Source of the DNA: Pseudomonadota bacterium
GTDB taxonomy: Bacteria; Pseudomonadota; Gammaproteobacteria; Burkholderiales; Thiobacillaceae
NCBI GenBank assembly: GCA_030653935.1
Contig: JAURYL010000027.1
Location: 1-50,031 of the forward strand
DNA: 50,031 bases
Direction of reading: 5' to 3'
Part shown: in pieces, positions 1 to 50,031 of the stretch
How the letters are laid out: each line of letters begins with the position of its first letter
How positions within the stretch are numbered: position 1 is the stretch's first letter
Program-made: the position numbers and the translations under genes
Notes under the pieces: model-generated
What the model was told of the DNA's origin: nothing
The model's database searches: none
The model's input: only the letters and a program-made list of their open reading frames with translations

Positions 1-140
1 TCCGCGACCGAGTGGCGCAAATGGCGGTGAAGCTCGTCATCGAACCGATTTTTGAAGCAGACTTCTGCGACCACTCGTACGGATTCCGGCCCAAGAAATC
101 GGCACACGACGCCGTCGACGACATCGCCAACGCGCTCTGG
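1..140 (+). pseudogene. Group II intron-encoded reverse transcriptase, internal fragment
   Basis: Read from base 3, this stretch is open from the left edge and encodes about 46 residues typical of the early fingers/palm region of group II intron (LtrA-type) reverse transcriptases. It contains [18 protein letters not shown] and [16 protein letters not shown]. The similarity stops after NALW at about base 140, before the catalytic YADD motif, and the frame runs directly into an unrelated cysteine-rich sequence. No maturase or endonuclease part and no intron RNA domain V hairpin are visible here. It is a remnant of an intron insertion that has been cut by a rearrangement; the upstream part lies outside the window. 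Family assignment is firm from motifs; the deletion history is inference. Confidence 0.75.
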
Positions 141-476
141 ATGTCCACCTTGTTGACCAGGGTGACAAGGTTGGGTGCCGAGAAACGGCTATGCCCCCTT
201 TGCGCACGGGCAGACCATGGAACCTGCGCGGCATGTCGGCGGCACAGGCTGCTACAGGAGCTATCTGATGGACGGAGGGTATGTCAGGCATGTCTTCTGG
301 GTGGCGAGATTCCCTGTCCAGTTTGCATGAAGCCCATGCCCGCCGGCCGAGGCAAGCAGTGTGAGACCTGTTACCCCAATGTCTACGCTGGCAAGATCGC
401 CGAAGCCAAAGCCATTGCCGGTGGCATCCAGGCCGAGCGCATGAAGCAGATGAAAGGCGCGATGGCTTGTAAGTGA
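141..476 (+). CDS. Cysteine-rich zinc-ribbon protein fused in frame to an RT remnant
   Basis: About 111 residues from an ATG at 141, although the frame is continuous with the reverse-transcriptase fragment upstream, so the native start is uncertain. Five CxxC pairs are visible (CPLC, CAAC, CQAC, CPVC, CETC), which is enough for two or more zinc ribbons, followed by a short helical, Lys/Met-rich tail ending in MACK. I do not recognise a named family. The paired zinc knuckles and [13 protein letters not shown] segment suggest a nucleic-acid-binding protein carried on mobile DNA. No clear ribosome-binding site precedes the ATG. It may be a truncated protein that kept its C-terminal part, or a chimera made at the RT junction. 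A strong hairpin terminator follows 6 nt after the stop, which suggests the 3' end is native. Confidence 0.5.
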
Positions 477-482
477 ACCAAT

Positions 483-529
483 CCGCATGAAGACGAACGG
501 CCCCGGTGGGGCCGTTCGTCTTCATGCGG
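483..529. terminator. Bidirectional terminator, 22-bp perfect stem
   Basis: The arms at 483-504 and 508-529 are perfect reverse complements around a GGT loop. The element lies between two convergent genes (stop at 476 on + and stop at 547 on -). The stem is unusually long for an intrinsic terminator and has no extended T-run, so it may also work as an RNA-processing hairpin. Confidence 0.7.
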
Positions 530-546
530 TCTGTGCCAGGCGAGCG

Positions 547-2472
547 TTATGCCGGTCGGGTGGCCATTTCCTGTTCCAGTACTTCCGCCGGCACCGGTCT
601 GCTATACAAAAACCCCTGGTAGGCCAGGCAGCCATGTAACTCCAGGAAATTGCGTTGCTCGCCGGTTTCCACACCCTCGGCGATGGCATCGAGGCCGAGA
701 CTGCCGGCCAGTGAAAGAATCGCTTTCACAATCACGGCATCATTGGGATCGTGGGTGATGTCCAGAACAAAGGATCGGTCGATCTTGATCTGGTCCAGGG
801 GCAACCGTTTCAGGTAGGCCAGCGAGGAATAACAGGTTCCGAAGTCGTCCAGAGAAAAACGCACTCCCAACTTCCTCAGTACTTCCATTTTGCGGATGCT
901 TTCCTCGACTTGATGCAGAACCATGCTCTCCGTCAGTTCCAGTTTCAGGTGGCCGCACGGTATGGCATTCAATTCCACCAATTCCCTGACGTGAGCGACG
1001 AAATCCGGGTCCTGAAACTGGCGGGCGCTGACGTTGACCGCGACCGTCAGCCCGGCCATGTCCGGGTTGTCGCGCCAGTCCTTGATCTGTCGGCAAGCGG
1101 TTTCCATAACCCATTTCCCGATGGGCACGATGAGGCCGGTTTCCTCGGCCACCGGAATGAAGTCCGCTGGCGAGACGGTGCCCTGCTCCGGATGCTGCCA
1201 GCGGATCAGCGCTTCCACTCCCATGCCCTTGCCGTGCTGGTCAACCTGCAACTGGTAATGCAGGCGGAACTCGTTTCTCGACAGTGCCAGGCGGATTGAT
1301 TGCTCCAGTGCCCCGCGTTTTTCGAGGACGGCCTGCATTTTTGGATCATGGAAGCGGATGGTGTTGCGGCCATCACTTTTCGCCTGATACATGGCCGCGT
1401 CGGCGTAACTGACGAGGTCTTCCAGAGGCCGCCGACGACCGAGAAACAGGACGATGCCGATACTGCTGGAGATGTGGTGTTCAGTGCGATCCAGCACGAA
1501 CGGTTGCCCGAGGCCGGCGCGAATGTTTTCCGCGACGACCTCGGCCTGGACGGCGGCTTCAGTGGCTTCCTGGCTGAGATCTTCCAGCAGCACCATGAAC
1601 TCGTCGCCACCCAGGCGCGCGATGGTGTCCTGGTTTCGCACCAGCGAGCGCAACCGGTTGGCGACCTCCCTGAGCAGCTTGTCGCCCTGGCCATGGCCGA
1701 GGGTGTCGTTGAGCGTCTTGAAGTGGTCGAGGTCCAACAACAGCATGGCGCCATGCAGGCCATTACGCTGGCTGGTGGCCAGCGACATCTGCATCAGGTC
1801 CATCAGCAGGTGGCGATTCGGGAGACCGGTCAGGGCGTCGTAGTTGGCCTGGGTCCAGATCAATTTGTCCTTCAGTTTCTGTTCCGAGATGTCTTCGATG
1901 ATCGTCCAGACGTACTGCCGGTTCGCGCCGCCTCGCACCTGGATGGCGTTGGCCCGTACCGGCATCTGGCTGCCGTCGCGACAGCGTATGGCTTTTTCAT
2001 AGGGACCATTGCGGCCATCCCGGGCGAGCAGTTCGTAGTGCCGCGCCTCCTCCTCCGCGAATTCAGGGGTGGTCAGGGCGCGGCAGTCGAGCGCTCGAAG
2101 TTCTTCTTCCGCATAGCCGGAGATGCGTAGGTAGGCCGCGTTGAATTCGACATGAAGACCCTCACGGTCGGTCAGGGCGATGCCGAGTGGCGACAGCTCG
2201 AACAAGGTGCGCAGCTTGCTTTCGCTATCGGCCAGCGAGCATGCGAGTGCCCGGGACTTGTCGGCCAACAGCAGCAGCAGCGTGCTCACCAGCGAGGCGA
2301 CCAGAAGCGAAGCCACCATGCCCGTCAGCAGATAATCCGGGGCGATTCTTCCCAACAGCAACCAGCTCATCGTCGCCACGATCACTTCGGTGGCGGCCAC
2401 GGACAGCGCCACCACGGCAATCCAGTGCTTCCAGGATTTACGGCTCAGGAGGAAATTGGCGAGTCGGAGCAT
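547..2472 (-). CDS. Membrane PAS-GGDEF-EAL c-di-GMP turnover protein
   Basis: A 641-residue inner-membrane signalling protein. Two hydrophobic segments (about 18-40 and 48-70) form a hairpin anchor with almost no periplasmic loop. They are followed by a PAS domain (about 85-200), a GGDEF domain (205-375) and an EAL domain (385-635). The cyclase signature GGDEF is intact at 288-292, and an RxxD inhibitory site (RNQD, 279-282) lies five residues upstream. The EAL motif at 420-422, LTES, DDFGT (542-546) and KIDRSF are present, so both synthesis and hydrolysis of c-di-GMP look possible. One oddity is Cys after DDFGT, where Gly is usual. The ATG at 2472 gives a complete N-terminal anchor. It is transcribed alone, divergent from cbbQ. 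Confidence 0.92.
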   Translation of the reverse strand: MLRLANFLLSRKSWKHWIAVVALSVAATEVIVATMSWLLLGRIAPDYLLTGMVASLLVASLVSTLLLLLADKSRALACSLADSESKLRTLFELSPLGIALTDREGLHVEFNAAYLRISGYAEEELRALDCRALTTPEFAEEEARHYELLARDGRNGPYEKAIRCRDGSQMPVRANAIQVRGGANRQYVWTIIEDISEQKLKDKLIWTQANYDALTGLPNRHLLMDLMQMSLATSQRNGLHGAMLLLDLDHFKTLNDTLGHGQGDKLLREVANRLRSLVRNQDTIARLGGDEFMVLLEDLSQEATEAAVQAEVVAENIRAGLGQPFVLDRTEHHISSSIGIVLFLGRRRPLEDLVSYADAAMYQAKSDGRNTIRFHDPKMQAVLEKRGALEQSIRLALSRNEFRLHYQLQVDQHGKGMGVEALIRWQHPEQGTVSPADFIPVAEETGLIVPIGKWVMETACRQIKDWRDNPDMAGLTVAVNVSARQFQDPDFVAHVRELVELNAIPCGHLKLELTESMVLHQVEESIRKMEVLRKLGVRFSLDDFGTCYSSLAYLKRLPLDQIKIDRSFVLDITHDPNDAVIVKAILSLAGSLGLDAIAEGVETGEQRNFLELHGCLAYQGFLYSRPVPAEVLEQEMATRPA

Positions 2473-2776
2473 TGCGCGGTCCTGGCCTAGTTCGACTCAC
2501 ACCTTGCTGCGCATGATGGGTTCGGCATGAAGCATTTCCTCACTGACGATCTGTTCACAAATGAATAAAGTGATAACTCTTAGTCGGAAGGCATATGCCC
2601 AAAGTCATAATAGCCGATAAACCCGGTGTATCATACGGTATGTAATTTCCATTGCGTATTTGCCCGAGGTACCGCCACCGATCCCGGATCGGCATCACCC
2701 AGGTTGGCTGTAGGGTTGAATCGGGCGGCTTCTTGGGGGACATTCCCAGGCATTACCGACTCACCCGAGCCCGACC
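2473..2776. other. Divergent intergenic region between the GGDEF-EAL gene and cbbQ
   Basis: About 300 nt without a supportable gene. The part around 2560-2650 is AT-richer than its surroundings and contains a small palindrome around ATACGGTAT (about 2633-2643). It presumably carries the promoters of both flanking genes, but no convincing -35/-10 pair could be fixed by eye. Short open frames here look random. Confidence 0.4.
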
Positions 2777-3589
<813 letters not shown>

Positions 3590-3625
3590 GCTGGTATGCA
3601 GTCATATACTTGGTCAAGTACATGA

Positions 3626-4350
<725 letters not shown>

Positions 4351-4378
4351 TGCAGAAGCTGCGCGTGCACCCCACCAG

Positions 4379-4468
4379 CCGTCATTCCCGCGAAAGCGGG
4401 AATCCAGTGCATACATCAAACTGCAATCAGGCCCACGACCTGGATTCCCGCTTTCGCGGGAATGACGG
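4379..4468. repeat. dRS3-like inverted repeat pair
   Basis: Two 29-bp arms (4379-4407 and 4440-4468) are perfect reverse complements separated by 32 nt. Each arm contains the core ATTCCCGCGAAAGCGGGAAT, itself a palindrome that matches the dRS3 pattern of Neisseria (ATTCCC-N8-GGGAAT). Related pairs are at 41199-41325 and 43494-43593. The right arm ends one base before the GTG start of cbbO. Confidence 0.9.
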
Positions 4469-6586
4469 GTGAGCATGAACGCCGCAGCCATCACCCTGCT
4501 GCTGGAAGACCTGCTGGAAGCGGATTTCTCGTTTCGCAAGGTGGGGCCGACAGCCGCGCTGCTGGCGACGCTGTCCGAGGACGAGCAGAGCTTTCTGCTG
4601 ACCTGGATCAAGCGCATCGCCAGTACCAATCTGGAAGTCGCCTGGCAGTTCGCGCGGCGCGCGCCGGAACTGATCGGGCGCATGGACCGCCGCCTGATGG
4701 AAGCCTGGGCGGTGGGCGCTTGCGATACCTATGATCGCCAAGGCTTGCGCCCCGCGCTGCAAGTGCTGGAGGAGGCCGACCACTACGCCGAGCGGCAACT
4801 GGAAATGACCGCCGGCGTGCTGTTCGAGGATGTCGCCGGCGTGCTCGGCAATTTCGTGCGCGGCCTATCCGGGCGCCCCCTGCGTCTGGAGCAGGGGGAC
4901 AGTATTTATACCGATACCGAGAAAATTTACCTGCCCGGCGTGATTGCCCGCTTTCCCGTCACGGCGGACAACTTCCAGCTGGCCAAGGCGGCGGTGGCGC
5001 TGCTCTGGGCGCAGGCCCGTTTCGGCACTTTTCACGCCGACCTCGCCGTGGCCTGCGAGGATTTTCCCGAGCCGCGACGCGCTCTGGCACAACTGCATGG
5101 TTTGGAAACTCTGCGCTTGTCGGCGCGCCTCGCGCGCGAATTGCCGGGGCTGCACCGCGAGATGGAGCGGCTGAAACAGCAGTTGGGCGAGGGGCTGCCG
5201 CCAGGCTGGGAAGCCATCGCGCGACGTCTGGCGCAACCGGAGGCCGCGCTGGAAGACAGCCTTGTTCTTCTCGGTGATGCTCTGCGGCTGCCCGACTTCG
5301 TTCCCTGGTGCTACCAGGGCGAACTGAGGCCGGAAGCCGTGGCCGCCGCCTTCGCCGCGCGCCGGGACAAGGAGAAGGCCCGGCTGCGGGTGAAGCTGGC
5401 CGAGCTGCTGGAAGAGAAACGCGGTCCCCGTGGCCCGGATCAGGCACGGCGAAGCCCGGAGAAAGACCCCCCAGAATTCGCCGCCGAGATCGACGACGAA
5501 GAAGGTCGTCTGGACATGGAAATCACCCTCGACGGCGCGCCCATCGCCCCGCCGGACGACGTGAAGGCCCTGCTTTCCTCCGTCTACCTCGATTTCGGCG
5601 AAATCCCTCCGGAATACCTGGTGCCGGCCGGCGACGGCGAGTACGACCCCAGCCTTCTCGGCGAGCAAAGTGCCGACCCGGATTCAGTCTGGCAAGGCAC
5701 TTACCATGAGGAAGGCGCGCTGTTCTATCCCGAGTGGGATATGGGCCGCGAGCACTACCGCAAGAACTGGTGCGTGGTGCGGGAAAAGGACGTGCCGCAG
5801 GTGCATGACGGCTTCTATCGGGAAACCCTGGAGAAACACGCCGGCCTGGTGAAACACCTGCGCAAGAGCTTCGAGGCCATGCGCGACGAAAACCGTTTAC
5901 TGAAACGCCAGGTCGATGGCGACGAGGTGGACATCGACGCCCTGGTCGAAGCCCTGGCCGACGCCAAGGACGGCAGCGAAATGAGCGACCGCCTGTTCGT
6001 GCGCCAGCACCGGGCGGAGCGCAACATCGCCGTCGCCTTCATGGTCGACATGAGCGGTTCCACCCGCGGCTGGATCAACGAGGCGGAGCGCGAGGCGCTG
6101 GTGCTGCTGTGCGAGGCGCTGGAGCGACTGGGCGACCGCTACGCCATCTACGGCTTTTCCGGCGTCACCCGCAAACGTTGCGAACTGTTCCGCATCAAGA
6201 CCTTCGCCGAGCCTTACGGCGACGAGGTGAAGGCGCGCATTTCCGGCATCCGCGCCCAGGAATACACGCGCATGGGCTTCGCCATCCGCCACTTGTCGAA
6301 ATTGCTGAACGAGGTGGATGCGGCGACCAAAGTACTGATCACGCTTTCCGACGGTCGCCCGGACGACTATTTCGACGGCTATCGCGGCAAGTACGGCATC
6401 GAGGACACCCGCATGGCGTTGTTGGAAGCACGCCGGTCGGGGGTGCATCCGTTCTGCATCACCATCGACCGTGAAGCCCGAGATTACCTGCCGCACATGT
6501 ACGGCGCCGCCCGCTACATCATCCTCGACGACGTGCGGCAACTGCCGTTCAAGGTATCCGACATCTACCGGCGGCTGACGCGATGA
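4469..6586 (+). CDS. cbbO: CbbO/NorD-type VWA protein
   Basis: A 705-residue protein whose C-terminal third is a von Willebrand A domain. The MIDAS motif DMSGST is at about 527-532, and LITLSDGRPDD supplies the later metal-ligand segment. The long N-terminal part is helical, with an acidic, charged linker (about 320-360). In known QO-type activases CbbO binds the CbbQ hexamer and uses the MIDAS to engage the RuBisCO client; NorD plays the same part with NorQ. The start is GTG at 4469 or ATG at 4475. Both lie directly after a dRS3-like repeat arm, so the original 5' region may have been replaced and no normal ribosome-binding site is visible. It is separated from cbbQ by a toxin-antitoxin pair. 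Confidence 0.85.
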   Translation: MSMNAAAITLLLEDLLEADFSFRKVGPTAALLATLSEDEQSFLLTWIKRIASTNLEVAWQFARRAPELIGRMDRRLMEAWAVGACDTYDRQGLRPALQVLEEADHYAERQLEMTAGVLFEDVAGVLGNFVRGLSGRPLRLEQGDSIYTDTEKIYLPGVIARFPVTADNFQLAKAAVALLWAQARFGTFHADLAVACEDFPEPRRALAQLHGLETLRLSARLARELPGLHREMERLKQQLGEGLPPGWEAIARRLAQPEAALEDSLVLLGDALRLPDFVPWCYQGELRPEAVAAAFAARRDKEKARLRVKLAELLEEKRGPRGPDQARRSPEKDPPEFAAEIDDEEGRLDMEITLDGAPIAPPDDVKALLSSVYLDFGEIPPEYLVPAGDGEYDPSLLGEQSADPDSVWQGTYHEEGALFYPEWDMGREHYRKNWCVVREKDVPQVHDGFYRETLEKHAGLVKHLRKSFEAMRDENRLLKRQVDGDEVDIDALVEALADAKDGSEMSDRLFVRQHRAERNIAVAFMVDMSGSTRGWINEAEREALVLLCEALERLGDRYAIYGFSGVTRKRCELFRIKTFAEPYGDEVKARISGIRAQEYTRMGFAIRHLSKLLNEVDAATKVLITLSDGRPDDYFDGYRGKYGIEDTRMALLEARRSGVHPFCITIDREARDYLPHMYGAARYIILDDVRQLPFKVSDIYRRLTR

Positions 6587-6697
6587 ATCGCCGCTTGACA
6601 GCGGCCAGAAGGTTCAATAACCCAGAAAACACCGTTGGCCGCTTCGATCCACCGGCAGCCCGCGTCGCTACTGTTTGGCTGAATCCGCGTGGCTGAT

Positions 6698-6720
6698 GTA
6701 GGAGCGGGCTTGCCCGCGAT
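6698..6720 (+). repeat. Single REP unit, GTAGGAGCGGG family
   Basis: A GTAG head followed by GAGCGGGCTTGCCCGC, an imperfect palindrome. It lies in the 257-nt gap between cbbO and the large CBS/GGDEF gene, which otherwise shows nothing I can identify. The same family occurs at 22642, 30841 and 31330. Confidence 0.75.
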
Positions 6721-6843
6721 TGCAGGCTACGCATGGCCGCGTCACCCGTGCTCGAATGCTGTGCAGGGTCAGCGGACAGCCCCATAAAGTAATATGACTG
6801 CCGTGCCACGACCTCAATCCCGCCCCGCCCTGGACCATTAATC

Positions 6844-9800
6844 ATGTCGGTAACCCTGCAACAGATCCTCAATGCCGCGGTGCAAACCGTCGAGGCGGCC
6901 ACGACGCTGGCCGAGGTCTGGCGGCGCATGGAAGAGTTGCGCATCAGTTGCGTGGTGGTTCTGGAAGGCCGGCGGCCGCTGGGGATATTCACCGAGCGCG
7001 ATAGCGTCGGCCTGGTGGCGCGCGGCGGCTGGCGGGAAGACGCGGCAATCGGCGAATACATGCGGGAACCGCTGCTTGCCGGCAATCCGGGCATGGACAT
7101 CCATCGCGCCTATCAGCTCATGGCCGCGCGCAATGAACGCTATTTGTTGCTGGTGGACGACGCCGGCGACATGCTCGGCCTGGTCACCGAAGGCGATCTG
7201 CTACACAGCATCGGCATGGAGCATCTGGTACAGCCGCGCACGGTGGCGACGGCGATGACCGTCAAGGTCGTTACCCTGGGCGAGGACGACAGCCTGCTGG
7301 ACGCCGCCCGCGCCATGGCGGATCGGGTACTGAGTTGCCTGGTGGTGGTTCGCGATGGTCGTCCGGTCGGCATCCTTTCCGAACGCGACATCGTGCGTCT
7401 GTCGAGGCACGGCGGCGATCCCGCCCAGGCGCGGTTGGGCGTGGTGATGAGCCGGCCGCTGCTCACGATCCAGGCCGAGGACCTGCTGGCCCTGGCCATG
7501 CACCGGATGGAACAGTCCGGCATCCGTCGCCTGGTGGTGGTGGACACGGCGGGACTGTTGATCGGACTGCTTACCCGCCACGATCTGGTGAAAGCCCTGC
7601 AGGAACATTATGTCGAGTTGCTGCAAGCCACCATTGATCGGCTGGAAGAAGACCTCACCGTTACCCGGGATCACCTGAAGTCGGTGGAACACCGGCTGCT
7701 GGAGCGCAGCGTCATGAGCCAGGTGAACGACGCCGTCTTCGTCGTGGACCTGGATGGCGGCCGCGTGGTGGAAGCCAACGAACAGGCGGGCGATCTGCTC
7801 GGCTACAGCCAGGCGGAAACGCTGGGTCTGCATTGCCATGGTTTCGCGGAACTCTGCGGCGGCGCGGAAAACTGGCCGGCATGGGCGGCGTCATTCGCGC
7901 GGCGCGGCATCCAGACCGAGGAAACCCGCTTGTGTCGCAAGTCGGGCGAATGGTTCCCCGCCGAAGTCAGCCTGCGCCACGTGCGCGACTCCGGTCATGA
8001 CTTCCTGGTCGCGGTGGTGCGCGACATCAGCCAGCGCAAGCACGACGAGGCGCGTATCCGCCTGGATCGTGAACAGCAACGGGCATTGCGGGAAATCCTG
8101 GAAATCGGCATCGGTGATGGTGGATTGCGCGAACGCCTGGAAGCTTGCCTGGATCGCCTGCTGGCGGTCTCCTGGCTGACCCTGCTGCCCAAGGGCGGGA
8201 TTTTCATCATGGAAGCGGGCGGCCTGCGTCTGCGGGCGCAACGCAATTTTTCGCCGGAAATTCAGGCCAGTTGCGCCCGCGTCGCGCTCGGCCACTGTCT
8301 CTGTGGTCGGGTCGCGGCGAGTGGCCGCACGGAGTATGCCCATTGCGTCGATCACCGCCACGAGATCACTTATCCCGGCATGGCCGACCACGGCCACTAC
8401 AGTCTGCCGCTGGCGGCGGCGGGTGAAATACTTGGGGTGCTGGTGCTGTACCTGCCGGTGGGGCATCCGCGCATCACCGAGGAACAGGAGTTTCTGGAGG
8501 CCGTCGGCGAAGCGCTGGCCGGCGTGCTGCGGCGTGATCGGGCCGAACAGGCCGTCACCAGCAAGGAGGCGGAGATCCGCCTGCTGCTGGACTCTACCGC
8601 CGAAGCGATCTTCGGCGTCGATATGGACCTCCGCTGCACTTTCGCCAATCGCGCTTGTTTGGAAATGTTGGGCTACGGCACGGTCGAGGAATTGCTTGGT
8701 CGGCGTATTCACGAATTGATCCACTACGCGCATGCCGATGGCAGGCCCTACCCGGAACACGAGTGTCCGGCCCTGCCGGGGGAGGGCCTGCGGGAAAAAC
8801 GCCATGTGGAAAACGAGGTGTTCTGGCGCAAGGACGGCACCCCGCTGCCGGTGGAATACTGGTCGCACCCGGTCGTGCGTGAAGATCGCCTGGTCGGCGC
8901 GGTGGTGACCTTTGTCGATGTCAGCGAGCGCAAAGCCGCCGAGGACAAGCTGCGCCTGGCCGCCAAGGTGTTCGACAGCACCCTGGAGGGGGTGATGGTG
9001 ACCGATGCCGAAACCCGCATCCTCTTCGTCAATCGCGCCTGCACCACGATTACCGGTTATAGCGAGAGCGATCTTGTCGGCCAGTCCCCGAAGGTACTCA
9101 GCTCCGGTCGGCATGACGACCCGTTCTATCGTGAAATCTGGCGCGTAATCAATGAAGAAGGCGGCTGGCAGGGTGAAATCTGGAACCGTACCAAGACGGG
9201 TGAGGAATATCCGGAATGGCTGTCGATCAGCGCCGTGCATGACGACGCCGGCCGTGTGGTGAATTACGTCGGGGTGTTTGCCGACATCAGCCAGATCAAG
9301 CGTTCGGAGGCGCAGCTCGAACATCTGGCGCACCATGACCCGCTCACCACCTTGCCTAACCGCACCCTGTTCCAGTCGCGTCTCGCCCACGCCATCAACG
9401 TCTCACAGCGCCACGGCAGCGGTTTGGGCCTGCTGTTCATGGATCTGGACGGGTTCAAGAACATCAATGACAGCCTCGGTCATCCGGCCGGCGACGAATT
9501 GCTACAGGCCATCGCCCGGCGCCTTTCCGACAATCTGCGCACGGTGGATACCCTGGCGCGCCTGGGTGGCGACGAATTCGTGGTGCTCCTGGAAGACCTT
9601 GAAAGCCCCAGTGAAGCCGCCGTGGTCGCCCATAATCTGCTCACCCTGTTGCGCCAGCCCTTCCATCTCAGCGACGGCCGGGAAGTGTTCAGCGGCGCCA
9701 GCATCGGCATCAGTCTGTTTCCGGACGACGCCGCCGATGCCACCCATCTGGTACGCAACGCCGATGCCGCGCTCTATCAAGCCAAATCACAGGGACGCGA

Positions 9801-10620
9801 TACCTATCGTTTCTATACCGAGGCGCTCACCCGCGTCGCCAACGAACGTCTGCAACTGGAATCGCGCCTGCGTGGCGCCCTCGAGCGCGGCGAGTTCATC
9901 CTGCACTACCAGCCCCAAATCTCCACCCGTGATGGCAGCCTCCTCGGCGCCGAAGCCCTGTTGCGCTGGCTGACACCGGAAGGCGAACTGGTGCCGCCGG
10001 CCCGCTTCATTCCCCTGGCGGAGGAGACCGGGCTGATCCGGCCGCTCGGTGAATGGGTGATGCGCGAGGCATGTACCCAGTTCCGCGCCTGGTTCGATGC
10101 CGGCCTGCCACCCATCAGCCTCGCCGTGAACCTGTCCTCGCGTCAGATCGAACAACGTGATCTGGTGGAACGGCTGCAAGCCATTCTTGAGGAAAGCGGC
10201 TTTCCGGCCCACCTGCTGGAGCTTGAACTCACCGAAAGCGCCATCATGGCCCAGGGTGAACAAGCCCCAGCCGTGCTCGCCGCGATCAAGCAACTCGGGG
10301 TGAGTCTCGCCATCGACGACTTCGGTACCGGCTATTCCTCCCTCGCCTACCTCAAGCGTTTCGCGGTCGACAAACTGAAAATCGACCGCGGCTTCATCCG
10401 CGATATCCCGGATGATGTCAACGATGTGGAAATTGCCGCCACCATCATCGCGATGGGCAAGAACCTTAAACTCAAGGTCCTCGCCGAAGGAGTGGAAACC
10501 GAGGCGCAACTCGCCTTCCTGCAACTTCATGATTGCGACGCCTGGCAGGGCTACCATTTCAGCAAACCGCTGCCGGCCGCCGACTTTCTCCAGCTCTGGC
10601 AGCGATTGCGGCGGACATGA
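6844..10620 (+). CDS. CBS-PAS-GAF-PAS-PAS-GGDEF-EAL protein
   Basis: A 1258-residue soluble c-di-GMP signalling protein with no membrane segment. Four CBS motifs (about 1-260) open the protein, with repeated GI(F/L)(T/S)ERD and GL(V/L)T..DL signatures. A short coiled coil (about 262-290), PAS (290-400), GAF (420-565) and two more PAS domains (575-695, 700-820) follow, then GGDEF (825-990) and EAL (1000-1255). The GGDEF motif is intact at 908-912 with RTVD as an RxxD I-site five residues before it. EAL (1037-1039), DDFGTGYSSL and KIDRGF are intact. CBS pairs usually bind adenine nucleotides or AdoMet, so energy state may be sensed together with PAS/GAF ligands. The ATG at 6844 is the only reasonable start. 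It appears to be transcribed alone. Confidence 0.93.
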   Translation: MSVTLQQILNAAVQTVEAATTLAEVWRRMEELRISCVVVLEGRRPLGIFTERDSVGLVARGGWREDAAIGEYMREPLLAGNPGMDIHRAYQLMAARNERYLLLVDDAGDMLGLVTEGDLLHSIGMEHLVQPRTVATAMTVKVVTLGEDDSLLDAARAMADRVLSCLVVVRDGRPVGILSERDIVRLSRHGGDPAQARLGVVMSRPLLTIQAEDLLALAMHRMEQSGIRRLVVVDTAGLLIGLLTRHDLVKALQEHYVELLQATIDRLEEDLTVTRDHLKSVEHRLLERSVMSQVNDAVFVVDLDGGRVVEANEQAGDLLGYSQAETLGLHCHGFAELCGGAENWPAWAASFARRGIQTEETRLCRKSGEWFPAEVSLRHVRDSGHDFLVAVVRDISQRKHDEARIRLDREQQRALREILEIGIGDGGLRERLEACLDRLLAVSWLTLLPKGGIFIMEAGGLRLRAQRNFSPEIQASCARVALGHCLCGRVAASGRTEYAHCVDHRHEITYPGMADHGHYSLPLAAAGEILGVLVLYLPVGHPRITEEQEFLEAVGEALAGVLRRDRAEQAVTSKEAEIRLLLDSTAEAIFGVDMDLRCTFANRACLEMLGYGTVEELLGRRIHELIHYAHADGRPYPEHECPALPGEGLREKRHVENEVFWRKDGTPLPVEYWSHPVVREDRLVGAVVTFVDVSERKAAEDKLRLAAKVFDSTLEGVMVTDAETRILFVNRACTTITGYSESDLVGQSPKVLSSGRHDDPFYREIWRVINEEGGWQGEIWNRTKTGEEYPEWLSISAVHDDAGRVVNYVGVFADISQIKRSEAQLEHLAHHDPLTTLPNRTLFQSRLAHAINVSQRHGSGLGLLFMDLDGFKNINDSLGHPAGDELLQAIARRLSDNLRTVDTLARLGGDEFVVLLEDLESPSEAAVVAHNLLTLLRQPFHLSDGREVFSGASIGISLFPDDAADATHLVRNADAALYQAKSQGRDTYRFYTEALTRVANERLQLESRLRGALERGEFILHYQPQISTRDGSLLGAEALLRWLTPEGELVPPARFIPLAEETGLIRPLGEWVMREACTQFRAWFDAGLPPISLAVNLSSRQIEQRDLVERLQAILEESGFPAHLLELELTESAIMAQGEQAPAVLAAIKQLGVSLAIDDFGTGYSSLAYLKRFAVDKLKIDRGFIRDIPDDVNDVEIAATIIAMGKNLKLKVLAEGVETEAQLAFLQLHDCDAWQGYHFSKPLPAADFLQLWQRLRRT

Positions 10621-10660
10621 CCGCGCCAGGCGCGATACCCGTAACTCAGGAATACCCGGC

Positions 10661-10951
10661 ATGAACCAGCAACTCAGCATTCCCTTCGACATCCGTCCGG
10701 GAGGCTATTACAGCAACGGCTCCTATGGCCGCGCCTGGGGGGTGCGCCAGGTGCTCGAGTTTTCCCTCGACGCCGAAAGCGGAGAAGAAACCGTGTCATT
10801 CAAAGGCATCGCTGGCACCTGCCGGCGCAAGACCGGCTTATGCACCTTCGACGAATTCCGTAAGTGGGCGCGCTATGAAGTCGCCCTCAACGAAAACTCC
10901 TGGCAACGCATCGGCTACATGGAAGAAGAGTTTCCCGAGGAAGAGGCGTAG
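10661..10951 (+). CDS. Conserved hypothetical protein, 96 aa
   Basis: A small acidic soluble protein beginning MNQQLSIPFDIRPGGYYSNG, with no signal peptide or membrane segment and an acidic end (EEEFPEEEA). I do not recognise a family. The ATG at 10661 is 40 nt after the CBS/GGDEF-EAL gene and has a CAGGAAT sequence at a usable distance, so it may be co-transcribed with it. A strong bidirectional terminator follows at 11047. Coding is supported by composition and the well-placed terminator, not by recognised homology. An additional possible start lies upstream in frame, inside the end of the preceding gene, and is less likely. Confidence 0.6.
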   Translation: MNQQLSIPFDIRPGGYYSNGSYGRAWGVRQVLEFSLDAESGEETVSFKGIAGTCRRKTGLCTFDEFRKWARYEVALNENSWQRIGYMEEEFPEEEA

Positions 10952-11046
10952 CGCGTGGGTGTGGTTACCGCTGCGAGCCGCATCGATCGCGTGTTGATGC
11001 GGTAAGGCCACCACACCGGAAACCGTTTTTCGGCATGCTCATCACC

Positions 11047-11080
11047 AAGAAAAAACCGCCCCGTGGGGCGGTTTTTTCTT
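11047..11080. terminator. Bidirectional intrinsic terminator
   Basis: Arms 11047-11062 and 11065-11080 form a 16-bp perfect stem with a two-base loop. A GC-rich core is flanked by an A-run on the left and a T-run on the right, so it terminates in both directions. It serves the small + gene ending at 10951 and the - strand OmpA-family gene ending at 11099. Confidence 0.9.
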
Positions 11081-11098
11081 GGGTAACAACCGGCGGCT

Positions 11099-12706
11099 TT
11101 ACTTGGCCTTGCCGACGATCTCGATTTCCACGCGACGGTTGGGTGCGTGGCAAGTCCGCAGTTCCGGCTTCGCCAGGTTCTTGTCGCACTCGGCCACCGG
11201 CTGCGTATCACCCATGCCGCTGGTGATGATGACACCGGGTTTCACGCCTTTCGCCACCAGGTAAGCCTTGACCGACTTGGCGCGCGCTTCCGATAGCTTC
11301 TGGTTGGACTTGCTGTTGCCGGTGGGGTCGGCATGGCCGACAACCTTGATCTGATCGACACTGGCCATCATGCCCTTGATCTTGGCAATGACTTCATCGA
11401 GGCTGGTCTTGCCGTCCTTGGATAGATCCTTGATACCCGACTTGCCGAGCATGAACAGCGCGTCACCCGCCAGGATGACCTTGTTGCTCGCGGCCGCCGG
11501 CTCGGCAGCGGGAGTGGCGACCACGACGGGCGCCGGCGCGGCGACGGTCTCCACCTTGGCCTTGACCGGTTCGGCGGCCTTGACCACCGGAGCCGGCGCC
11601 GTGCTGGCAGCGACCACGGGCTTGGCGGCCTCGACGGGAGTGGCCGCGATGACGGGCTTGGCGGTCTCGACCGGAATGGCGGCGACCACAGGCTTGCTCG
11701 TCTCGACCGGCTTGGCGACAACCGGCTCGGTTTTGCTGACGGGCGCCGGCGCGGCGGCGGCTTCAACCACGGGCTTGGCCGCCGCAATGGCCACCGGCTC
11801 AGCAGCCTTCTCGGCGGGCTTCGCCGCAGGCGCTGTCGGCGTTGCCGGCGCGTAGGCGGACGCGGGATTAAAGGCCGGAGCGGTCACCGGAAGGGCGGGC
11901 AGGCTGATGGTGGGCAGACCGACGTTCGGCAGCGTCGGCAGCGCCGACAGGTTGATGCCGGGGACGAAGCCGGAGAGATTGCCCAGCATCGCGACCGGGT
12001 CCCACATGCTGAAATTACCGGCGCCCTGCACCGTGGGCTGCGGCGCCCAGGTCAGCCAGTTGCTGGTGCCCTGGCCATAGCCATAAGGGTTCACCACGGC
12101 GCCCATCATGCCGGTGTAGAGGGCGGGGTTGGCCATCGTGCCCGCCAGGTTCCAGGCGCGTGGATCGAGGCCGGCCATGCCCCAGCGAATATAGGTATTG
12201 GGGTTCAACGTCGACAGCAGGGTGTTCCACAGCTTCGCGTCAACCGGCAGCATCGCCCAGCGCATCATTTTGCCCGGGTCGGAAAGCTGGGTGAGCAGCG
12301 CGGTGTAGAAATTCGGGTCGCCGGTCGCGGCGGCCCATTTCAGCAGGACGTTAGGGTCGGCGAACTGCGTGAGGTTACGCATGGCGTCGGGATGCGCGGC
12401 GGTGTTCATCATATTCAGCCAGCCGCCCGGGTCCATCATGCCGTTCATCATGGCAACGTAGAAACTGGGTTCGGTCACGGCATTGGTCCAGGGCACGAAC
12501 ACCTTGGGGTCCTTGAACGCGGACAGGTTGCGCGAGAAATCCGTCATCCGCGCCAGCCACTCTTCCGGGCTCTTCGGCATGGCGGTCTTCGCCACCTCGC
12601 GCGCGGCGGCCTGGCCGGCGAAGGTGGGGATATCAGTGGTACCCATGGCGGCCAGAGCGGGGGTGGCCGCCAGTGCGAGTGCAACGGTGATCAGTTTCAG
12701 TTTCAT
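11099..12706 (-). CDS. OmpA-family protein with 13-residue repeat domain
   Basis: A 535-residue exported protein. Residues 1-20 form a signal peptide ending ALA. Residues 66-211 consist of about eleven tandem units of 12-13 residues, each starting with Asp/Asn/His/Glu-Pro and carrying aromatic and Met residues (for example DPGGWLNMMNTAA, NPALYTGMMGAVV). A long Pro/Ala/Lys linker (about 280-405) repeats PVETAKPV-like blocks. The C-terminal OmpA domain (about 415-530) contains GHADPTGNS and LSEARAKSVKAYL, the peptidoglycan-binding signature with Asp and Arg residues, and NRRVEIEI. The protein probably tethers an envelope structure to peptidoglycan through the OmpA domain. The repeat domain replaces the usual beta-barrel, so it is not a classical porin. 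The ATG at 12706 follows AAAGGAAA. Confidence 0.88.
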   Translation of the reverse strand: MKLKLITVALALAATPALAAMGTTDIPTFAGQAAAREVAKTAMPKSPEEWLARMTDFSRNLSAFKDPKVFVPWTNAVTEPSFYVAMMNGMMDPGGWLNMMNTAAHPDAMRNLTQFADPNVLLKWAAATGDPNFYTALLTQLSDPGKMMRWAMLPVDAKLWNTLLSTLNPNTYIRWGMAGLDPRAWNLAGTMANPALYTGMMGAVVNPYGYGQGTSNWLTWAPQPTVQGAGNFSMWDPVAMLGNLSGFVPGINLSALPTLPNVGLPTISLPALPVTAPAFNPASAYAPATPTAPAAKPAEKAAEPVAIAAAKPVVEAAAAPAPVSKTEPVVAKPVETSKPVVAAIPVETAKPVIAATPVEAAKPVVAASTAPAPVVKAAEPVKAKVETVAAPAPVVVATPAAEPAAASNKVILAGDALFMLGKSGIKDLSKDGKTSLDEVIAKIKGMMASVDQIKVVGHADPTGNSKSNQKLSEARAKSVKAYLVAKGVKPGVIITSGMGDTQPVAECDKNLAKPELRTCHAPNRRVEIEIVGKAK

Positions 12707-12741
12707 GGGGTTTCCTTTTCGAAAATACTAGAAAAATCAAT

Positions 12742-12769
12742 ATATTAGAAATTTGTTGCATTCTAACAA
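12742..12769 (-). promoter_or_regulatory. Likely sigma70 promoter of the OmpA-family gene
   Basis: On the minus strand TTGTTA (12769-12764) is followed after 16 nt by TAATAT (12747-12742), about 35 nt before the start codon. The region is clearly AT-richer than its surroundings. The element TTGTT-N7-AACAA overlapping the -35 could bind a regulator. Confidence 0.5.
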
Positions 12770-13519
<750 letters not shown>

Positions 13520-13732
13520 AGCAGAGTGAATGCCGTGAATGGTTGAGGCGGTGGGATGACCATGATGACGGCGAAGGAGCCTGAAGATTGAAGTCCGAAT
13601 GTCACGAGATTCAAGCTGGCGTGACCGGGATGGTAGTGAGGAGCGTCTTTATCCGCCGTCTTATGTGCGTTTCTTTCTTGTTCATCCCAATGGAACCGTG
13701 TCGACGCTTTGATTTGTCGGCGGGAGAAAACA

Positions 13733-13760
13733 AAACGGGCCGGCAAAAGCCGGCCCGTTT
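13733..13760 (-). terminator. hppA: Terminator after hppA
   Basis: A 12-bp perfect stem (13733-13744 and 13749-13760) with an AAAA loop, 23 nt beyond the hppA stop. On the minus strand it is followed by a T-rich stretch, as expected for an intrinsic terminator. Confidence 0.85.
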
Positions 13761-13782
13761 CACTTGCTGAGGCAGTTCAGGA

Positions 13783-15840
13783 TCAAACGATCAGCGGCAC
13801 GATCATCAGTGCGACGATGTTGATGATCTTGATCAGCGGGTTGACGGCGGGGCCGGCGGTGTCCTTGTAGGGGTCGCCGACGGTGTCGCCGGTTACCGCG
13901 GCTTTGTGGGCCTCGGAACCTTTGCCGCCGAAGTTGCCTTCTTCGATGTACTTCTTGGCGTTATCCCAGGCGCCACCACCGGTGGTCATGGAGATGGCCA
14001 CGAAGATGCCGGTGATGATGGTGCCGACCAGCACACCGCCCAGGGCTTGCGCGCCAAGGGTGAGGCCGACGATCACGGGGACCGCGACCGGCAGCAGGGA
14101 GGGAACGATCATTTCCTTGATGGCGGCCTTGGTCAGCATGTCGACGCAGGTGCCGTATTCCGGCTTGGCCGTGCCTTTCATGATGCCGGGGATTTCCTTG
14201 AACTGGCGACGCACTTCCACCACCACGGAACCGGCGGCGCGGCCGACGGCTTCCATACCCATCGCGGCGAACAGGTAGGGCACCATGCCGCCGATGAACA
14301 GGCCGATGATGACCATGTGGTTGGACAGGTCGAAGGTCATGGCCTGGGCCAGGGGGTCGGTCAGCAGCGCCTTGGCATTGATCGCGTGGGTGTAGTCGGC
14401 GAACAGGACCAGAGCGGCGAGGCCGGCTGAACCGATGGCGTAACCCTTGGTGACGGCCTTGGTGGTGTTACCCACGGCGTCGAGGGGGTCGGTGATGTTG
14501 CGGATGCTGTCGTCGAGACCGGCCATTTCGGCTATGCCGCCGGCGTTGTCGGTGATCGGGCCGTAGGCGTCGAGGGCGACGATGATGCCGGCCATGGACA
14601 GCATGGAGGTGGCGGCGATGGCGATGCCGTAGAGACCGGCCAAGTCATAAGCACCCCAGATGGCGGCGCAGACGGCGAGGACGGGAGCGGCGGTGGACTT
14701 CATCGACACGCCCAGGCCGGCGATCACGTTGGTGCCGTGGCCGGTGGTGGAGGCTTCCGCGATGTGGCGCACCGGGCTGAACTCGGTGGCGGTGTAGTAC
14801 TCGGTGATCCACACCATGGCGGCGGTCAGACCGAGGCCGATGAGGGTGGCGAGGTACAGGTTCATCGAGGACACCATTTCGCCTTCGATCATCACGCCAT
14901 CACCCATCATGCGCATGGTGATGGGGTAGAAGGCGACGGCGGCGAGGCCACCGGAGACGATCAGGCCGCGATACAGCGCGTTCATGATCTTGCCGCCTTC
15001 GCGGGCTTTCACGAAGTAGGTGCCGACGATGGAGGCGATGATGGCGAAACCGCCCAGCACCAGCGGGTAGATCACCGCTTCGGGGGAACCGGTAATCATC
15101 AGGCCGCCCAACAGCATGGTGGCGATGATGGTCACGGCGTAGGTTTCGAACAGGTCGGCGGCCATACCGGCGCAGTCACCGACGTTGTCACCGACGTTAT
15201 CCGCGATGACGGCGGGGTTGCGCGGGTCGTCTTCGGGGATGCCGGCTTCGACCTTGCCCACCAGGTCGGCGCCGACGTCGGCGCCCTTGGTGAAGATGCC
15301 GCCACCGAGTCGGGCGAAGATGGAGATCAGCGAACCGCCGAAGGCCAGGCCGACCAGGGCGTGGGTCGCTTCACCGGTGGTGGCGCCCGCGTACATGGTG
15401 AGGACGGCGAAATAGCCGGCGACGCCGAGCAGGCCAAGACCCACGACCAGCAGGCCGGTGATGGCGCCGCCCTTGAAGGCGACGTTCAGCGCGGCGTTGA
15501 GGCCTTGCTTGGCGGCCTCGGCGGTACGCACGTTGGCGCGCACCGAGACGTTCATGCCGATATAGCCGGTGAGGCCGGAGAGGACGGCGCCGAGGAGGAA
15601 GCCGACAGCGGTTTGCCAGCCCAGAGCCGCATAAATGGCGACCAGCAGAATCGCGCCAACGATACCGATGGTAGTGTATTGCCGGTTCAGATAGGCCTGC
15701 GCGCCCTCTTGCACGGCGGCGGCGATTTCCCGCATTCGATCGTTGCCGGTGGGCAAACCGACAATCCACTTGATGGAAATGGCCCCGTACACCAGGGCCA
15801 AACCCGCCGCCACAAGGGCGAACATCAGACCTTCATTCAT
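13783..15840 (-). CDS. hppA: Membrane H+-translocating pyrophosphatase, K+-independent type
   Basis: A 685-residue integral membrane protein with about 16 hydrophobic segments. It hydrolyses PPi and pumps protons. The catalytic loop [11 protein letters not shown] is at 188-198 and DNVGDNVGD at 214-222; acidic PPi/Mg-binding motifs recur near the C-terminus ([23 protein letters not shown]). [10 protein letters not shown] at 457-466 has Lys461 and Thr464, the residues that mark K+-independent H+-pumping enzymes; K+-dependent ones have Ala at the first position. The ATG at 15840 follows AGGAG at seven nt, and this start is preferred over an in-frame ATG eleven codons earlier. It is the first of a PPi-related group with pfp and adk on the same strand. 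Confidence 0.96.
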
Positions 15841-16001
15841 CGCTACGTCTCCTGGAAAAACATCAAATATCAATAAGTTTCACGCGTCGCGCCAACCAGG
15901 CTCCCCCACCCTGTTGCCGCCATGCTCGCCCGGCTTGAGCCAGGTCTTGATGGGTACCGTACTTTCCGCCGTCCTTCCCGTAGTCACGGGGCGACGGCTA
16001 C

Positions 16002-16220
16002 TTACATGTTCTTGCCCAGCGCCAAGCCACCTTCGAACCGTGTGCCGCGTTCGAAGCCGAAGATCTGGTCCAGATGCATTTCCTGGATCAGGCCGTCCAC
16101 CGCCGCCTGGCCGTATTCCTTCTGGACTTCGGAAAGAATCAGCTTGGCCGAGTTGGCGTTGTAGAAGCCGCCGAAATTCGCCTGGACTTTCAGCAGTTCA
16201 CGAGCGCGGGTGAGTGTCAT
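16002..16220 (-). CDS. Conserved small hypothetical protein, 72 aa
   Basis: A soluble, helical protein beginning MTLTRARELLKVQANFGGFY, with the end rich in Gly and Phe (IFGFERGTRFEGG). No family is recognised. It lies between pfp and hppA on the same strand; a hairpin at 16242-16264 separates it from pfp, so it may have its own promoter or be reached by read-through. The ATG at 16220 is chosen over an in-frame ATG eight codons upstream because that one overlaps the terminator loop region. Its place in the PPi gene group suggests a role there, but this is only context. Confidence 0.65.
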   Translation of the reverse strand: MTLTRARELLKVQANFGGFYNANSAKLILSEVQKEYGQAAVDGLIQEMHLDQIFGFERGTRFEGGLALGKNM

Positions 16221-16241
16221 GGCAGATTGGTACAAAATAAC

Positions 16242-16264
16242 CAAGGGCGCTTGCGGCGCCCTTG
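16242..16264 (-). terminator. Terminator after pfp
   Basis: A 9-bp perfect stem (16242-16250 and 16256-16264) with a 5-nt loop, directly after the pfp stop at 16275. On the minus strand it runs into GGTTATTTTG; the plus strand side reads GATTTTTG. Confidence 0.7.
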
Positions 16265-16274
16265 ATTTTTGTCA

Positions 16275-17528
16275 TTACAGCTTGAATTCCGGCAGCTTTT
16301 TCGCCACAGCTTCGTTTTTCAGCGTGGTGTACTTGGGCAGGCCGTTTTCATAGGCGGGGTAATCCTCGCCCTGGATCAGGCCGGACAGGTAGTTGCGGCA
16401 CTTGTCGGTGATGCCGAAGCCATCCTCGCTGATGAAGTCGCGCGGCATGAATTTCTCGACGTTGGCCACGTCTTTCAGTTCGGCGGCGCCGATTTCCCAC
16501 TTGTAGGGGGTATCGGACAGACGCACGACGGTGGGCATCACCGAGTTGCGGCCTTCCAGGGCCAGGTTGACGGCGGCTTCGCCCAGGGCATAGGCCTGTT
16601 CGACGTCGGTCTTGGAGGCGATGTGGCGGGCGGCGCGTTGCAGGTAGTCGGCCACGGCCCAATGGAACTTGTGGCCTAGCGCTTCCTTGATCATGTTGGC
16701 GACCACGGGCGCGGCGCCACCCAGCTGGGCATGGCCGAAGGCGTCACGGGTGCCCTGCTCGGCGAGGAACTTGCCGTCGGGGTAATGGCAGCCTTCCGAG
16801 ACCACGATGGTGCAGAAGCCGTGTTCTTTCACCTTGGCATCGACGGCGGCCAGGAACTTGGCCTGGTCGAATTCGATTTCCGGGAACAGGATGACGACCG
16901 GGATGCCCTGGTCGGCGACCAGACCACCGGCGGCGGCGATCCAGCCGGCGTGGCGGCCCATCACTTCGACCACGAAGATCTTGGTGGAGGTCTTGGCCAT
17001 CGACTTCACGTCGAAGGAGGCTTCCAGGGTGGACACGGCGATGTACTTGGCGACCGAGCCGAAGCCGGGGCAGCAATCGGTGATGGGCAGGTCGTTATCC
17101 ACGGTCTTGGGCACGTGGATGGCCTGGATCGGGTAGCCCATGGACTCGGAAAGCTGGGAGACCTTGAAGCAGGTGTCGGCAGAGTCGCCGCCACCGTTGT
17201 AGAAGAAGTAGCCGATGTCGTGCGCTTTGAAGACTTCGATCAGGCGCGCGTATTCGCGCTTGTTGGCTTCCAGGCTCTTCAGCTTGAAGCGGCAGGAACC
17301 GAAGGCGCCGGAGGGGGTAGAGCGCAGGCCGGCGATGTCGGCGTCGGACTCTTTGCTGGTGTCGATCAGGTCCTCGGTGAGGGCGCCGATGATGCCGTTG
17401 CGGCCGGCGTAGACGGTGCCGATCTTGTCGGCGTGCTTGCGGGCGGTCTGGATGACGCCGCAGGCGGAGGCATTGATGACGGCGGTGACACCACCGGATT
17501 GTGCGTAAAAGGCGTTTTTCTTGGTCAT
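16275..17528 (-). CDS. pfp: Pyrophosphate-dependent 6-phosphofructokinase
   Basis: A 417-residue phosphofructokinase. PPi specificity is visible: NGGGDS at 111-116 places Asp where ATP enzymes have Gly after GGD, and PKTVDND at 140-146 has Lys141 where ATP enzymes have Gly. Asp144 is the catalytic base position and MGRHAG (190-195) binds fructose 6-phosphate. The enzyme reversibly converts fructose 6-phosphate plus PPi to fructose 1,6-bisphosphate plus Pi, in glycolysis or gluconeogenesis and possibly on sedoheptulose phosphates. The ATG at 17528 follows GGAG. Its neighbours hppA and adk make a PPi/adenylate group; pairing of pfp with a membrane pyrophosphatase gene is known from methanotrophs. 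The annotated length is typical for this PFP clade. Confidence 0.92.
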   Translation of the reverse strand: MTKKNAFYAQSGGVTAVINASACGVIQTARKHADKIGTVYAGRNGIIGALTEDLIDTSKESDADIAGLRSTPSGAFGSCRFKLKSLEANKREYARLIEVFKAHDIGYFFYNGGGDSADTCFKVSQLSESMGYPIQAIHVPKTVDNDLPITDCCPGFGSVAKYIAVSTLEASFDVKSMAKTSTKIFVVEVMGRHAGWIAAAGGLVADQGIPVVILFPEIEFDQAKFLAAVDAKVKEHGFCTIVVSEGCHYPDGKFLAEQGTRDAFGHAQLGGAAPVVANMIKEALGHKFHWAVADYLQRAARHIASKTDVEQAYALGEAAVNLALEGRNSVMPTVVRLSDTPYKWEIGAAELKDVANVEKFMPRDFISEDGFGITDKCRNYLSGLIQGEDYPAYENGLPKYTTLKNEAVAKKLPEFKL

Positions 17529-17543
17529 TGCTAGCTCCAGATT

Positions 17544-17596
17544 CGTAGGGTGCGCCGCGCGCACCCTGTCAAAAGGTGCGCGCGGCGCACCCTACG
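17544..17596. repeat. REP pair, GTAGGGTGCGCC family
   Basis: 22-bp perfect arms at 17544-17565 and 17575-17596 with a 9-nt loop. Both arms start with CGTAGGGTGCG in their own 5'-3' direction. The right arm overlaps the end of the upstream gene and supplies its TAG stop codon. The hairpin lies in the spacer before pfp and may stabilise or terminate the transcript. Confidence 0.9.
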
Positions 17597-17936
17597 TGGT
17601 TTCCTTGGCGCGCCTGGCGTGGGCGTCTTCCTGCACTTTGAGCAGGGTGATCAGGCAGTCGCCGAGGTTGTCGTACTCTTCCTGGCCGGTGCCGAAACGG
17701 TCTTTGACGGAATAGAAGAACATGGCCCGGTAAGCCGCCGCGCCGGTTTTCGACAGCACGAAGGCGCAGCCGTCTTCTTTCCAGTACATGGCAGGGCAGA
17801 GCGCGAGTTCCCGGTCTCCGGGAGAGAGACGGATTTCCGTCTCCACTTCCTGGACCTCAATTTCCTTGCCGAAACGTTCCCGCAGGCAGGCTTGCGCCAG
17901 CACCCGGTCGGATGCGGAAAAACCGGGAATGCTCAT
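17592..17936 (-). CDS. Conserved hypothetical protein, 114 aa
   Basis: A soluble alpha/beta protein of about 114 residues beginning MSIPGFSASDRVLAQACLRERFG. It has no signal peptide or known motif; three Cys are scattered. The start at 17936 lies 2 nt after the adk stop, so it is almost certainly translated from the adk transcript and sits between adk and pfp. Its TAG stop is the TAG of a REP head (17592-17594), so the natural end of the protein may have been altered when the repeat arrived. Function is unknown; the position suggests a link to adenylate or PPi metabolism. Confidence 0.75.
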   Translation of the reverse strand: MSIPGFSASDRVLAQACLRERFGKEIEVQEVETEIRLSPGDRELALCPAMYWKEDGCAFVLSKTGAAAYRAMFFYSVKDRFGTGQEEYDNLGDCLITLLKVQEDAHARRAKETT

Positions 17937-17938
17937 GC

Positions 17939-18616
<678 letters not shown>

Positions 18617-18774
18617 TTAAATCAGTCCCTTGCGGGATGGTTGGGATTGGTACGGAAAAACCAGAGCGGCCGGTAGGGTATGCGTCCGGCCGGGTCAGGA
18701 ACACTCAATTTTTTGTATTTGGTTATAAGGTCAGGTTATTGAGAACCATTTGCCGCGGTGCAGCATGGAAAATG

Positions 18775-18802
18775 CCGGCGCCACATCAGCGTGTGGCGCC
18801 GG
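18775..18802 (-). terminator. GC-rich hairpin after the Met/Gly-rich gene
   Basis: An 11-bp perfect stem (CCGGCGCCACA and complement) with a 6-nt loop. It may end transcription of the minus-strand gene finishing at 18928, although a T-run is not evident and the REP pair intervenes. Confidence 0.45.
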
Positions 18803-18811
18803 AGTCCGACT

Positions 18812-18883
18812 TGTAGCGCAGGCGTCTCGCCTGCTTTGTACTTCTGATCCGGCTCACGAGGCAGGCGAGACGCCTGCGCTACA
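18812..18883. repeat. REP pair, GTAGCGCAGGCG family
   Basis: 23-bp arms at 18812-18834 and 18861-18883 are perfect complements, each headed by TGTAGCGCAGGCGTCTCGCC. The sequence is a variant of the GTAGCGCCGGCG family found at 24551, 33090 and 35585. Confidence 0.9.
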
Positions 18884-18927
18884 TACCTGCTTCGGCTAAT
18901 GGACAATCCGGGTTGAACTCAAGCGAT

Positions 18928-19290
18928 TCATTCGCCCTGTTGGCGCACCAGCAGTTCGACGGTCATTTGCAGAGCGTCGAGACGTTTTTCCAGTTGTTCC
19001 ACCCGCTCGCTCATGCCCTTGTCATATTTGTTGGCGCAGGGGGTGCCCGCTTTCGGGCAGGGGCGGCCTTCGCCCATCATCATCTTGCCCGGCATGCCGG
19101 CGCCCATCCCCATCCCCATCCCCGGGCCCATGCCTGGCTTGACGCAGGGCGGCTTGCTCGGCGCGGAGAGGTTTTGCGGCGTCGCCGCCGTGGCGGCTTC
19201 AGGGGCGGCGGCGGGTGTGTCGGCGGCGGTCGCGGGCAGGGTGGTGAAGGCGGCCAGGGTCAGCAGGGCGATCAGTGCGGTCTGTTTCAT
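18928..19290 (-). CDS. Secreted Met/Gly-rich protein
   Basis: A 120-residue protein with a signal peptide (about 1-22, ending ATAA). A Pro/Ala-rich segment is followed by a low-complexity block at about 52-70 (GMGPGMGMGMGAGMPGKMMM) framed by Cys residues, and a heptad-like coiled coil at about 93-115 (VEQLEKRLDALQMTVELL). Periplasmic location is likely. The methionine run and nearby cysteines could bind Cu(I), and the coiled coil could form oligomers; both are inference. No named family is recognised. The start ATG at 19290 has GGAGATACCC upstream. It is on the same strand as kdsB and adk but separated from adk by repeats. Confidence 0.72.
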   Translation of the reverse strand: MKQTALIALLTLAAFTTLPATAADTPAAAPEAATAATPQNLSAPSKPPCVKPGMGPGMGMGMGAGMPGKMMMGEGRPCPKAGTPCANKYDKGMSERVEQLEKRLDALQMTVELLVRQQGE

Positions 19291-19353
19291 GGGTATCTCC
19301 TCGATGGATGAGTATTCACTCGGCGATTGGCCGAGATGCCGAGACGTGGCCGA

Positions 19354-20139
19354 TCATGGATTGGTTCCCGCGCGGAACAGCGCGCGCACTTTCTCCAGGT
19401 CTTCCGGTGTGTCCACTCCGGGCGGAATGACGTGGCCGGCCTCGATCACCATGATGCGGTGGCCATGCCAGAGGGCGCGCAGTTGTTCCAGAGACTCGTA
19501 TTCCTCGATCACCGGTCGGGGCAGGGTGGGGTAGTTCTTGAGAAAGCCGACGCGGTAGGCATAGAGGCCGATGTGACGGGCGACGGGCAGTCCCTCGGGG
19601 AGCGAGGTGCCCGGCGTCGGGGCGGCGGCGGCCCAGGCATCCCTGGCCCAGGGGATCGGCGCGCGGGAGAAATAAAGGGCGTAACCATCCTTGTCGGTGA
19701 CCACTTTCACCACGTTGGGGTTGAACGCCTCGGCCGCGTCGTGGATGGGATGGCTGACGGTGGCCATGGCGGCATCCGGATGCGCGAACAGGGCCATGGC
19801 GACGGCATGGATCAGCGCCGGGTCGATCAGTGGTTCGTCGCCCTGTACGTTGACCACCACGGCATCATCCGGCCAGCCGAGCTGGGTTGCCACCTCCGCC
19901 AGGCGGTCGCTCCCGGAGGCGCAATCGGGCGAGGTCATCGCCACCGCGAAACCCGCCGCCGTCACCGCGTCGGCGACGCACTGGTGATCGGTTGCCACCC
20001 ACACGCCGGCGGCACCGCTGGCAATGGCGCGTTCGGCGACGCGTACCACCATGGGTTTGCCGTGAATGTCGGCGAGCGGCTTGCCGGGCAGACGGGTGGA
20101 GGCATGGCGGGCGGGTATGACGGCGTAGAAGGGGGTCAT
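19354..20139 (-). CDS. kdsB: CMP-KDO synthetase (3-deoxy-manno-octulosonate cytidylyltransferase)
   Basis: A 261-residue cytosolic enzyme that activates KDO with CTP for lipopolysaccharide inner-core synthesis. The N-terminus [19 protein letters not shown] is the nucleotidyltransferase signature. Further signatures are [17 protein letters not shown] and FSRAPIPW, and RHIGLYAYR matches the KDO-binding region. The ATG at 20139 begins the conserved N-terminus; an in-frame ATG 25 codons upstream adds unrelated residues. The length matches the family. It is divergent from the GGDEF gene at 20275. Confidence 0.96.
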
Positions 20140-20274
20140 GGCGGCAGGCGAATGAGAACGTGATACAGGATTGTACGGGCGGCGCAAACTGGAAATACCC
20201 TGCCCAAGCCTCAAGTTTTTTCCACGCCTGCCGATACACTAAGCACTTGATTCCTCGGGAGGCCGAAGAACACC

Positions 20275-21474
20275 ATGAACCAGCATTTGCCCCGCCGCAT
20301 GACGCGCCAGTTACTGGCGGGTTTTGCGTTGCTCATCACGTTGATGCTCGGTCTGATCGGGCATGCGGTGTGGCAGATCGGGGATCTGAAGGAGCGGATG
20401 CGCGACATCGTCGAGTTGCGCAATCAGAAGATTCAACTCGCCACCGATTTGCAGGAGGCTTCCTACAATCGTCACAGCGCGCTGGTCTATCAGGCGGTGG
20501 CCCGCGACGCCTTCGAGCGCGACGAATACTTCCAGCAATACATCAAATGGGGTTATCAGGTGGGCCTGGCGCGCACCACGTTGAAGGCTTTGCCGCTGGA
20601 TGAGTTCGAGATCGACAACCTGAAGCGGCAGGACGGCCTGGTGGGACGGATCATCGATGAGCAGGAGATCATCAGCGATCTCGCTGCGCGCGGTGTGATG
20701 GAAGAAGCGTTGAGCCGATTGGCGGCGGATCTGCGCCCGCTCAATCTGGAGTACACAGAAATCGTCGAATCATTGCGCCGTTACGAACGTGACCTGATTC
20801 GTACCGCGCTGGAGCAGACGCAACAGGCGACGCATCAAGCCATCAGCCTGCACCTCGGTTTGGGCGCGGTGCTGATTCTGCTGGCCGTGCTCGTTTCGGA
20901 ACTCACCCGACGGCTGCTGCGCCGTCATGCCGTGACCATCTTCGAGCAGATGCACCAACTGGAGCAGGCGGGGACCCGGCTCGAACACGAAGCCACGCAC
21001 GACCCGCTCACCGGGCTGGCGAATCGGGTGTTGTTCTACCGGCGCCTGGAAGAAGCGATGCTGCATGCGTCCGAGGAGGATTTCTCGTTGGCCATCATGT
21101 ATATCGACCTGGATGATTTCAAACTGGTCAACGACTTACACGGCCACGCGGCGGGGGATGCCATGCTGCAAGCGGTGGCGGATCGGCTGCACCATGTGGT
21201 GCGGATCGCCGACACGGCGGCGCGGCTGGGCGGCGATGAATTCGCGCTGCTGTTCGTCGGCGTCCAGGAAACCGATGAATGTCCGCTCCTGTGCGACAAG
21301 GTAGGCAAAAGCGTTGGACAGCCGATGGAATTCGAAGGCGTCCTGTTGTCGCCCGCGTGCAGCATCGGCTACGCCCTCTATCCGCGCGACGGACTCAGCG
21401 TGGACACCTTGCTCCACGCCGCGGATGAACGGATGTACCAAGCGAAGCGGGCGCGGAAGGCGAAGCGGGCGTAG
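20275..21474 (+). CDS. Membrane diguanylate cyclase
   Basis: A 399-residue inner-membrane protein. TM1 (about 13-35) and TM2 (about 192-212) enclose a helical periplasmic sensor domain of about 155 residues. A cytoplasmic linker helix and a GGDEF domain (about 235-395) follow. GGDEF is intact at 319-323, with DLDDFKLVND for metal binding and RIAD as an RxxD inhibitory site five residues upstream. It should make c-di-GMP in response to an external signal. The ATG at 20275 begins the complete TM1. The C-terminus is basic (KRARKAKRA) and the stop TAG belongs to a REP head, so the tail may have been reshaped by the repeat. It is convergent with cobS. Confidence 0.93.
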   Translation: MNQHLPRRMTRQLLAGFALLITLMLGLIGHAVWQIGDLKERMRDIVELRNQKIQLATDLQEASYNRHSALVYQAVARDAFERDEYFQQYIKWGYQVGLARTTLKALPLDEFEIDNLKRQDGLVGRIIDEQEIISDLAARGVMEEALSRLAADLRPLNLEYTEIVESLRRYERDLIRTALEQTQQATHQAISLHLGLGAVLILLAVLVSELTRRLLRRHAVTIFEQMHQLEQAGTRLEHEATHDPLTGLANRVLFYRRLEEAMLHASEEDFSLAIMYIDLDDFKLVNDLHGHAAGDAMLQAVADRLHHVVRIADTAARLGGDEFALLFVGVQETDECPLLCDKVGKSVGQPMEFEGVLLSPACSIGYALYPRDGLSVDTLLHAADERMYQAKRARKAKRA

Positions 21475-21494
21475 AGGCCCGCTAGCGGGCCGAT
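21471..21494 (+). repeat. REP unit supplying the stop of the GGDEF gene
   Basis: GTAGAGGCCCGCTAGCGGGC with a GTAG head. The TAG (21472-21474) ends the diguanylate cyclase. The palindrome then fills the 7-nt gap and overlaps the 3' end of cobS on the other strand, so it contributes coding bases to cobS as well. Confidence 0.8.
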
Positions 21495-22201
21495 AGGCCC
21501 ACGACCAGCGTCAGCAACAGCCCACTTTCCACCCACTCCACCCCCGCGCCCAGCGCGTCCCCCGTCATGCCGCCCAGGCGCGCGCGCAGATAGGCGCGCC
21601 AGCCGAGTAGCAACAGCGGAGCGATCAGCAAGGCGGGTACCCAGAGACTCGCCAGGGCCAGCGGCACGGCCCAAGCGCCCATGCCGCCGAAACCGATATT
21701 CCAGGCGAAGCGCTCACCCAAGCCGGGCTTGATCGACGGCAGGCGCGCCCAGAGCAACGGGCCCAGGCGCGCCCAGGCGGGAATCAGGAGCAGCGGCCAG
21801 AACAGCCCCGCTTTGGCCAGCAGCATCAGCAACACCAGCTTGATCAGAAGCTGCGCCACCAGCGCGGTGACGCCGAAGACGCCGAGATGCGGGTCGGCCA
21901 GCACGGTCAGCAGACGATCCTTGTCACCATGCGCCGCGCCCAGCGCATCCGCCAGATCGGCGAGGCCGTCGAGATGCAGCGCCCCGGTCAGGCCGACCCA
22001 GGCCAGCAGACCGAGCAGGGCACCCAACCAGGGGTCGACTTGCGTTCCCAACCACACCGCCGCCGCCAGCAGCGCGCCGAGCAACAGCCCCACCAGGGGA
22101 AACCAGATCGCCGCGCGCGCCAGTTCCTCCGCCTTGAAATTCGCCAAAGTGGGCATCGGCAGCCGGGTAAGAAACTGGAGGGCGAGGATCAGGCCGCGCA
22201 T
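21482..22201 (-). CDS. cobS: Adenosylcobinamide-GDP ribazoletransferase (cobalamin synthase)
   Basis: A 239-residue inner-membrane protein with several hydrophobic helices. It joins adenosylcobinamide-GDP to alpha-ribazole (5'-phosphate) in the last steps of cobalamin synthesis. HLDGLADLADAL (about 77-88), DPHLGVFGV and the late GGMTGDALGAGVEWVE segment are family signatures carrying the metal-binding Asp residues. The ATG at 22201 overlaps the upstream cobC by 13 nt. It is the last gene of the minus-strand cobalamin operon. The extreme C-terminus (VVGLSAR) is encoded partly inside a REP unit. Confidence 0.95.
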   Translation of the reverse strand: MRGLILALQFLTRLPMPTLANFKAEELARAAIWFPLVGLLLGALLAAAVWLGTQVDPWLGALLGLLAWVGLTGALHLDGLADLADALGAAHGDKDRLLTVLADPHLGVFGVTALVAQLLIKLVLLMLLAKAGLFWPLLLIPAWARLGPLLWARLPSIKPGLGERFAWNIGFGGMGAWAVPLALASLWVPALLIAPLLLLGWRAYLRARLGGMTGDALGAGVEWVESGLLLTLVVGLSAR

Positions 22202-22845
22202 GCGTTCAACGACAACAATATCGGCGCCTCGCCGGCCAGGAGAGAAATCTGGAAATGCGCGGCTTCCGGCAGGGCGATCCGGTAAACATGGGAAGCGGGC
22301 AGGCCGATCAGTTCGGTCAGCAGCGCGCGCATGACGCCGGCATGGGTCACCAGCAGGTATCGGCCGCCTCGCGCATCGGCCAGCCAGGCCTCCCAGCCCG
22401 CGCGGACACGGTCGCGTAGTTCCATCAGATTTTCACCCCCGGGCGCCGCCACCTTTCCTGCGGAGGATCGGAACAGTTGATGTTCGACTGGGTTGAGCAG
22501 TGCCGCTTCCTCCGGAGTCAGGCCTTCCCAGTCGCCGAAGGCGATTTCCTGGAAAGCCGGGGACAGGCGCAGCGGCACGCCGTGGCGTTCGGCCAGATGC
22601 CGCGCGAACACCTGGCAGCGTTGCAGCGGCGAACTGGCGACCTGTAGGAGCGGACCGTGTCCGCGATAACCCGCGTCAATATCGCGGACGCGGTCCGCTC
22701 CTACAGTGGCCCGCGTCGCCGCCTCCATCTGGCTCCAGCCGAGTTCGGACAAGGGGTCGTCCTGGCGCCCGCGATAGATGAATGGCCGCCCCTCGACGGC
22801 GCCGTGGCGCAGCACGGTGACAACGGTGGCGCCTTCAATTCCCAC
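22189..22845 (-). CDS. cobC: Alpha-ribazole phosphatase with in-frame REP insertion
   Basis: A 218-residue histidine phosphatase. The RHG motif at 13-15 carries the phosphohistidine, and SSPLQRC (71-77), the Glu of FGDWEG and THAG supply the other catalytic residues. It removes phosphate from alpha-ribazole 5'-phosphate or the cobalamin 5'-phosphate. Between [14 protein letters not shown] and VASSPLQ, residues about 47-68 are encoded entirely by a REP pair (22642-22706). This segment is absent from typical family members, which have a short link there. The catalytic motifs on both sides are intact, so the insertion has kept the frame. The start ATG at 22845 overlaps cobT by 11 nt. Confidence 0.93.
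22642..22706. repeat. REP pair inside cobC
   Basis: 26-bp arms at 22642-22667 and 22681-22706 with one G-T mismatch, separated by 13 nt. The heads read CTGTAGGAGCGGACC in both directions. The element lies wholly within the cobC frame and is translated. Confidence 0.95.
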
Positions 22846-23929
22846 CGCTTACTCCCGCTTCCGCGAACGTCGCCATACCGCCATGCAGTTCACAAGCCAG
22901 GCGCAGCAGCGGCAACGCCGTTGCCGCGCCACTGCCCTCGCCCAGGCGCATCTCTAGGCGCAGCAGCGGCTCCGCGTCCAGAGCGGCGAGCAGGCGGGCA
23001 TGGCCGGGTTCCGCCGAGGCGTGCGCGAACAACAGCCAGTCACGCACACCGGGATTCATCCGACAGGCCGCCAGGGCGGCGGCGGTGGTGATGAAACCGT
23101 CCACCAGCACCGGCAAGCCCAGTTGCGCGCAGGCGATATAAGCACCCGACAACGCCGCGATCTCGAAGCCGCCCAGGCAGCGCAGCGCGGCATGGGCGAG
23201 GTCTACAGTTCCCCCCTTTCCCAAAGGGGGGTTAGGGGGGATTTGTTCGGTTTTGGTGAAACCATGCAGCGCCAGCGCCTTGTCGATTACCGCCGCCTTG
23301 TGGCTCACCCCGCCGCTATCCAGCCCGGTGCCCGGCCCCGCCAGTTCCCCGCCCGGCAAACCCAGCAACGCGCAGGCCAGAGCCGCCGCTGACGTGGTGT
23401 TGCCGATGCCCATCTCGCCGCCGATGAACAGGTCGCAGCCGTGGGTGATCGAGCGCTTCACCGTGCTGTGGCCCAGGTCCAGGCAATGCACCAGTTGCGC
23501 CTCGCTCATCGCCGGGCCTAGCGTGAAGTTGGCGCTGCCGTCACCGGCCTTGGCCCAGAGCACGCCGGGCAGTTGCGCCTTCGCCAGGGTGCCGGCATCC
23601 ACCACTTCGAGATGGGCGCCGGCCGCGCGCGCCAGCACGGAAATCGCCGCGCCGCCATTCACGAAATTGGCCAGCATCTGCTGCGTGACTTCCTGCGGGA
23701 ACGCCGAAACGCCTTCCGCCACCACGCCGTGGTCACCCGCGAATATCGTGATCCAGGGCTGCTCGATGCGCGGTTTCACCCGGTATTGCATGGCCGCCAG
23801 TTCCACCGCCAACTGTTCCAGACGGCCCAGGCTGCCGGGCGGCTTGGTCAGGTTGTCCTGGCGCAGGCGGGCGACCGCGCGGGCCGATTCATCGAGGGGT
23901 TTGACGGGTTGTTGCCACCAGAGGGCCAT
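22835..23929 (-). CDS. cobT: Nicotinate-nucleotide--dimethylbenzimidazole phosphoribosyltransferase
   Basis: A 364-residue enzyme forming alpha-ribazole 5'-phosphate from DMB and nicotinate mononucleotide. [13 protein letters not shown] near the N-terminus, [29 protein letters not shown] and [10 protein letters not shown] are family signatures. The catalytic Glu lies in the late segment rich in Leu and Glu near [12 protein letters not shown]. Residues about 229-241 ([10 protein letters not shown] and flanks) come from a CCCCCC-TTT repeat inserted between the ALALHGF helix and the LGGFEIAAL motif. The ATG at 23929 is followed by [14 protein letters not shown] and is preferred over an in-frame ATG 29 codons earlier that lies in a REP. 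It works with BluB, CobU and CobS. Confidence 0.95.
23211..23243. repeat. CCCCCCTTT/AAAGGGGGG unit inside cobT
   Basis: CCCCCCTTTCCCAAAGGGGG with a following GTTAGGGGGGATTT tail. The same type of unit occurs at 36645-36842 and about 49930. Here it is translated as part of CobT. Confidence 0.85.
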
Positions 23930-23963
23930 GGGTTTTCCTTGCTTATCAGACGTTGGGCATTGG

Positions 23964-24038
23964 CGTAGGTTGGGCAAAGCGCAGCGTGTCCAACGAACCG
24001 CCGCCATGTTGGGCACGCTGCGCTTTGCCCAACCTACG
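23964..24038. repeat. REP pair between cobT and cobU
   Basis: 31-bp arms at 23964-23994 and 24008-24038 with a single mismatch, headed by CGTAGGTTGGGCAAAGCGCA. The right arm contains the TAG stop of cobU (24034-24036). The hairpin may punctuate the operon transcript. Confidence 0.93.
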
Positions 24039-24630
24039 AATTCACGGATTTCATCGCCAGCGGTAGACCCGCCGCGACAAAAGTAACGGTGTCAGCCAGG
24101 CGGGCGATGTCCTGATTCAGCCAACCGGCTTCGTCGACGAAACGGCGGCTGAGTTCGCCCATCGGAATCACGCCGAGGCCGATTTCATTGGAGACCAGGA
24201 GGATGTCGCCGGCCAATGTCGGCAAGGTGGCGAGCAGGGCGGCGCGTTCCCGCGCGAACACCGCCTCGCCGGCTTCCAGCAGATTCATCAGCCACAGGGT
24301 CAGGCAATCCACCAGCACGCATTGCACGCTGCCGGCGGCCTGGCGTAGCGCCTCGGCCAGATGAATGGGTTCTTCCACGGTGCGCCAGTGGGCCGGGCGT
24401 TCGGCCTGATGCCGGGCGATGCGCGCGGCCATCTCGGCATCGCGCGCCTCGCCGGTGGCGATCACCGTCACCGCCAGGCCGCTACGTTCAGCCAGGTCCT
24501 GCGCATGGCGGCTTTTTCCCGAACGGGCGCCGCCGAGGATCAGGATGAGCTGTAGCGCCGGCGTCCCGCCGGCATCCAAGGCCTGATCAGAAGAACGAAG
24601 CCGGCTGGAAGCCGGCGCTACAGGCTTCAT
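24034..24630 (-). CDS. cobU: Adenosylcobinamide kinase/guanylyltransferase with REP-encoded N-terminus
   Basis: A 198-residue bifunctional enzyme that phosphorylates adenosylcobinamide and transfers GMP to it. The P-loop GGARSGKS is at 33-40, DCLTLWLMN and [10 protein letters not shown] are family motifs, and the guanylated His is expected in the [11 protein letters not shown] segment. The ATG at 24630 overlaps the helicase stop in ATGA, so translation is probably coupled. Normally the P-loop strand begins a few residues after the start; here about 27 extra residues precede it and most are encoded by a REP pair at 24551-24622. The stop TAG comes from another REP. The core enzyme is complete. 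Confidence 0.93.
24551..24622. repeat. REP pair at the 5' end of cobU
   Basis: 23-bp arms at 24551-24573 and 24600-24622 with two mismatches, headed by TGTAGCGCCGGCGTCCCGCC. The 26-nt spacer contains TTCGTTCTTCTGATCAG on the minus strand; a closely similar spacer lies at the 5' end of btuD. Translated as the CobU N-terminus. Confidence 0.93.
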
Positions 24631-27600
24631 TTTCCCGGCAGCGGTGCCAGCAGGGCGCGCAGGTCTTCCTCGCCGAACTTGCTCATCGCCGCCGCGTCCT
24701 CGGACAACACGCCTTCCGCCAGGGCGGCTTTCTTTTCCTGGAGGGCGACGATGCGCTCCTCGATGCTGCCCGCCGCTACCAGTTTGTAGACGAACACCTT
24801 GTTCTTTTGTCCGATGCGGTGGGCGCGGTCGGTGGCCTGGTTTTCCGCCGCCGGGTTCCACCAGGGGTCGAAGTGGATGACGGTATCCGCCGTGGTCAGG
24901 TTGAGGCCGACGCCGCCGGCTTTCAGGCTGATGAGGAACACCGGCACGTCGCCGTCCTGGAAGCGGCCGACGACTTCCTCGCGGTTGGTGGTGTCGCCGG
25001 TGAGGCTGACATGGGCGATGCCGGCCCGGTCCAGTTCCTCGGCGATCAGGGCGAGCATGGTGGTGAATTGGGAGAAGACCAATACCCGCCGGCCTTCCTC
25101 CACCAGTTCCGGCAGCATGTCCATCAGCAGTTCCAGCTTGGCGCGTTCCTTGACCTTGGCCGCCGCCTGGATGGTTTTCAGCAGGCGCGGGTCGCAACAG
25201 ACCTGCCTGAGCTTGAGCAGGGCGTCGAGGATGACGATCTGGCTGCGGTTGAAGCCCTTGCTGGCGATTTCCTCTTGCACCCTGGCGTCCATCGCCGCGC
25301 GCACCGTTTCGTACAGGTCGCGCTGGCCGCCTTGCAGTTCCACGTCGCGCACGATGATGGTTTTCGCCGGCAGTTCTTTCGCCACGTCTTCCTTTTTGCG
25401 CCGCAGGATGAAGGGGGCGATGCGGCGCGCCAGCAGGTCGCGGCGCAACGGGTCGCCGCGCTTTTCGATGGGCGTGCGCCAGGTGGCGGTGAACTGTTTG
25501 CTGTCGCCGAGAAAGCCGGGCAGGAGGAAATCAAACTGCGCCCACAACTCGCCCAGGTGGTTTTCCAGCGGCGTGCCGGTGAGGCAGAGGCGGTGCCGCG
25601 CTTGCAGTCGGCGCACCACGCCGGCGGCGCGAGCCTTGGCGTTCTTCACCGTCTGCGCCTCGTCCAGGATCAGGAAGGCGTAGCCGTGGCGCGCCAGTTC
25701 CTCCTCGTCGCGCCAGAGCAGCGGGTAGGTGGTGAGGCAGACATCGTGTTGCGGAATCAGTGGGAAGGCATCCGCGCGCGCCGGGCCGTGCAGGCTCAAC
25801 ACGCGCAGATCGGGCGCGCACCGCGCGGCTTCGCGTTTCCAGTTGAAGATCAGGGAAGTGGGCAGCACTACCAGGGCCGGCTGGTCGAGGCGGCCGGCCC
25901 GCTTCTCGGCCAGCAGGTGGGCCAGGGTCTGCGCGGTCTTGCCCAGGCCCATGTCATCGGCCAGGATACCGGCCAGATTCTGTTCGCGCAGGAATTGCAG
26001 CCAGGCCAGGCCTTCGCGTTGGTAGGGGCGCAGTTCCAGCTTGAAACCTTCCGGCACCGCCACGGTTTTGATGCCTTGCGCCTGCTTCAGGCGCCGCGCC
26101 ATTTGGAAAATCTCGTCCTCGCCCTTGAATTGCCAACGGGTTTTGTCGGCGAGGAAATCCAGGCGCGGCGCGTCCAGGGCGGAAACCCGCAGTTCGCCGT
26201 CGGCGGGCAGCGCGTCGAACAAGTCGATGAGGGTGGCGGCCAGGGGGGTGATTCGTTCCGCCGGCACCCGCACCCGCTCGCCGGTGGGGGTGTGCAGGAT
26301 CACCGGCGTCCCGTCGGCGATGTTTTTCAACAGCTTCGCGTCCAGCCAGCGGGGTTCGCGGTGGAACAGGTCGGCCAGCAGGGGGGCGAGGCTCAGGCGC
26401 TGGCCTTCCACCAGGATGCCCAGGTCCAGTTTGAACCAGCCGTTGCCTTCCTCTTCCAGGTCGGCCTCCCAACTTTCGGCTTCCAGAACGTGGTGGCGGA
26501 AATCGCGCGGGTACTCCACCACCCAACCGGCGGCGGCCAGACGCGGGGCGAGATCGGCAAAGAAGCGCTGCCAGACGGCTTCGCTCTCCAGGCCCAGCTT
26601 GCCGGTTGGTGTTGCGCTGGCGTAACTGAATGCGCGGACGGGCACCGGGGCGAAGCCGAGTTGGCGCAGTTCTTCCTGCCGCGCGGCTTCCACCGCCAGG
26701 TCCCGGTTGATGCGGACGGCCTGGCCGTCGGCCAGGGTGACGTATTGCTTGCCGTCACCAGGCGTGGTTTCCACACCCTGATCGCCGTAACGGAAGGCGA
26801 GGCTGGCGTAATCGTAGAGGTGGGGCCGGTAATCCTGGCAGGGGGGATAGCCGCGATGCGCGGTCCAGTTGCTGAAGGCGCCGCTGGTCAGTTTCAGCAC
26901 CGGTAGCGGCGGGCCTTCGAGCACGGCGAGGGCGGCGTTTGTCGCCGGTCGCGGCAGCTCCGGCGCCGCCTCGGCCAGCAGTTCCGCCACCACCGGCAGG
27001 TCGCCCAGGCTCAGGGGGGGTAGGTCCAGCAGTCGGCTCAACAGGGCGGTGTGGTCGCCGCACTCCAGCGGCCCGGCCTCGCCGCCGGCGGCGTCCAGAT
27101 ACCAGAGCGGATCGGTGGGCAGCAGGTGGGCGGCGGGCGGATCGGCTTGCAGCGTGGCGAGGGTATGGCCCGCTTGATCGAGGCGCCAGTTGAGGCGGCC
27201 GGGGCGCGCCTCGCCCGGTCGCAGGGGCAGACAATGCCAGTCGGAAAGCGAGTAATTGCGCCCCAGGCTCTCCACCACCCAGGCGCGGCCGCTGGCCGTG
27301 GTCGCCGACAGGATCGCTGCCCCGCTGGCGCCTTCCAGGACATGGTCGTAGCCGTAATATTGTTTGCCGCTCAACCGGCGCAACTGGCGCAGGATGTCGA
27401 GGTCTTCATGCGCCACGAACAGCGGCGGCTCGATCAGGGCGCGCTCGATGTTGTCCCAGCCCTTGCCGGCGGGCTTGCCCTCGCTGACGCGCCCCTTGAA
27501 CAGCACCAACCGTGCGTCGCCTTCCAGCGCGGGCGGCAGAATGAAGTAATGCAGGGCGTCTTTTGACTTGCCCGCCTTGCGCGCGGCGGTGGCCGGCCGC

Positions 27601-27965
27601 AGCGCCGCGCGGGTTTCCTCGGCCCAGGCGAGGATCGTCTTGCTCGGCCGCGCCGGGGTCGTGTCGGGCTGGCCCGGTGAACGACTTGCGAGTGCCGCCA
27701 CCAGCACCGCCACGCAGTGCTTGCAGAACCGCCCCACCGGGCAGGTGCAATTGGCGTCGATCTGGGCGATGCCATTCCCCTGATAAAACGCGATGTGCAC
27801 CGAATAGGGGAGGCGCACCCTGCCTTGCACCTGGGCGATGATTTCCGCCGATTGAACGAGCAGATCGCGCACTCTGTGGCCGTAAGTCTGCGCCTTGCGA
27901 ATGGTGTGGGGATCGAACCAGCGGGCGATGTCGGTCGGGCCGTAGTTTTGTGTGGGGGAGGTCAT
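24627..27965 (-). CDS. SWIM-domain SNF2-family helicase
   Basis: A 1112-residue SF2 ATPase of the SNF2/RapA branch. An N-terminal SWIM zinc finger (Cys73, Cys75, Cys81, His83) is followed by a long region with little homology. The helicase core then carries Walker [13 protein letters not shown], box [31 protein letters not shown] and the arginine-finger motif DRAHRIGQ. Such proteins move along DNA or displace bound proteins. The role here is unknown. The ATG at 27965 overlaps the cobQ stop and its own stop overlaps the cobU start, both as ATGA, so it is built into the cobalamin operon. There is no known cobalamin function for this family, which suggests insertion or recruitment. Confidence 0.93.
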
Positions 27966-29494
27966 GACAGAAGGCGAAGAAGAGTCTGTGTGTCGAGATG
28001 ATATTCGACCGCATCGGCCAGACGGTCGATGGCGGCCTCGCGCAGGGCGTGGATGTCAGGGGCGGGTGATTCGCTGAGGCCCGCCCAGGCCAGCAGCGCA
28101 TCGGCGGCGGCGGGGGTGTCGAAGAGGCCATGCAGATAGGTGCCGGCGACCTGGCCATCGTCCGCGAGGGCGCCATCGGCGCGGCCATCCAGCCAGGCCA
28201 GCGGCCGTTGCAGCGCCGCGCCGCTGCTGACGCCGGCATGGATTTCGTAGCCGGAAACGGGGGCGTCGTCGAACGTCAGCCGCCCCGCCACATTGCGCAA
28301 CTGTTTTTCCGCCGCCAGCGTGGTTTCCATCTCCAGCCAGCCGAAGCCGGCGCTGGAACCGGGGTCGCCCTCGATGCCGAGTGGGTCGTGGATGGCCCGC
28401 CCCAGCATCTGGAAACCGCCGCATATCCCCAGCAGCTTGCCGCCGTAACGCAGATGCTTTTGCAGGTGTGCTTCCCAGCCGCGTTCGCGCAGAAAGGCGA
28501 GGTCGTCGCGCACCGATTTGGAACCGGGCAGGATGATCAGGTCGGCGGGCGGTGGCGTCTCATCGATGCCGACAAAGCGGAAATCCACCCCCGGATGCAG
28601 GCGCAGCGCATCGAAATCGGTGTGGTTGGAAATACGGGGGAGGACGGGAACTACGACGCGCAACAGGCCCCCCTCCCCCCTCGGGGGAGGGGTTGGGGGA
28701 GAGGGAACACGCGTCGAATTGGCCACCGTCGTTCCCTCTCCCCGGCCCTCCCCCGGAGGGGGAGGGAGACAAGCCGGCAACGCATCTTCCGCCTCCAGAT
28801 GCAGCCCGTGCAGATACGGCAGCACGCCCAGCACCGGCTTTCCGGTTTCCTTCTCCAGCCAATCCAGACCACCTTGCAGCAAGGCGATGTCGCCGCGAAA
28901 GCGGTTGATGACGAAGCCCTTGACCCGAGCCCGTTCCGTTTCAGACAGCAGCGCCAGGGTGCCCACGATATGGGCGAAGACGCCACCGCGGTCGATGTCG
29001 GCGATCAGGATTACCGGGCAATCCACCGCTTCGGCAAAGCCCATGTTGGCGATGTCGCCCTCGCGCAGATTGATTTCCGCCGGGCTGCCGGCGCCCTCGA
29101 CGATGACCACCTCGTACTGCCGTGAGAGGCGTTCAAACGACTCCAGCACCGCCGCCCGCGCCACTTGTTTGTAGTCGTGATAAGCCGCCGCTTCCATATT
29201 CGACAAGGCGCGGCCCTGGATGATGACCTGGCAGCCGGTATCGGAATTGGGCTTCAACAACACCGGGTTCATGTCGCTGTGCGGTGCCAGGCCACAGGCT
29301 TGCGCCTGCACTGCCTGGGCGCGGCCGATCTCACCGCCGTCCGCTGTCACCGCACTGTTCAGCGCCATGTTCTGCGGCTTGAACGGCGCCACCTTGACGC
29401 CGCGCTGCTTCAGCCAACGGCCCAGCGCCGTCACCAGCGCGCTTTTGCCGGCGTCGGAGGTACAGCCCTGGACCATCAGACAGCGGGCGGTCAT
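27962..29494 (-). CDS. cobQ: Adenosylcobyric acid synthase with in-frame repeat insertion
   Basis: A 510-residue glutamine-dependent amidase that adds four amide groups to the corrin. The N-terminal dethiobiotin-synthetase-like half contains [14 protein letters not shown] (P-loop) and [12 protein letters not shown]; the C-terminal amidotransferase half has [12 protein letters not shown] with the catalytic Cys, and GTYLHGLFD with the His. Residues about 242-276, between [11 protein letters not shown] and [16 protein letters not shown], are encoded by a C/G-rich palindromic repeat. Related enzymes have a short variable linker there. The ATG at 29494 overlaps the vapC stop as ATGA. No other corrin amidation or ring genes are present, so cobyrinate must come from elsewhere. 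Confidence 0.95.
28666..28770. repeat. C/G-rich inverted repeat inside cobQ
   Basis: Two blocks of the type CCCTCCCCC-x-GGGGGAGGG, one at about 28666-28710 and the inverted one at 28731-28770, face each other around a short spacer. They are translated in frame as Pro/Gly/Glu-rich residues ([11 protein letters not shown] and [12 protein letters not shown]), a pattern known from intragenic repeats in many bacteria. Confidence 0.88.
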
Positions 29495-29907
29495 AGCGGT
29501 GGGTTGACCCAGTTCTCCACCTTCAATCCGGGGTAATCCTTGAAGTCGGTTTCGTTGTTGGTAATCAGCGTGGCGTCCAGGCTGATGGCGTGGGCCGCAA
29601 TGAGCCGGTCGAGCGCATCGCGGCGGCGGTCGCGGACGGCGGCGCGCAAGCGGCCAAAACTCTCGGCGGCGGCTTCGTCGAAGTGTTGTATCGGGATGCG
29701 TTTGATCAGCAGGTTGAGCGCGCTTTCATTTTGGAACCGGGTGTCCGTGACCATTTCCAGGCCGGCGCGCAATTCGGCGTAAGTCACGATCGACATGACG
29801 GCCTCGTCCTGGCCGAGTTGGGTCAGGCGTGCCAGCACCTCGGGCGGATGTGCCTTCATGACGTAGATGCAAATGTTGGTATCCAGCATGTAGGACATCG
29901 CGCTCAT
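29491..29907 (-). CDS. vapC: VapC-type PIN-domain toxin
   Basis: A 138-residue PIN ribonuclease. Acidic active-site residues are visible: [11 protein letters not shown] (Asp9), [23 protein letters not shown] and LITNNETDF. VapC toxins cleave RNA, often initiator tRNA or 23S rRNA. The start ATG at 29907 overlaps the antitoxin stop (ATGA), and its own stop TGA overlaps the cobQ ATG the same way. The cell thus translates an RNase toxin and a cobalamin enzyme from one coupled message. This embedding is unusual; the antitoxin upstream makes the module complete. Confidence 0.92.
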
Positions 29908-30176
29908 TCCTGCCCATCGGCCGGCGCGACTTTGCCGAAATTGCCCCAGTCACGTTCTTTCTGCTCGTGGAATTCGCGGCCTTCCGGCATGAAATCTGGT
30001 GTGAACATGGCGAATATTTCGGCCAGATCCGCCAGGGTTTCTTTTTTCACCGGCCGCACCACCAGGGTGTTGCCTACCTGCTCGATCTCGATTTCCTGCC
30101 CCGCCTCGACGATGGCCAGTTCCTTGGGAATACGCACGGCCAGCGAGTTGCCGCTCTTGAATACACGGGTCAGCAT
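29904..30176 (-). CDS. vapB: VapB-type AbrB/SpoVT-fold antitoxin
   Basis: A 90-residue protein starting MLTRVFKSGNSLAVRIPKEL, the swapped-hairpin AbrB/MazE DNA-binding fold of VapB antitoxins. The C-terminal half (EIFAMFTPDFMPEGREFHEQ) is acidic and aromatic and should bind VapC. The ATG at 30176 follows a GGAG-like sequence; a longer open frame upstream overlaps cobD and is rejected. A near-palindrome TGTATATACGGGATATACA at about 30194-30212 lies just upstream of the start and is a good candidate operator for autoregulation by the VapBC complex. Confidence 0.92.
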   Translation of the reverse strand: MLTRVFKSGNSLAVRIPKELAIVEAGQEIEIEQVGNTLVVRPVKKETLADLAEIFAMFTPDFMPEGREFHEQKERDWGNFGKVAPADGQE

Positions 30177-30193
30177 GTTGCTCTCCAGGGGTT

Positions 30194-30212
30194 GTGTATA
30201 TACGGGATATAC
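30194..30212. promoter_or_regulatory. Candidate VapB operator
   Basis: TGTATAT-ACGGG-ATATACA is a perfect 7-bp inverted repeat 17 nt before the vapB start codon. VapB-type proteins bind such AT-rich palindromes to repress their own operon. Assignment is by position and symmetry. Confidence 0.55.
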
Positions 30213-30231
30213 ATGATCGAATCGAATCTGG

Positions 30232-31296
30232 TCAAGGCGAGATTTTCGCCAGCGCGGCATCCAACCGGGCCCATTCGGACGCCGTTCCCGGCAACCCGAA
30301 ACGCAGGCTGGCGGGGTGCTCGAACAATCGGGTGAGGATGCCGCGCCGTGCCAGGGCGGCGTGAATCTCATTGGCGCGCGGGGTTTCCACGCGCTGAAAC
30401 AAGGCGCTGCCGCCGCTGGGCGGCAGGCCGTGATGCGCCAGAACATCGGCCAGACGCGCAGCGGCCGCGATCAGCTTCGGCCGGGCGGCGTCCTGCCAGG
30501 CGGTATCGCGCAGGGTCAGGGTGGCGATATGGCGCGCGGGGCCGTTCAGCGCCCACGGCCCGAGGAGGTCGTGCAGGCGTTCCAGCAAGGCGGCTTCCGC
30601 CAGCACGAAGCCGACCCGCGCGCCGGCCAGGCCGAAGAACTTGCCCAGCGAGCGCAGCACGATGAGACCGGGCAGATGGGCGTGAGCGGCCAGGCTGAAT
30701 TCCGGCGTGGCGTCCATGAAGGCTTCGTCGATCACCAGCCATCCGCCGCGCGCGGCAAGGCGCTCATGCCAGGCCAGCAGGGTTGCCGGCGCATAGGTCT
30801 GGCCGGTGGGGTTGTTGGGGTGGATGAGGACGAGGACGTCGTAGGAGCGGGCTTGCCCGCGATCAAGGGCGGCTATCGCGGGCAGCGGAGTCGTTGCCGC
30901 TTCAGCGGCTTTACGAATCCGGCGTGCCCCTTGCGGGTGCAAGCCCGCTCCTGCGGGTATGTCCACCACCTCATGCCCCGCCTTCGCCCAGGCATGGGCA
31001 TGTTCCGCGTAGCCCGGTGCCACCACCCCCACCCGGCAGGGGGCGCGCAGCAGCGGCAGGGCCTGGATGGCGGCCTGCGAACCGGCCACGGCGAGCGCGT
31101 GACGTGCGCCGTAATAGGCGCAGGCCGCCTCGCTCAGGCCGTCGTCGTCTTCCGGCAGACGTTGCCAAACCAGCGGCGGCAAGGTTGGAACCGGCCAGCC
31201 GTTCGGGTTGATGCCGGTAGACAAATCCAGCCATTCGGCGAGGGGTATGCCGTATTCGACTGCCGCCCGGCGCAGCCGGCCACCATGTTCAAGCAA
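30232..31296 (-). CDS. cobD: Threonine-phosphate decarboxylase with in-frame REP insertion
   Basis: A 354-residue PLP enzyme (class II aminotransferase fold) making (R)-1-amino-2-propanol phosphate, the linker of the nucleotide loop. [11 protein letters not shown] is the N-terminal signature; LIHPNNPTG (157-165), VIDEAF and the PLP lysine in [15 protein letters not shown] (Lys219) are intact. Between VDIPA and [13 protein letters not shown] about 38 residues (115-152) are encoded by a REP pair; typical members have a short loop there. The start is TTG at 31296, overlapping cbiB by 8 nt; no better start is visible before the conserved N-terminus. It is followed by vapBC. Salmonella naming is used. 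Confidence 0.92.
30841..30954. repeat. REP pair inside cobD
   Basis: Left arm 30841-30863 (GTAGGAGCGGGCTTGCCCGC) and right arm about 30934-30954, whose head is changed to GCAG. The centre (30864-30933) is unrelated to cobD and holds no recognisable feature. The whole element is translated in CobD. Confidence 0.88.
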
Positions 31297-32248
31297 GAAG
31301 GTTCTCCCACAGGAAATTCAGAATGCCAGGTAGGAGCGGGCTTGCCCGCGATAGCTCCCTCCAGGCCAGCGCACCGAGGCCAATCACGGCCAGCCACAGC
31401 AGCACGCCGTGGCGCACCAGGGCCAGCGCGCGTTCGATGTCCGCCGCCTCGGGCGGGTTGCCGACGCCCAGCACCGGGCGTTCATGCCATTCGCCTTGAT
31501 AGCGCGCGCGCCCACCCAGGCGGATGCCCAGCGCGCCGGCACCGGCGGCCATCACCGGGCCGGCATTGGGGCTGTCCCAGGCCGGCGCCTGCTCACGCCA
31601 GCAATCCAGGGCCTGCCGGGTTTTGCCCAAGATTGCGTAGGTGAGCGCGGTGAACCGTGCCGGAACAATGTTGAGCATGTCGTCCAGGTTCGCCGCCGCC
31701 CAGCCGAACTCCAGATAGCGCGGGGTCTTGTAGCCCCAGGTGGCATCCAGCGTGTTGGCGAGGCGGTAGAGGATGGCGCCCGGCGCGCCCGCGACGAGGA
31801 ACCAGAACAGGGCGCCGAAAACGCCGTCACTGCCGTTTTCCAGGGTGGACTCAATGGCGGAAGGGGCGATTTCCAGGGTTTCCGCGTCGCGGCTGACGAT
31901 CCGCGCGGCAGCCGCCCGCGCCGCCGCTTCGTCGCCACGCGCAAGGGCGGCGATGATGGGGCGGACGTGGCCGTGCAGGCTTTTGTGGCCGAGTGCGAAA
32001 TACAAGGCCCAGACAGAAAACCCCAAGCCCCAGACGCCCGGCAGTGCTGCCAGCTCGCTCGCCAGCCAGGTCGGCGGCAGTGTCAGCAGCGCCACGGCGA
32101 ACACCCCGCGCCAGCGATCCGGCACATAAATGCGCCGTTCCAGCCAGGCCGCCAGCCGCCCGAAGCCCACCAGCGGATGCCAGCGGCGCGGCTCGCCCAA
32201 CAGCCAGTCGAGTACTACGGCGGCAAGCATGAGCGGAAAGATCGTCAT
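31289..32248 (-). CDS. cbiB: Adenosylcobinamide-phosphate synthase
   Basis: A 319-residue membrane protein that attaches aminopropanol phosphate to adenosylcobyric acid. [18 protein letters not shown] at the N-terminus, [16 protein letters not shown]-like [10 protein letters not shown] and [18 protein letters not shown] are the family signatures. Several hydrophobic helices span the protein. The ATG at 32248 overlaps the bluB stop by one base, and a longer upstream reading is rejected. The C-terminus (about residues 300-313, [13 protein letters not shown]) is partly encoded by a REP unit at 31330-31352, after the last conserved helix. Partner of cobD, with which it overlaps by 8 nt. Confidence 0.94.
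31330..31352 (+). repeat. REP unit at the 3' end of cbiB
   Basis: GTAGGAGCGGGCTTGCCCGC, identical over its length to the left arm at 30841. It is translated near the CbiB C-terminus. Confidence 0.85.
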
Positions 32249-32919
32249 CAATAGGGAGTCGGCGTGCTGCCCGCGCCCGCCGGCCAGCGGTTTTCGAAAA
32301 GAATGTCCGCCAAAGGCAGGCGCCGGCCCCAGCCGGCATCCTCGAACATCGGGCGCGGGTAGAACGCCGCCACCCGGCCGATGCACAGGATGGCGAGCGG
32401 CCGCGCGCCGGGCGGCAGGCCGAGCAAGGTGGCGACGGCATCCGGCTCGAAGAACGACACCCAGCCCAGGCCGATGCCCTCCGCGCGGGCGGCCAGCCAC
32501 ATGTTCTGGATGGCGCAGCCCAGCGAGGCGATGTCCATCTCCGGCAGGGTGCGGCGGCCGATCAGGTGTTTCTCCCGCCCCGGCATGAGCGTGGCGACCA
32601 GCACCTCGGCGCAATCGCGGATGCCCTCGATCTTCACCTTGCGGAATTCATCGTTGCGCGAAGGCAGCGCCTCCGCCGTGGCGAGGCGTTCCGCATCGAC
32701 ATGGGTGTGCAGCGACTGGCGCAGCGCCGCATCGGTGATGCGGATGAAGCGCCAGGGCTGCATGAACCCGACCGAAGGCGCGAGGTGCGCCGCTTCCACC
32801 AGCCGCTCCAACGCGCCCTCGGGCAGCGGGTCGGGGAGGAAATGGCGCATGTCGCGCCGCTCGCGAAAAACGCGCCAGAGGGCGTCGATCTCGCCCTGGT
32901 TGTAGGCTTCGGCGGGCAT
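32248..32919 (-). CDS. bluB: 5,6-dimethylbenzimidazole synthase
   Basis: A 223-residue flavoprotein of the nitroreductase fold that converts reduced FMN with O2 into DMB, the lower ligand of cobalamin. [15 protein letters not shown] at the N-terminus, [32 protein letters not shown] and [10 protein letters not shown] mark BluB and separate it from ordinary nitroreductases. The ATG at 32919 starts the usual N-terminus. The product is used by CobT further down the operon. A small membrane-protein gene precedes it by 4 nt and a REP lies upstream. Oxygen-dependent DMB synthesis implies an aerobic or microaerobic life style. Confidence 0.95.
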
Positions 32920-32923
32920 GGGT

Positions 32924-33055
32924 TCAGGCCTTCATGCCCGGCATCAGGGTACGCGGGCCATCCGGGTCGGCCTGAGGGCGGGCACGGCGCGCGCGCTGGT
33001 AAAGGGCCAGGGCCAGGCCCAGGGTGGCGATGGTGGCAACAACGGCGATCAACAT
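32924..33055 (-). CDS. Small single-span membrane protein, 43 aa
   Basis: A 43-residue protein starting MLIAVVATIATLGLALALYQ, one membrane helix, then a basic and Pro-rich cytoplasmic tail (RARRARPQADPDGPRTLM). AAGGAG lies at a good distance before the ATG at 33055, so translation is likely; a longer in-frame reading would run through a REP unit and is rejected. The stop is 4 nt before the bluB start, so it is probably the first gene of the bluB-cbiB-cobD transcript. I recognise no family. It could help a membrane complex of the late cobalamin enzymes, but this is inference from position. Confidence 0.6.
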   Translation of the reverse strand: MLIAVVATIATLGLALALYQRARRARPQADPDGPRTLMPGMKA

Positions 33056-33089
33056 GGTCAACACTCCTTCATGGATGAAACGACGAAAT

Positions 33090-33112
33090 GCCGGCGAGAC
33101 GCCGGCGCTACA
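33090..33112 (-). repeat. REP unit upstream of the bluB transcript
   Basis: On the minus strand TGTAGCGCCGGCGTCTCGCC, one arm only. It lies in the leader of the small membrane-protein gene, between the divergent btuF and bluB units. Confidence 0.85.
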
Positions 33113-33191
33113 GGCATTCATGGGTGAAACAAACAAGAGGGGCTTCGACGCCTAAAATGCCGCACACCCTTGACCTTACTGCGAATTCTTC

Positions 33192-34076
33192 ATGACCTTT
33201 CCACACCGCTTCCTGCTGGCAACGATGTTGAGCTGCATCGCCGCCACCGCCCAGGCCGAAATCGTGATCCGCGACGACACCGGCGCGACGCTGCGCCTGC
33301 CCGCCGCCGCCCAGCGCATCGTCAGCCTGGCGCCGCACCTCACGGAAAACCTGTATGCCGCCGGGGCGGGCGAACGCCTGGTCGGGGCGGTGGACTACAG
33401 CGATTTTCCCGAGGCGGCGAATCGCATTCCGCGCGTCGGCGGCTACTCGCGGCCGGATATGGAGGCCATCGTGGCACTCAAGCCCGACCTGGTGCTGACC
33501 TGGCAGAGCGGCAATGCCGATGCCGTCGTCGCCAAACTGAAAGCACTCGGCCTCACCGTCTATCAAGCGCAACCCGACCGCCTGGAAGACATTCCGGCCG
33601 GCATCGAGAACCTCGGGCGTCTGGCCGGCACGGAAGCCGTGGCGAACAAGGCGGCGGCGCATTTCCGCCGGCGCCTTGCGGATTTGCGCGGGCAATACGC
33701 CGGCCGACCCGCCGTGCCGCTGTTCTATCAGGTCTGGCACCGGCCGCTCCTGACCGTGGGCGGCAGCCAGATCATCAGCGATGTGATTCGCCTGTGCGGC
33801 GGCGAAAACGTCTTTGCCGCGCTCCCGTCCAAGGCGCCCGGCGTCAGCATCGAAGCCGTGCTGGCCGCCGACCCGGAAGCCATCGTCGCCAGCGGCATGG
33901 GCCGCGATGCCGTGGTGGGCCTGGAAGACTGGCGTGCCTGGAAGCGGATGAAGGCGACGGCGCGCGGCAATCTGTTTTTTGTGCCGTCCGACCTCATGCA
34001 GCGCCCCACCCCGCGCCTGCTCGACGGCGCTGAACAGCTTTGCCGGTATCTGGAGACGGCGCGCGGGCGACGGTAG
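33192..34076 (+). CDS. btuF: Periplasmic cobalamin-binding protein
   Basis: A 294-residue exported protein (signal peptide about 1-22, ending AQA) with the cluster A-II solute-binding fold. RIVSLAPHLTENLYAAGAGERLVGAVDYSDFP and RVGGYSRPDMEAIVALKPDLVL are the BtuF/FecB signatures; later motifs are GGENVFA and PSDLMQRPTPR. It hands vitamin B12 from the BtuB/TonB route to the BtuCD permease encoded at 34809-36643. It is the only plus-strand gene of the locus, divergent from bluB and separated from btuD by a vapBC pair. The start ATG at 33192 gives a complete signal sequence. Confidence 0.92.
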   Translation: MTFPHRFLLATMLSCIAATAQAEIVIRDDTGATLRLPAAAQRIVSLAPHLTENLYAAGAGERLVGAVDYSDFPEAANRIPRVGGYSRPDMEAIVALKPDLVLTWQSGNADAVVAKLKALGLTVYQAQPDRLEDIPAGIENLGRLAGTEAVANKAAAHFRRRLADLRGQYAGRPAVPLFYQVWHRPLLTVGGSQIISDVIRLCGGENVFAALPSKAPGVSIEAVLAADPEAIVASGMGRDAVVGLEDWRAWKRMKATARGNLFFVPSDLMQRPTPRLLDGAEQLCRYLETARGRR

Positions 34077-34087
34077 AAAACCCCGAT

Positions 34088-34510
34088 TCACGGCGTGCGC
34101 CAGCGCAGCCCCGGATAACGACTGAATCCCCGATCTGTCGTTATCCACTCGCAACCCGCTTCAATCGCCAATGCGGCATGGTAAGCATCGGGAATCAGGT
34201 TGCCTTTGGCGTTTGCCACTTGGCACAGCTTCAGAAAAATATCCCAATGTCGTGCTTGTGGAGACACCACCACGCAATTGGCTTGAGAACGAATGGCCCC
34301 GACAAACTCCAGGGCATCTTCCAGCGCACTGGGGGGGTCGAATATCTTGGGGTGCGTGACAATCCGCAAGAAACCGCTGAGCACCAACTCCGAAACGGCA
34401 AAAGAGGCATCCGAGTTGACCTGGTCTTCCAGCCACTGCCGATACCTGCTGTGGTTTGGCGAGTCCTCGCGGTGGGCATACACCAGGACGTTGACATCAC
34501 ACATCAGCAT
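34088..34510 (-). CDS. vapC: PIN-domain toxin
   Basis: A 140-residue PIN ribonuclease. Asp in MCDVNVLVYAHRED, Glu in VSELVLSGFLRI, Asp in IPDAYHAALA and Asp in WITTDRGFSRYP are the four acidic positions of the active site. It belongs to the TTHA/VapC subgroup with the FSRYPGL C-terminus. The start at 34510 overlaps the antitoxin stop by one base (TAATG); a second ATG two codons later is possible. Its 3' end is 11 nt from btuF and convergent with it. Confidence 0.9.
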   Translation of the reverse strand: MLMCDVNVLVYAHREDSPNHSRYRQWLEDQVNSDASFAVSELVLSGFLRIVTHPKIFDPPSALEDALEFVGAIRSQANCVVVSPQARHWDIFLKLCQVANAKGNLIPDAYHAALAIEAGCEWITTDRGFSRYPGLRWRTP

Positions 34511-34749
34511 TAGCGGGTCTCCATCAAGTCCAGTAGGGCGGCGTTATCGTCCAGATCGACGCCGCGCAGCATGCCGCGCCCATTCACGGTTTTCAGCTTG
34601 ACCTGTTCCGCAGGCGGGCGTTTGGGGCGGGCCAACAGCTTCTCGCGTAACACCTCTTCCAGTAATGCGGTCAGGGTTTTTCCACTCGCCTGTGCGTAAC
34701 GGCGTGCCATTTCGTGCAGGTTGTCATCCAGTTGTATCGTCGTTCTCAT
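34510..34749 (-). CDS. vapB: Ribbon-helix-helix antitoxin
   Basis: A 79-residue protein starting MRTTIQLDDNLHEMARRYAQ, a ribbon-helix-helix DNA-binding fold of the DUF2191/VapB type, with a second half expected to bind the toxin (KTVNGRGMLRGVDLDDN). AGAGGG precedes the ATG at 34749, so it is preferred over a GTG three codons upstream. With the PIN gene it forms a complete VapBC module between btuD and btuF. Confidence 0.9.
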   Translation of the reverse strand: MRTTIQLDDNLHEMARRYAQASGKTLTALLEEVLREKLLARPKRPPAEQVKLKTVNGRGMLRGVDLDDNAALLDLMETR

Positions 34750-34808
34750 GGCGGCCACCCTCTAAAGCATCAATATGCGCATTGTAGATGCGCCAACATC
34801 AAAGCAAA

Positions 34809-35642
34809 TCACTTCGGCATCTCCGGCACAAACCAGCGCCTGGTTTCATCGCGAATTTCTCGCAACGGATGGCCGTAAAGCCGGGACAGCCTGGCCGCGT
34901 CCAGTACCGCCGCACTGGCGCCCAATTCATGTTCGCCCTCGCCATGCAGCAACAGCGCCTGGTCGCTGAAATGCGCGGCCAGATTGATGTCATGCAGCAC
35001 CATCACCAGCGCGGCGGCCTCTTCTCGAACGCGGCGGCTGACCAGTTCCAGCACCGCGATCTGGTGGTTGAGGTCGAGATGCGCCAGCGGCTCATCCAGC
35101 AGATACACCTGGGGTTGCTGTACCAGCAGAGTGGCGAGCGCCACGCGCTGACGTTCACCACCGGAAAGGGTGTGGATCGAACGCGCCGCCAGTTCGGCAA
35201 GACCCACCGCCGCCAGGGCCGCGCGCGCCAAGTGTTCATCCGCAGTACTTTCCCAATCCCAGCGCGACAGATGCGGGTGGCGGCCGATCAGCACGGTTTC
35301 CAGCACGCTGGCGGCAAAGGCATCGCCCTGGTGTTGCGGCAACAGGCCGCGAAGCTGCGCCGCGCGGCGCGGGCCGAGGGCGGCGTAGGTCTGGCCGGAA
35401 AGCATGACTTCACCCGAATCCGGCGCGCGCAAGCCCGCCAGGGTATGCAACAGCGTGGTCTTGCCGACGCCGTTGCGGCCGAGGATGGCGAGTCGGTCGC
35501 CGGGGTGGAGGGCGAGGTTCAATCCGCGCACGACCGCCTTGCCGCCGATGGAAACGGCGAGATCGTGGGTCGCCAGCAGCGGCGTGTAGCGCCGGCGTCC
35601 CGCCGGCTCGTTCGTCTGATCGGATGTACGAGGCCCGCTCAT
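34809..35642 (-). CDS. btuD: Cobalamin ABC transporter ATP-binding protein with REP-encoded N-terminus
   Basis: A 277-residue ABC ATPase of the BtuD/FhuC/HmuV group. Walker A GRNGVGKTT (55-63), the Q-loop LLPQHQG, signature LSGGERQRVALA, Walker B VYLLDEP and the switch His in VLHDINLAAHF are all present. The protein powers BtuC-mediated B12 uptake from the periplasm. The ATG at 35642 overlaps the btuC stop (ATGA). Residues about 4-20 (RTSDQTNEPAGRRRYTP), before the first strand, are encoded by a REP arm and its spacer; the family normally starts near the LLATHDLAVSIGG strand. The start-codon overlap is preserved. Confidence 0.92.
   Translation of the reverse strand: MSGPRTSDQTNEPAGRRRYTPLLATHDLAVSIGGKAVVRGLNLALHPGDRLAILGRNGVGKTTLLHTLAGLRAPDSGEVMLSGQTYAALGPRRAAQLRGLLPQHQGDAFAASVLETVLIGRHPHLSRWDWESTADEHLARAALAAVGLAELAARSIHTLSGGERQRVALATLLVQQPQVYLLDEPLAHLDLNHQIAVLELVSRRVREEAAALVMVLHDINLAAHFSDQALLLHGEGEHELGASAAVLDAARLSRLYGHPLREIRDETRRWFVPEMPK
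35585..35607 (+). repeat. REP arm at the 5' end of btuD
   Basis: TGTAGCGCCGGCGTCCCGCC, identical to the left arm at 24551. It is followed by TCGTTCGTCTGATCGG, similar to the spacer of the cobU element. The second arm is missing; the similarity ends just before the btuD start codon. Confidence 0.88.
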
Positions 35643-36643
35643 GCCTGCTCCACCTTCGGCGCACGGGCAAGAAGAAACAGAAACACCGGCACGCCGATCA
35701 ACGCCGTCAGCACGCCCACCGGCAGTTGCTGCGGCGCAATGATGCTGCGCGCCAGGGTGTCGGCCAGGGTCAGCAGCGCGCCGCCGGCAAGCGTCGCCGC
35801 CGGCAGCAGCAGGCGCTGATCGTTGCCCAGGGCGAGGCGCACCAGATGCGGCACCACCAGGCCGACAAAGCCGACGCTGCCGACAGTGGTGACGGCGGCG
35901 GCGGTGAGCAGCGAGGCGAGGAAATACAGCACCAGACGCAGCCGGCCGACGTTCGCGCCCAGGGTGCCGGCGAGCAAGGGGCCGCGCGTGAGCAGGTTGA
36001 GTTCGCGCGCGAAGAACATCGCAACCAGCAAGCCGGCCAGCAGGATCAGCAGTACGAAGATCGGATTCCCCGCTTGCGAGGCATCGCCCATCAACCAGAA
36101 CAACATGCCGCGCAACTGCTGGTCCGGCGCCAGCGAAAGCATCAAGGCCACCGCCGCACCGCAGCCGGCGGCGACGATGACACCGGTGAGCAGCAACCGG
36201 GTCTGCGTCCACGAACCGTCTCCGCGCGCCAGGCCGAAGACCAGCCACATCGCCGCCAACGCGCCAACGAACGCGGCGGCCTCCAGGCCGAAGCCGGCGC
36301 TGACGCCCAGCAGCATCGCCGCCAGCGCCCCCACCGCCGCACCCCCGGAAATACCCAACACATAGGGGTCGGCCAACGGATTGCGCAACAACACCTGCAT
36401 CAACGCCCCGGCCAGCGCCAGCAGGCCGCCGCAGGCGAAGGCGGACAGCGCGCGCGGCAATCTGAGGCTGCGCACCACGTCAACGGCCATGCCTTCACCG
36501 CCGCCTTTGCCTTCTCCGAGCAGCGCCGCCCACACCTCGCCCGGCGCCAGCGCGACACTGCCCGCCGCCAGCGCCAGCAGCAGACTGGCCAGCGCCGCGA
36601 CGGCGAGCAGGGCAATGACGAGCAGGGCGCGGGAGCGGTTCAT
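35639..36643 (-). CDS. btuC: Cobalamin ABC transporter permease
   Basis: A 334-residue inner-membrane permease of the BtuC/FecCD family, with about ten hydrophobic segments. RNPLADPYVLGISGGAAVGA, GDASQAGNP and GFVGLVVPHLVRLALGNDQR (the cytoplasmic L-loop that contacts BtuD) are family signatures, as is the late ARSIIAPQQLPVGVLTALIG. The ATG at 36643 gives MNRSRALLVIALLA; the longer upstream reading is repeat sequence and is rejected. btuD overlaps its stop by 4 nt. Transport substrate is inferred as cobalamin from btuF, btuB and the locus. Confidence 0.93.
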   Translation of the reverse strand: MNRSRALLVIALLAVAALASLLLALAAGSVALAPGEVWAALLGEGKGGGEGMAVDVVRSLRLPRALSAFACGGLLALAGALMQVLLRNPLADPYVLGISGGAAVGALAAMLLGVSAGFGLEAAAFVGALAAMWLVFGLARGDGSWTQTRLLLTGVIVAAGCGAAVALMLSLAPDQQLRGMLFWLMGDASQAGNPIFVLLILLAGLLVAMFFARELNLLTRGPLLAGTLGANVGRLRLVLYFLASLLTAAAVTTVGSVGFVGLVVPHLVRLALGNDQRLLLPAATLAGGALLTLADTLARSIIAPQQLPVGVLTALIGVPVFLFLLARAPKVEQA

Positions 36644-36644
36644 G

Positions 36645-36842
36645 CACTCCCCCCTTTCCCAAAGGGGGGCAGGGGGGATTTTCGGACGCCCACGCGCGCG
36701 CAACCCGTGAAGAAATCCCCCTGAATCCCCCTTTGATAAAGGGGGAAGCCACTCTCCCCAGCCCCTTCACTCATATCACCAGCGAACGCGGAAAGAGCCT
36801 TTGGGAAAGGGGGGTGAGTTGCGCGGTGGGGTCCGTCGCAAG
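36645..36842. repeat. Cluster of three CCCCC-TTT/AAA-GGGGG repeats
   Basis: The 200-nt spacer between cobO and btuC consists mostly of this family: CCCCCCTTTCCCAAAGGGGG at about 36649, an inverted copy built on CCCCCTTTGATAAAGGGGG at about 36728, and a partial GGGAAAGGGGGG at about 36807. They may have arisen by insertion into one another. No gene is supported here. Confidence 0.85.
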
Positions 36843-37442
36843 TCACAAATCCACCCCCGCCTGCGCCTTCACTCCGGCGCGATACGCATGTTTCACGTCG
36901 GCGATCTCGCTCACCGTGTCGGCGGCGTCCAGCAACGCCTGCGGCGCGGCGCGGCCGGTGACGACAACATGCTGCATGGTCGGGCGGGCGGCGAGGTCAT
37001 TGATTACGCTGGCTACATCGAGCCAGCCGTACTTGAGCAGGTAGGTGAGTTCGTCCAGCACCACGAGTTGGATGCCGGGGTCGGCGAGCATTTTTTGCGC
37101 GATAGCCCAGCCTTGCTTTGCGGTGGCCATGTCGCGCTCCAGGTTCTGCGTGTCCCAGGTAAAGCCCTCGCCCAGGACATGCCATTCGACGCCGGCCTGT
37201 TTGCCGAGAAAAGCTTCCTCGCCCGTGTCGGAACGGCTCTTGATGAACTGCGCCACCCCCACCTTCATGCCGTGCCCCAGTGCGCGCGCCACCATCCCGA
37301 AGGCGGAGGAGGACTTGCCTTTGCCGTTGCCGGTGAGGATCAGGAGCAGGCCTTTTTCTTTGTCGGCTTTGGCGATGTTCGCGTCGATCACCGCTTTCTT
37401 TTTCGCCATGCGCGTGGCATGGCGGTCGGCTTGGTCGTTCAT
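36843..37442 (-). CDS. cobO: Cob(I)alamin adenosyltransferase
   Basis: A 199-residue CobA/BtuR/CobO-type enzyme that adds the 5'-deoxyadenosyl group from ATP to cobalamin or cobinamide. P-loop GNGKGKSSSAFGMV (about 38-51), AQFIKSR, EWHVLGEGFTW and VVLDELTYLLKYGW are the family motifs. AAGGAG lies six nt before the ATG at 37442; an upstream extension of 39 codons is REP sequence. It sits after btuB and before btuCD, so newly imported B12 can be adenosylated at once. The stop is followed by repeat DNA. Confidence 0.95.
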   Translation of the reverse strand: MNDQADRHATRMAKKKAVIDANIAKADKEKGLLLILTGNGKGKSSSAFGMVARALGHGMKVGVAQFIKSRSDTGEEAFLGKQAGVEWHVLGEGFTWDTQNLERDMATAKQGWAIAQKMLADPGIQLVVLDELTYLLKYGWLDVASVINDLAARPTMQHVVVTGRAAPQALLDAADTVSEIADVKHAYRAGVKAQAGVDL

Positions 37443-37464
37443 GAGGTCTCCTTGATCGGTAAAG

Positions 37465-37568
37465 GTAGCCCGGATGCAGCGCAGCGGAATCCGGGGGTTT
37501 TTAGACTTCGGGTCATGCTTTGAATTTTGCGTAAATCCCCGGATTCCGCTGCGCTGCATCCGGGCTAC
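37465..37568. repeat. REP pair between btuB and cobO
   Basis: 32-bp perfect arms at 37465-37496 and 37537-37568, headed by GTAGCCCGGATGCAGCGCAG, around a 40-nt spacer. It is the longest perfect pair in the window. It may act as a transcript processing point below btuB. Confidence 0.95.
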
Positions 37569-37580
37569 GGAACTACAAGA

Positions 37581-39500
37581 TCAGAACGTCGCCTTCATGC
37601 CCAGACGCCAGTTGCGGGTGAAGTTGACCGGATAGATGGCGTCGTCTCTTATCCACATGCCATTCCTGTGCTTGAACAGATTTTCCACGCTGGCGAACCA
37701 TTCGAGGTTGTTATGGCGGTAACGGTAAGCGACATCGGTGGACTGGTAGGCGGCCTGCTTCTGGGTGAAGGTGTTGGCGAAATCTTCGGCGGCGTAAGCC
37801 GTGCTGTGCCAGGCGTGAGTCAGATTCAGGCTGCTCGCCTTGTTGATCGCATAGGCCAAGCTCAAGGTGGCACCATGCCGTGGCACACCGGGCAAGTCCT
37901 TGCCGTTGTATGCGCCGCCACCTTCGTTCTCGCGGTCGATGATGGCGCGGGTATAGGCGTAATTCAAGCTGACGGAGAACGGTTCGGAAACCCGCCAGGT
38001 GTCCTGCAACTCCAGGCCATATTTATGCGACTTGTCGATGTTGGTGTTGGTGCTGGGCAGCGGCCAGGTTTGCTTGAAGTAATAGATTTCGTCTTCCATC
38101 TCCGCGCGGAAGACCGTGAGCTTCAGCCGGTTGCTGGCGGTGATGTGATTGAGGCCGACATTCAGGGTGCGGCTCTTGGCCGGGTTGATGAAGCTGTTGA
38201 ACGTGCCGCCAAAATTAAAGAAGCGGTCGATGTCCGGTGCCTGGAACGCGCGATTGTAGTTGGCGAACAGGCTCAAACGATCATCCAGGCGCTGGTTCAC
38301 GCCGACGTCCCAGGCAGTGAGGTCGTGATCGGCCTTGAGCGCGGCTCCTGCATTGGGGGTGTAGGTGTATTCGACGTTCTCGGTTCGCGCCCCGGCGGAG
38401 AGTGTCGTTTTGCCAAGCCGATACTGGCCTTGCGCGAACCAGCCCGTGTTTTTCTTGCGGGTGTCGTTGGAGGCACCAATACGGGTGCCGTCAAAGGTTT
38501 GAGCACCCGCTGTAAGATCAAATGCGCTGCCCCGGTATTGCAGCGCCAGGTCGTCGGCGCTGTAGTCGTAATTCGCCACGCCCCATCCGTTCAAGTACTC
38601 GGACAACTTGTCCTCCTGGCTGTGGCTGGCGCTGAGGCCCCAGTTCCGGGTGAGATCCAGCCCGGCTCGAACGTGCCATAAATCTGATTCGAAGATTTGC
38701 GGGGTATAGGTGTTGCCACTGTTTTGTGCGGGGTTGGCGTTGAACTCAGCCTGGGTGAGCGCGCCGACATAGCGGGTGTTGATCCGGGTGCTGGCCAGGT
38801 CGAGTCCCAGTTTCAGCCGCTCCACCGGGCGTAGTTCCAGTCCGCCACGCCAGGTGCGGTTGCTGGAAGCGTCCTTGTGGCCGGTGATGTCGGCATCGCT
38901 GTAGCCATCCGTACTGGTGGTGTCCGCGCTGGCGCTGAAGCTGGCTTTCTCGTTTTTCAGCCCCGCCGTGACCGTGGCATTGCGCGCCCCGAAGTTGCCC
39001 GCCGACGCCTGCACCGAAACGCCCTCATGGGTGCGCGTGACGATCTGGATGGAACCCGCCGTGGCGCCGTCGCCGAACAGCACCGAGCCGCTGCCCTTGG
39101 TGATCTCGATGCGTTCGATGTCAGCCAGGGGAATCGAGCCGATGAGTTGCCCCACCATGTCGATGTTATTCATCCGCCGACCGTCCATTGTGACGGCGAT
39201 GTTCTGATAACCATCGCCGATGCCGTAGCCGCGCATGTCGAGTTTGGGGGCGAATTTGTTGCCGTAGCTGGGCAACACCTGCACGGAACTGTGTTGCGCC
39301 AGATAGTCGTACAACGTGGCGGCGCCGGACTGTTCGATCGCGCGCCGGGTGTGGACCTCGGAGGTGTAAGGGGCGAGGACATCCGGTGTGGGGATGCGCG
39401 TGGCGCTGACCACGATTTCATCAAGAGTAGGAATTTCCGCAGCCTGGACAGGCAGGGTGAACAGGCCGGCAATGACTGCGGCCAATGTGGTGCGTTGCAT
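37581..39500 (-). CDS. btuB: TonB-dependent cobalamin receptor
   Basis: A 639-residue outer-membrane receptor. The signal peptide (1-20) ends VQA; the TonB box lies in the early LDEIVVSATRI segment. The plug domain has DMRGYGIGDGYQNIAVTMDG and IERIEITKGSGSVLFGDGATAGSIQIVTR, and the beta-barrel ends with the C-terminal Phe of LGMKATF. It imports cobalamin with TonB energy. The cobalamin riboswitch directly upstream identifies the ligand. AAGGAAG lies before the ATG at 39500; a longer reading is rejected. First gene of the uptake unit btuB-cobO-btuC-btuD. Confidence 0.94.
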   Translation of the reverse strand: MQRTTLAAVIAGLFTLPVQAAEIPTLDEIVVSATRIPTPDVLAPYTSEVHTRRAIEQSGAATLYDYLAQHSSVQVLPSYGNKFAPKLDMRGYGIGDGYQNIAVTMDGRRMNNIDMVGQLIGSIPLADIERIEITKGSGSVLFGDGATAGSIQIVTRTHEGVSVQASAGNFGARNATVTAGLKNEKASFSASADTTSTDGYSDADITGHKDASSNRTWRGGLELRPVERLKLGLDLASTRINTRYVGALTQAEFNANPAQNSGNTYTPQIFESDLWHVRAGLDLTRNWGLSASHSQEDKLSEYLNGWGVANYDYSADDLALQYRGSAFDLTAGAQTFDGTRIGASNDTRKKNTGWFAQGQYRLGKTTLSAGARTENVEYTYTPNAGAALKADHDLTAWDVGVNQRLDDRLSLFANYNRAFQAPDIDRFFNFGGTFNSFINPAKSRTLNVGLNHITASNRLKLTVFRAEMEDEIYYFKQTWPLPSTNTNIDKSHKYGLELQDTWRVSEPFSVSLNYAYTRAIIDRENEGGGAYNGKDLPGVPRHGATLSLAYAINKASSLNLTHAWHSTAYAAEDFANTFTQKQAAYQSTDVAYRYRHNNLEWFASVENLFKHRNGMWIRDDAIYPVNFTRNWRLGMKATF

Positions 39501-39654
39501 GGTGAAACTTCCTTTTTCGTTCCCGGCGTCCCCGCCGGAAAAAACAAAAAACGCGGGCCGAAAAAGGCTTTGGGGATGGGGAAGCCGTGCTCCCTCACCC
39601 CGGCCCATTCCTGGAAGGAATGGGGGGGAAGTGCTGCCCTCCGCAGCCCGCGTA

Positions 39655-39850
39655 CCTTGCTTCGGGCCGGTCTCCGGGCTCGCGCTTAGGGTTTTGCAAC
39701 CCGGGTGGTTCGCCTTCCCGTCCAGAGGACAGTGGCATGGTGAACGACCGTTCAGCGCTTACCGTTGCGGGGGCAGCACAGGCTTTGAAGATGAACTTCG
39801 TACCTGTTTCCCGTTTCACTCCTTATCAGGGAGCACCAGAAGCGGGCGGC
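39655..39850 (-). ncRNA. Cobalamin (B12) riboswitch
   Basis: On the minus strand the conserved pieces appear in order: AGTGAAACGGGAAACAGGT, then CTGTGCTGCCCCCGCAACGG with GTAAGC, then the B12 box GCCACTG (39736-39730), GGGAAGGCG, and AGCCCGGAGACCGGCC (39680-39665). This is the standard B12 riboswitch core. It lies about 155 nt before btuB, which it should switch off when adenosylcobalamin is high. Between the core and the start is a short hairpin around 39604-39624 (CCCATTCC/GGAATGGG) that may be part of the expression platform, but no T-run follows. Confidence 0.95.
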
Positions 39851-39899
39851 AGTTTAGGTGTCGGGAGCGGGGACGGCTATCCCCCTGAGGGGGTAGGGA

Positions 39900-40454
39900 T
39901 CAATCCCGGCTGTACGTGCCGCCGGACTTCAAATTGCGCTGAATGGCGGGCAGCTTGACCGCGCCTTCCACGGTGCAGAAGTAGTGGTGGAAGAGCTCGC
40001 GGCGGAAGTCGTTGAGGCTGCGGCCCCGAATCGGTTCCCACTTGGCGTAGCGGTTGCGTGACCATTCGCCGCCACCCTTGCCGTCGCTTCGCCCGAAGGC
40101 ATAGAGCTTGCGTTCGCCGCTGGTGCAACGCATGCCTTCGAAGCTGACGGTTTCGGCGCCGGAGGGGCTTTTGATCACCATGCCGTAGCGCACCACGCCA
40201 TCGTCGCTGGCGGTGACCGAGGCGTAGTCGACGAAGAATTGATTGCTGGAGCGCGCGCCGAGGGTGATGGGGATGAAGTTTTCCGCCTTGGGGTAGGGCG
40301 GCAACTGGTGTTGCAGTTCCTGCCACTTGGTGGTGTCGTCGAATTCGTATTCGAACTGGTTCCAGTTGTTGTTTTCGCCCCAGATCAGCGGGTTTTCCGC
40401 AGCATGAGAAGAGAGGGCGAGGAGGGTGATCAGCAGGGTGAAGAGGGGACGCAT
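39900..40454 (-). CDS. CNP1-like family secreted protein
   Basis: A 184-residue protein with a signal peptide (about 1-18) and the pattern of the CNP1-like family: WNQFEYEFDDTTKWQELQHQLPPYP, IPITLGARSSNQFFVDYASV, GVVRYGMVIKS and RCTSGERKLYAFGR. The family is found mainly in betaproteobacteria and its biochemical function is unknown; a periplasmic location is likely. The ATG at 40454 gives a complete signal peptide. A cobalamin riboswitch lies after its stop and serves the next transcription unit, not this gene. REPs separate it from the DUF3501 gene. Confidence 0.88.
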   Translation of the reverse strand: MRPLFTLLITLLALSSHAAENPLIWGENNNWNQFEYEFDDTTKWQELQHQLPPYPKAENFIPITLGARSSNQFFVDYASVTASDDGVVRYGMVIKSPSGAETVSFEGMRCTSGERKLYAFGRSDGKGGGEWSRNRYAKWEPIRGRSLNDFRRELFHHYFCTVEGAVKLPAIQRNLKSGGTYSRD

Positions 40455-40503
40455 GGCGGACTCCGAAACGAGGGGCGCATGATAACGCGGTCATCAGCCC
40501 GGT

Positions 40504-40600
40504 GTAGGAGGCCCGCTTGCGGGCCGATCACGGTGACCGCGCGAAGTGCGAACGGCGTCCTTCGTGGAAGCGTGGTTCGGCCCGCGAGCGGGCCTCCTAC
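40504..40600. repeat. REP pair overlapping the DUF3501 stop
   Basis: Arms at 40504-40527 and 40577-40600 with heads GTAGGAGGCCCGC in both directions, about 50 nt apart. The right arm contains the TAG stop (40597-40599) of the DUF3501 gene. Confidence 0.9.
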
Positions 40601-41181
40601 GCCAGGTCGGCGGCCAGAGCGGCGCGCAGGTTTTCCGGCAGGGGGTCGAGGCTGACGCTCAGTTTGCGGTGGTCGATGCCGGCGGCGATGGCGGCGCCGT
40701 TCTTTGCCGCCGCGACCATCTCCGGTGTCAGTTCGAAGCGCATGAAGTGGACGGAAGCGGTCTTGTCGTCGCTGGAGCGGTCGAGGTCTTCGTTGGCGAT
40801 GGGGTGGACCCGGTCGAAACCATCGATCTGCATCCAGACGGCCTGCTCGACGCCGAGCAGTTTCGCCAGGGCGTCACGGCGTTCGGCTTCGTCGCCGTAT
40901 TCGATCATGAAGGTGGCTTTCCAGTTGTGGCCATCGGGAACCAGCGGGTTGTAGACATCGAGTTCCTCTTGAATGCCCTTCGCTTCGAAGATGCGTTCGA
41001 TGCGCAGCATTTCCTGCACCTGGTATTGCATGGTGAGCGCGTCCTCGAAGTAGAGGGCGGCGTGATCGCCCAGCGGCACGCGACGGTTCTTCTTGTGGGC
41101 GATCACTTTGGCGCGGAATTCCGAGCGGATCTCGGCGTATTTTTCCAGGCTGTAGAGGTCTTCGCGGGTGAGTTGGGGCAT
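40597..41181 (-). CDS. DUF3501 family protein
   Basis: A 194-residue soluble protein with the DUF3501 pattern: REDLYSLEKYAEIR at the N-terminus, AHKKNRRVPLGDHAALYFEDALTM, and QVQEMLRIERI. The GVEQAVWMQIDG, DKTASVHFMRFEL and IDHRKLS segments follow. Function is unknown. The family is typically encoded beside a GlpC-like Fe-S protein and rubrerythrin, as here, which suggests a redox or peroxide-related role. GGAG lies before the ATG at 41181. The stop is part of a REP head, so the last residues may differ from the ancestral protein. Confidence 0.88.
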   Translation of the reverse strand: MPQLTREDLYSLEKYAEIRSEFRAKVIAHKKNRRVPLGDHAALYFEDALTMQYQVQEMLRIERIFEAKGIQEELDVYNPLVPDGHNWKATFMIEYGDEAERRDALAKLLGVEQAVWMQIDGFDRVHPIANEDLDRSSDDKTASVHFMRFELTPEMVAAAKNGAAIAAGIDHRKLSVSLDPLPENLRAALAADLA

Positions 41182-41198
41182 GGGGTCTCCTTGGAACA

Positions 41199-41325
41199 CC
41201 GTCATTCCCGCGCAGGCGGGAATCCAGTGAACAATTCTGGTGGTGGCTTGATAACGACCTAGCCCGGATATTGCGTGAATTCGCGTGATATCCGGGCTAG
41301 ATTCCCGCCTGCGCGGGAATGACGG
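41199..41325. repeat. dRS3-like pair with a nested REP
   Basis: Outer arms 41199-41227 and about 41298-41325 carry ATTCCCGCGCAGGCGGGAAT. Inside lies a second inverted repeat, TAGCCCGGATAT at 41260-41271 and its complement at 41288-41299, which resembles the GTAGCCCGGATGC REP family. The two elements share a few bases at the right junction. Confidence 0.88.
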
Positions 41326-41330
41326 CCTGG

Positions 41331-42665
41331 TCACAAGCCATAGGCTTTGCGCAGCAGGGTCATTGGATGTTCCGGCGTGCGACCGTCCTTCATGGCGTTT
41401 TCGATGTGATGGCCGGCCATCGCGCAGTCGCTGCCGTAGTGGTCGGCTTTGGCCTGGGTAACGCGACCAACCACCGGTTTGACGATCTTCATCGCGAACG
41501 CATGCGATTCCTTCTTCACCGCGTAGGTGCCGTCGTGGCCGGAGCAGCGTTCGATGATTTCCACTTCGGTATCCGGCACCAGGGCGAGTATTTCGCGGGT
41601 CTTCTGGCCGATGTTCTGCACCCGTTGGTGGCAGGCGGCGTGGTAGGCAACTTTGCCCAGGCCCTGCTTGAAGTTGGTTTTCAACTTGCCTTCTTTGTGC
41701 CGCAGCATCAGGTATTCGAACGGGTCGAAGAAGGCGGCCTTCACCTTTTGCACGTCCGGGTCGTCCGGGAACATCAGGGGCAGTTCCTGCTTGAACATGA
41801 GCACGCAGGAGGGAATCAGGGCGGTGAGATCCCAGCCGGCGTCGACCAGTTTCGCCAGTTGCGGGATGTTGGTTTCCTTGGCGGCGATGACGGCGTCGAG
41901 ATCGCCCAGTTCCAGCTTGGGCATGCCGCAACAGCGCTCCTTTTCCGCCAGGGTGACCGGGATGCCGTTGTGTTCGTAGACCGCCGCGAAGTCTTCGCCG
42001 ATGCCGGGTTCGTTGCGGTTCATGTAGCAGGTGGCGAATAGGGCGACCTTGCCTTTGGTGCGGCCGGCCGGCTCGCCGGGGGTGGCGTCGGGCAATTTGC
42101 GCAGACGCGAACGCAGCGATTGGCTGTGGAAGGTGGGCAGCCAGGCCTCGGCGTGGATTTCCGCCACGGCTTCCATAGCCTTGCGCGCCGGGGCGAGCTT
42201 GTTCACCGCGTTGATCAGCGGCGCCACCACGGGAATACCGGCCAGGTTGCCGACGGCGTCGGTGCTGGTGAGCACGCGGTCACGCAACTTGATGTCCCCT
42301 TTTCTGAATTTCACCACCTTGGCGCGCAACATCAGGTGCGGGAAATCCAGGTTCCACTCGTGCGGCGGCACATAGGGGCATTTGGTCATGTAGCAGAGGT
42401 CGCACAGGTAGCAGTGGTCGACCACTGTCCAGTAATCCGCTTTGGCGACGCCATCCACTTCAAACGTTGCGGATTCGTCGACCAGATCGAACAGGGTGGG
42501 GAAGGACTGGCACAACGAGACGCAGCGGCGGCAGCCATGGCAGATGTCGAATACCCGCTCCATCTCCGTGTAGAGGGAGGTTTCGTCGTGGAAATCGGGG
42601 TTGCGCCAATCGAGGGGGTGGCGGGTGGGGGCTTCGAGATTGCCTTCACGGGTGGAGGTGGCCAT
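41331..42665 (-). CDS. GlpC/HdrD-like two-cluster Fe-S oxidoreductase subunit
   Basis: A 444-residue protein with two 4Fe-4S motifs (about 42-51 CHGCRRCVSLC, and 85-97 CYLCDLCYMTKCP) and two CCG-type cysteine-rich domains (ATCYMNRNEPGIG ... CCGMPKLE, and ACHQRVQNIG ... CSGHDGTY). These are the features of the glycerol-3-phosphate dehydrogenase C subunit and heterodisulfide reductase D. It probably passes electrons between a quinone or disulfide and a partner. No catalytic flavoprotein subunit is adjacent; rubrerythrin is upstream and DUF3501 downstream on the same strand. AGGAG is six nt from the ATG at 42665. Exact substrate is unknown. Confidence 0.92.
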   Translation of the reverse strand: MATSTREGNLEAPTRHPLDWRNPDFHDETSLYTEMERVFDICHGCRRCVSLCQSFPTLFDLVDESATFEVDGVAKADYWTVVDHCYLCDLCYMTKCPYVPPHEWNLDFPHLMLRAKVVKFRKGDIKLRDRVLTSTDAVGNLAGIPVVAPLINAVNKLAPARKAMEAVAEIHAEAWLPTFHSQSLRSRLRKLPDATPGEPAGRTKGKVALFATCYMNRNEPGIGEDFAAVYEHNGIPVTLAEKERCCGMPKLELGDLDAVIAAKETNIPQLAKLVDAGWDLTALIPSCVLMFKQELPLMFPDDPDVQKVKAAFFDPFEYLMLRHKEGKLKTNFKQGLGKVAYHAACHQRVQNIGQKTREILALVPDTEVEIIERCSGHDGTYAVKKESHAFAMKIVKPVVGRVTQAKADHYGSDCAMAGHHIENAMKDGRTPEHPMTLLRKAYGL

Positions 42666-42686
42666 TGCGGCTCCTTGCGGGTTGCT

Positions 42687-42740
42687 GCAAAAGAAGTCCG
42701 TGCATGCACGGACTTCTTTTGCACCCGGCTTGCGCCGGGT
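42687..42740 (-). terminator. Tandem hairpins after rubrerythrin
   Basis: A 36-bp perfect palindrome (42687-42722) with A/T-rich ends flanking a GC core, followed or preceded by a second hairpin (42723-42729 with 42734-42740). The first has the form of a bidirectional intrinsic terminator, so rubrerythrin may be mostly transcribed alone, with read-through into the Fe-S gene. Confidence 0.8.
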
Positions 42741-42748
42741 GGGGTGGA

Positions 42749-43168
42749 TCAGGCGTCGAGTTCGTTCAATGCCTTCTGGTAGCGGTTGGCGTGGGAACGC
42801 TCCGCTTTGGCCAGGGTTTCGAACCAGTCGGCAATTTCGTCGAAACCTTCTTCGCGCGCGGCTTTGGACATGCCGGGGTACATGTCGGTGTACTCGTGCG
42901 TTTCACCATGCACGGCGGTTTTCAGGTTGTCGGCGGTGGGGCCGAAGGGCATGCCGGTGGCCGGGTCGCCACAGACTTCCAGATATTCCAGGTGGCCGTG
43001 GGCGTGGCCGGTCTCACCTTCGGCGGTGGAGCGGAACAGGGCGGCGACATCGTTGTAGCCTTCCACGTCGGCCTTGGCCGCGAAATAGAGATAGCGGCGA
43101 TTGGCCTGCGATTCGCCGGCAAAGGCGTCTTTCAGGTTCTGCTCGGTTTTTGAGCCTTTCAGTTGCAT
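42749..43168 (-). CDS. Rubrerythrin, diiron domain only
   Basis: A 139-residue ferritin-like four-helix protein. The diiron ligands are present: Glu19, Glu52, His55, Glu89, Glu92, Glu123 and His126 (motifs [47 protein letters not shown]). The C-terminal rubredoxin domain with two CxxC pairs is missing, so it is the short type. Rubrerythrins reduce H2O2 with electrons from a redox partner; the Fe-S protein and DUF3501 downstream could provide this. AGGAG lies before the ATG at 43168. A clear promoter and a palindromic operator lie upstream. Confidence 0.95.
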
Positions 43169-43222
43169 GGCGCTCTCCTGATTGAAGTTCCCGGCATGGT
43201 CCCGTGCCAGGCAGTCGGGTTG

Positions 43223-43279
43223 TTTAGATCAGATCTAAAAACATAATTAACTATATGTTTATGTGTTTACTACTGTCAA
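43223..43279 (-). promoter_or_regulatory. Promoter and palindromic operator of rubrerythrin
   Basis: On the minus strand TTGACA (43279-43274) and TATAGT (43255-43250) are 18 nt apart, a strong sigma70 pattern in an AT-rich stretch. Just downstream, TTTAGATCAGATCTAAA (43223-43239) has 8-bp perfect arms around one base and would lie in the early transcribed region, a typical repressor site. The regulator is not identified. Confidence 0.75.
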
Positions 43280-43795
43280 CGTAGTTGGAAGAAGATAGGC
43301 GTGGGCGGCGACCACTTGTAGGGCCATCTCGCGCTTTCGTTACGAGGGATGGTGTCGGTAAAAGCAATTAAGTCGATACGCCAAGGATAGACGAGAAAGC
43401 CTTTCGCCCCGCCGTCGCTGGTGAGCTTTGTCGCCAAGGCGATTGCTAGCGCCTCAGAGGTTGTGAATTAATTGAAACCGGCGGGAAGATCCACCGTCAT
43501 TCCCGCGCAGGCGGGAATCCAGGTTGTATATCTAATTGATTTTAAAGGTAGTCAGCCCTACGAACTGGATTCCCGCCTGCGCGGGAATGACGGTAGGGTG
43601 GGCGCAGGCAATTTTTCACAGCCTCTCAGCAAATAGGTGCACACCTACCGCCATCAATCCCACACAAGAATGACGGTAATTCAAACGCTTATCGCCAGAA
43701 TGATTTGCGGTGCTATTGCCGCCACGTTCGCCCCCGTTATCCGGCGGCAAAGGCATAATGCCGCTATTAGTGATTTTTTCATCTGGATATTCGCC
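43280..43795. other. Long intergenic region upstream of the amidotransferase
   Basis: About 515 nt with no supported gene. It holds a dRS3-like pair (43494-43593), a small palindrome TAGGTG-CA-CACCTA (43634-43647) and an AT-richer stretch at 43680-43790 that could carry the promoter of the amidotransferase gene. Confidence 0.5.
43494..43593. repeat. dRS3-like inverted repeat pair
   Basis: 29-bp perfect arms at 43494-43522 and 43565-43593, each with the core ATTCCCGCGCAGGCGGGAAT, 42 nt apart. The same arm sequence as at 41199. Confidence 0.92.
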
Positions 43796-44503
43796 GTGAA
43801 GCCTATCGCCATATTTCGTCACGCGCCCCACGAAGGTCCGGGTCATTTCGCCCATTTCTGCGATACCAACGCGCTGCCCTGGCAGTTGTTTCGAATCGAT
43901 GCCGGCGACCCCGTCCCCGCCGTGCCGGATGCGTTTTCCGGTCTGGTGTTCATGGGGGGGCCGATGAGCGTGAATGATGACTTGCCCTGGATCGCGCCCA
44001 CGCTGGCGTTGATTCGCGCGGCGGCGGCGGCGGGCATTCCGGTACTCGGCCACTGTCTCGGTGGGCAGTTGATGGCCAAAGCTTTGGGCGGCTCGGTGGG
44101 TGGCAATCCGGTCAAGGAAATCGGTTGGGGCGGCACTCGGGTGCTGGAGTCGTCGCTTGCGCGGGCGTGGTTTGGTCCGGTGCGGGCATTCGAGGCCTTC
44201 CACTGGCATGGAGAAACCTTCTCCTTGCCCCCTGGCGCCGAGCGCATCCTGGAAAGCGACTATTGCGCCAACCAGGCCTTCGTGCTGGGGTCGCATCTGG
44301 CGCTGCAATGCCATGTGGAAATGACCGAAGAGATGATCCAGTCCTGGTGCGCGGTAGGCACAAGCGAGATCGCCGCCGCCATCGCCAGTCCGGCGGTGCA
44401 GACACCCCGGCAGATGCAGGCCTTGAACGCGACCAATCTACCCGCGATGCGGGCGGTGGCGGAGCAACTTTACGGGCACTGGGTGCTCGGGCTGCAAAGG
44501 TGA
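43796..44503 (+). CDS. Class I glutamine amidotransferase
   Basis: A 235-residue GATase1-fold protein. GHCLGGQLMA has the nucleophile Cys87; His173 and Glu175 in QCHVEMTEE complete the triad; FMGGPMSVND is the oxyanion-region motif. The overall pattern is that of GMP-synthase-like stand-alone amidotransferases (as in YfeJ-type proteins), which hydrolyse glutamine or related gamma-glutamyl compounds. The substrate is not known. GTG at 43796 starts the family N-terminus MKPIAIFRHAPHEGPGHF; the open frame continues upstream but is not conserved in character. The stop overlaps the next start as GTGA. Confidence 0.88.
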   Translation: MKPIAIFRHAPHEGPGHFAHFCDTNALPWQLFRIDAGDPVPAVPDAFSGLVFMGGPMSVNDDLPWIAPTLALIRAAAAAGIPVLGHCLGGQLMAKALGGSVGGNPVKEIGWGGTRVLESSLARAWFGPVRAFEAFHWHGETFSLPPGAERILESDYCANQAFVLGSHLALQCHVEMTEEMIQSWCAVGTSEIAAAIASPAVQTPRQMQALNATNLPAMRAVAEQLYGHWVLGLQR

Positions 44504-44763
44504 GTGAAGCCATCATCACGCTGCCGCGTCTGCGTTCGCTGATCGGCTTGAAGGTGCGCCATCAGGGCGAGGTCTGTGTGGTGATCGAGGTTCTGGAGTC
44601 GCCGCCTGTTCTGGTTCTGGAAGCGCAAACCGCACCCGCCATGCAGGCCGACTTGCATGGCCGTCCCTGGGAGTATGGGCGGGAGCATCGGATCGTTCCG
44701 GTGTTGAGCGAGGACGGCACAGCCTTGCACGATGCGTTGCTGGACTTGGATATTCTTGATTGA
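44500..44763 (+). CDS. Conserved small hypothetical protein, 87 aa
   Basis: An 87-residue acidic protein of beta-rich character: LIGLKVRHQGEVCVVIEVLE, VLVLEAQ, then an acidic C-terminus (HDALLDLDILD). No family is recognised. Its GTG start at 44500 overlaps the amidotransferase stop (GTGA), so it is translated from the same message. A GC-rich hairpin (gccgccc/gggcggc, 44765-44783) follows but lacks a T-run. Function is unknown; an accessory role to the amidotransferase is only suggested by coupling. Confidence 0.7.
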   Translation: MSEAIITLPRLRSLIGLKVRHQGEVCVVIEVLESPPVLVLEAQTAPAMQADLHGRPWEYGREHRIVPVLSEDGTALHDALLDLDILD

Positions 44764-44958
44764 CGCCGCCCGGTGGGGGCGGCAGGATGCCGCGACAAAG
44801 AATAATTGAGGAAGAACAATGTGGGTTGATGGCTGCGTAAGAATCAGTTCCTGGGTGGGCCGGGCACCATGCCTATGGTGTGTGGCGAATGGCGGGTCGG
44901 CAGCCTGTCGGGTTTCCCTCGTCGCCAACGCGGCGTCCGCCGACTGATCGTCATCGAC

Positions 44959-46575
44959 ATGTCAACTTATCCCGTCGAGACGAACAGCCGTTGTCTGAAT
45001 ACGGCCCAGGTGCCGGTCATTGCCGGATTCGGCGTCATGATCCTGCTGCTGTTCGGGGTCGCGGCCATCGCGGTTTCGCATATTCGGATTCTTGGCACCG
45101 AGTTGAACGCGATCGTCGTCGAGCGCAACCTGAAATCCGAATTGGCGGCATCGATGAAGGCGCTGCACGATGCGCGCTACCAGACCATCCTGCTGGCCAG
45201 CAACCTGAACGATCCCTTCGAGCGAGACGAGCAGTGGTTGCGTTTCTCCACGCTGGCGCGCGATTTCATCATGCAGCGTGACCGCTTTCTCGCGCTCCCG
45301 CTCGATGACACGGAACTGGCGGCCTGGGGCGAGGTGCGCAAGCAGTTGCCGATCGTCGAGCGTATCGCCAACGAGGCCTTCGACATGCTTCGGGCGGAGC
45401 GTCTGGACGCGGCCAAACGGCTGGTCAGGCAGGACCTGAAACAGCATCAATCCCACATGATGAGCCAGTGGGATGGCTTGGTGGACATCCAGCGGGCCAA
45501 GAACGCCGATGCCGTCAGCGAGGCGTCCGCCGCCAGCGCCCGCGTTCGCCAACTGGCGTTGGGGCTTTCCGCAGTAGCACTGCTGGTTGGTTTAGGTGTG
45601 GCGGTGATCGTGGTCCGGGTCAGTCGCCGTATGGAAGCCGATTTGTTCCAGGAACGTGAACGCGCCGTGGTGACCCTGCTTGCCCTCGGCGACGCCGTCA
45701 TTCGTTTCGATCAGGAAGGCCGGCTCAATTATTTGAATCCGGCCGCGGAGACGCTGTTGGGCGTGGACACCGAGAAATCCAGCGCCAGTCTGCCCGCCGT
45801 CGAGGTGTTGCGCCTGTTCGAGCGGGAAAACCGCGCCGATCTGACGACCACCATGCTGGAAGAGATACTCAAAGGGTTGCCTTTCGTTCTGCCGCCGTCC
45901 GCCTGTCTGTTGTCGGCGCAGGGCATGGAATACGAGGTGGAAGGCAAGTGTTCGTGCATCCATGGCCCGGATGGCGGGGTGATCGGCGGCGTGCTGGTCA
46001 TGAGCGATGTCACCGAAGCGCGCGAATTGCAACGCAAATTGCTCTGGCACACGGATCACGACGCGCTCACCGGGCTTGCCAATCGTTATGCCTTCGAGGA
46101 TCGCCTGCGACAGTCCCTTGGTGGCAAGCGGGCGTCGGAATTGACTTCGACCATGCTGCTCGTCGGCCTGGCCCAACTCAAGCAGTTGCGGGAAAAGGCG
46201 GGTCACGTGTGCTGCGATGACATGGTGCGTCAGATCGCGCACCTGATGAATCTGCGGGTGCGGGACTCGGATTTCCTGGCGCGGCTGAGTGAGGATGAGT
46301 TCGGGATTCTGTTGCAGGCCTGCCCGGAGGAAATGGCTACCCGCATCGCCGGCCAGATACGCGATAGCGTGATCGGCTTCCGACTCGACCGGGAAGGATG
46401 CAGACATCATGTCGGCGTGCATATCGGCATCGTCCACCTGGACGAACTGTCCCGGGAGGAATGCCTGGTCGCGGCCTATTCGGCGCTGCATGACGCGGAA
46501 CGCAAAGGTTTGGGGAGCGTGGTCATTTATCGCCAGGACGGCAATGAACTCCTCGCCGAGGTGGAGGCCGCGTGA
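44959..46575 (+). CDS. Membrane PAS protein with degenerate GGDEF domain and intact I-site
   Basis: A 538-residue membrane protein from the ATG at 44959; a longer form from 44869 is possible and no start has a good ribosome-binding site. TM1 (about 20-40) and TM2 (about 197-217) enclose a helical periplasmic domain. A PAS domain (about 225-355) and a GGDEF-like domain (365-530) follow. The active-site motif is SEDEF (444-448) instead of GGDEF, and the metal-binding DLDxFKxxND segment has become LVGLAQLKQLREK, so cyclase activity is unlikely. RDSD (435-438), an RxxD I-site, is conserved at the right spacing. The protein may bind c-di-GMP as a receptor. Upstream of glk. Confidence 0.88.
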   Translation: MSTYPVETNSRCLNTAQVPVIAGFGVMILLLFGVAAIAVSHIRILGTELNAIVVERNLKSELAASMKALHDARYQTILLASNLNDPFERDEQWLRFSTLARDFIMQRDRFLALPLDDTELAAWGEVRKQLPIVERIANEAFDMLRAERLDAAKRLVRQDLKQHQSHMMSQWDGLVDIQRAKNADAVSEASAASARVRQLALGLSAVALLVGLGVAVIVVRVSRRMEADLFQERERAVVTLLALGDAVIRFDQEGRLNYLNPAAETLLGVDTEKSSASLPAVEVLRLFERENRADLTTTMLEEILKGLPFVLPPSACLLSAQGMEYEVEGKCSCIHGPDGGVIGGVLVMSDVTEARELQRKLLWHTDHDALTGLANRYAFEDRLRQSLGGKRASELTSTMLLVGLAQLKQLREKAGHVCCDDMVRQIAHLMNLRVRDSDFLARLSEDEFGILLQACPEEMATRIAGQIRDSVIGFRLDREGCRHHVGVHIGIVHLDELSREECLVAAYSALHDAERKGLGSVVIYRQDGNELLAEVEAA

Positions 46576-46597
46576 GCCGGGTCGCGGGCCATTGCTC

Positions 46598-47557
46598 ATG
46601 AGGCTGCTCGCCGGGGACATCGGGGGTACCCACACGCGTTTGGCGTTGGCGCGACTCGATGGCGCCAGGGTGGAAATAGAAAAAGTCGAACGCGTCCTCA
46701 ATGCCGGTCTCGCCGGTATGGAGGTGCTGCTGGCGGATTTCCTCGCGCAATGCGGCCCGGTCGATGCCGGTTGTCTCGCGGTTGCCGGGCCGACCGACGG
46801 GCACAGCGCGCAATTCACCAATCTTTCCTGGCGCATCGATGCCGCCAGTCTGAGCGCGCGTTTCGGCGCGCCGTTTCGCCTGGTCAACGATTTCGCCGCC
46901 GTCGGCTGGGGCCTCAATACCCTGAAAGAGCACGATGTCAGCATTCTGCAAACAGGAAGCGAGCGGCTGGCCGCGCCCCGTGTCGCGCTCGGCGCCGGCA
47001 CCGGGCTCGGTGTCTCCATCTGTGTCGCGCAAGCGGGGGTGCGGCGGCCACTCGATTCCGAGGGCGGCCACATCGGCTTCGCGCCGACCGACGCCGAGCA
47101 GGATCGTCTGCTCGTCTGGTTGCGCGGTGAACATGGCCGGGTGTCGGTCGAACGCCTGCTCTCGGGGCCGGGGTTGATCGACCTCTACCGCTTCTGTCTG
47201 GATGAGGCCGGGCGCCCGCCCGTGAACGATCCGGCCGACCCGGCGGCGGCGAGCGCCATCAGCGCGGCGGGGCTGGCAGCAAGCGATGCCGAGGCGGTGC
47301 GAGCCTTGCGTCTGTTCGCGCGCGTCTATGGCCAGGTTGCGGGCGATCTGGCGCTACTGGCGCGCGCGGAAGGTGGCGTCTTTCTCGCCGGCGGCATCGC
47401 GCCACAGTTGCTGGAATTGCTTGGAGCGGGCGATTTCATCGCCGGCTTCCGCGCCAAGGGACGGTTTTCGGAGTGGATGGAAAGCGTCCCGGTCAAGGTC
47501 ATCCTCGACCCCGACATCGGCCTGAAAGGCGCGGCGCTGGCCGCGACCCAGCGGTAG
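46598..47557 (+). CDS. glk: Glucokinase
   Basis: A 319-residue ATP-dependent glucokinase of the proteobacterial Glk family (not ROK). GDIGGTHTRLALA is the N-terminal phosphate-binding loop, LVNDFAAVGWG holds the catalytic Asp, GAGTGLGVS the adenosine motif, and EGGHIGFAP follows. The ATG at 46598 starts MRLLAGDIGG; a longer frame upstream overlaps the preceding gene and is rejected. The stop TAG (47555-47557) belongs to a REP head. It lies 22 nt after the degenerate GGDEF gene, so the two may be co-transcribed. It feeds glucose 6-phosphate to a pathway that in this organism can use PPi at the phosphofructokinase step. Confidence 0.95.
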   Translation: MRLLAGDIGGTHTRLALARLDGARVEIEKVERVLNAGLAGMEVLLADFLAQCGPVDAGCLAVAGPTDGHSAQFTNLSWRIDAASLSARFGAPFRLVNDFAAVGWGLNTLKEHDVSILQTGSERLAAPRVALGAGTGLGVSICVAQAGVRRPLDSEGGHIGFAPTDAEQDRLLVWLRGEHGRVSVERLLSGPGLIDLYRFCLDEAGRPPVNDPADPAAASAISAAGLAASDAEAVRALRLFARVYGQVAGDLALLARAEGGVFLAGGIAPQLLELLGAGDFIAGFRAKGRFSEWMESVPVKVILDPDIGLKGAALAATQR

Positions 47558-47581
47558 GGCGGAACGCGAAGCGGTTCCGCC
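47554..47581 (+). repeat. REP unit forming the glk stop and terminator
   Basis: GTAGGGCGGAACGCGAAGCG followed by GTTCCGCC: an 8-bp stem (47558-47565 with 47574-47581) and a GTAG head. TAG ends glk. The hairpin lies between convergent glk and folD. Confidence 0.85.
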
Positions 47582-47602
47582 GGAGTCAACGGCGGATTTC
47601 GT

Positions 47603-48454
47603 TCAGGGGTGCTTCAACGCCGCTTCCAGCGTGTTGCTCAGCAGGGTGGCGACGGTCATCGGCCCGACACCGCCCGGCACCGGTGATATCCAGCCGGCGC
47701 GCTCCTTCGCGGCGGAAAATTCCACATCGCCGCAGATACGGCCGTCATCCAGACGATTGATGCCGATATCGATCACCATGGCGCCTTCCTTGATCCATTC
47801 CCCCTTGACCATTTCCGGGCGGCCCACGGCGGCCACCACGATATCCGCTTGCGCCACCTGTACCGGCAGGTCGCGGGTGGCGGAATGGCACACCGTCACG
47901 GTGCAGCCGGCGAGCAGCAGTTCCAGCGCCATCGGCCGCCCGACATGGTTGGACGCGCCCACCACTACGGCATGTTTGCCACGCAGCGCTTCGCCGGTGG
48001 TTTCCAGCAGGTGCATCACGCCGTAGGGGGTGCAGGAACGCAGGGTGGGCTTCTTCACCGCCAGGCGACCGATGTTGTAGGGGTGGAAGCCGTCCACATC
48101 CTTGTCCGGATGAATTCGTTCGATCACCGTCTCGTCGTCGATATGCTCGGGCAGGGGCGCTTGCACCAGGATGCCGTCGACGGTCGGGTCGTCGTTCAAC
48201 TGGTCGATCAGCGCCAGCAGATCGCTCTGGCTGGTGCTGGCTGGCAGGTCGTGGGAAATCGACAACACCCCCGCCTTCGCGCAGGCCAGACGCTTGTTGC
48301 GCACATAGATACTGGAGGCCGGGTCACCCCCCAGCAGAATCACCGCCAGCCCTGGAACCCGCTTTCCGGCGGCGCGCCGTTCCTCGACCTCGAGTTGGAT
48401 GTCCTGGATCAGGGCGGCGGCAATGGCTTTGCCATCGAGAATACGAGCGGTCAT
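47603..48454 (-). CDS. folD: Methylene-THF dehydrogenase / methenyl-THF cyclohydrolase
   Basis: A 283-residue bifunctional enzyme interconverting methylene-, methenyl- and 10-formyl-tetrahydrofolate with [17 protein letters not shown] has the catalytic Lys, [14 protein letters not shown] is a substrate motif, [18 protein letters not shown] the NADP-binding region, and [13 protein letters not shown] the C-terminal signature. The ATG at 48454 begins [16 protein letters not shown]; an in-frame upstream extension of 24 codons is not conserved. Divergent from the tRNA cluster and convergent with glk. Confidence 0.96.
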
Positions 48455-48551
48455 GGCGGGAGCGGACTGATTGAAACCGCGCAATTTTACTGGAGCGCCC
48501 CGCTCACCGGCATTGCTTTTCCCCACGTCGGCGGGTATATTTCCGCGCCTT

Positions 48552-48628
<77 letters not shown>

Positions 48629-48668
48629 GTCGTTCCCGGTCAGGTAACTCCGAAAAGCCCACGGGATT

Positions 48669-48745
48669 CTGCCCGTAGCTCAATTGGATAGAGCACCAGC
48701 CTTCTAAGCTGGGGGTTACAGGTTCGATCCCTGTCGGGCAGGCCA
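48669..48745 (+). tRNA. tRNA-Arg (UCU)
   Basis: Acceptor CTGCCCG pairs with CGGGCAG (48735-48741), anticodon loop CTTCTAA with UCU, T-arm CAGGTTCGATCCCTG, discriminator G and encoded CCA at 48743-48745. It follows tRNA-Pro by 40 nt on the same strand. Confidence 0.94.
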
Positions 48746-48809
48746 GATTTCAGGAGTGCTTCCGCTGCTGAAATGGTTGTTGGAAGTTGTTGTAGTTGGT
48801 TGCATCACT

Positions 48810-48886
48810 GGTGGTGGTAGCTCAATTGGTAGAGTCCCAGATTGTGATTCTGGCTGTTGTGGGTTCGAGTCCCATCCATCACCCCA
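48810..48886 (+). tRNA. tRNA-His (GUG)
   Basis: The acceptor GTGGTGG pairs with CCATCAC with one G-U, and base 48810 is the extra G(-1) opposite the C73 discriminator, a histidine hallmark. The anticodon is GTG in the loop of CAGATTGTGATTCTG, and CCA is encoded at 48884-48886. Confidence 0.93.
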
Positions 48887-49055
48887 GATATTCAGTGCGT
48901 TAACGTGGCTTTCCGGGTACATGTCCCGGCCACGTTGAGCGGTCGGCGCAAGGCCGGCTTTCATTCGCTCCCCCATTCCAGATCGCTTGTCGCCATGCCG
49001 GTTTCCCGCGTGCTGGGGGACAATGGCGTTCGGCTGTTTCCCCAAGGAGTCGACG

Positions 49056-49805
49056 ATGCTGTTGTTGATGACCGACTATGGCTGGCAAGACCCCTATGTC
49101 GGCCAGGTGAAGGCGGTGCTGGCCACGCATGCGCCCGGCGTGGCGGTGATCGACCTGCTGCATGCCGTGCCCGATTTCAATCCCCATGCCGGCGCTCACC
49201 TGCTCGCCGCCTTGTGCCGTGATCTACCCGCCGGGGCCGTGGTTCTGGCCGTGGTCGACCCCGGTGTCGGCGGCCCGCGCGCGGCGGTGGTGGTGGAAGC
49301 CGATGGCCGTTTTTTCGTCGGCCCCGACAATGGCCTGCTCTCGGTGCTGGCCGGGCGGGCACAGGCCGCGCGCATCTGGCGCATCGACTGGCGGCCGCAA
49401 CCGTGTTCCGACTCCTTCCACGGCCGCGACCTGTTCGCGCCCATCGCCGGCTGGATCGCGGCGGGTGATTTCCCCGCCGACAAACACACGCCGGTCGCGG
49501 AACTCGAAGTCCGCTTCGACACGGCGGAATTACCGCGCATCCTCTACATCGACCACTACGGTAACGCCTGGAGCGGCATCCGTGGCGGCATCGCCGAGCC
49601 GGGTTCCAATGTGGAAGTGAAGGGTCATGTCCTGCCCTGGCGCCGGGTGTTCGTCGAAGCCGGCAAGGGCGAGGCGTTCTGGCATGTCAACAGTTCCGGG
49701 CTGATCGAGATCGCCGTGAACCGGGGCAGCGCGGCGGAGAAACTGGGCCTCAAGGTGGGCGATCCAGTCAGGCTGCAGGGGGCGCCGGAAACCCAGGTGC
49801 ATTGA
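49056..49805 (+). CDS. SAM hydroxide adenosyltransferase (DUF62 family)
   Basis: A 249-residue enzyme that cleaves S-adenosylmethionine with water to adenosine and methionine. LMTDYGWQDPYVGQVKAVL at the N-terminus, VVDPGVGGPRAAVV, VGPDNGLLS and FHGRDLFAPIAGW are the family signatures; the Asp-Arg-His set that activates water lies in these motifs. AAGGAG is six nt from the ATG at 49056. It follows the tRNA cluster and is the last gene of the window. The physiological role of the family is not settled; control of SAM level is one suggestion. Confidence 0.93.
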   Translation: MLLLMTDYGWQDPYVGQVKAVLATHAPGVAVIDLLHAVPDFNPHAGAHLLAALCRDLPAGAVVLAVVDPGVGGPRAAVVVEADGRFFVGPDNGLLSVLAGRAQAARIWRIDWRPQPCSDSFHGRDLFAPIAGWIAAGDFPADKHTPVAELEVRFDTAELPRILYIDHYGNAWSGIRGGIAEPGSNVEVKGHVLPWRRVFVEAGKGEAFWHVNSSGLIEIAVNRGSAAEKLGLKVGDPVRLQGAPETQVH

Positions 49806-50031
49806 ACTTCAGACTTCCTGATCCCGGCCGGGTTATGGCCGTGCTTTCAGGAAGCATGAATGGCACGAAGCACGAGCGTTTCCAGGTAGCCCCCGGATGC
49901 AGGCCGCCCACAGAAGGTTCAAGCGGGAACCCCCCTTTTCCAAAGGGGGGAGTCAGCGCGCCGCACGCCTGTACCGGGCTACGGTACAGTGCCATTGCCA
50001 ATGCGCGGGGGATCAGGAAGTCTGAACTTGT
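49806..50031. repeat. MITE-like repeat region at the right edge
   Basis: TTCAGACTTCCTGATCCC (49808-49825) is repeated inverted at 50009-50026, about 220 nt overall. Inside are a GTAGCCCCCGGATGC REP-like start (49886), its partner GGGCTAC (about 49977-49983), and a CCCCCC-TTTT/AAAGGGGGG unit (about 49930-49950). It is a composite of families seen elsewhere. No gene is supported. Confidence 0.7.

Follow-up and report, generated by a model that had tools for sequence, protein, structure and literature searches.

The cobalamin stretch lies in a window of 50,031 nucleotides (the whole stretch of DNA that was analysed), and repeat DNA is translated in all seven of the cob/btu genes that a sequence-only reading had named, in the reading frames that it had assigned. 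That reading had placed the repeats inside the genes, which holds for cobC, cobT, cobQ and cobD, whereas the repeats of cobU, btuD and cbiB are terminal; a pattern scan of the window confined internal repeats to the first four. All of these genes and their repeats are on the minus strand. In cobC (22189-22845), a GTAG REP dimer (GTAGGAGCGGACC..TCCGCGAT) at 22642..22706 encodes about 20 internal residues in frame. In cobT (22835..23929, PF02277), a single CCCCCCTTT-NNN-AAAGGGGGG unit with a TTAGGGGGGATTT tail at 23209..23248 encodes about 15 internal residues in frame, and in cobQ (27962..29494, PF01656 and PF07685) two inverted GGGGAGGG units about 30 nt apart at 28669..28766 encode 33. A pair of GTAGGAGCGGGCTTGCCCGCGAT-type GTAG REPs is internal and in frame at 30840..30960 of cobD (30232-31296). 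The N-terminus of cobU (24034-24630) is a GTAGCGCCGGCGTC REP dimer at 24550..24624, the N-terminus of btuD (34809-35642) contains one GTAGCGCCGGCGTC REP arm at 35582..35607, and one GTAG REP arm at 31330..31353 contributes to the C-terminus of cbiB (31289-32248). The palindrome pattern also detected a CCCCCTTT inverted dimer in the intergenic region between btuC and cobO (36648..36748, no strand assigned). The gene finder placed the start of cobU at a TTG codon (24579) within the repeat. Since no in-frame ATG, GTG or TTG is present between repeat and conserved core in cobU and btuD, the repeat-encoded N-terminal residues of both are, judging from the sequence, very probably translated. In the predicted CobT model, the insert (approximately residues 223-240) is located in a loop with pLDDT of 55-75, between helices 205-221 and 241-252.

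The repeats in cobC, cobD, cobU, cbiB and btuD are GTAG-headed palindromes, often arranged as inverted doublets, whereas the units of cobT (CCCCCCTTT-NNN-AAAGGGGGG) and cobQ (CCCTCNCCC-N-GGGNGAGGG) have no GTAG head at the palindrome end. Several unrelated palindrome families (GTAG REPs, CCCCCTTT and GGGGAGGG) have entered genes in frame, as had been proposed. The edges of the inserts were defined by alignment with same-genus orthologues without the repeat, which confirmed that the repeats are insertions. The cobC insert was found in two of 16 aligned rows (this genome, G000, and G006), a different insert was present at the identical point in G022, and 13 rows were empty. The GTAG insert at the 30840-30960 place of cobD was found in two of nine rows (G000 and G011) and was absent from the other seven, and other repeat-like inserts were detected at further places of cobD in G011 and G013. 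For cobU, a similar N-terminal extension was found in G019, and other relatives begin near the LILGG core. Peptides similar to the C-terminal repeat peptide of cbiB are present in G011 and G022, and other repeat-like extensions of the btuD N-terminus in G019 and G013.

The cobT loop (about residues 223-240) and the cobQ linker after LEAEDALP are recurrent insertion sites, occupied in many relatives by differing repeat families in differing species. In the cobT loop, this genome has a single unit, G019 and G006 retain a pair of inverted units, and G013 carries a whole DUF559 element, of the other family, at the site of bare repeats elsewhere. Since different families entered the same loops, this recurrence is most simply read as tolerance of the loops and not as targeting of the operon. 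Comparison of the cobT junctions by eye revealed no clear target-site duplication at cobT. The proposed likeness to the Rickettsia palindromic elements, which the cited passages describe as palindromic DNA in frame in unrelated genes (PMC10969869; PMC3733652), is apt, since palindromic DNA is here, too, in frame in unrelated genes whose orthologues lack it. By the same descriptions, our case differs in the bacteria concerned, in having several families and shorter units, and in a candidate autonomous partner, DUF559.

The repeats of cobC, cobD, cobU, cbiB and btuD are of the REPIN/GTAG REP kind, which is served by RAYT tyrosine transposases. In the cited passages, these are described as high-copy inverted palindrome doublets with a gene type that they flank and occasional copies in open reading frames (PMC3116915; PMC3733652), and the cob GTAG repeats share the high-copy doublets, the flanked gene type and the copies in open reading frames. 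There are five Y1_Tnp matches in this genome, and the cobC type is the only one of the cob GTAG types found to flank such a gene (G000:C100:7859-8092, inverted repeat score 26). Among the other four loci, one has an inverted repeat (score 27) of the related GTAGGAGCG type, one has a single cobU-type unit and two have none of the listed GTAG families. Unlike these repeats, CCCCCTTT and GGGGAGGG, which lack the GTAG head, flank a DUF559 nuclease gene and not a Y1 transposase. To our knowledge, no movers other than RAYTs have been proposed for such palindromes, and RAYTs for GTAG REPs. The cob repeats point to at least two mobilising systems, one for GTAG REPs and one for CCCCCTTT and GGGGAGGG with DUF559 genes.

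Elements that carry a DUF559 nuclease have ends matching the CCCCCTTT family (cobT) and the GGGGAGGG family (cobQ). The loci analyzed comprise most of the listed PF04480 matches with values under about 1e-27 together with weaker ones, at least G306:C53 being missed; among the matches listed, the domain was located in 132 of 136 loci and motifs were classified in 125 of 129, some loosely. Inverted repeats across the gene were detected at 85 of 124 DUF559 loci (among the matches listed; score >80, identical domains excluded, 220 nt available on either side), compared with 4 of 216 control genes. The other 39 of the 124 lacked a strong inverted repeat, and the association was weaker outside the order (27 of 28 new loci used in a phylum check, among the matches listed). 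In a tree of 124 listed domains with score >100, of which 29 had neither palindrome label, palindrome family followed nuclease clade, with 2 label changes among the 95 labelled domains; in a separate comparison, the odds ratio for this association was 276. Copy numbers of the two palindrome families were correlated with those of the matching nuclease (0.72 and 0.56, counting nuclease matches of about 1e-20 or stronger) and weakly with Y1_Tnp number (Spearman 0.33 and 0.36), so part of the nuclease correlation may be general repeat richness. The GGGGAGGG count was also associated with FYRQ-type DUF559 (p 0.002 overall and 0.054 within the genus), although the P-values of the copy-number tests are too small because the genomes are related. 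The layout of the cobQ insert (unit, spacer, inverted unit) resembles the ends of DUF559 loci L106, L110 and L116 with the gene missing, as in a MITE of a DUF559 element, in which both ends are kept and the coding part is missing. No whole GGGGAGGG-family DUF559 element was found in this genome, which has 40 GGGGAGGG matches yet no strong RRQ-type gene; the same was observed in G006 (79 matches), G050 (52), G007 (43) and G022 (33). An RRQ-type gene with no GGGGAGGG match was found in G041 and G046, and in G056, 12 of the 14 matches are clustered around the element itself, at distances of up to about 3 kb.

We infer from these associations that the CCCCCTTT and GGGGAGGG palindromes are mobilised by DUF559. 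Alternatively, the DUF559 genes might be passengers, carried along since repeats happen to lie on both sides of them, all palindromes being spread by RAYTs, repeat recombination or replication slippage. The genomes with many GGGGAGGG matches and no RRQ-type gene would fit this explanation, as would the correlation of both palindrome counts with Y1_Tnp number. However, it is rather unlikely in view of the match between palindrome family and nuclease clade, the closer tracking of copy number by the matching nuclease than by Y1_Tnp, and the catalytic motif, which is kept in 22 of the 23 DUF559 copies embedded in host genes (among the matches listed). Among the papers listed in searches of the open-licence PMC literature, we found none linking DUF559 to palindromic repeats and none printing the six GEG/KGG peptides that were tried.

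The sequence-only reading had seen the repeats as an invasion of one operon, which is only partly supported by the genome. Forty further stretches (798 kb) were scanned with repeat patterns and reversed-sequence controls; these patterns replaced a family-agnostic search based on high-copy 13-mers, in which G+C-rich codon words had drowned the signal. Among 20 internal pattern matches, 15 were judged real and five (a native motif of CysRS, a GGDEF stretch and three GTAGGAGCGG matches) were dropped as native or chance. The loose GTAGGAGCGG pattern gave nearly as many control matches (17) as real ones (19), so internal matches were judged individually, and the number of 15 is approximate (non-exhaustive pattern list, some single units with a mismatch, one frame without Pfam match). 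The hosts outside the cob stretch include ValRS, IleRS, MutL, Tex, a P-type ATPase, a bifunctional penicillin-binding protein and a RecB-like helicase, among others. In the same sample, seven of nine spacings below 300 nt between neighbouring palindromes were 76-78 nt. The cob stretch is about 19 times denser: its 11.1 kb contain four internal repeats where 0.21 would be expected (P = 7e-5 for this location), and 4 of 12 cob/btu genes are affected as against about 15 of 507 others (P = 5e-4). But the region was picked post hoc, and the chance of some 11-kb stretch in the genome showing such density is 0.076. This density would be expected if the operon were a preferred target, for example through strong transcription or exposed single strands attracting REP transposition, and the hits on the cobT and cobQ loops in many relatives and at further places of cobD in G011 and G013 would also agree with it. 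We nevertheless regard such a preference as improbable, given the post hoc choice and the fact that the hit loops are variable linkers, whose recurrent occupation is explained by tolerance.

The DUF559 product has a Vsr-like fold and a conserved acidic/His active site, as in EDxHD homing endonucleases. Structure matches included 3hrl, I-Bth0305I (PDB 3r3p) and Vsr, and the nuclease is a relative of the homing endonuclease I-Bth0305I; further matches (mitoribosomal proteins, TnsA, Holliday-junction resolvases and others) were attributed to general fold similarity. It differs from I-Bth0305I in having no surrounding intein domain among its Pfam matches, in being flanked by inverted palindromes and, for one lineage, in lying in frame with a host protein. 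This lineage was found inside conserved genes at 23 embedded loci, mostly without an ATG of its own (among the matches listed, a possible start, counting GTG and TTG, lies within 20 codons in 9 of the 23 and in 88 of 106 other copies). The embedded or in-frame copies have as hosts CobT, YgiQ, MetRS, RecG, MnmG, AsnB, LipB and restriction genes; sites in YgiQ, MetRS and CobT are occupied repeatedly, and in four genomes no full-length MetRS other than the interrupted one was found. Host domains resume after the insert at 17 of the 23 listed loci. The host was seen on one side only at L118, L191, L195, L218 and L233 (the opposite side lacking a Pfam match, L195 also ending near a contig end) and at L153, at a contig edge. 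At L212, a LipB-like protein carries the nuclease in frame at its C-terminal end, and this locus was left out of the embedded count. L111, L115, L117, L166 and L186 were not accepted as hosts, their long frames resembling spurious G+C-rich ones or being doubtful, and weak PF04480 matches in frames of at least 1500 aa, which look like ordinary domain architecture, were left out. Misassembly was rejected as the cause of the fusions given the 23 loci in many genomes, the repeated hosts and the 17 cases of resuming domains, and an intein reading was rejected because no Hint/intein family was found among the Pfam matches of the 23 proteins (E up to 1e-5). That DUF559 is a Vsr-like repair or restriction nuclease usefully fused to its hosts, with incidental repeats, is very improbable: Caulobacter VsrA carries DUF559 and is, in the cited passage, a proposed mismatch-repair nuclease of very short patch repair (PMC12907096), a role in which it differs from the present copies, and some hosts are restriction-modification proteins (HsdR, HsdM, MmeI-like, Eco57I-like), but many (CobT, YgiQ, MetRS, MnmG, AsnB, LipB) are unconnected with DNA, host domains are split mid-way and one nuclease lineage occurs in both CobT and YgiQ.

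The cob repeats are probably short mobile palindromes settled in loops, linkers and protein ends, GTAG REPs via RAYT and CCCCCTTT and GGGGAGGG via DUF559 elements, and the inserts would have survived only where the frame was kept. The CCCCCTTT and GGGGAGGG palindromes probably derive, as non-autonomous copies, from an element that consists of a DUF559 (EDxHD/Vsr-like) gene between inverted palindrome units. The nuclease may cut at or near the target, or process palindrome hairpins; repair would then copy palindrome-bounded DNA into the cut site, and loss of the DUF559 gene would leave palindrome dimers or single palindromes. One lineage, mostly without its own start codon, would be translated within the host protein and stay unspliced. 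We lean slightly towards a broader reading, that DUF559 nucleases are the movers of a widespread and as yet ownerless class of G/C-rich palindromes of Pseudomonadota, a nuclease-based counterpart of RAYT/REPIN, and that one lineage resides in frame in essential and conserved proteins with neither intron nor intein, under the start codon of the host, which would be a third lifestyle of homing-type endonucleases; the cobT and cobQ repeats would be its footprints.

A nuclease gene that has these same palindromes on both sides, and is matched to them in clade and copy number, opens the origin of the non-GTAG families to testing. The persistence of selfish nucleases in conserved proteins, through tolerant loops and not through splicing, would be shown by an active-looking nuclease within the sole MetRS detected in four genomes, and the embedded-nuclease reading would explain the odd endonuclease-domain fusions and the repeat-encoded GEG/KGG peptides in annotated proteins.

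The window's contig belongs to a 3.8-Mb genome of 135 contigs, and the best named matches of CobQ are Gallionellaceae MAGs. In the window, CobS, histidine phosphatase (cobC), CobT, CobU, CobQ, class I/II aminotransferase (cobD) and CbiB are confirmed by Pfam, and the names btuD and btuC are kept from the sequence-only reading. That reading held that seven cobalamin genes carry a translated repeat, and the in-frame position was borne out for all seven, the repeat being internal in cobC, cobT, cobQ and cobD and terminal in cobU, btuD and cbiB. Further palindromes lie at cob gene ends (23964-24038 and 21471-21491), the TAG stop of cobU is supplied by a GTAG repeat, and the end of cobS is overlapped by a GGCCCGC repeat. 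The genes cobU and cobQ are separated by a SNF2-family helicase gene of the same strand (24627-27965), an unusual cob-operon passenger; its stop codon overlaps the ATG with which the longest cobU frame begins. Between cobQ and cobD (29491-30176) there is a candidate toxin-antitoxin pair, the toxin PIN-domain-like and the antitoxin AbrB-like, with a second similar pair apparently beside btuF (about 34088-34750).

A cobT match was present in 22 of 61 genomes (the window's genome counted), and cob alignments were built from the genes of 19 loci, with at most 17 rows besides the window's row. The alignments confirmed true insertions, whose edges are given by the rows without the repeat. The cobC insert was found in 2 of 16 rows (the window's genome and relative G006), and G022 has a different insert at that point; the cobD insert was found in 2 of 9 rows (the window's genome and G011). 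The N-terminal extension of cobU is present in the window's genome and G019, and other rows start near the LILGG core. More repeat-like inserts, of AAPRGGAQPALGRPGG type, were seen in cobD of G013 and G011 (loci L251 and L243) at sites unlike the window's, and G013 cobD also has a 14-residue repeat-like insert near the C-terminus.

Two loops, one in cobT and one in cobQ, were repeatedly invaded across relatives. At the cobT site, after ALALHGF, CCCCCTTT (the family of the window's cobT insert) is present as one unit in the window's genome and as two inverted units in G019 and G006; GGGGAGGG-type units (the family of the window's cobQ insert) are found in G007, G012 (two dimers) and the named Gallionella MAG DP16D, and the loop of G013 is occupied by an element with the nuclease domain DUF559 (PF04480). 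In the alignment rows of G002 and Gallionellaceae STA_24 this loop has no repeat, and the remaining loops are short or of no assigned family. In the predicted CobT structure (mean pLDDT 94), the insert would form a loop (pLDDT 55-75) between two helices. In G012 cobT (L252), host-like sequence (..HGF) is repeated between the two GGGGAGGG dimer copies. At the cobQ loop, GGGGAGGG-encoded peptides were found in the window's genome, G019, G007 and G013, partly in G012 and some named MAGs, while G022 and G011 have repeat-like inserts of other kinds there. The G011 peptide (L243, RHSRAGGNP...) apparently comes from the CATTCCCGCG palindrome family, whose copies in the window (4381-4466, 41201-41323 and 43496-43591) lie between genes.

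The proposal that invasion was specific to this operon stood only in part. A pattern scan for nine palindrome families in the window and 40 genome stretches (798 kb) yielded 131 clusters, of which 24 lie inside predicted genes, 23 at gene edges and 84 in intergenic DNA; cob genes account for 4 of the 24. Internal repeats are more frequent along the cob stretch (4 in 11.1 kb vs 0.21 expected), but the probability of an equally dense stretch somewhere in the genome is 0.076. Of the 20 internal clusters outside the window, 15 were judged real on individual reading. Their hosts, by Pfam, are an aminotransferase, a heptosyltransferase, a penicillin-binding protein, a P-type ATPase, Tex, MutL, two DNA methyltransferases, a RecB-like helicase, a DUF748 protein, a secretin, ValRS, IleRS and a TPS-domain protein; one frame had no Pfam match.

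The part played by GTAG REPs is known biology: PMC3733652 describes them inside ORFs of several species, with GTAG ends often providing the TAG stop. The window's genome has five matches to the Y1 transposase PF01797, one locus being flanked by an inverted repeat of the cobC-type REP (score 26) and another by one of the related GTAGGAGCG type (score 27).

DUF559 was reached through the cobT search, which gave open frames longer than cobT; the extra DNA in G013 cobT encodes a complete PF04480 domain with GGGGAGGG repeats on both sides. When weak matches are counted, PF04480 is present in 32 of 61 relatives; for the order the number is 129 of 300 genomes, and for the phylum 108 of 299. From the matches listed in relatives and order, 136 loci were taken, and the domain was located in 132 by a home-made profile. 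DUF559 loci whose DNA was inspected have palindrome units at both ends in inverted orientation, and in many loci repeat DNA encodes the peptides adjoining the domain (GEG or KGG type). An inverted repeat spans the gene in 85 of 124 loci, vs 0.5% of 744 position pairs from the same loci and 4 of 216 control genes (270-660 nt) of the repeat-rich window genome. The upstream flank contains a palindrome scoring at least 9 in 68% of cases and the downstream flank in 72%, vs 6.4% of 992 control windows. In the phylum set an inverted repeat spans the gene in 13 of 27 loci vs 4 of 168 controls, and the association is therefore weaker in genomes distant from this order. Among PF04480 matches weaker than about 1e-6, many genomes also show a DUF559-like domain in very long open frames of about 1500-2400 aa, which looks like an ordinary architecture unrelated to repeats.

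Palindrome family and nuclease class are paired, by clade and by copy number, with exceptions and a cross-association. By motif class, CCCCCTTT flanks 24/32 FYRQ-like vs 1/93 RRQ-like nucleases, and GGGGAGGG flanks 64/93 RRQ-like vs 4/32 FYRQ-like ones, with 4 of 129 loci left unclassified. On the nuclease tree, built from a short alignment and with many unresolved forks, the CCCCCTTT label needs 3 changes (23.8 when shuffled), and the GGGGAGGG and 'other' labels are more scattered (13 each vs 40.7 and 26.2); when the 29 'other' rows are removed, the two labels need 2 changes. The six genomes richest in CCCCCTTT among the 61 (494, 305, 223, 164, 141 and 59) all have the FYRQ type. Around FYRQ-type genes of the window genome and several relatives, CCCCCTTT units are spaced about 905-930 nt (L125, L126, L127, L236 and L237).

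At 23 loci the domain lies within a host frame, named by Pfam in every case: YgiQ (L106, L109, L119, L153, L179), CobT (L110), AsnB (L114, L171), MmeI-like (L116), Eco57I-like (L118), LipB-like (L182), HsdM (L191, L195), MetRS (L202, L205, L206, L216), MnmG (L209, L217), HODM-like (L218), RecG (L232, L233) and HsdR (L240). Host domains flank it on both sides in 17 and on one side in 6. An ATG lies at most 20 codons upstream in 2/23 embedded vs 71/106 other loci (9/23 vs 88/106 with GTG and TTG counted), and the active-site motif is intact in 22/23 and 95/106, respectively. All 23 fall in a single group of 28 domains on the tree, the CobT-embedded copy grouping with YgiQ copies (SH-aLRT 99). 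The interrupted MetRS is the only full-length PF09334 match in G263, G124, G119 and G173; a missed second copy is unlikely because these genomes are 95-99% complete.

DUF559 may be the mover of the palindromes, and bare palindromes would be derivatives of DUF559 elements. The best single case for such derivation is the cobT of G013 and G007, where a whole element and a single unit have the right-hand junction in common. Embedded nucleases would be translated together with the host and may be active.
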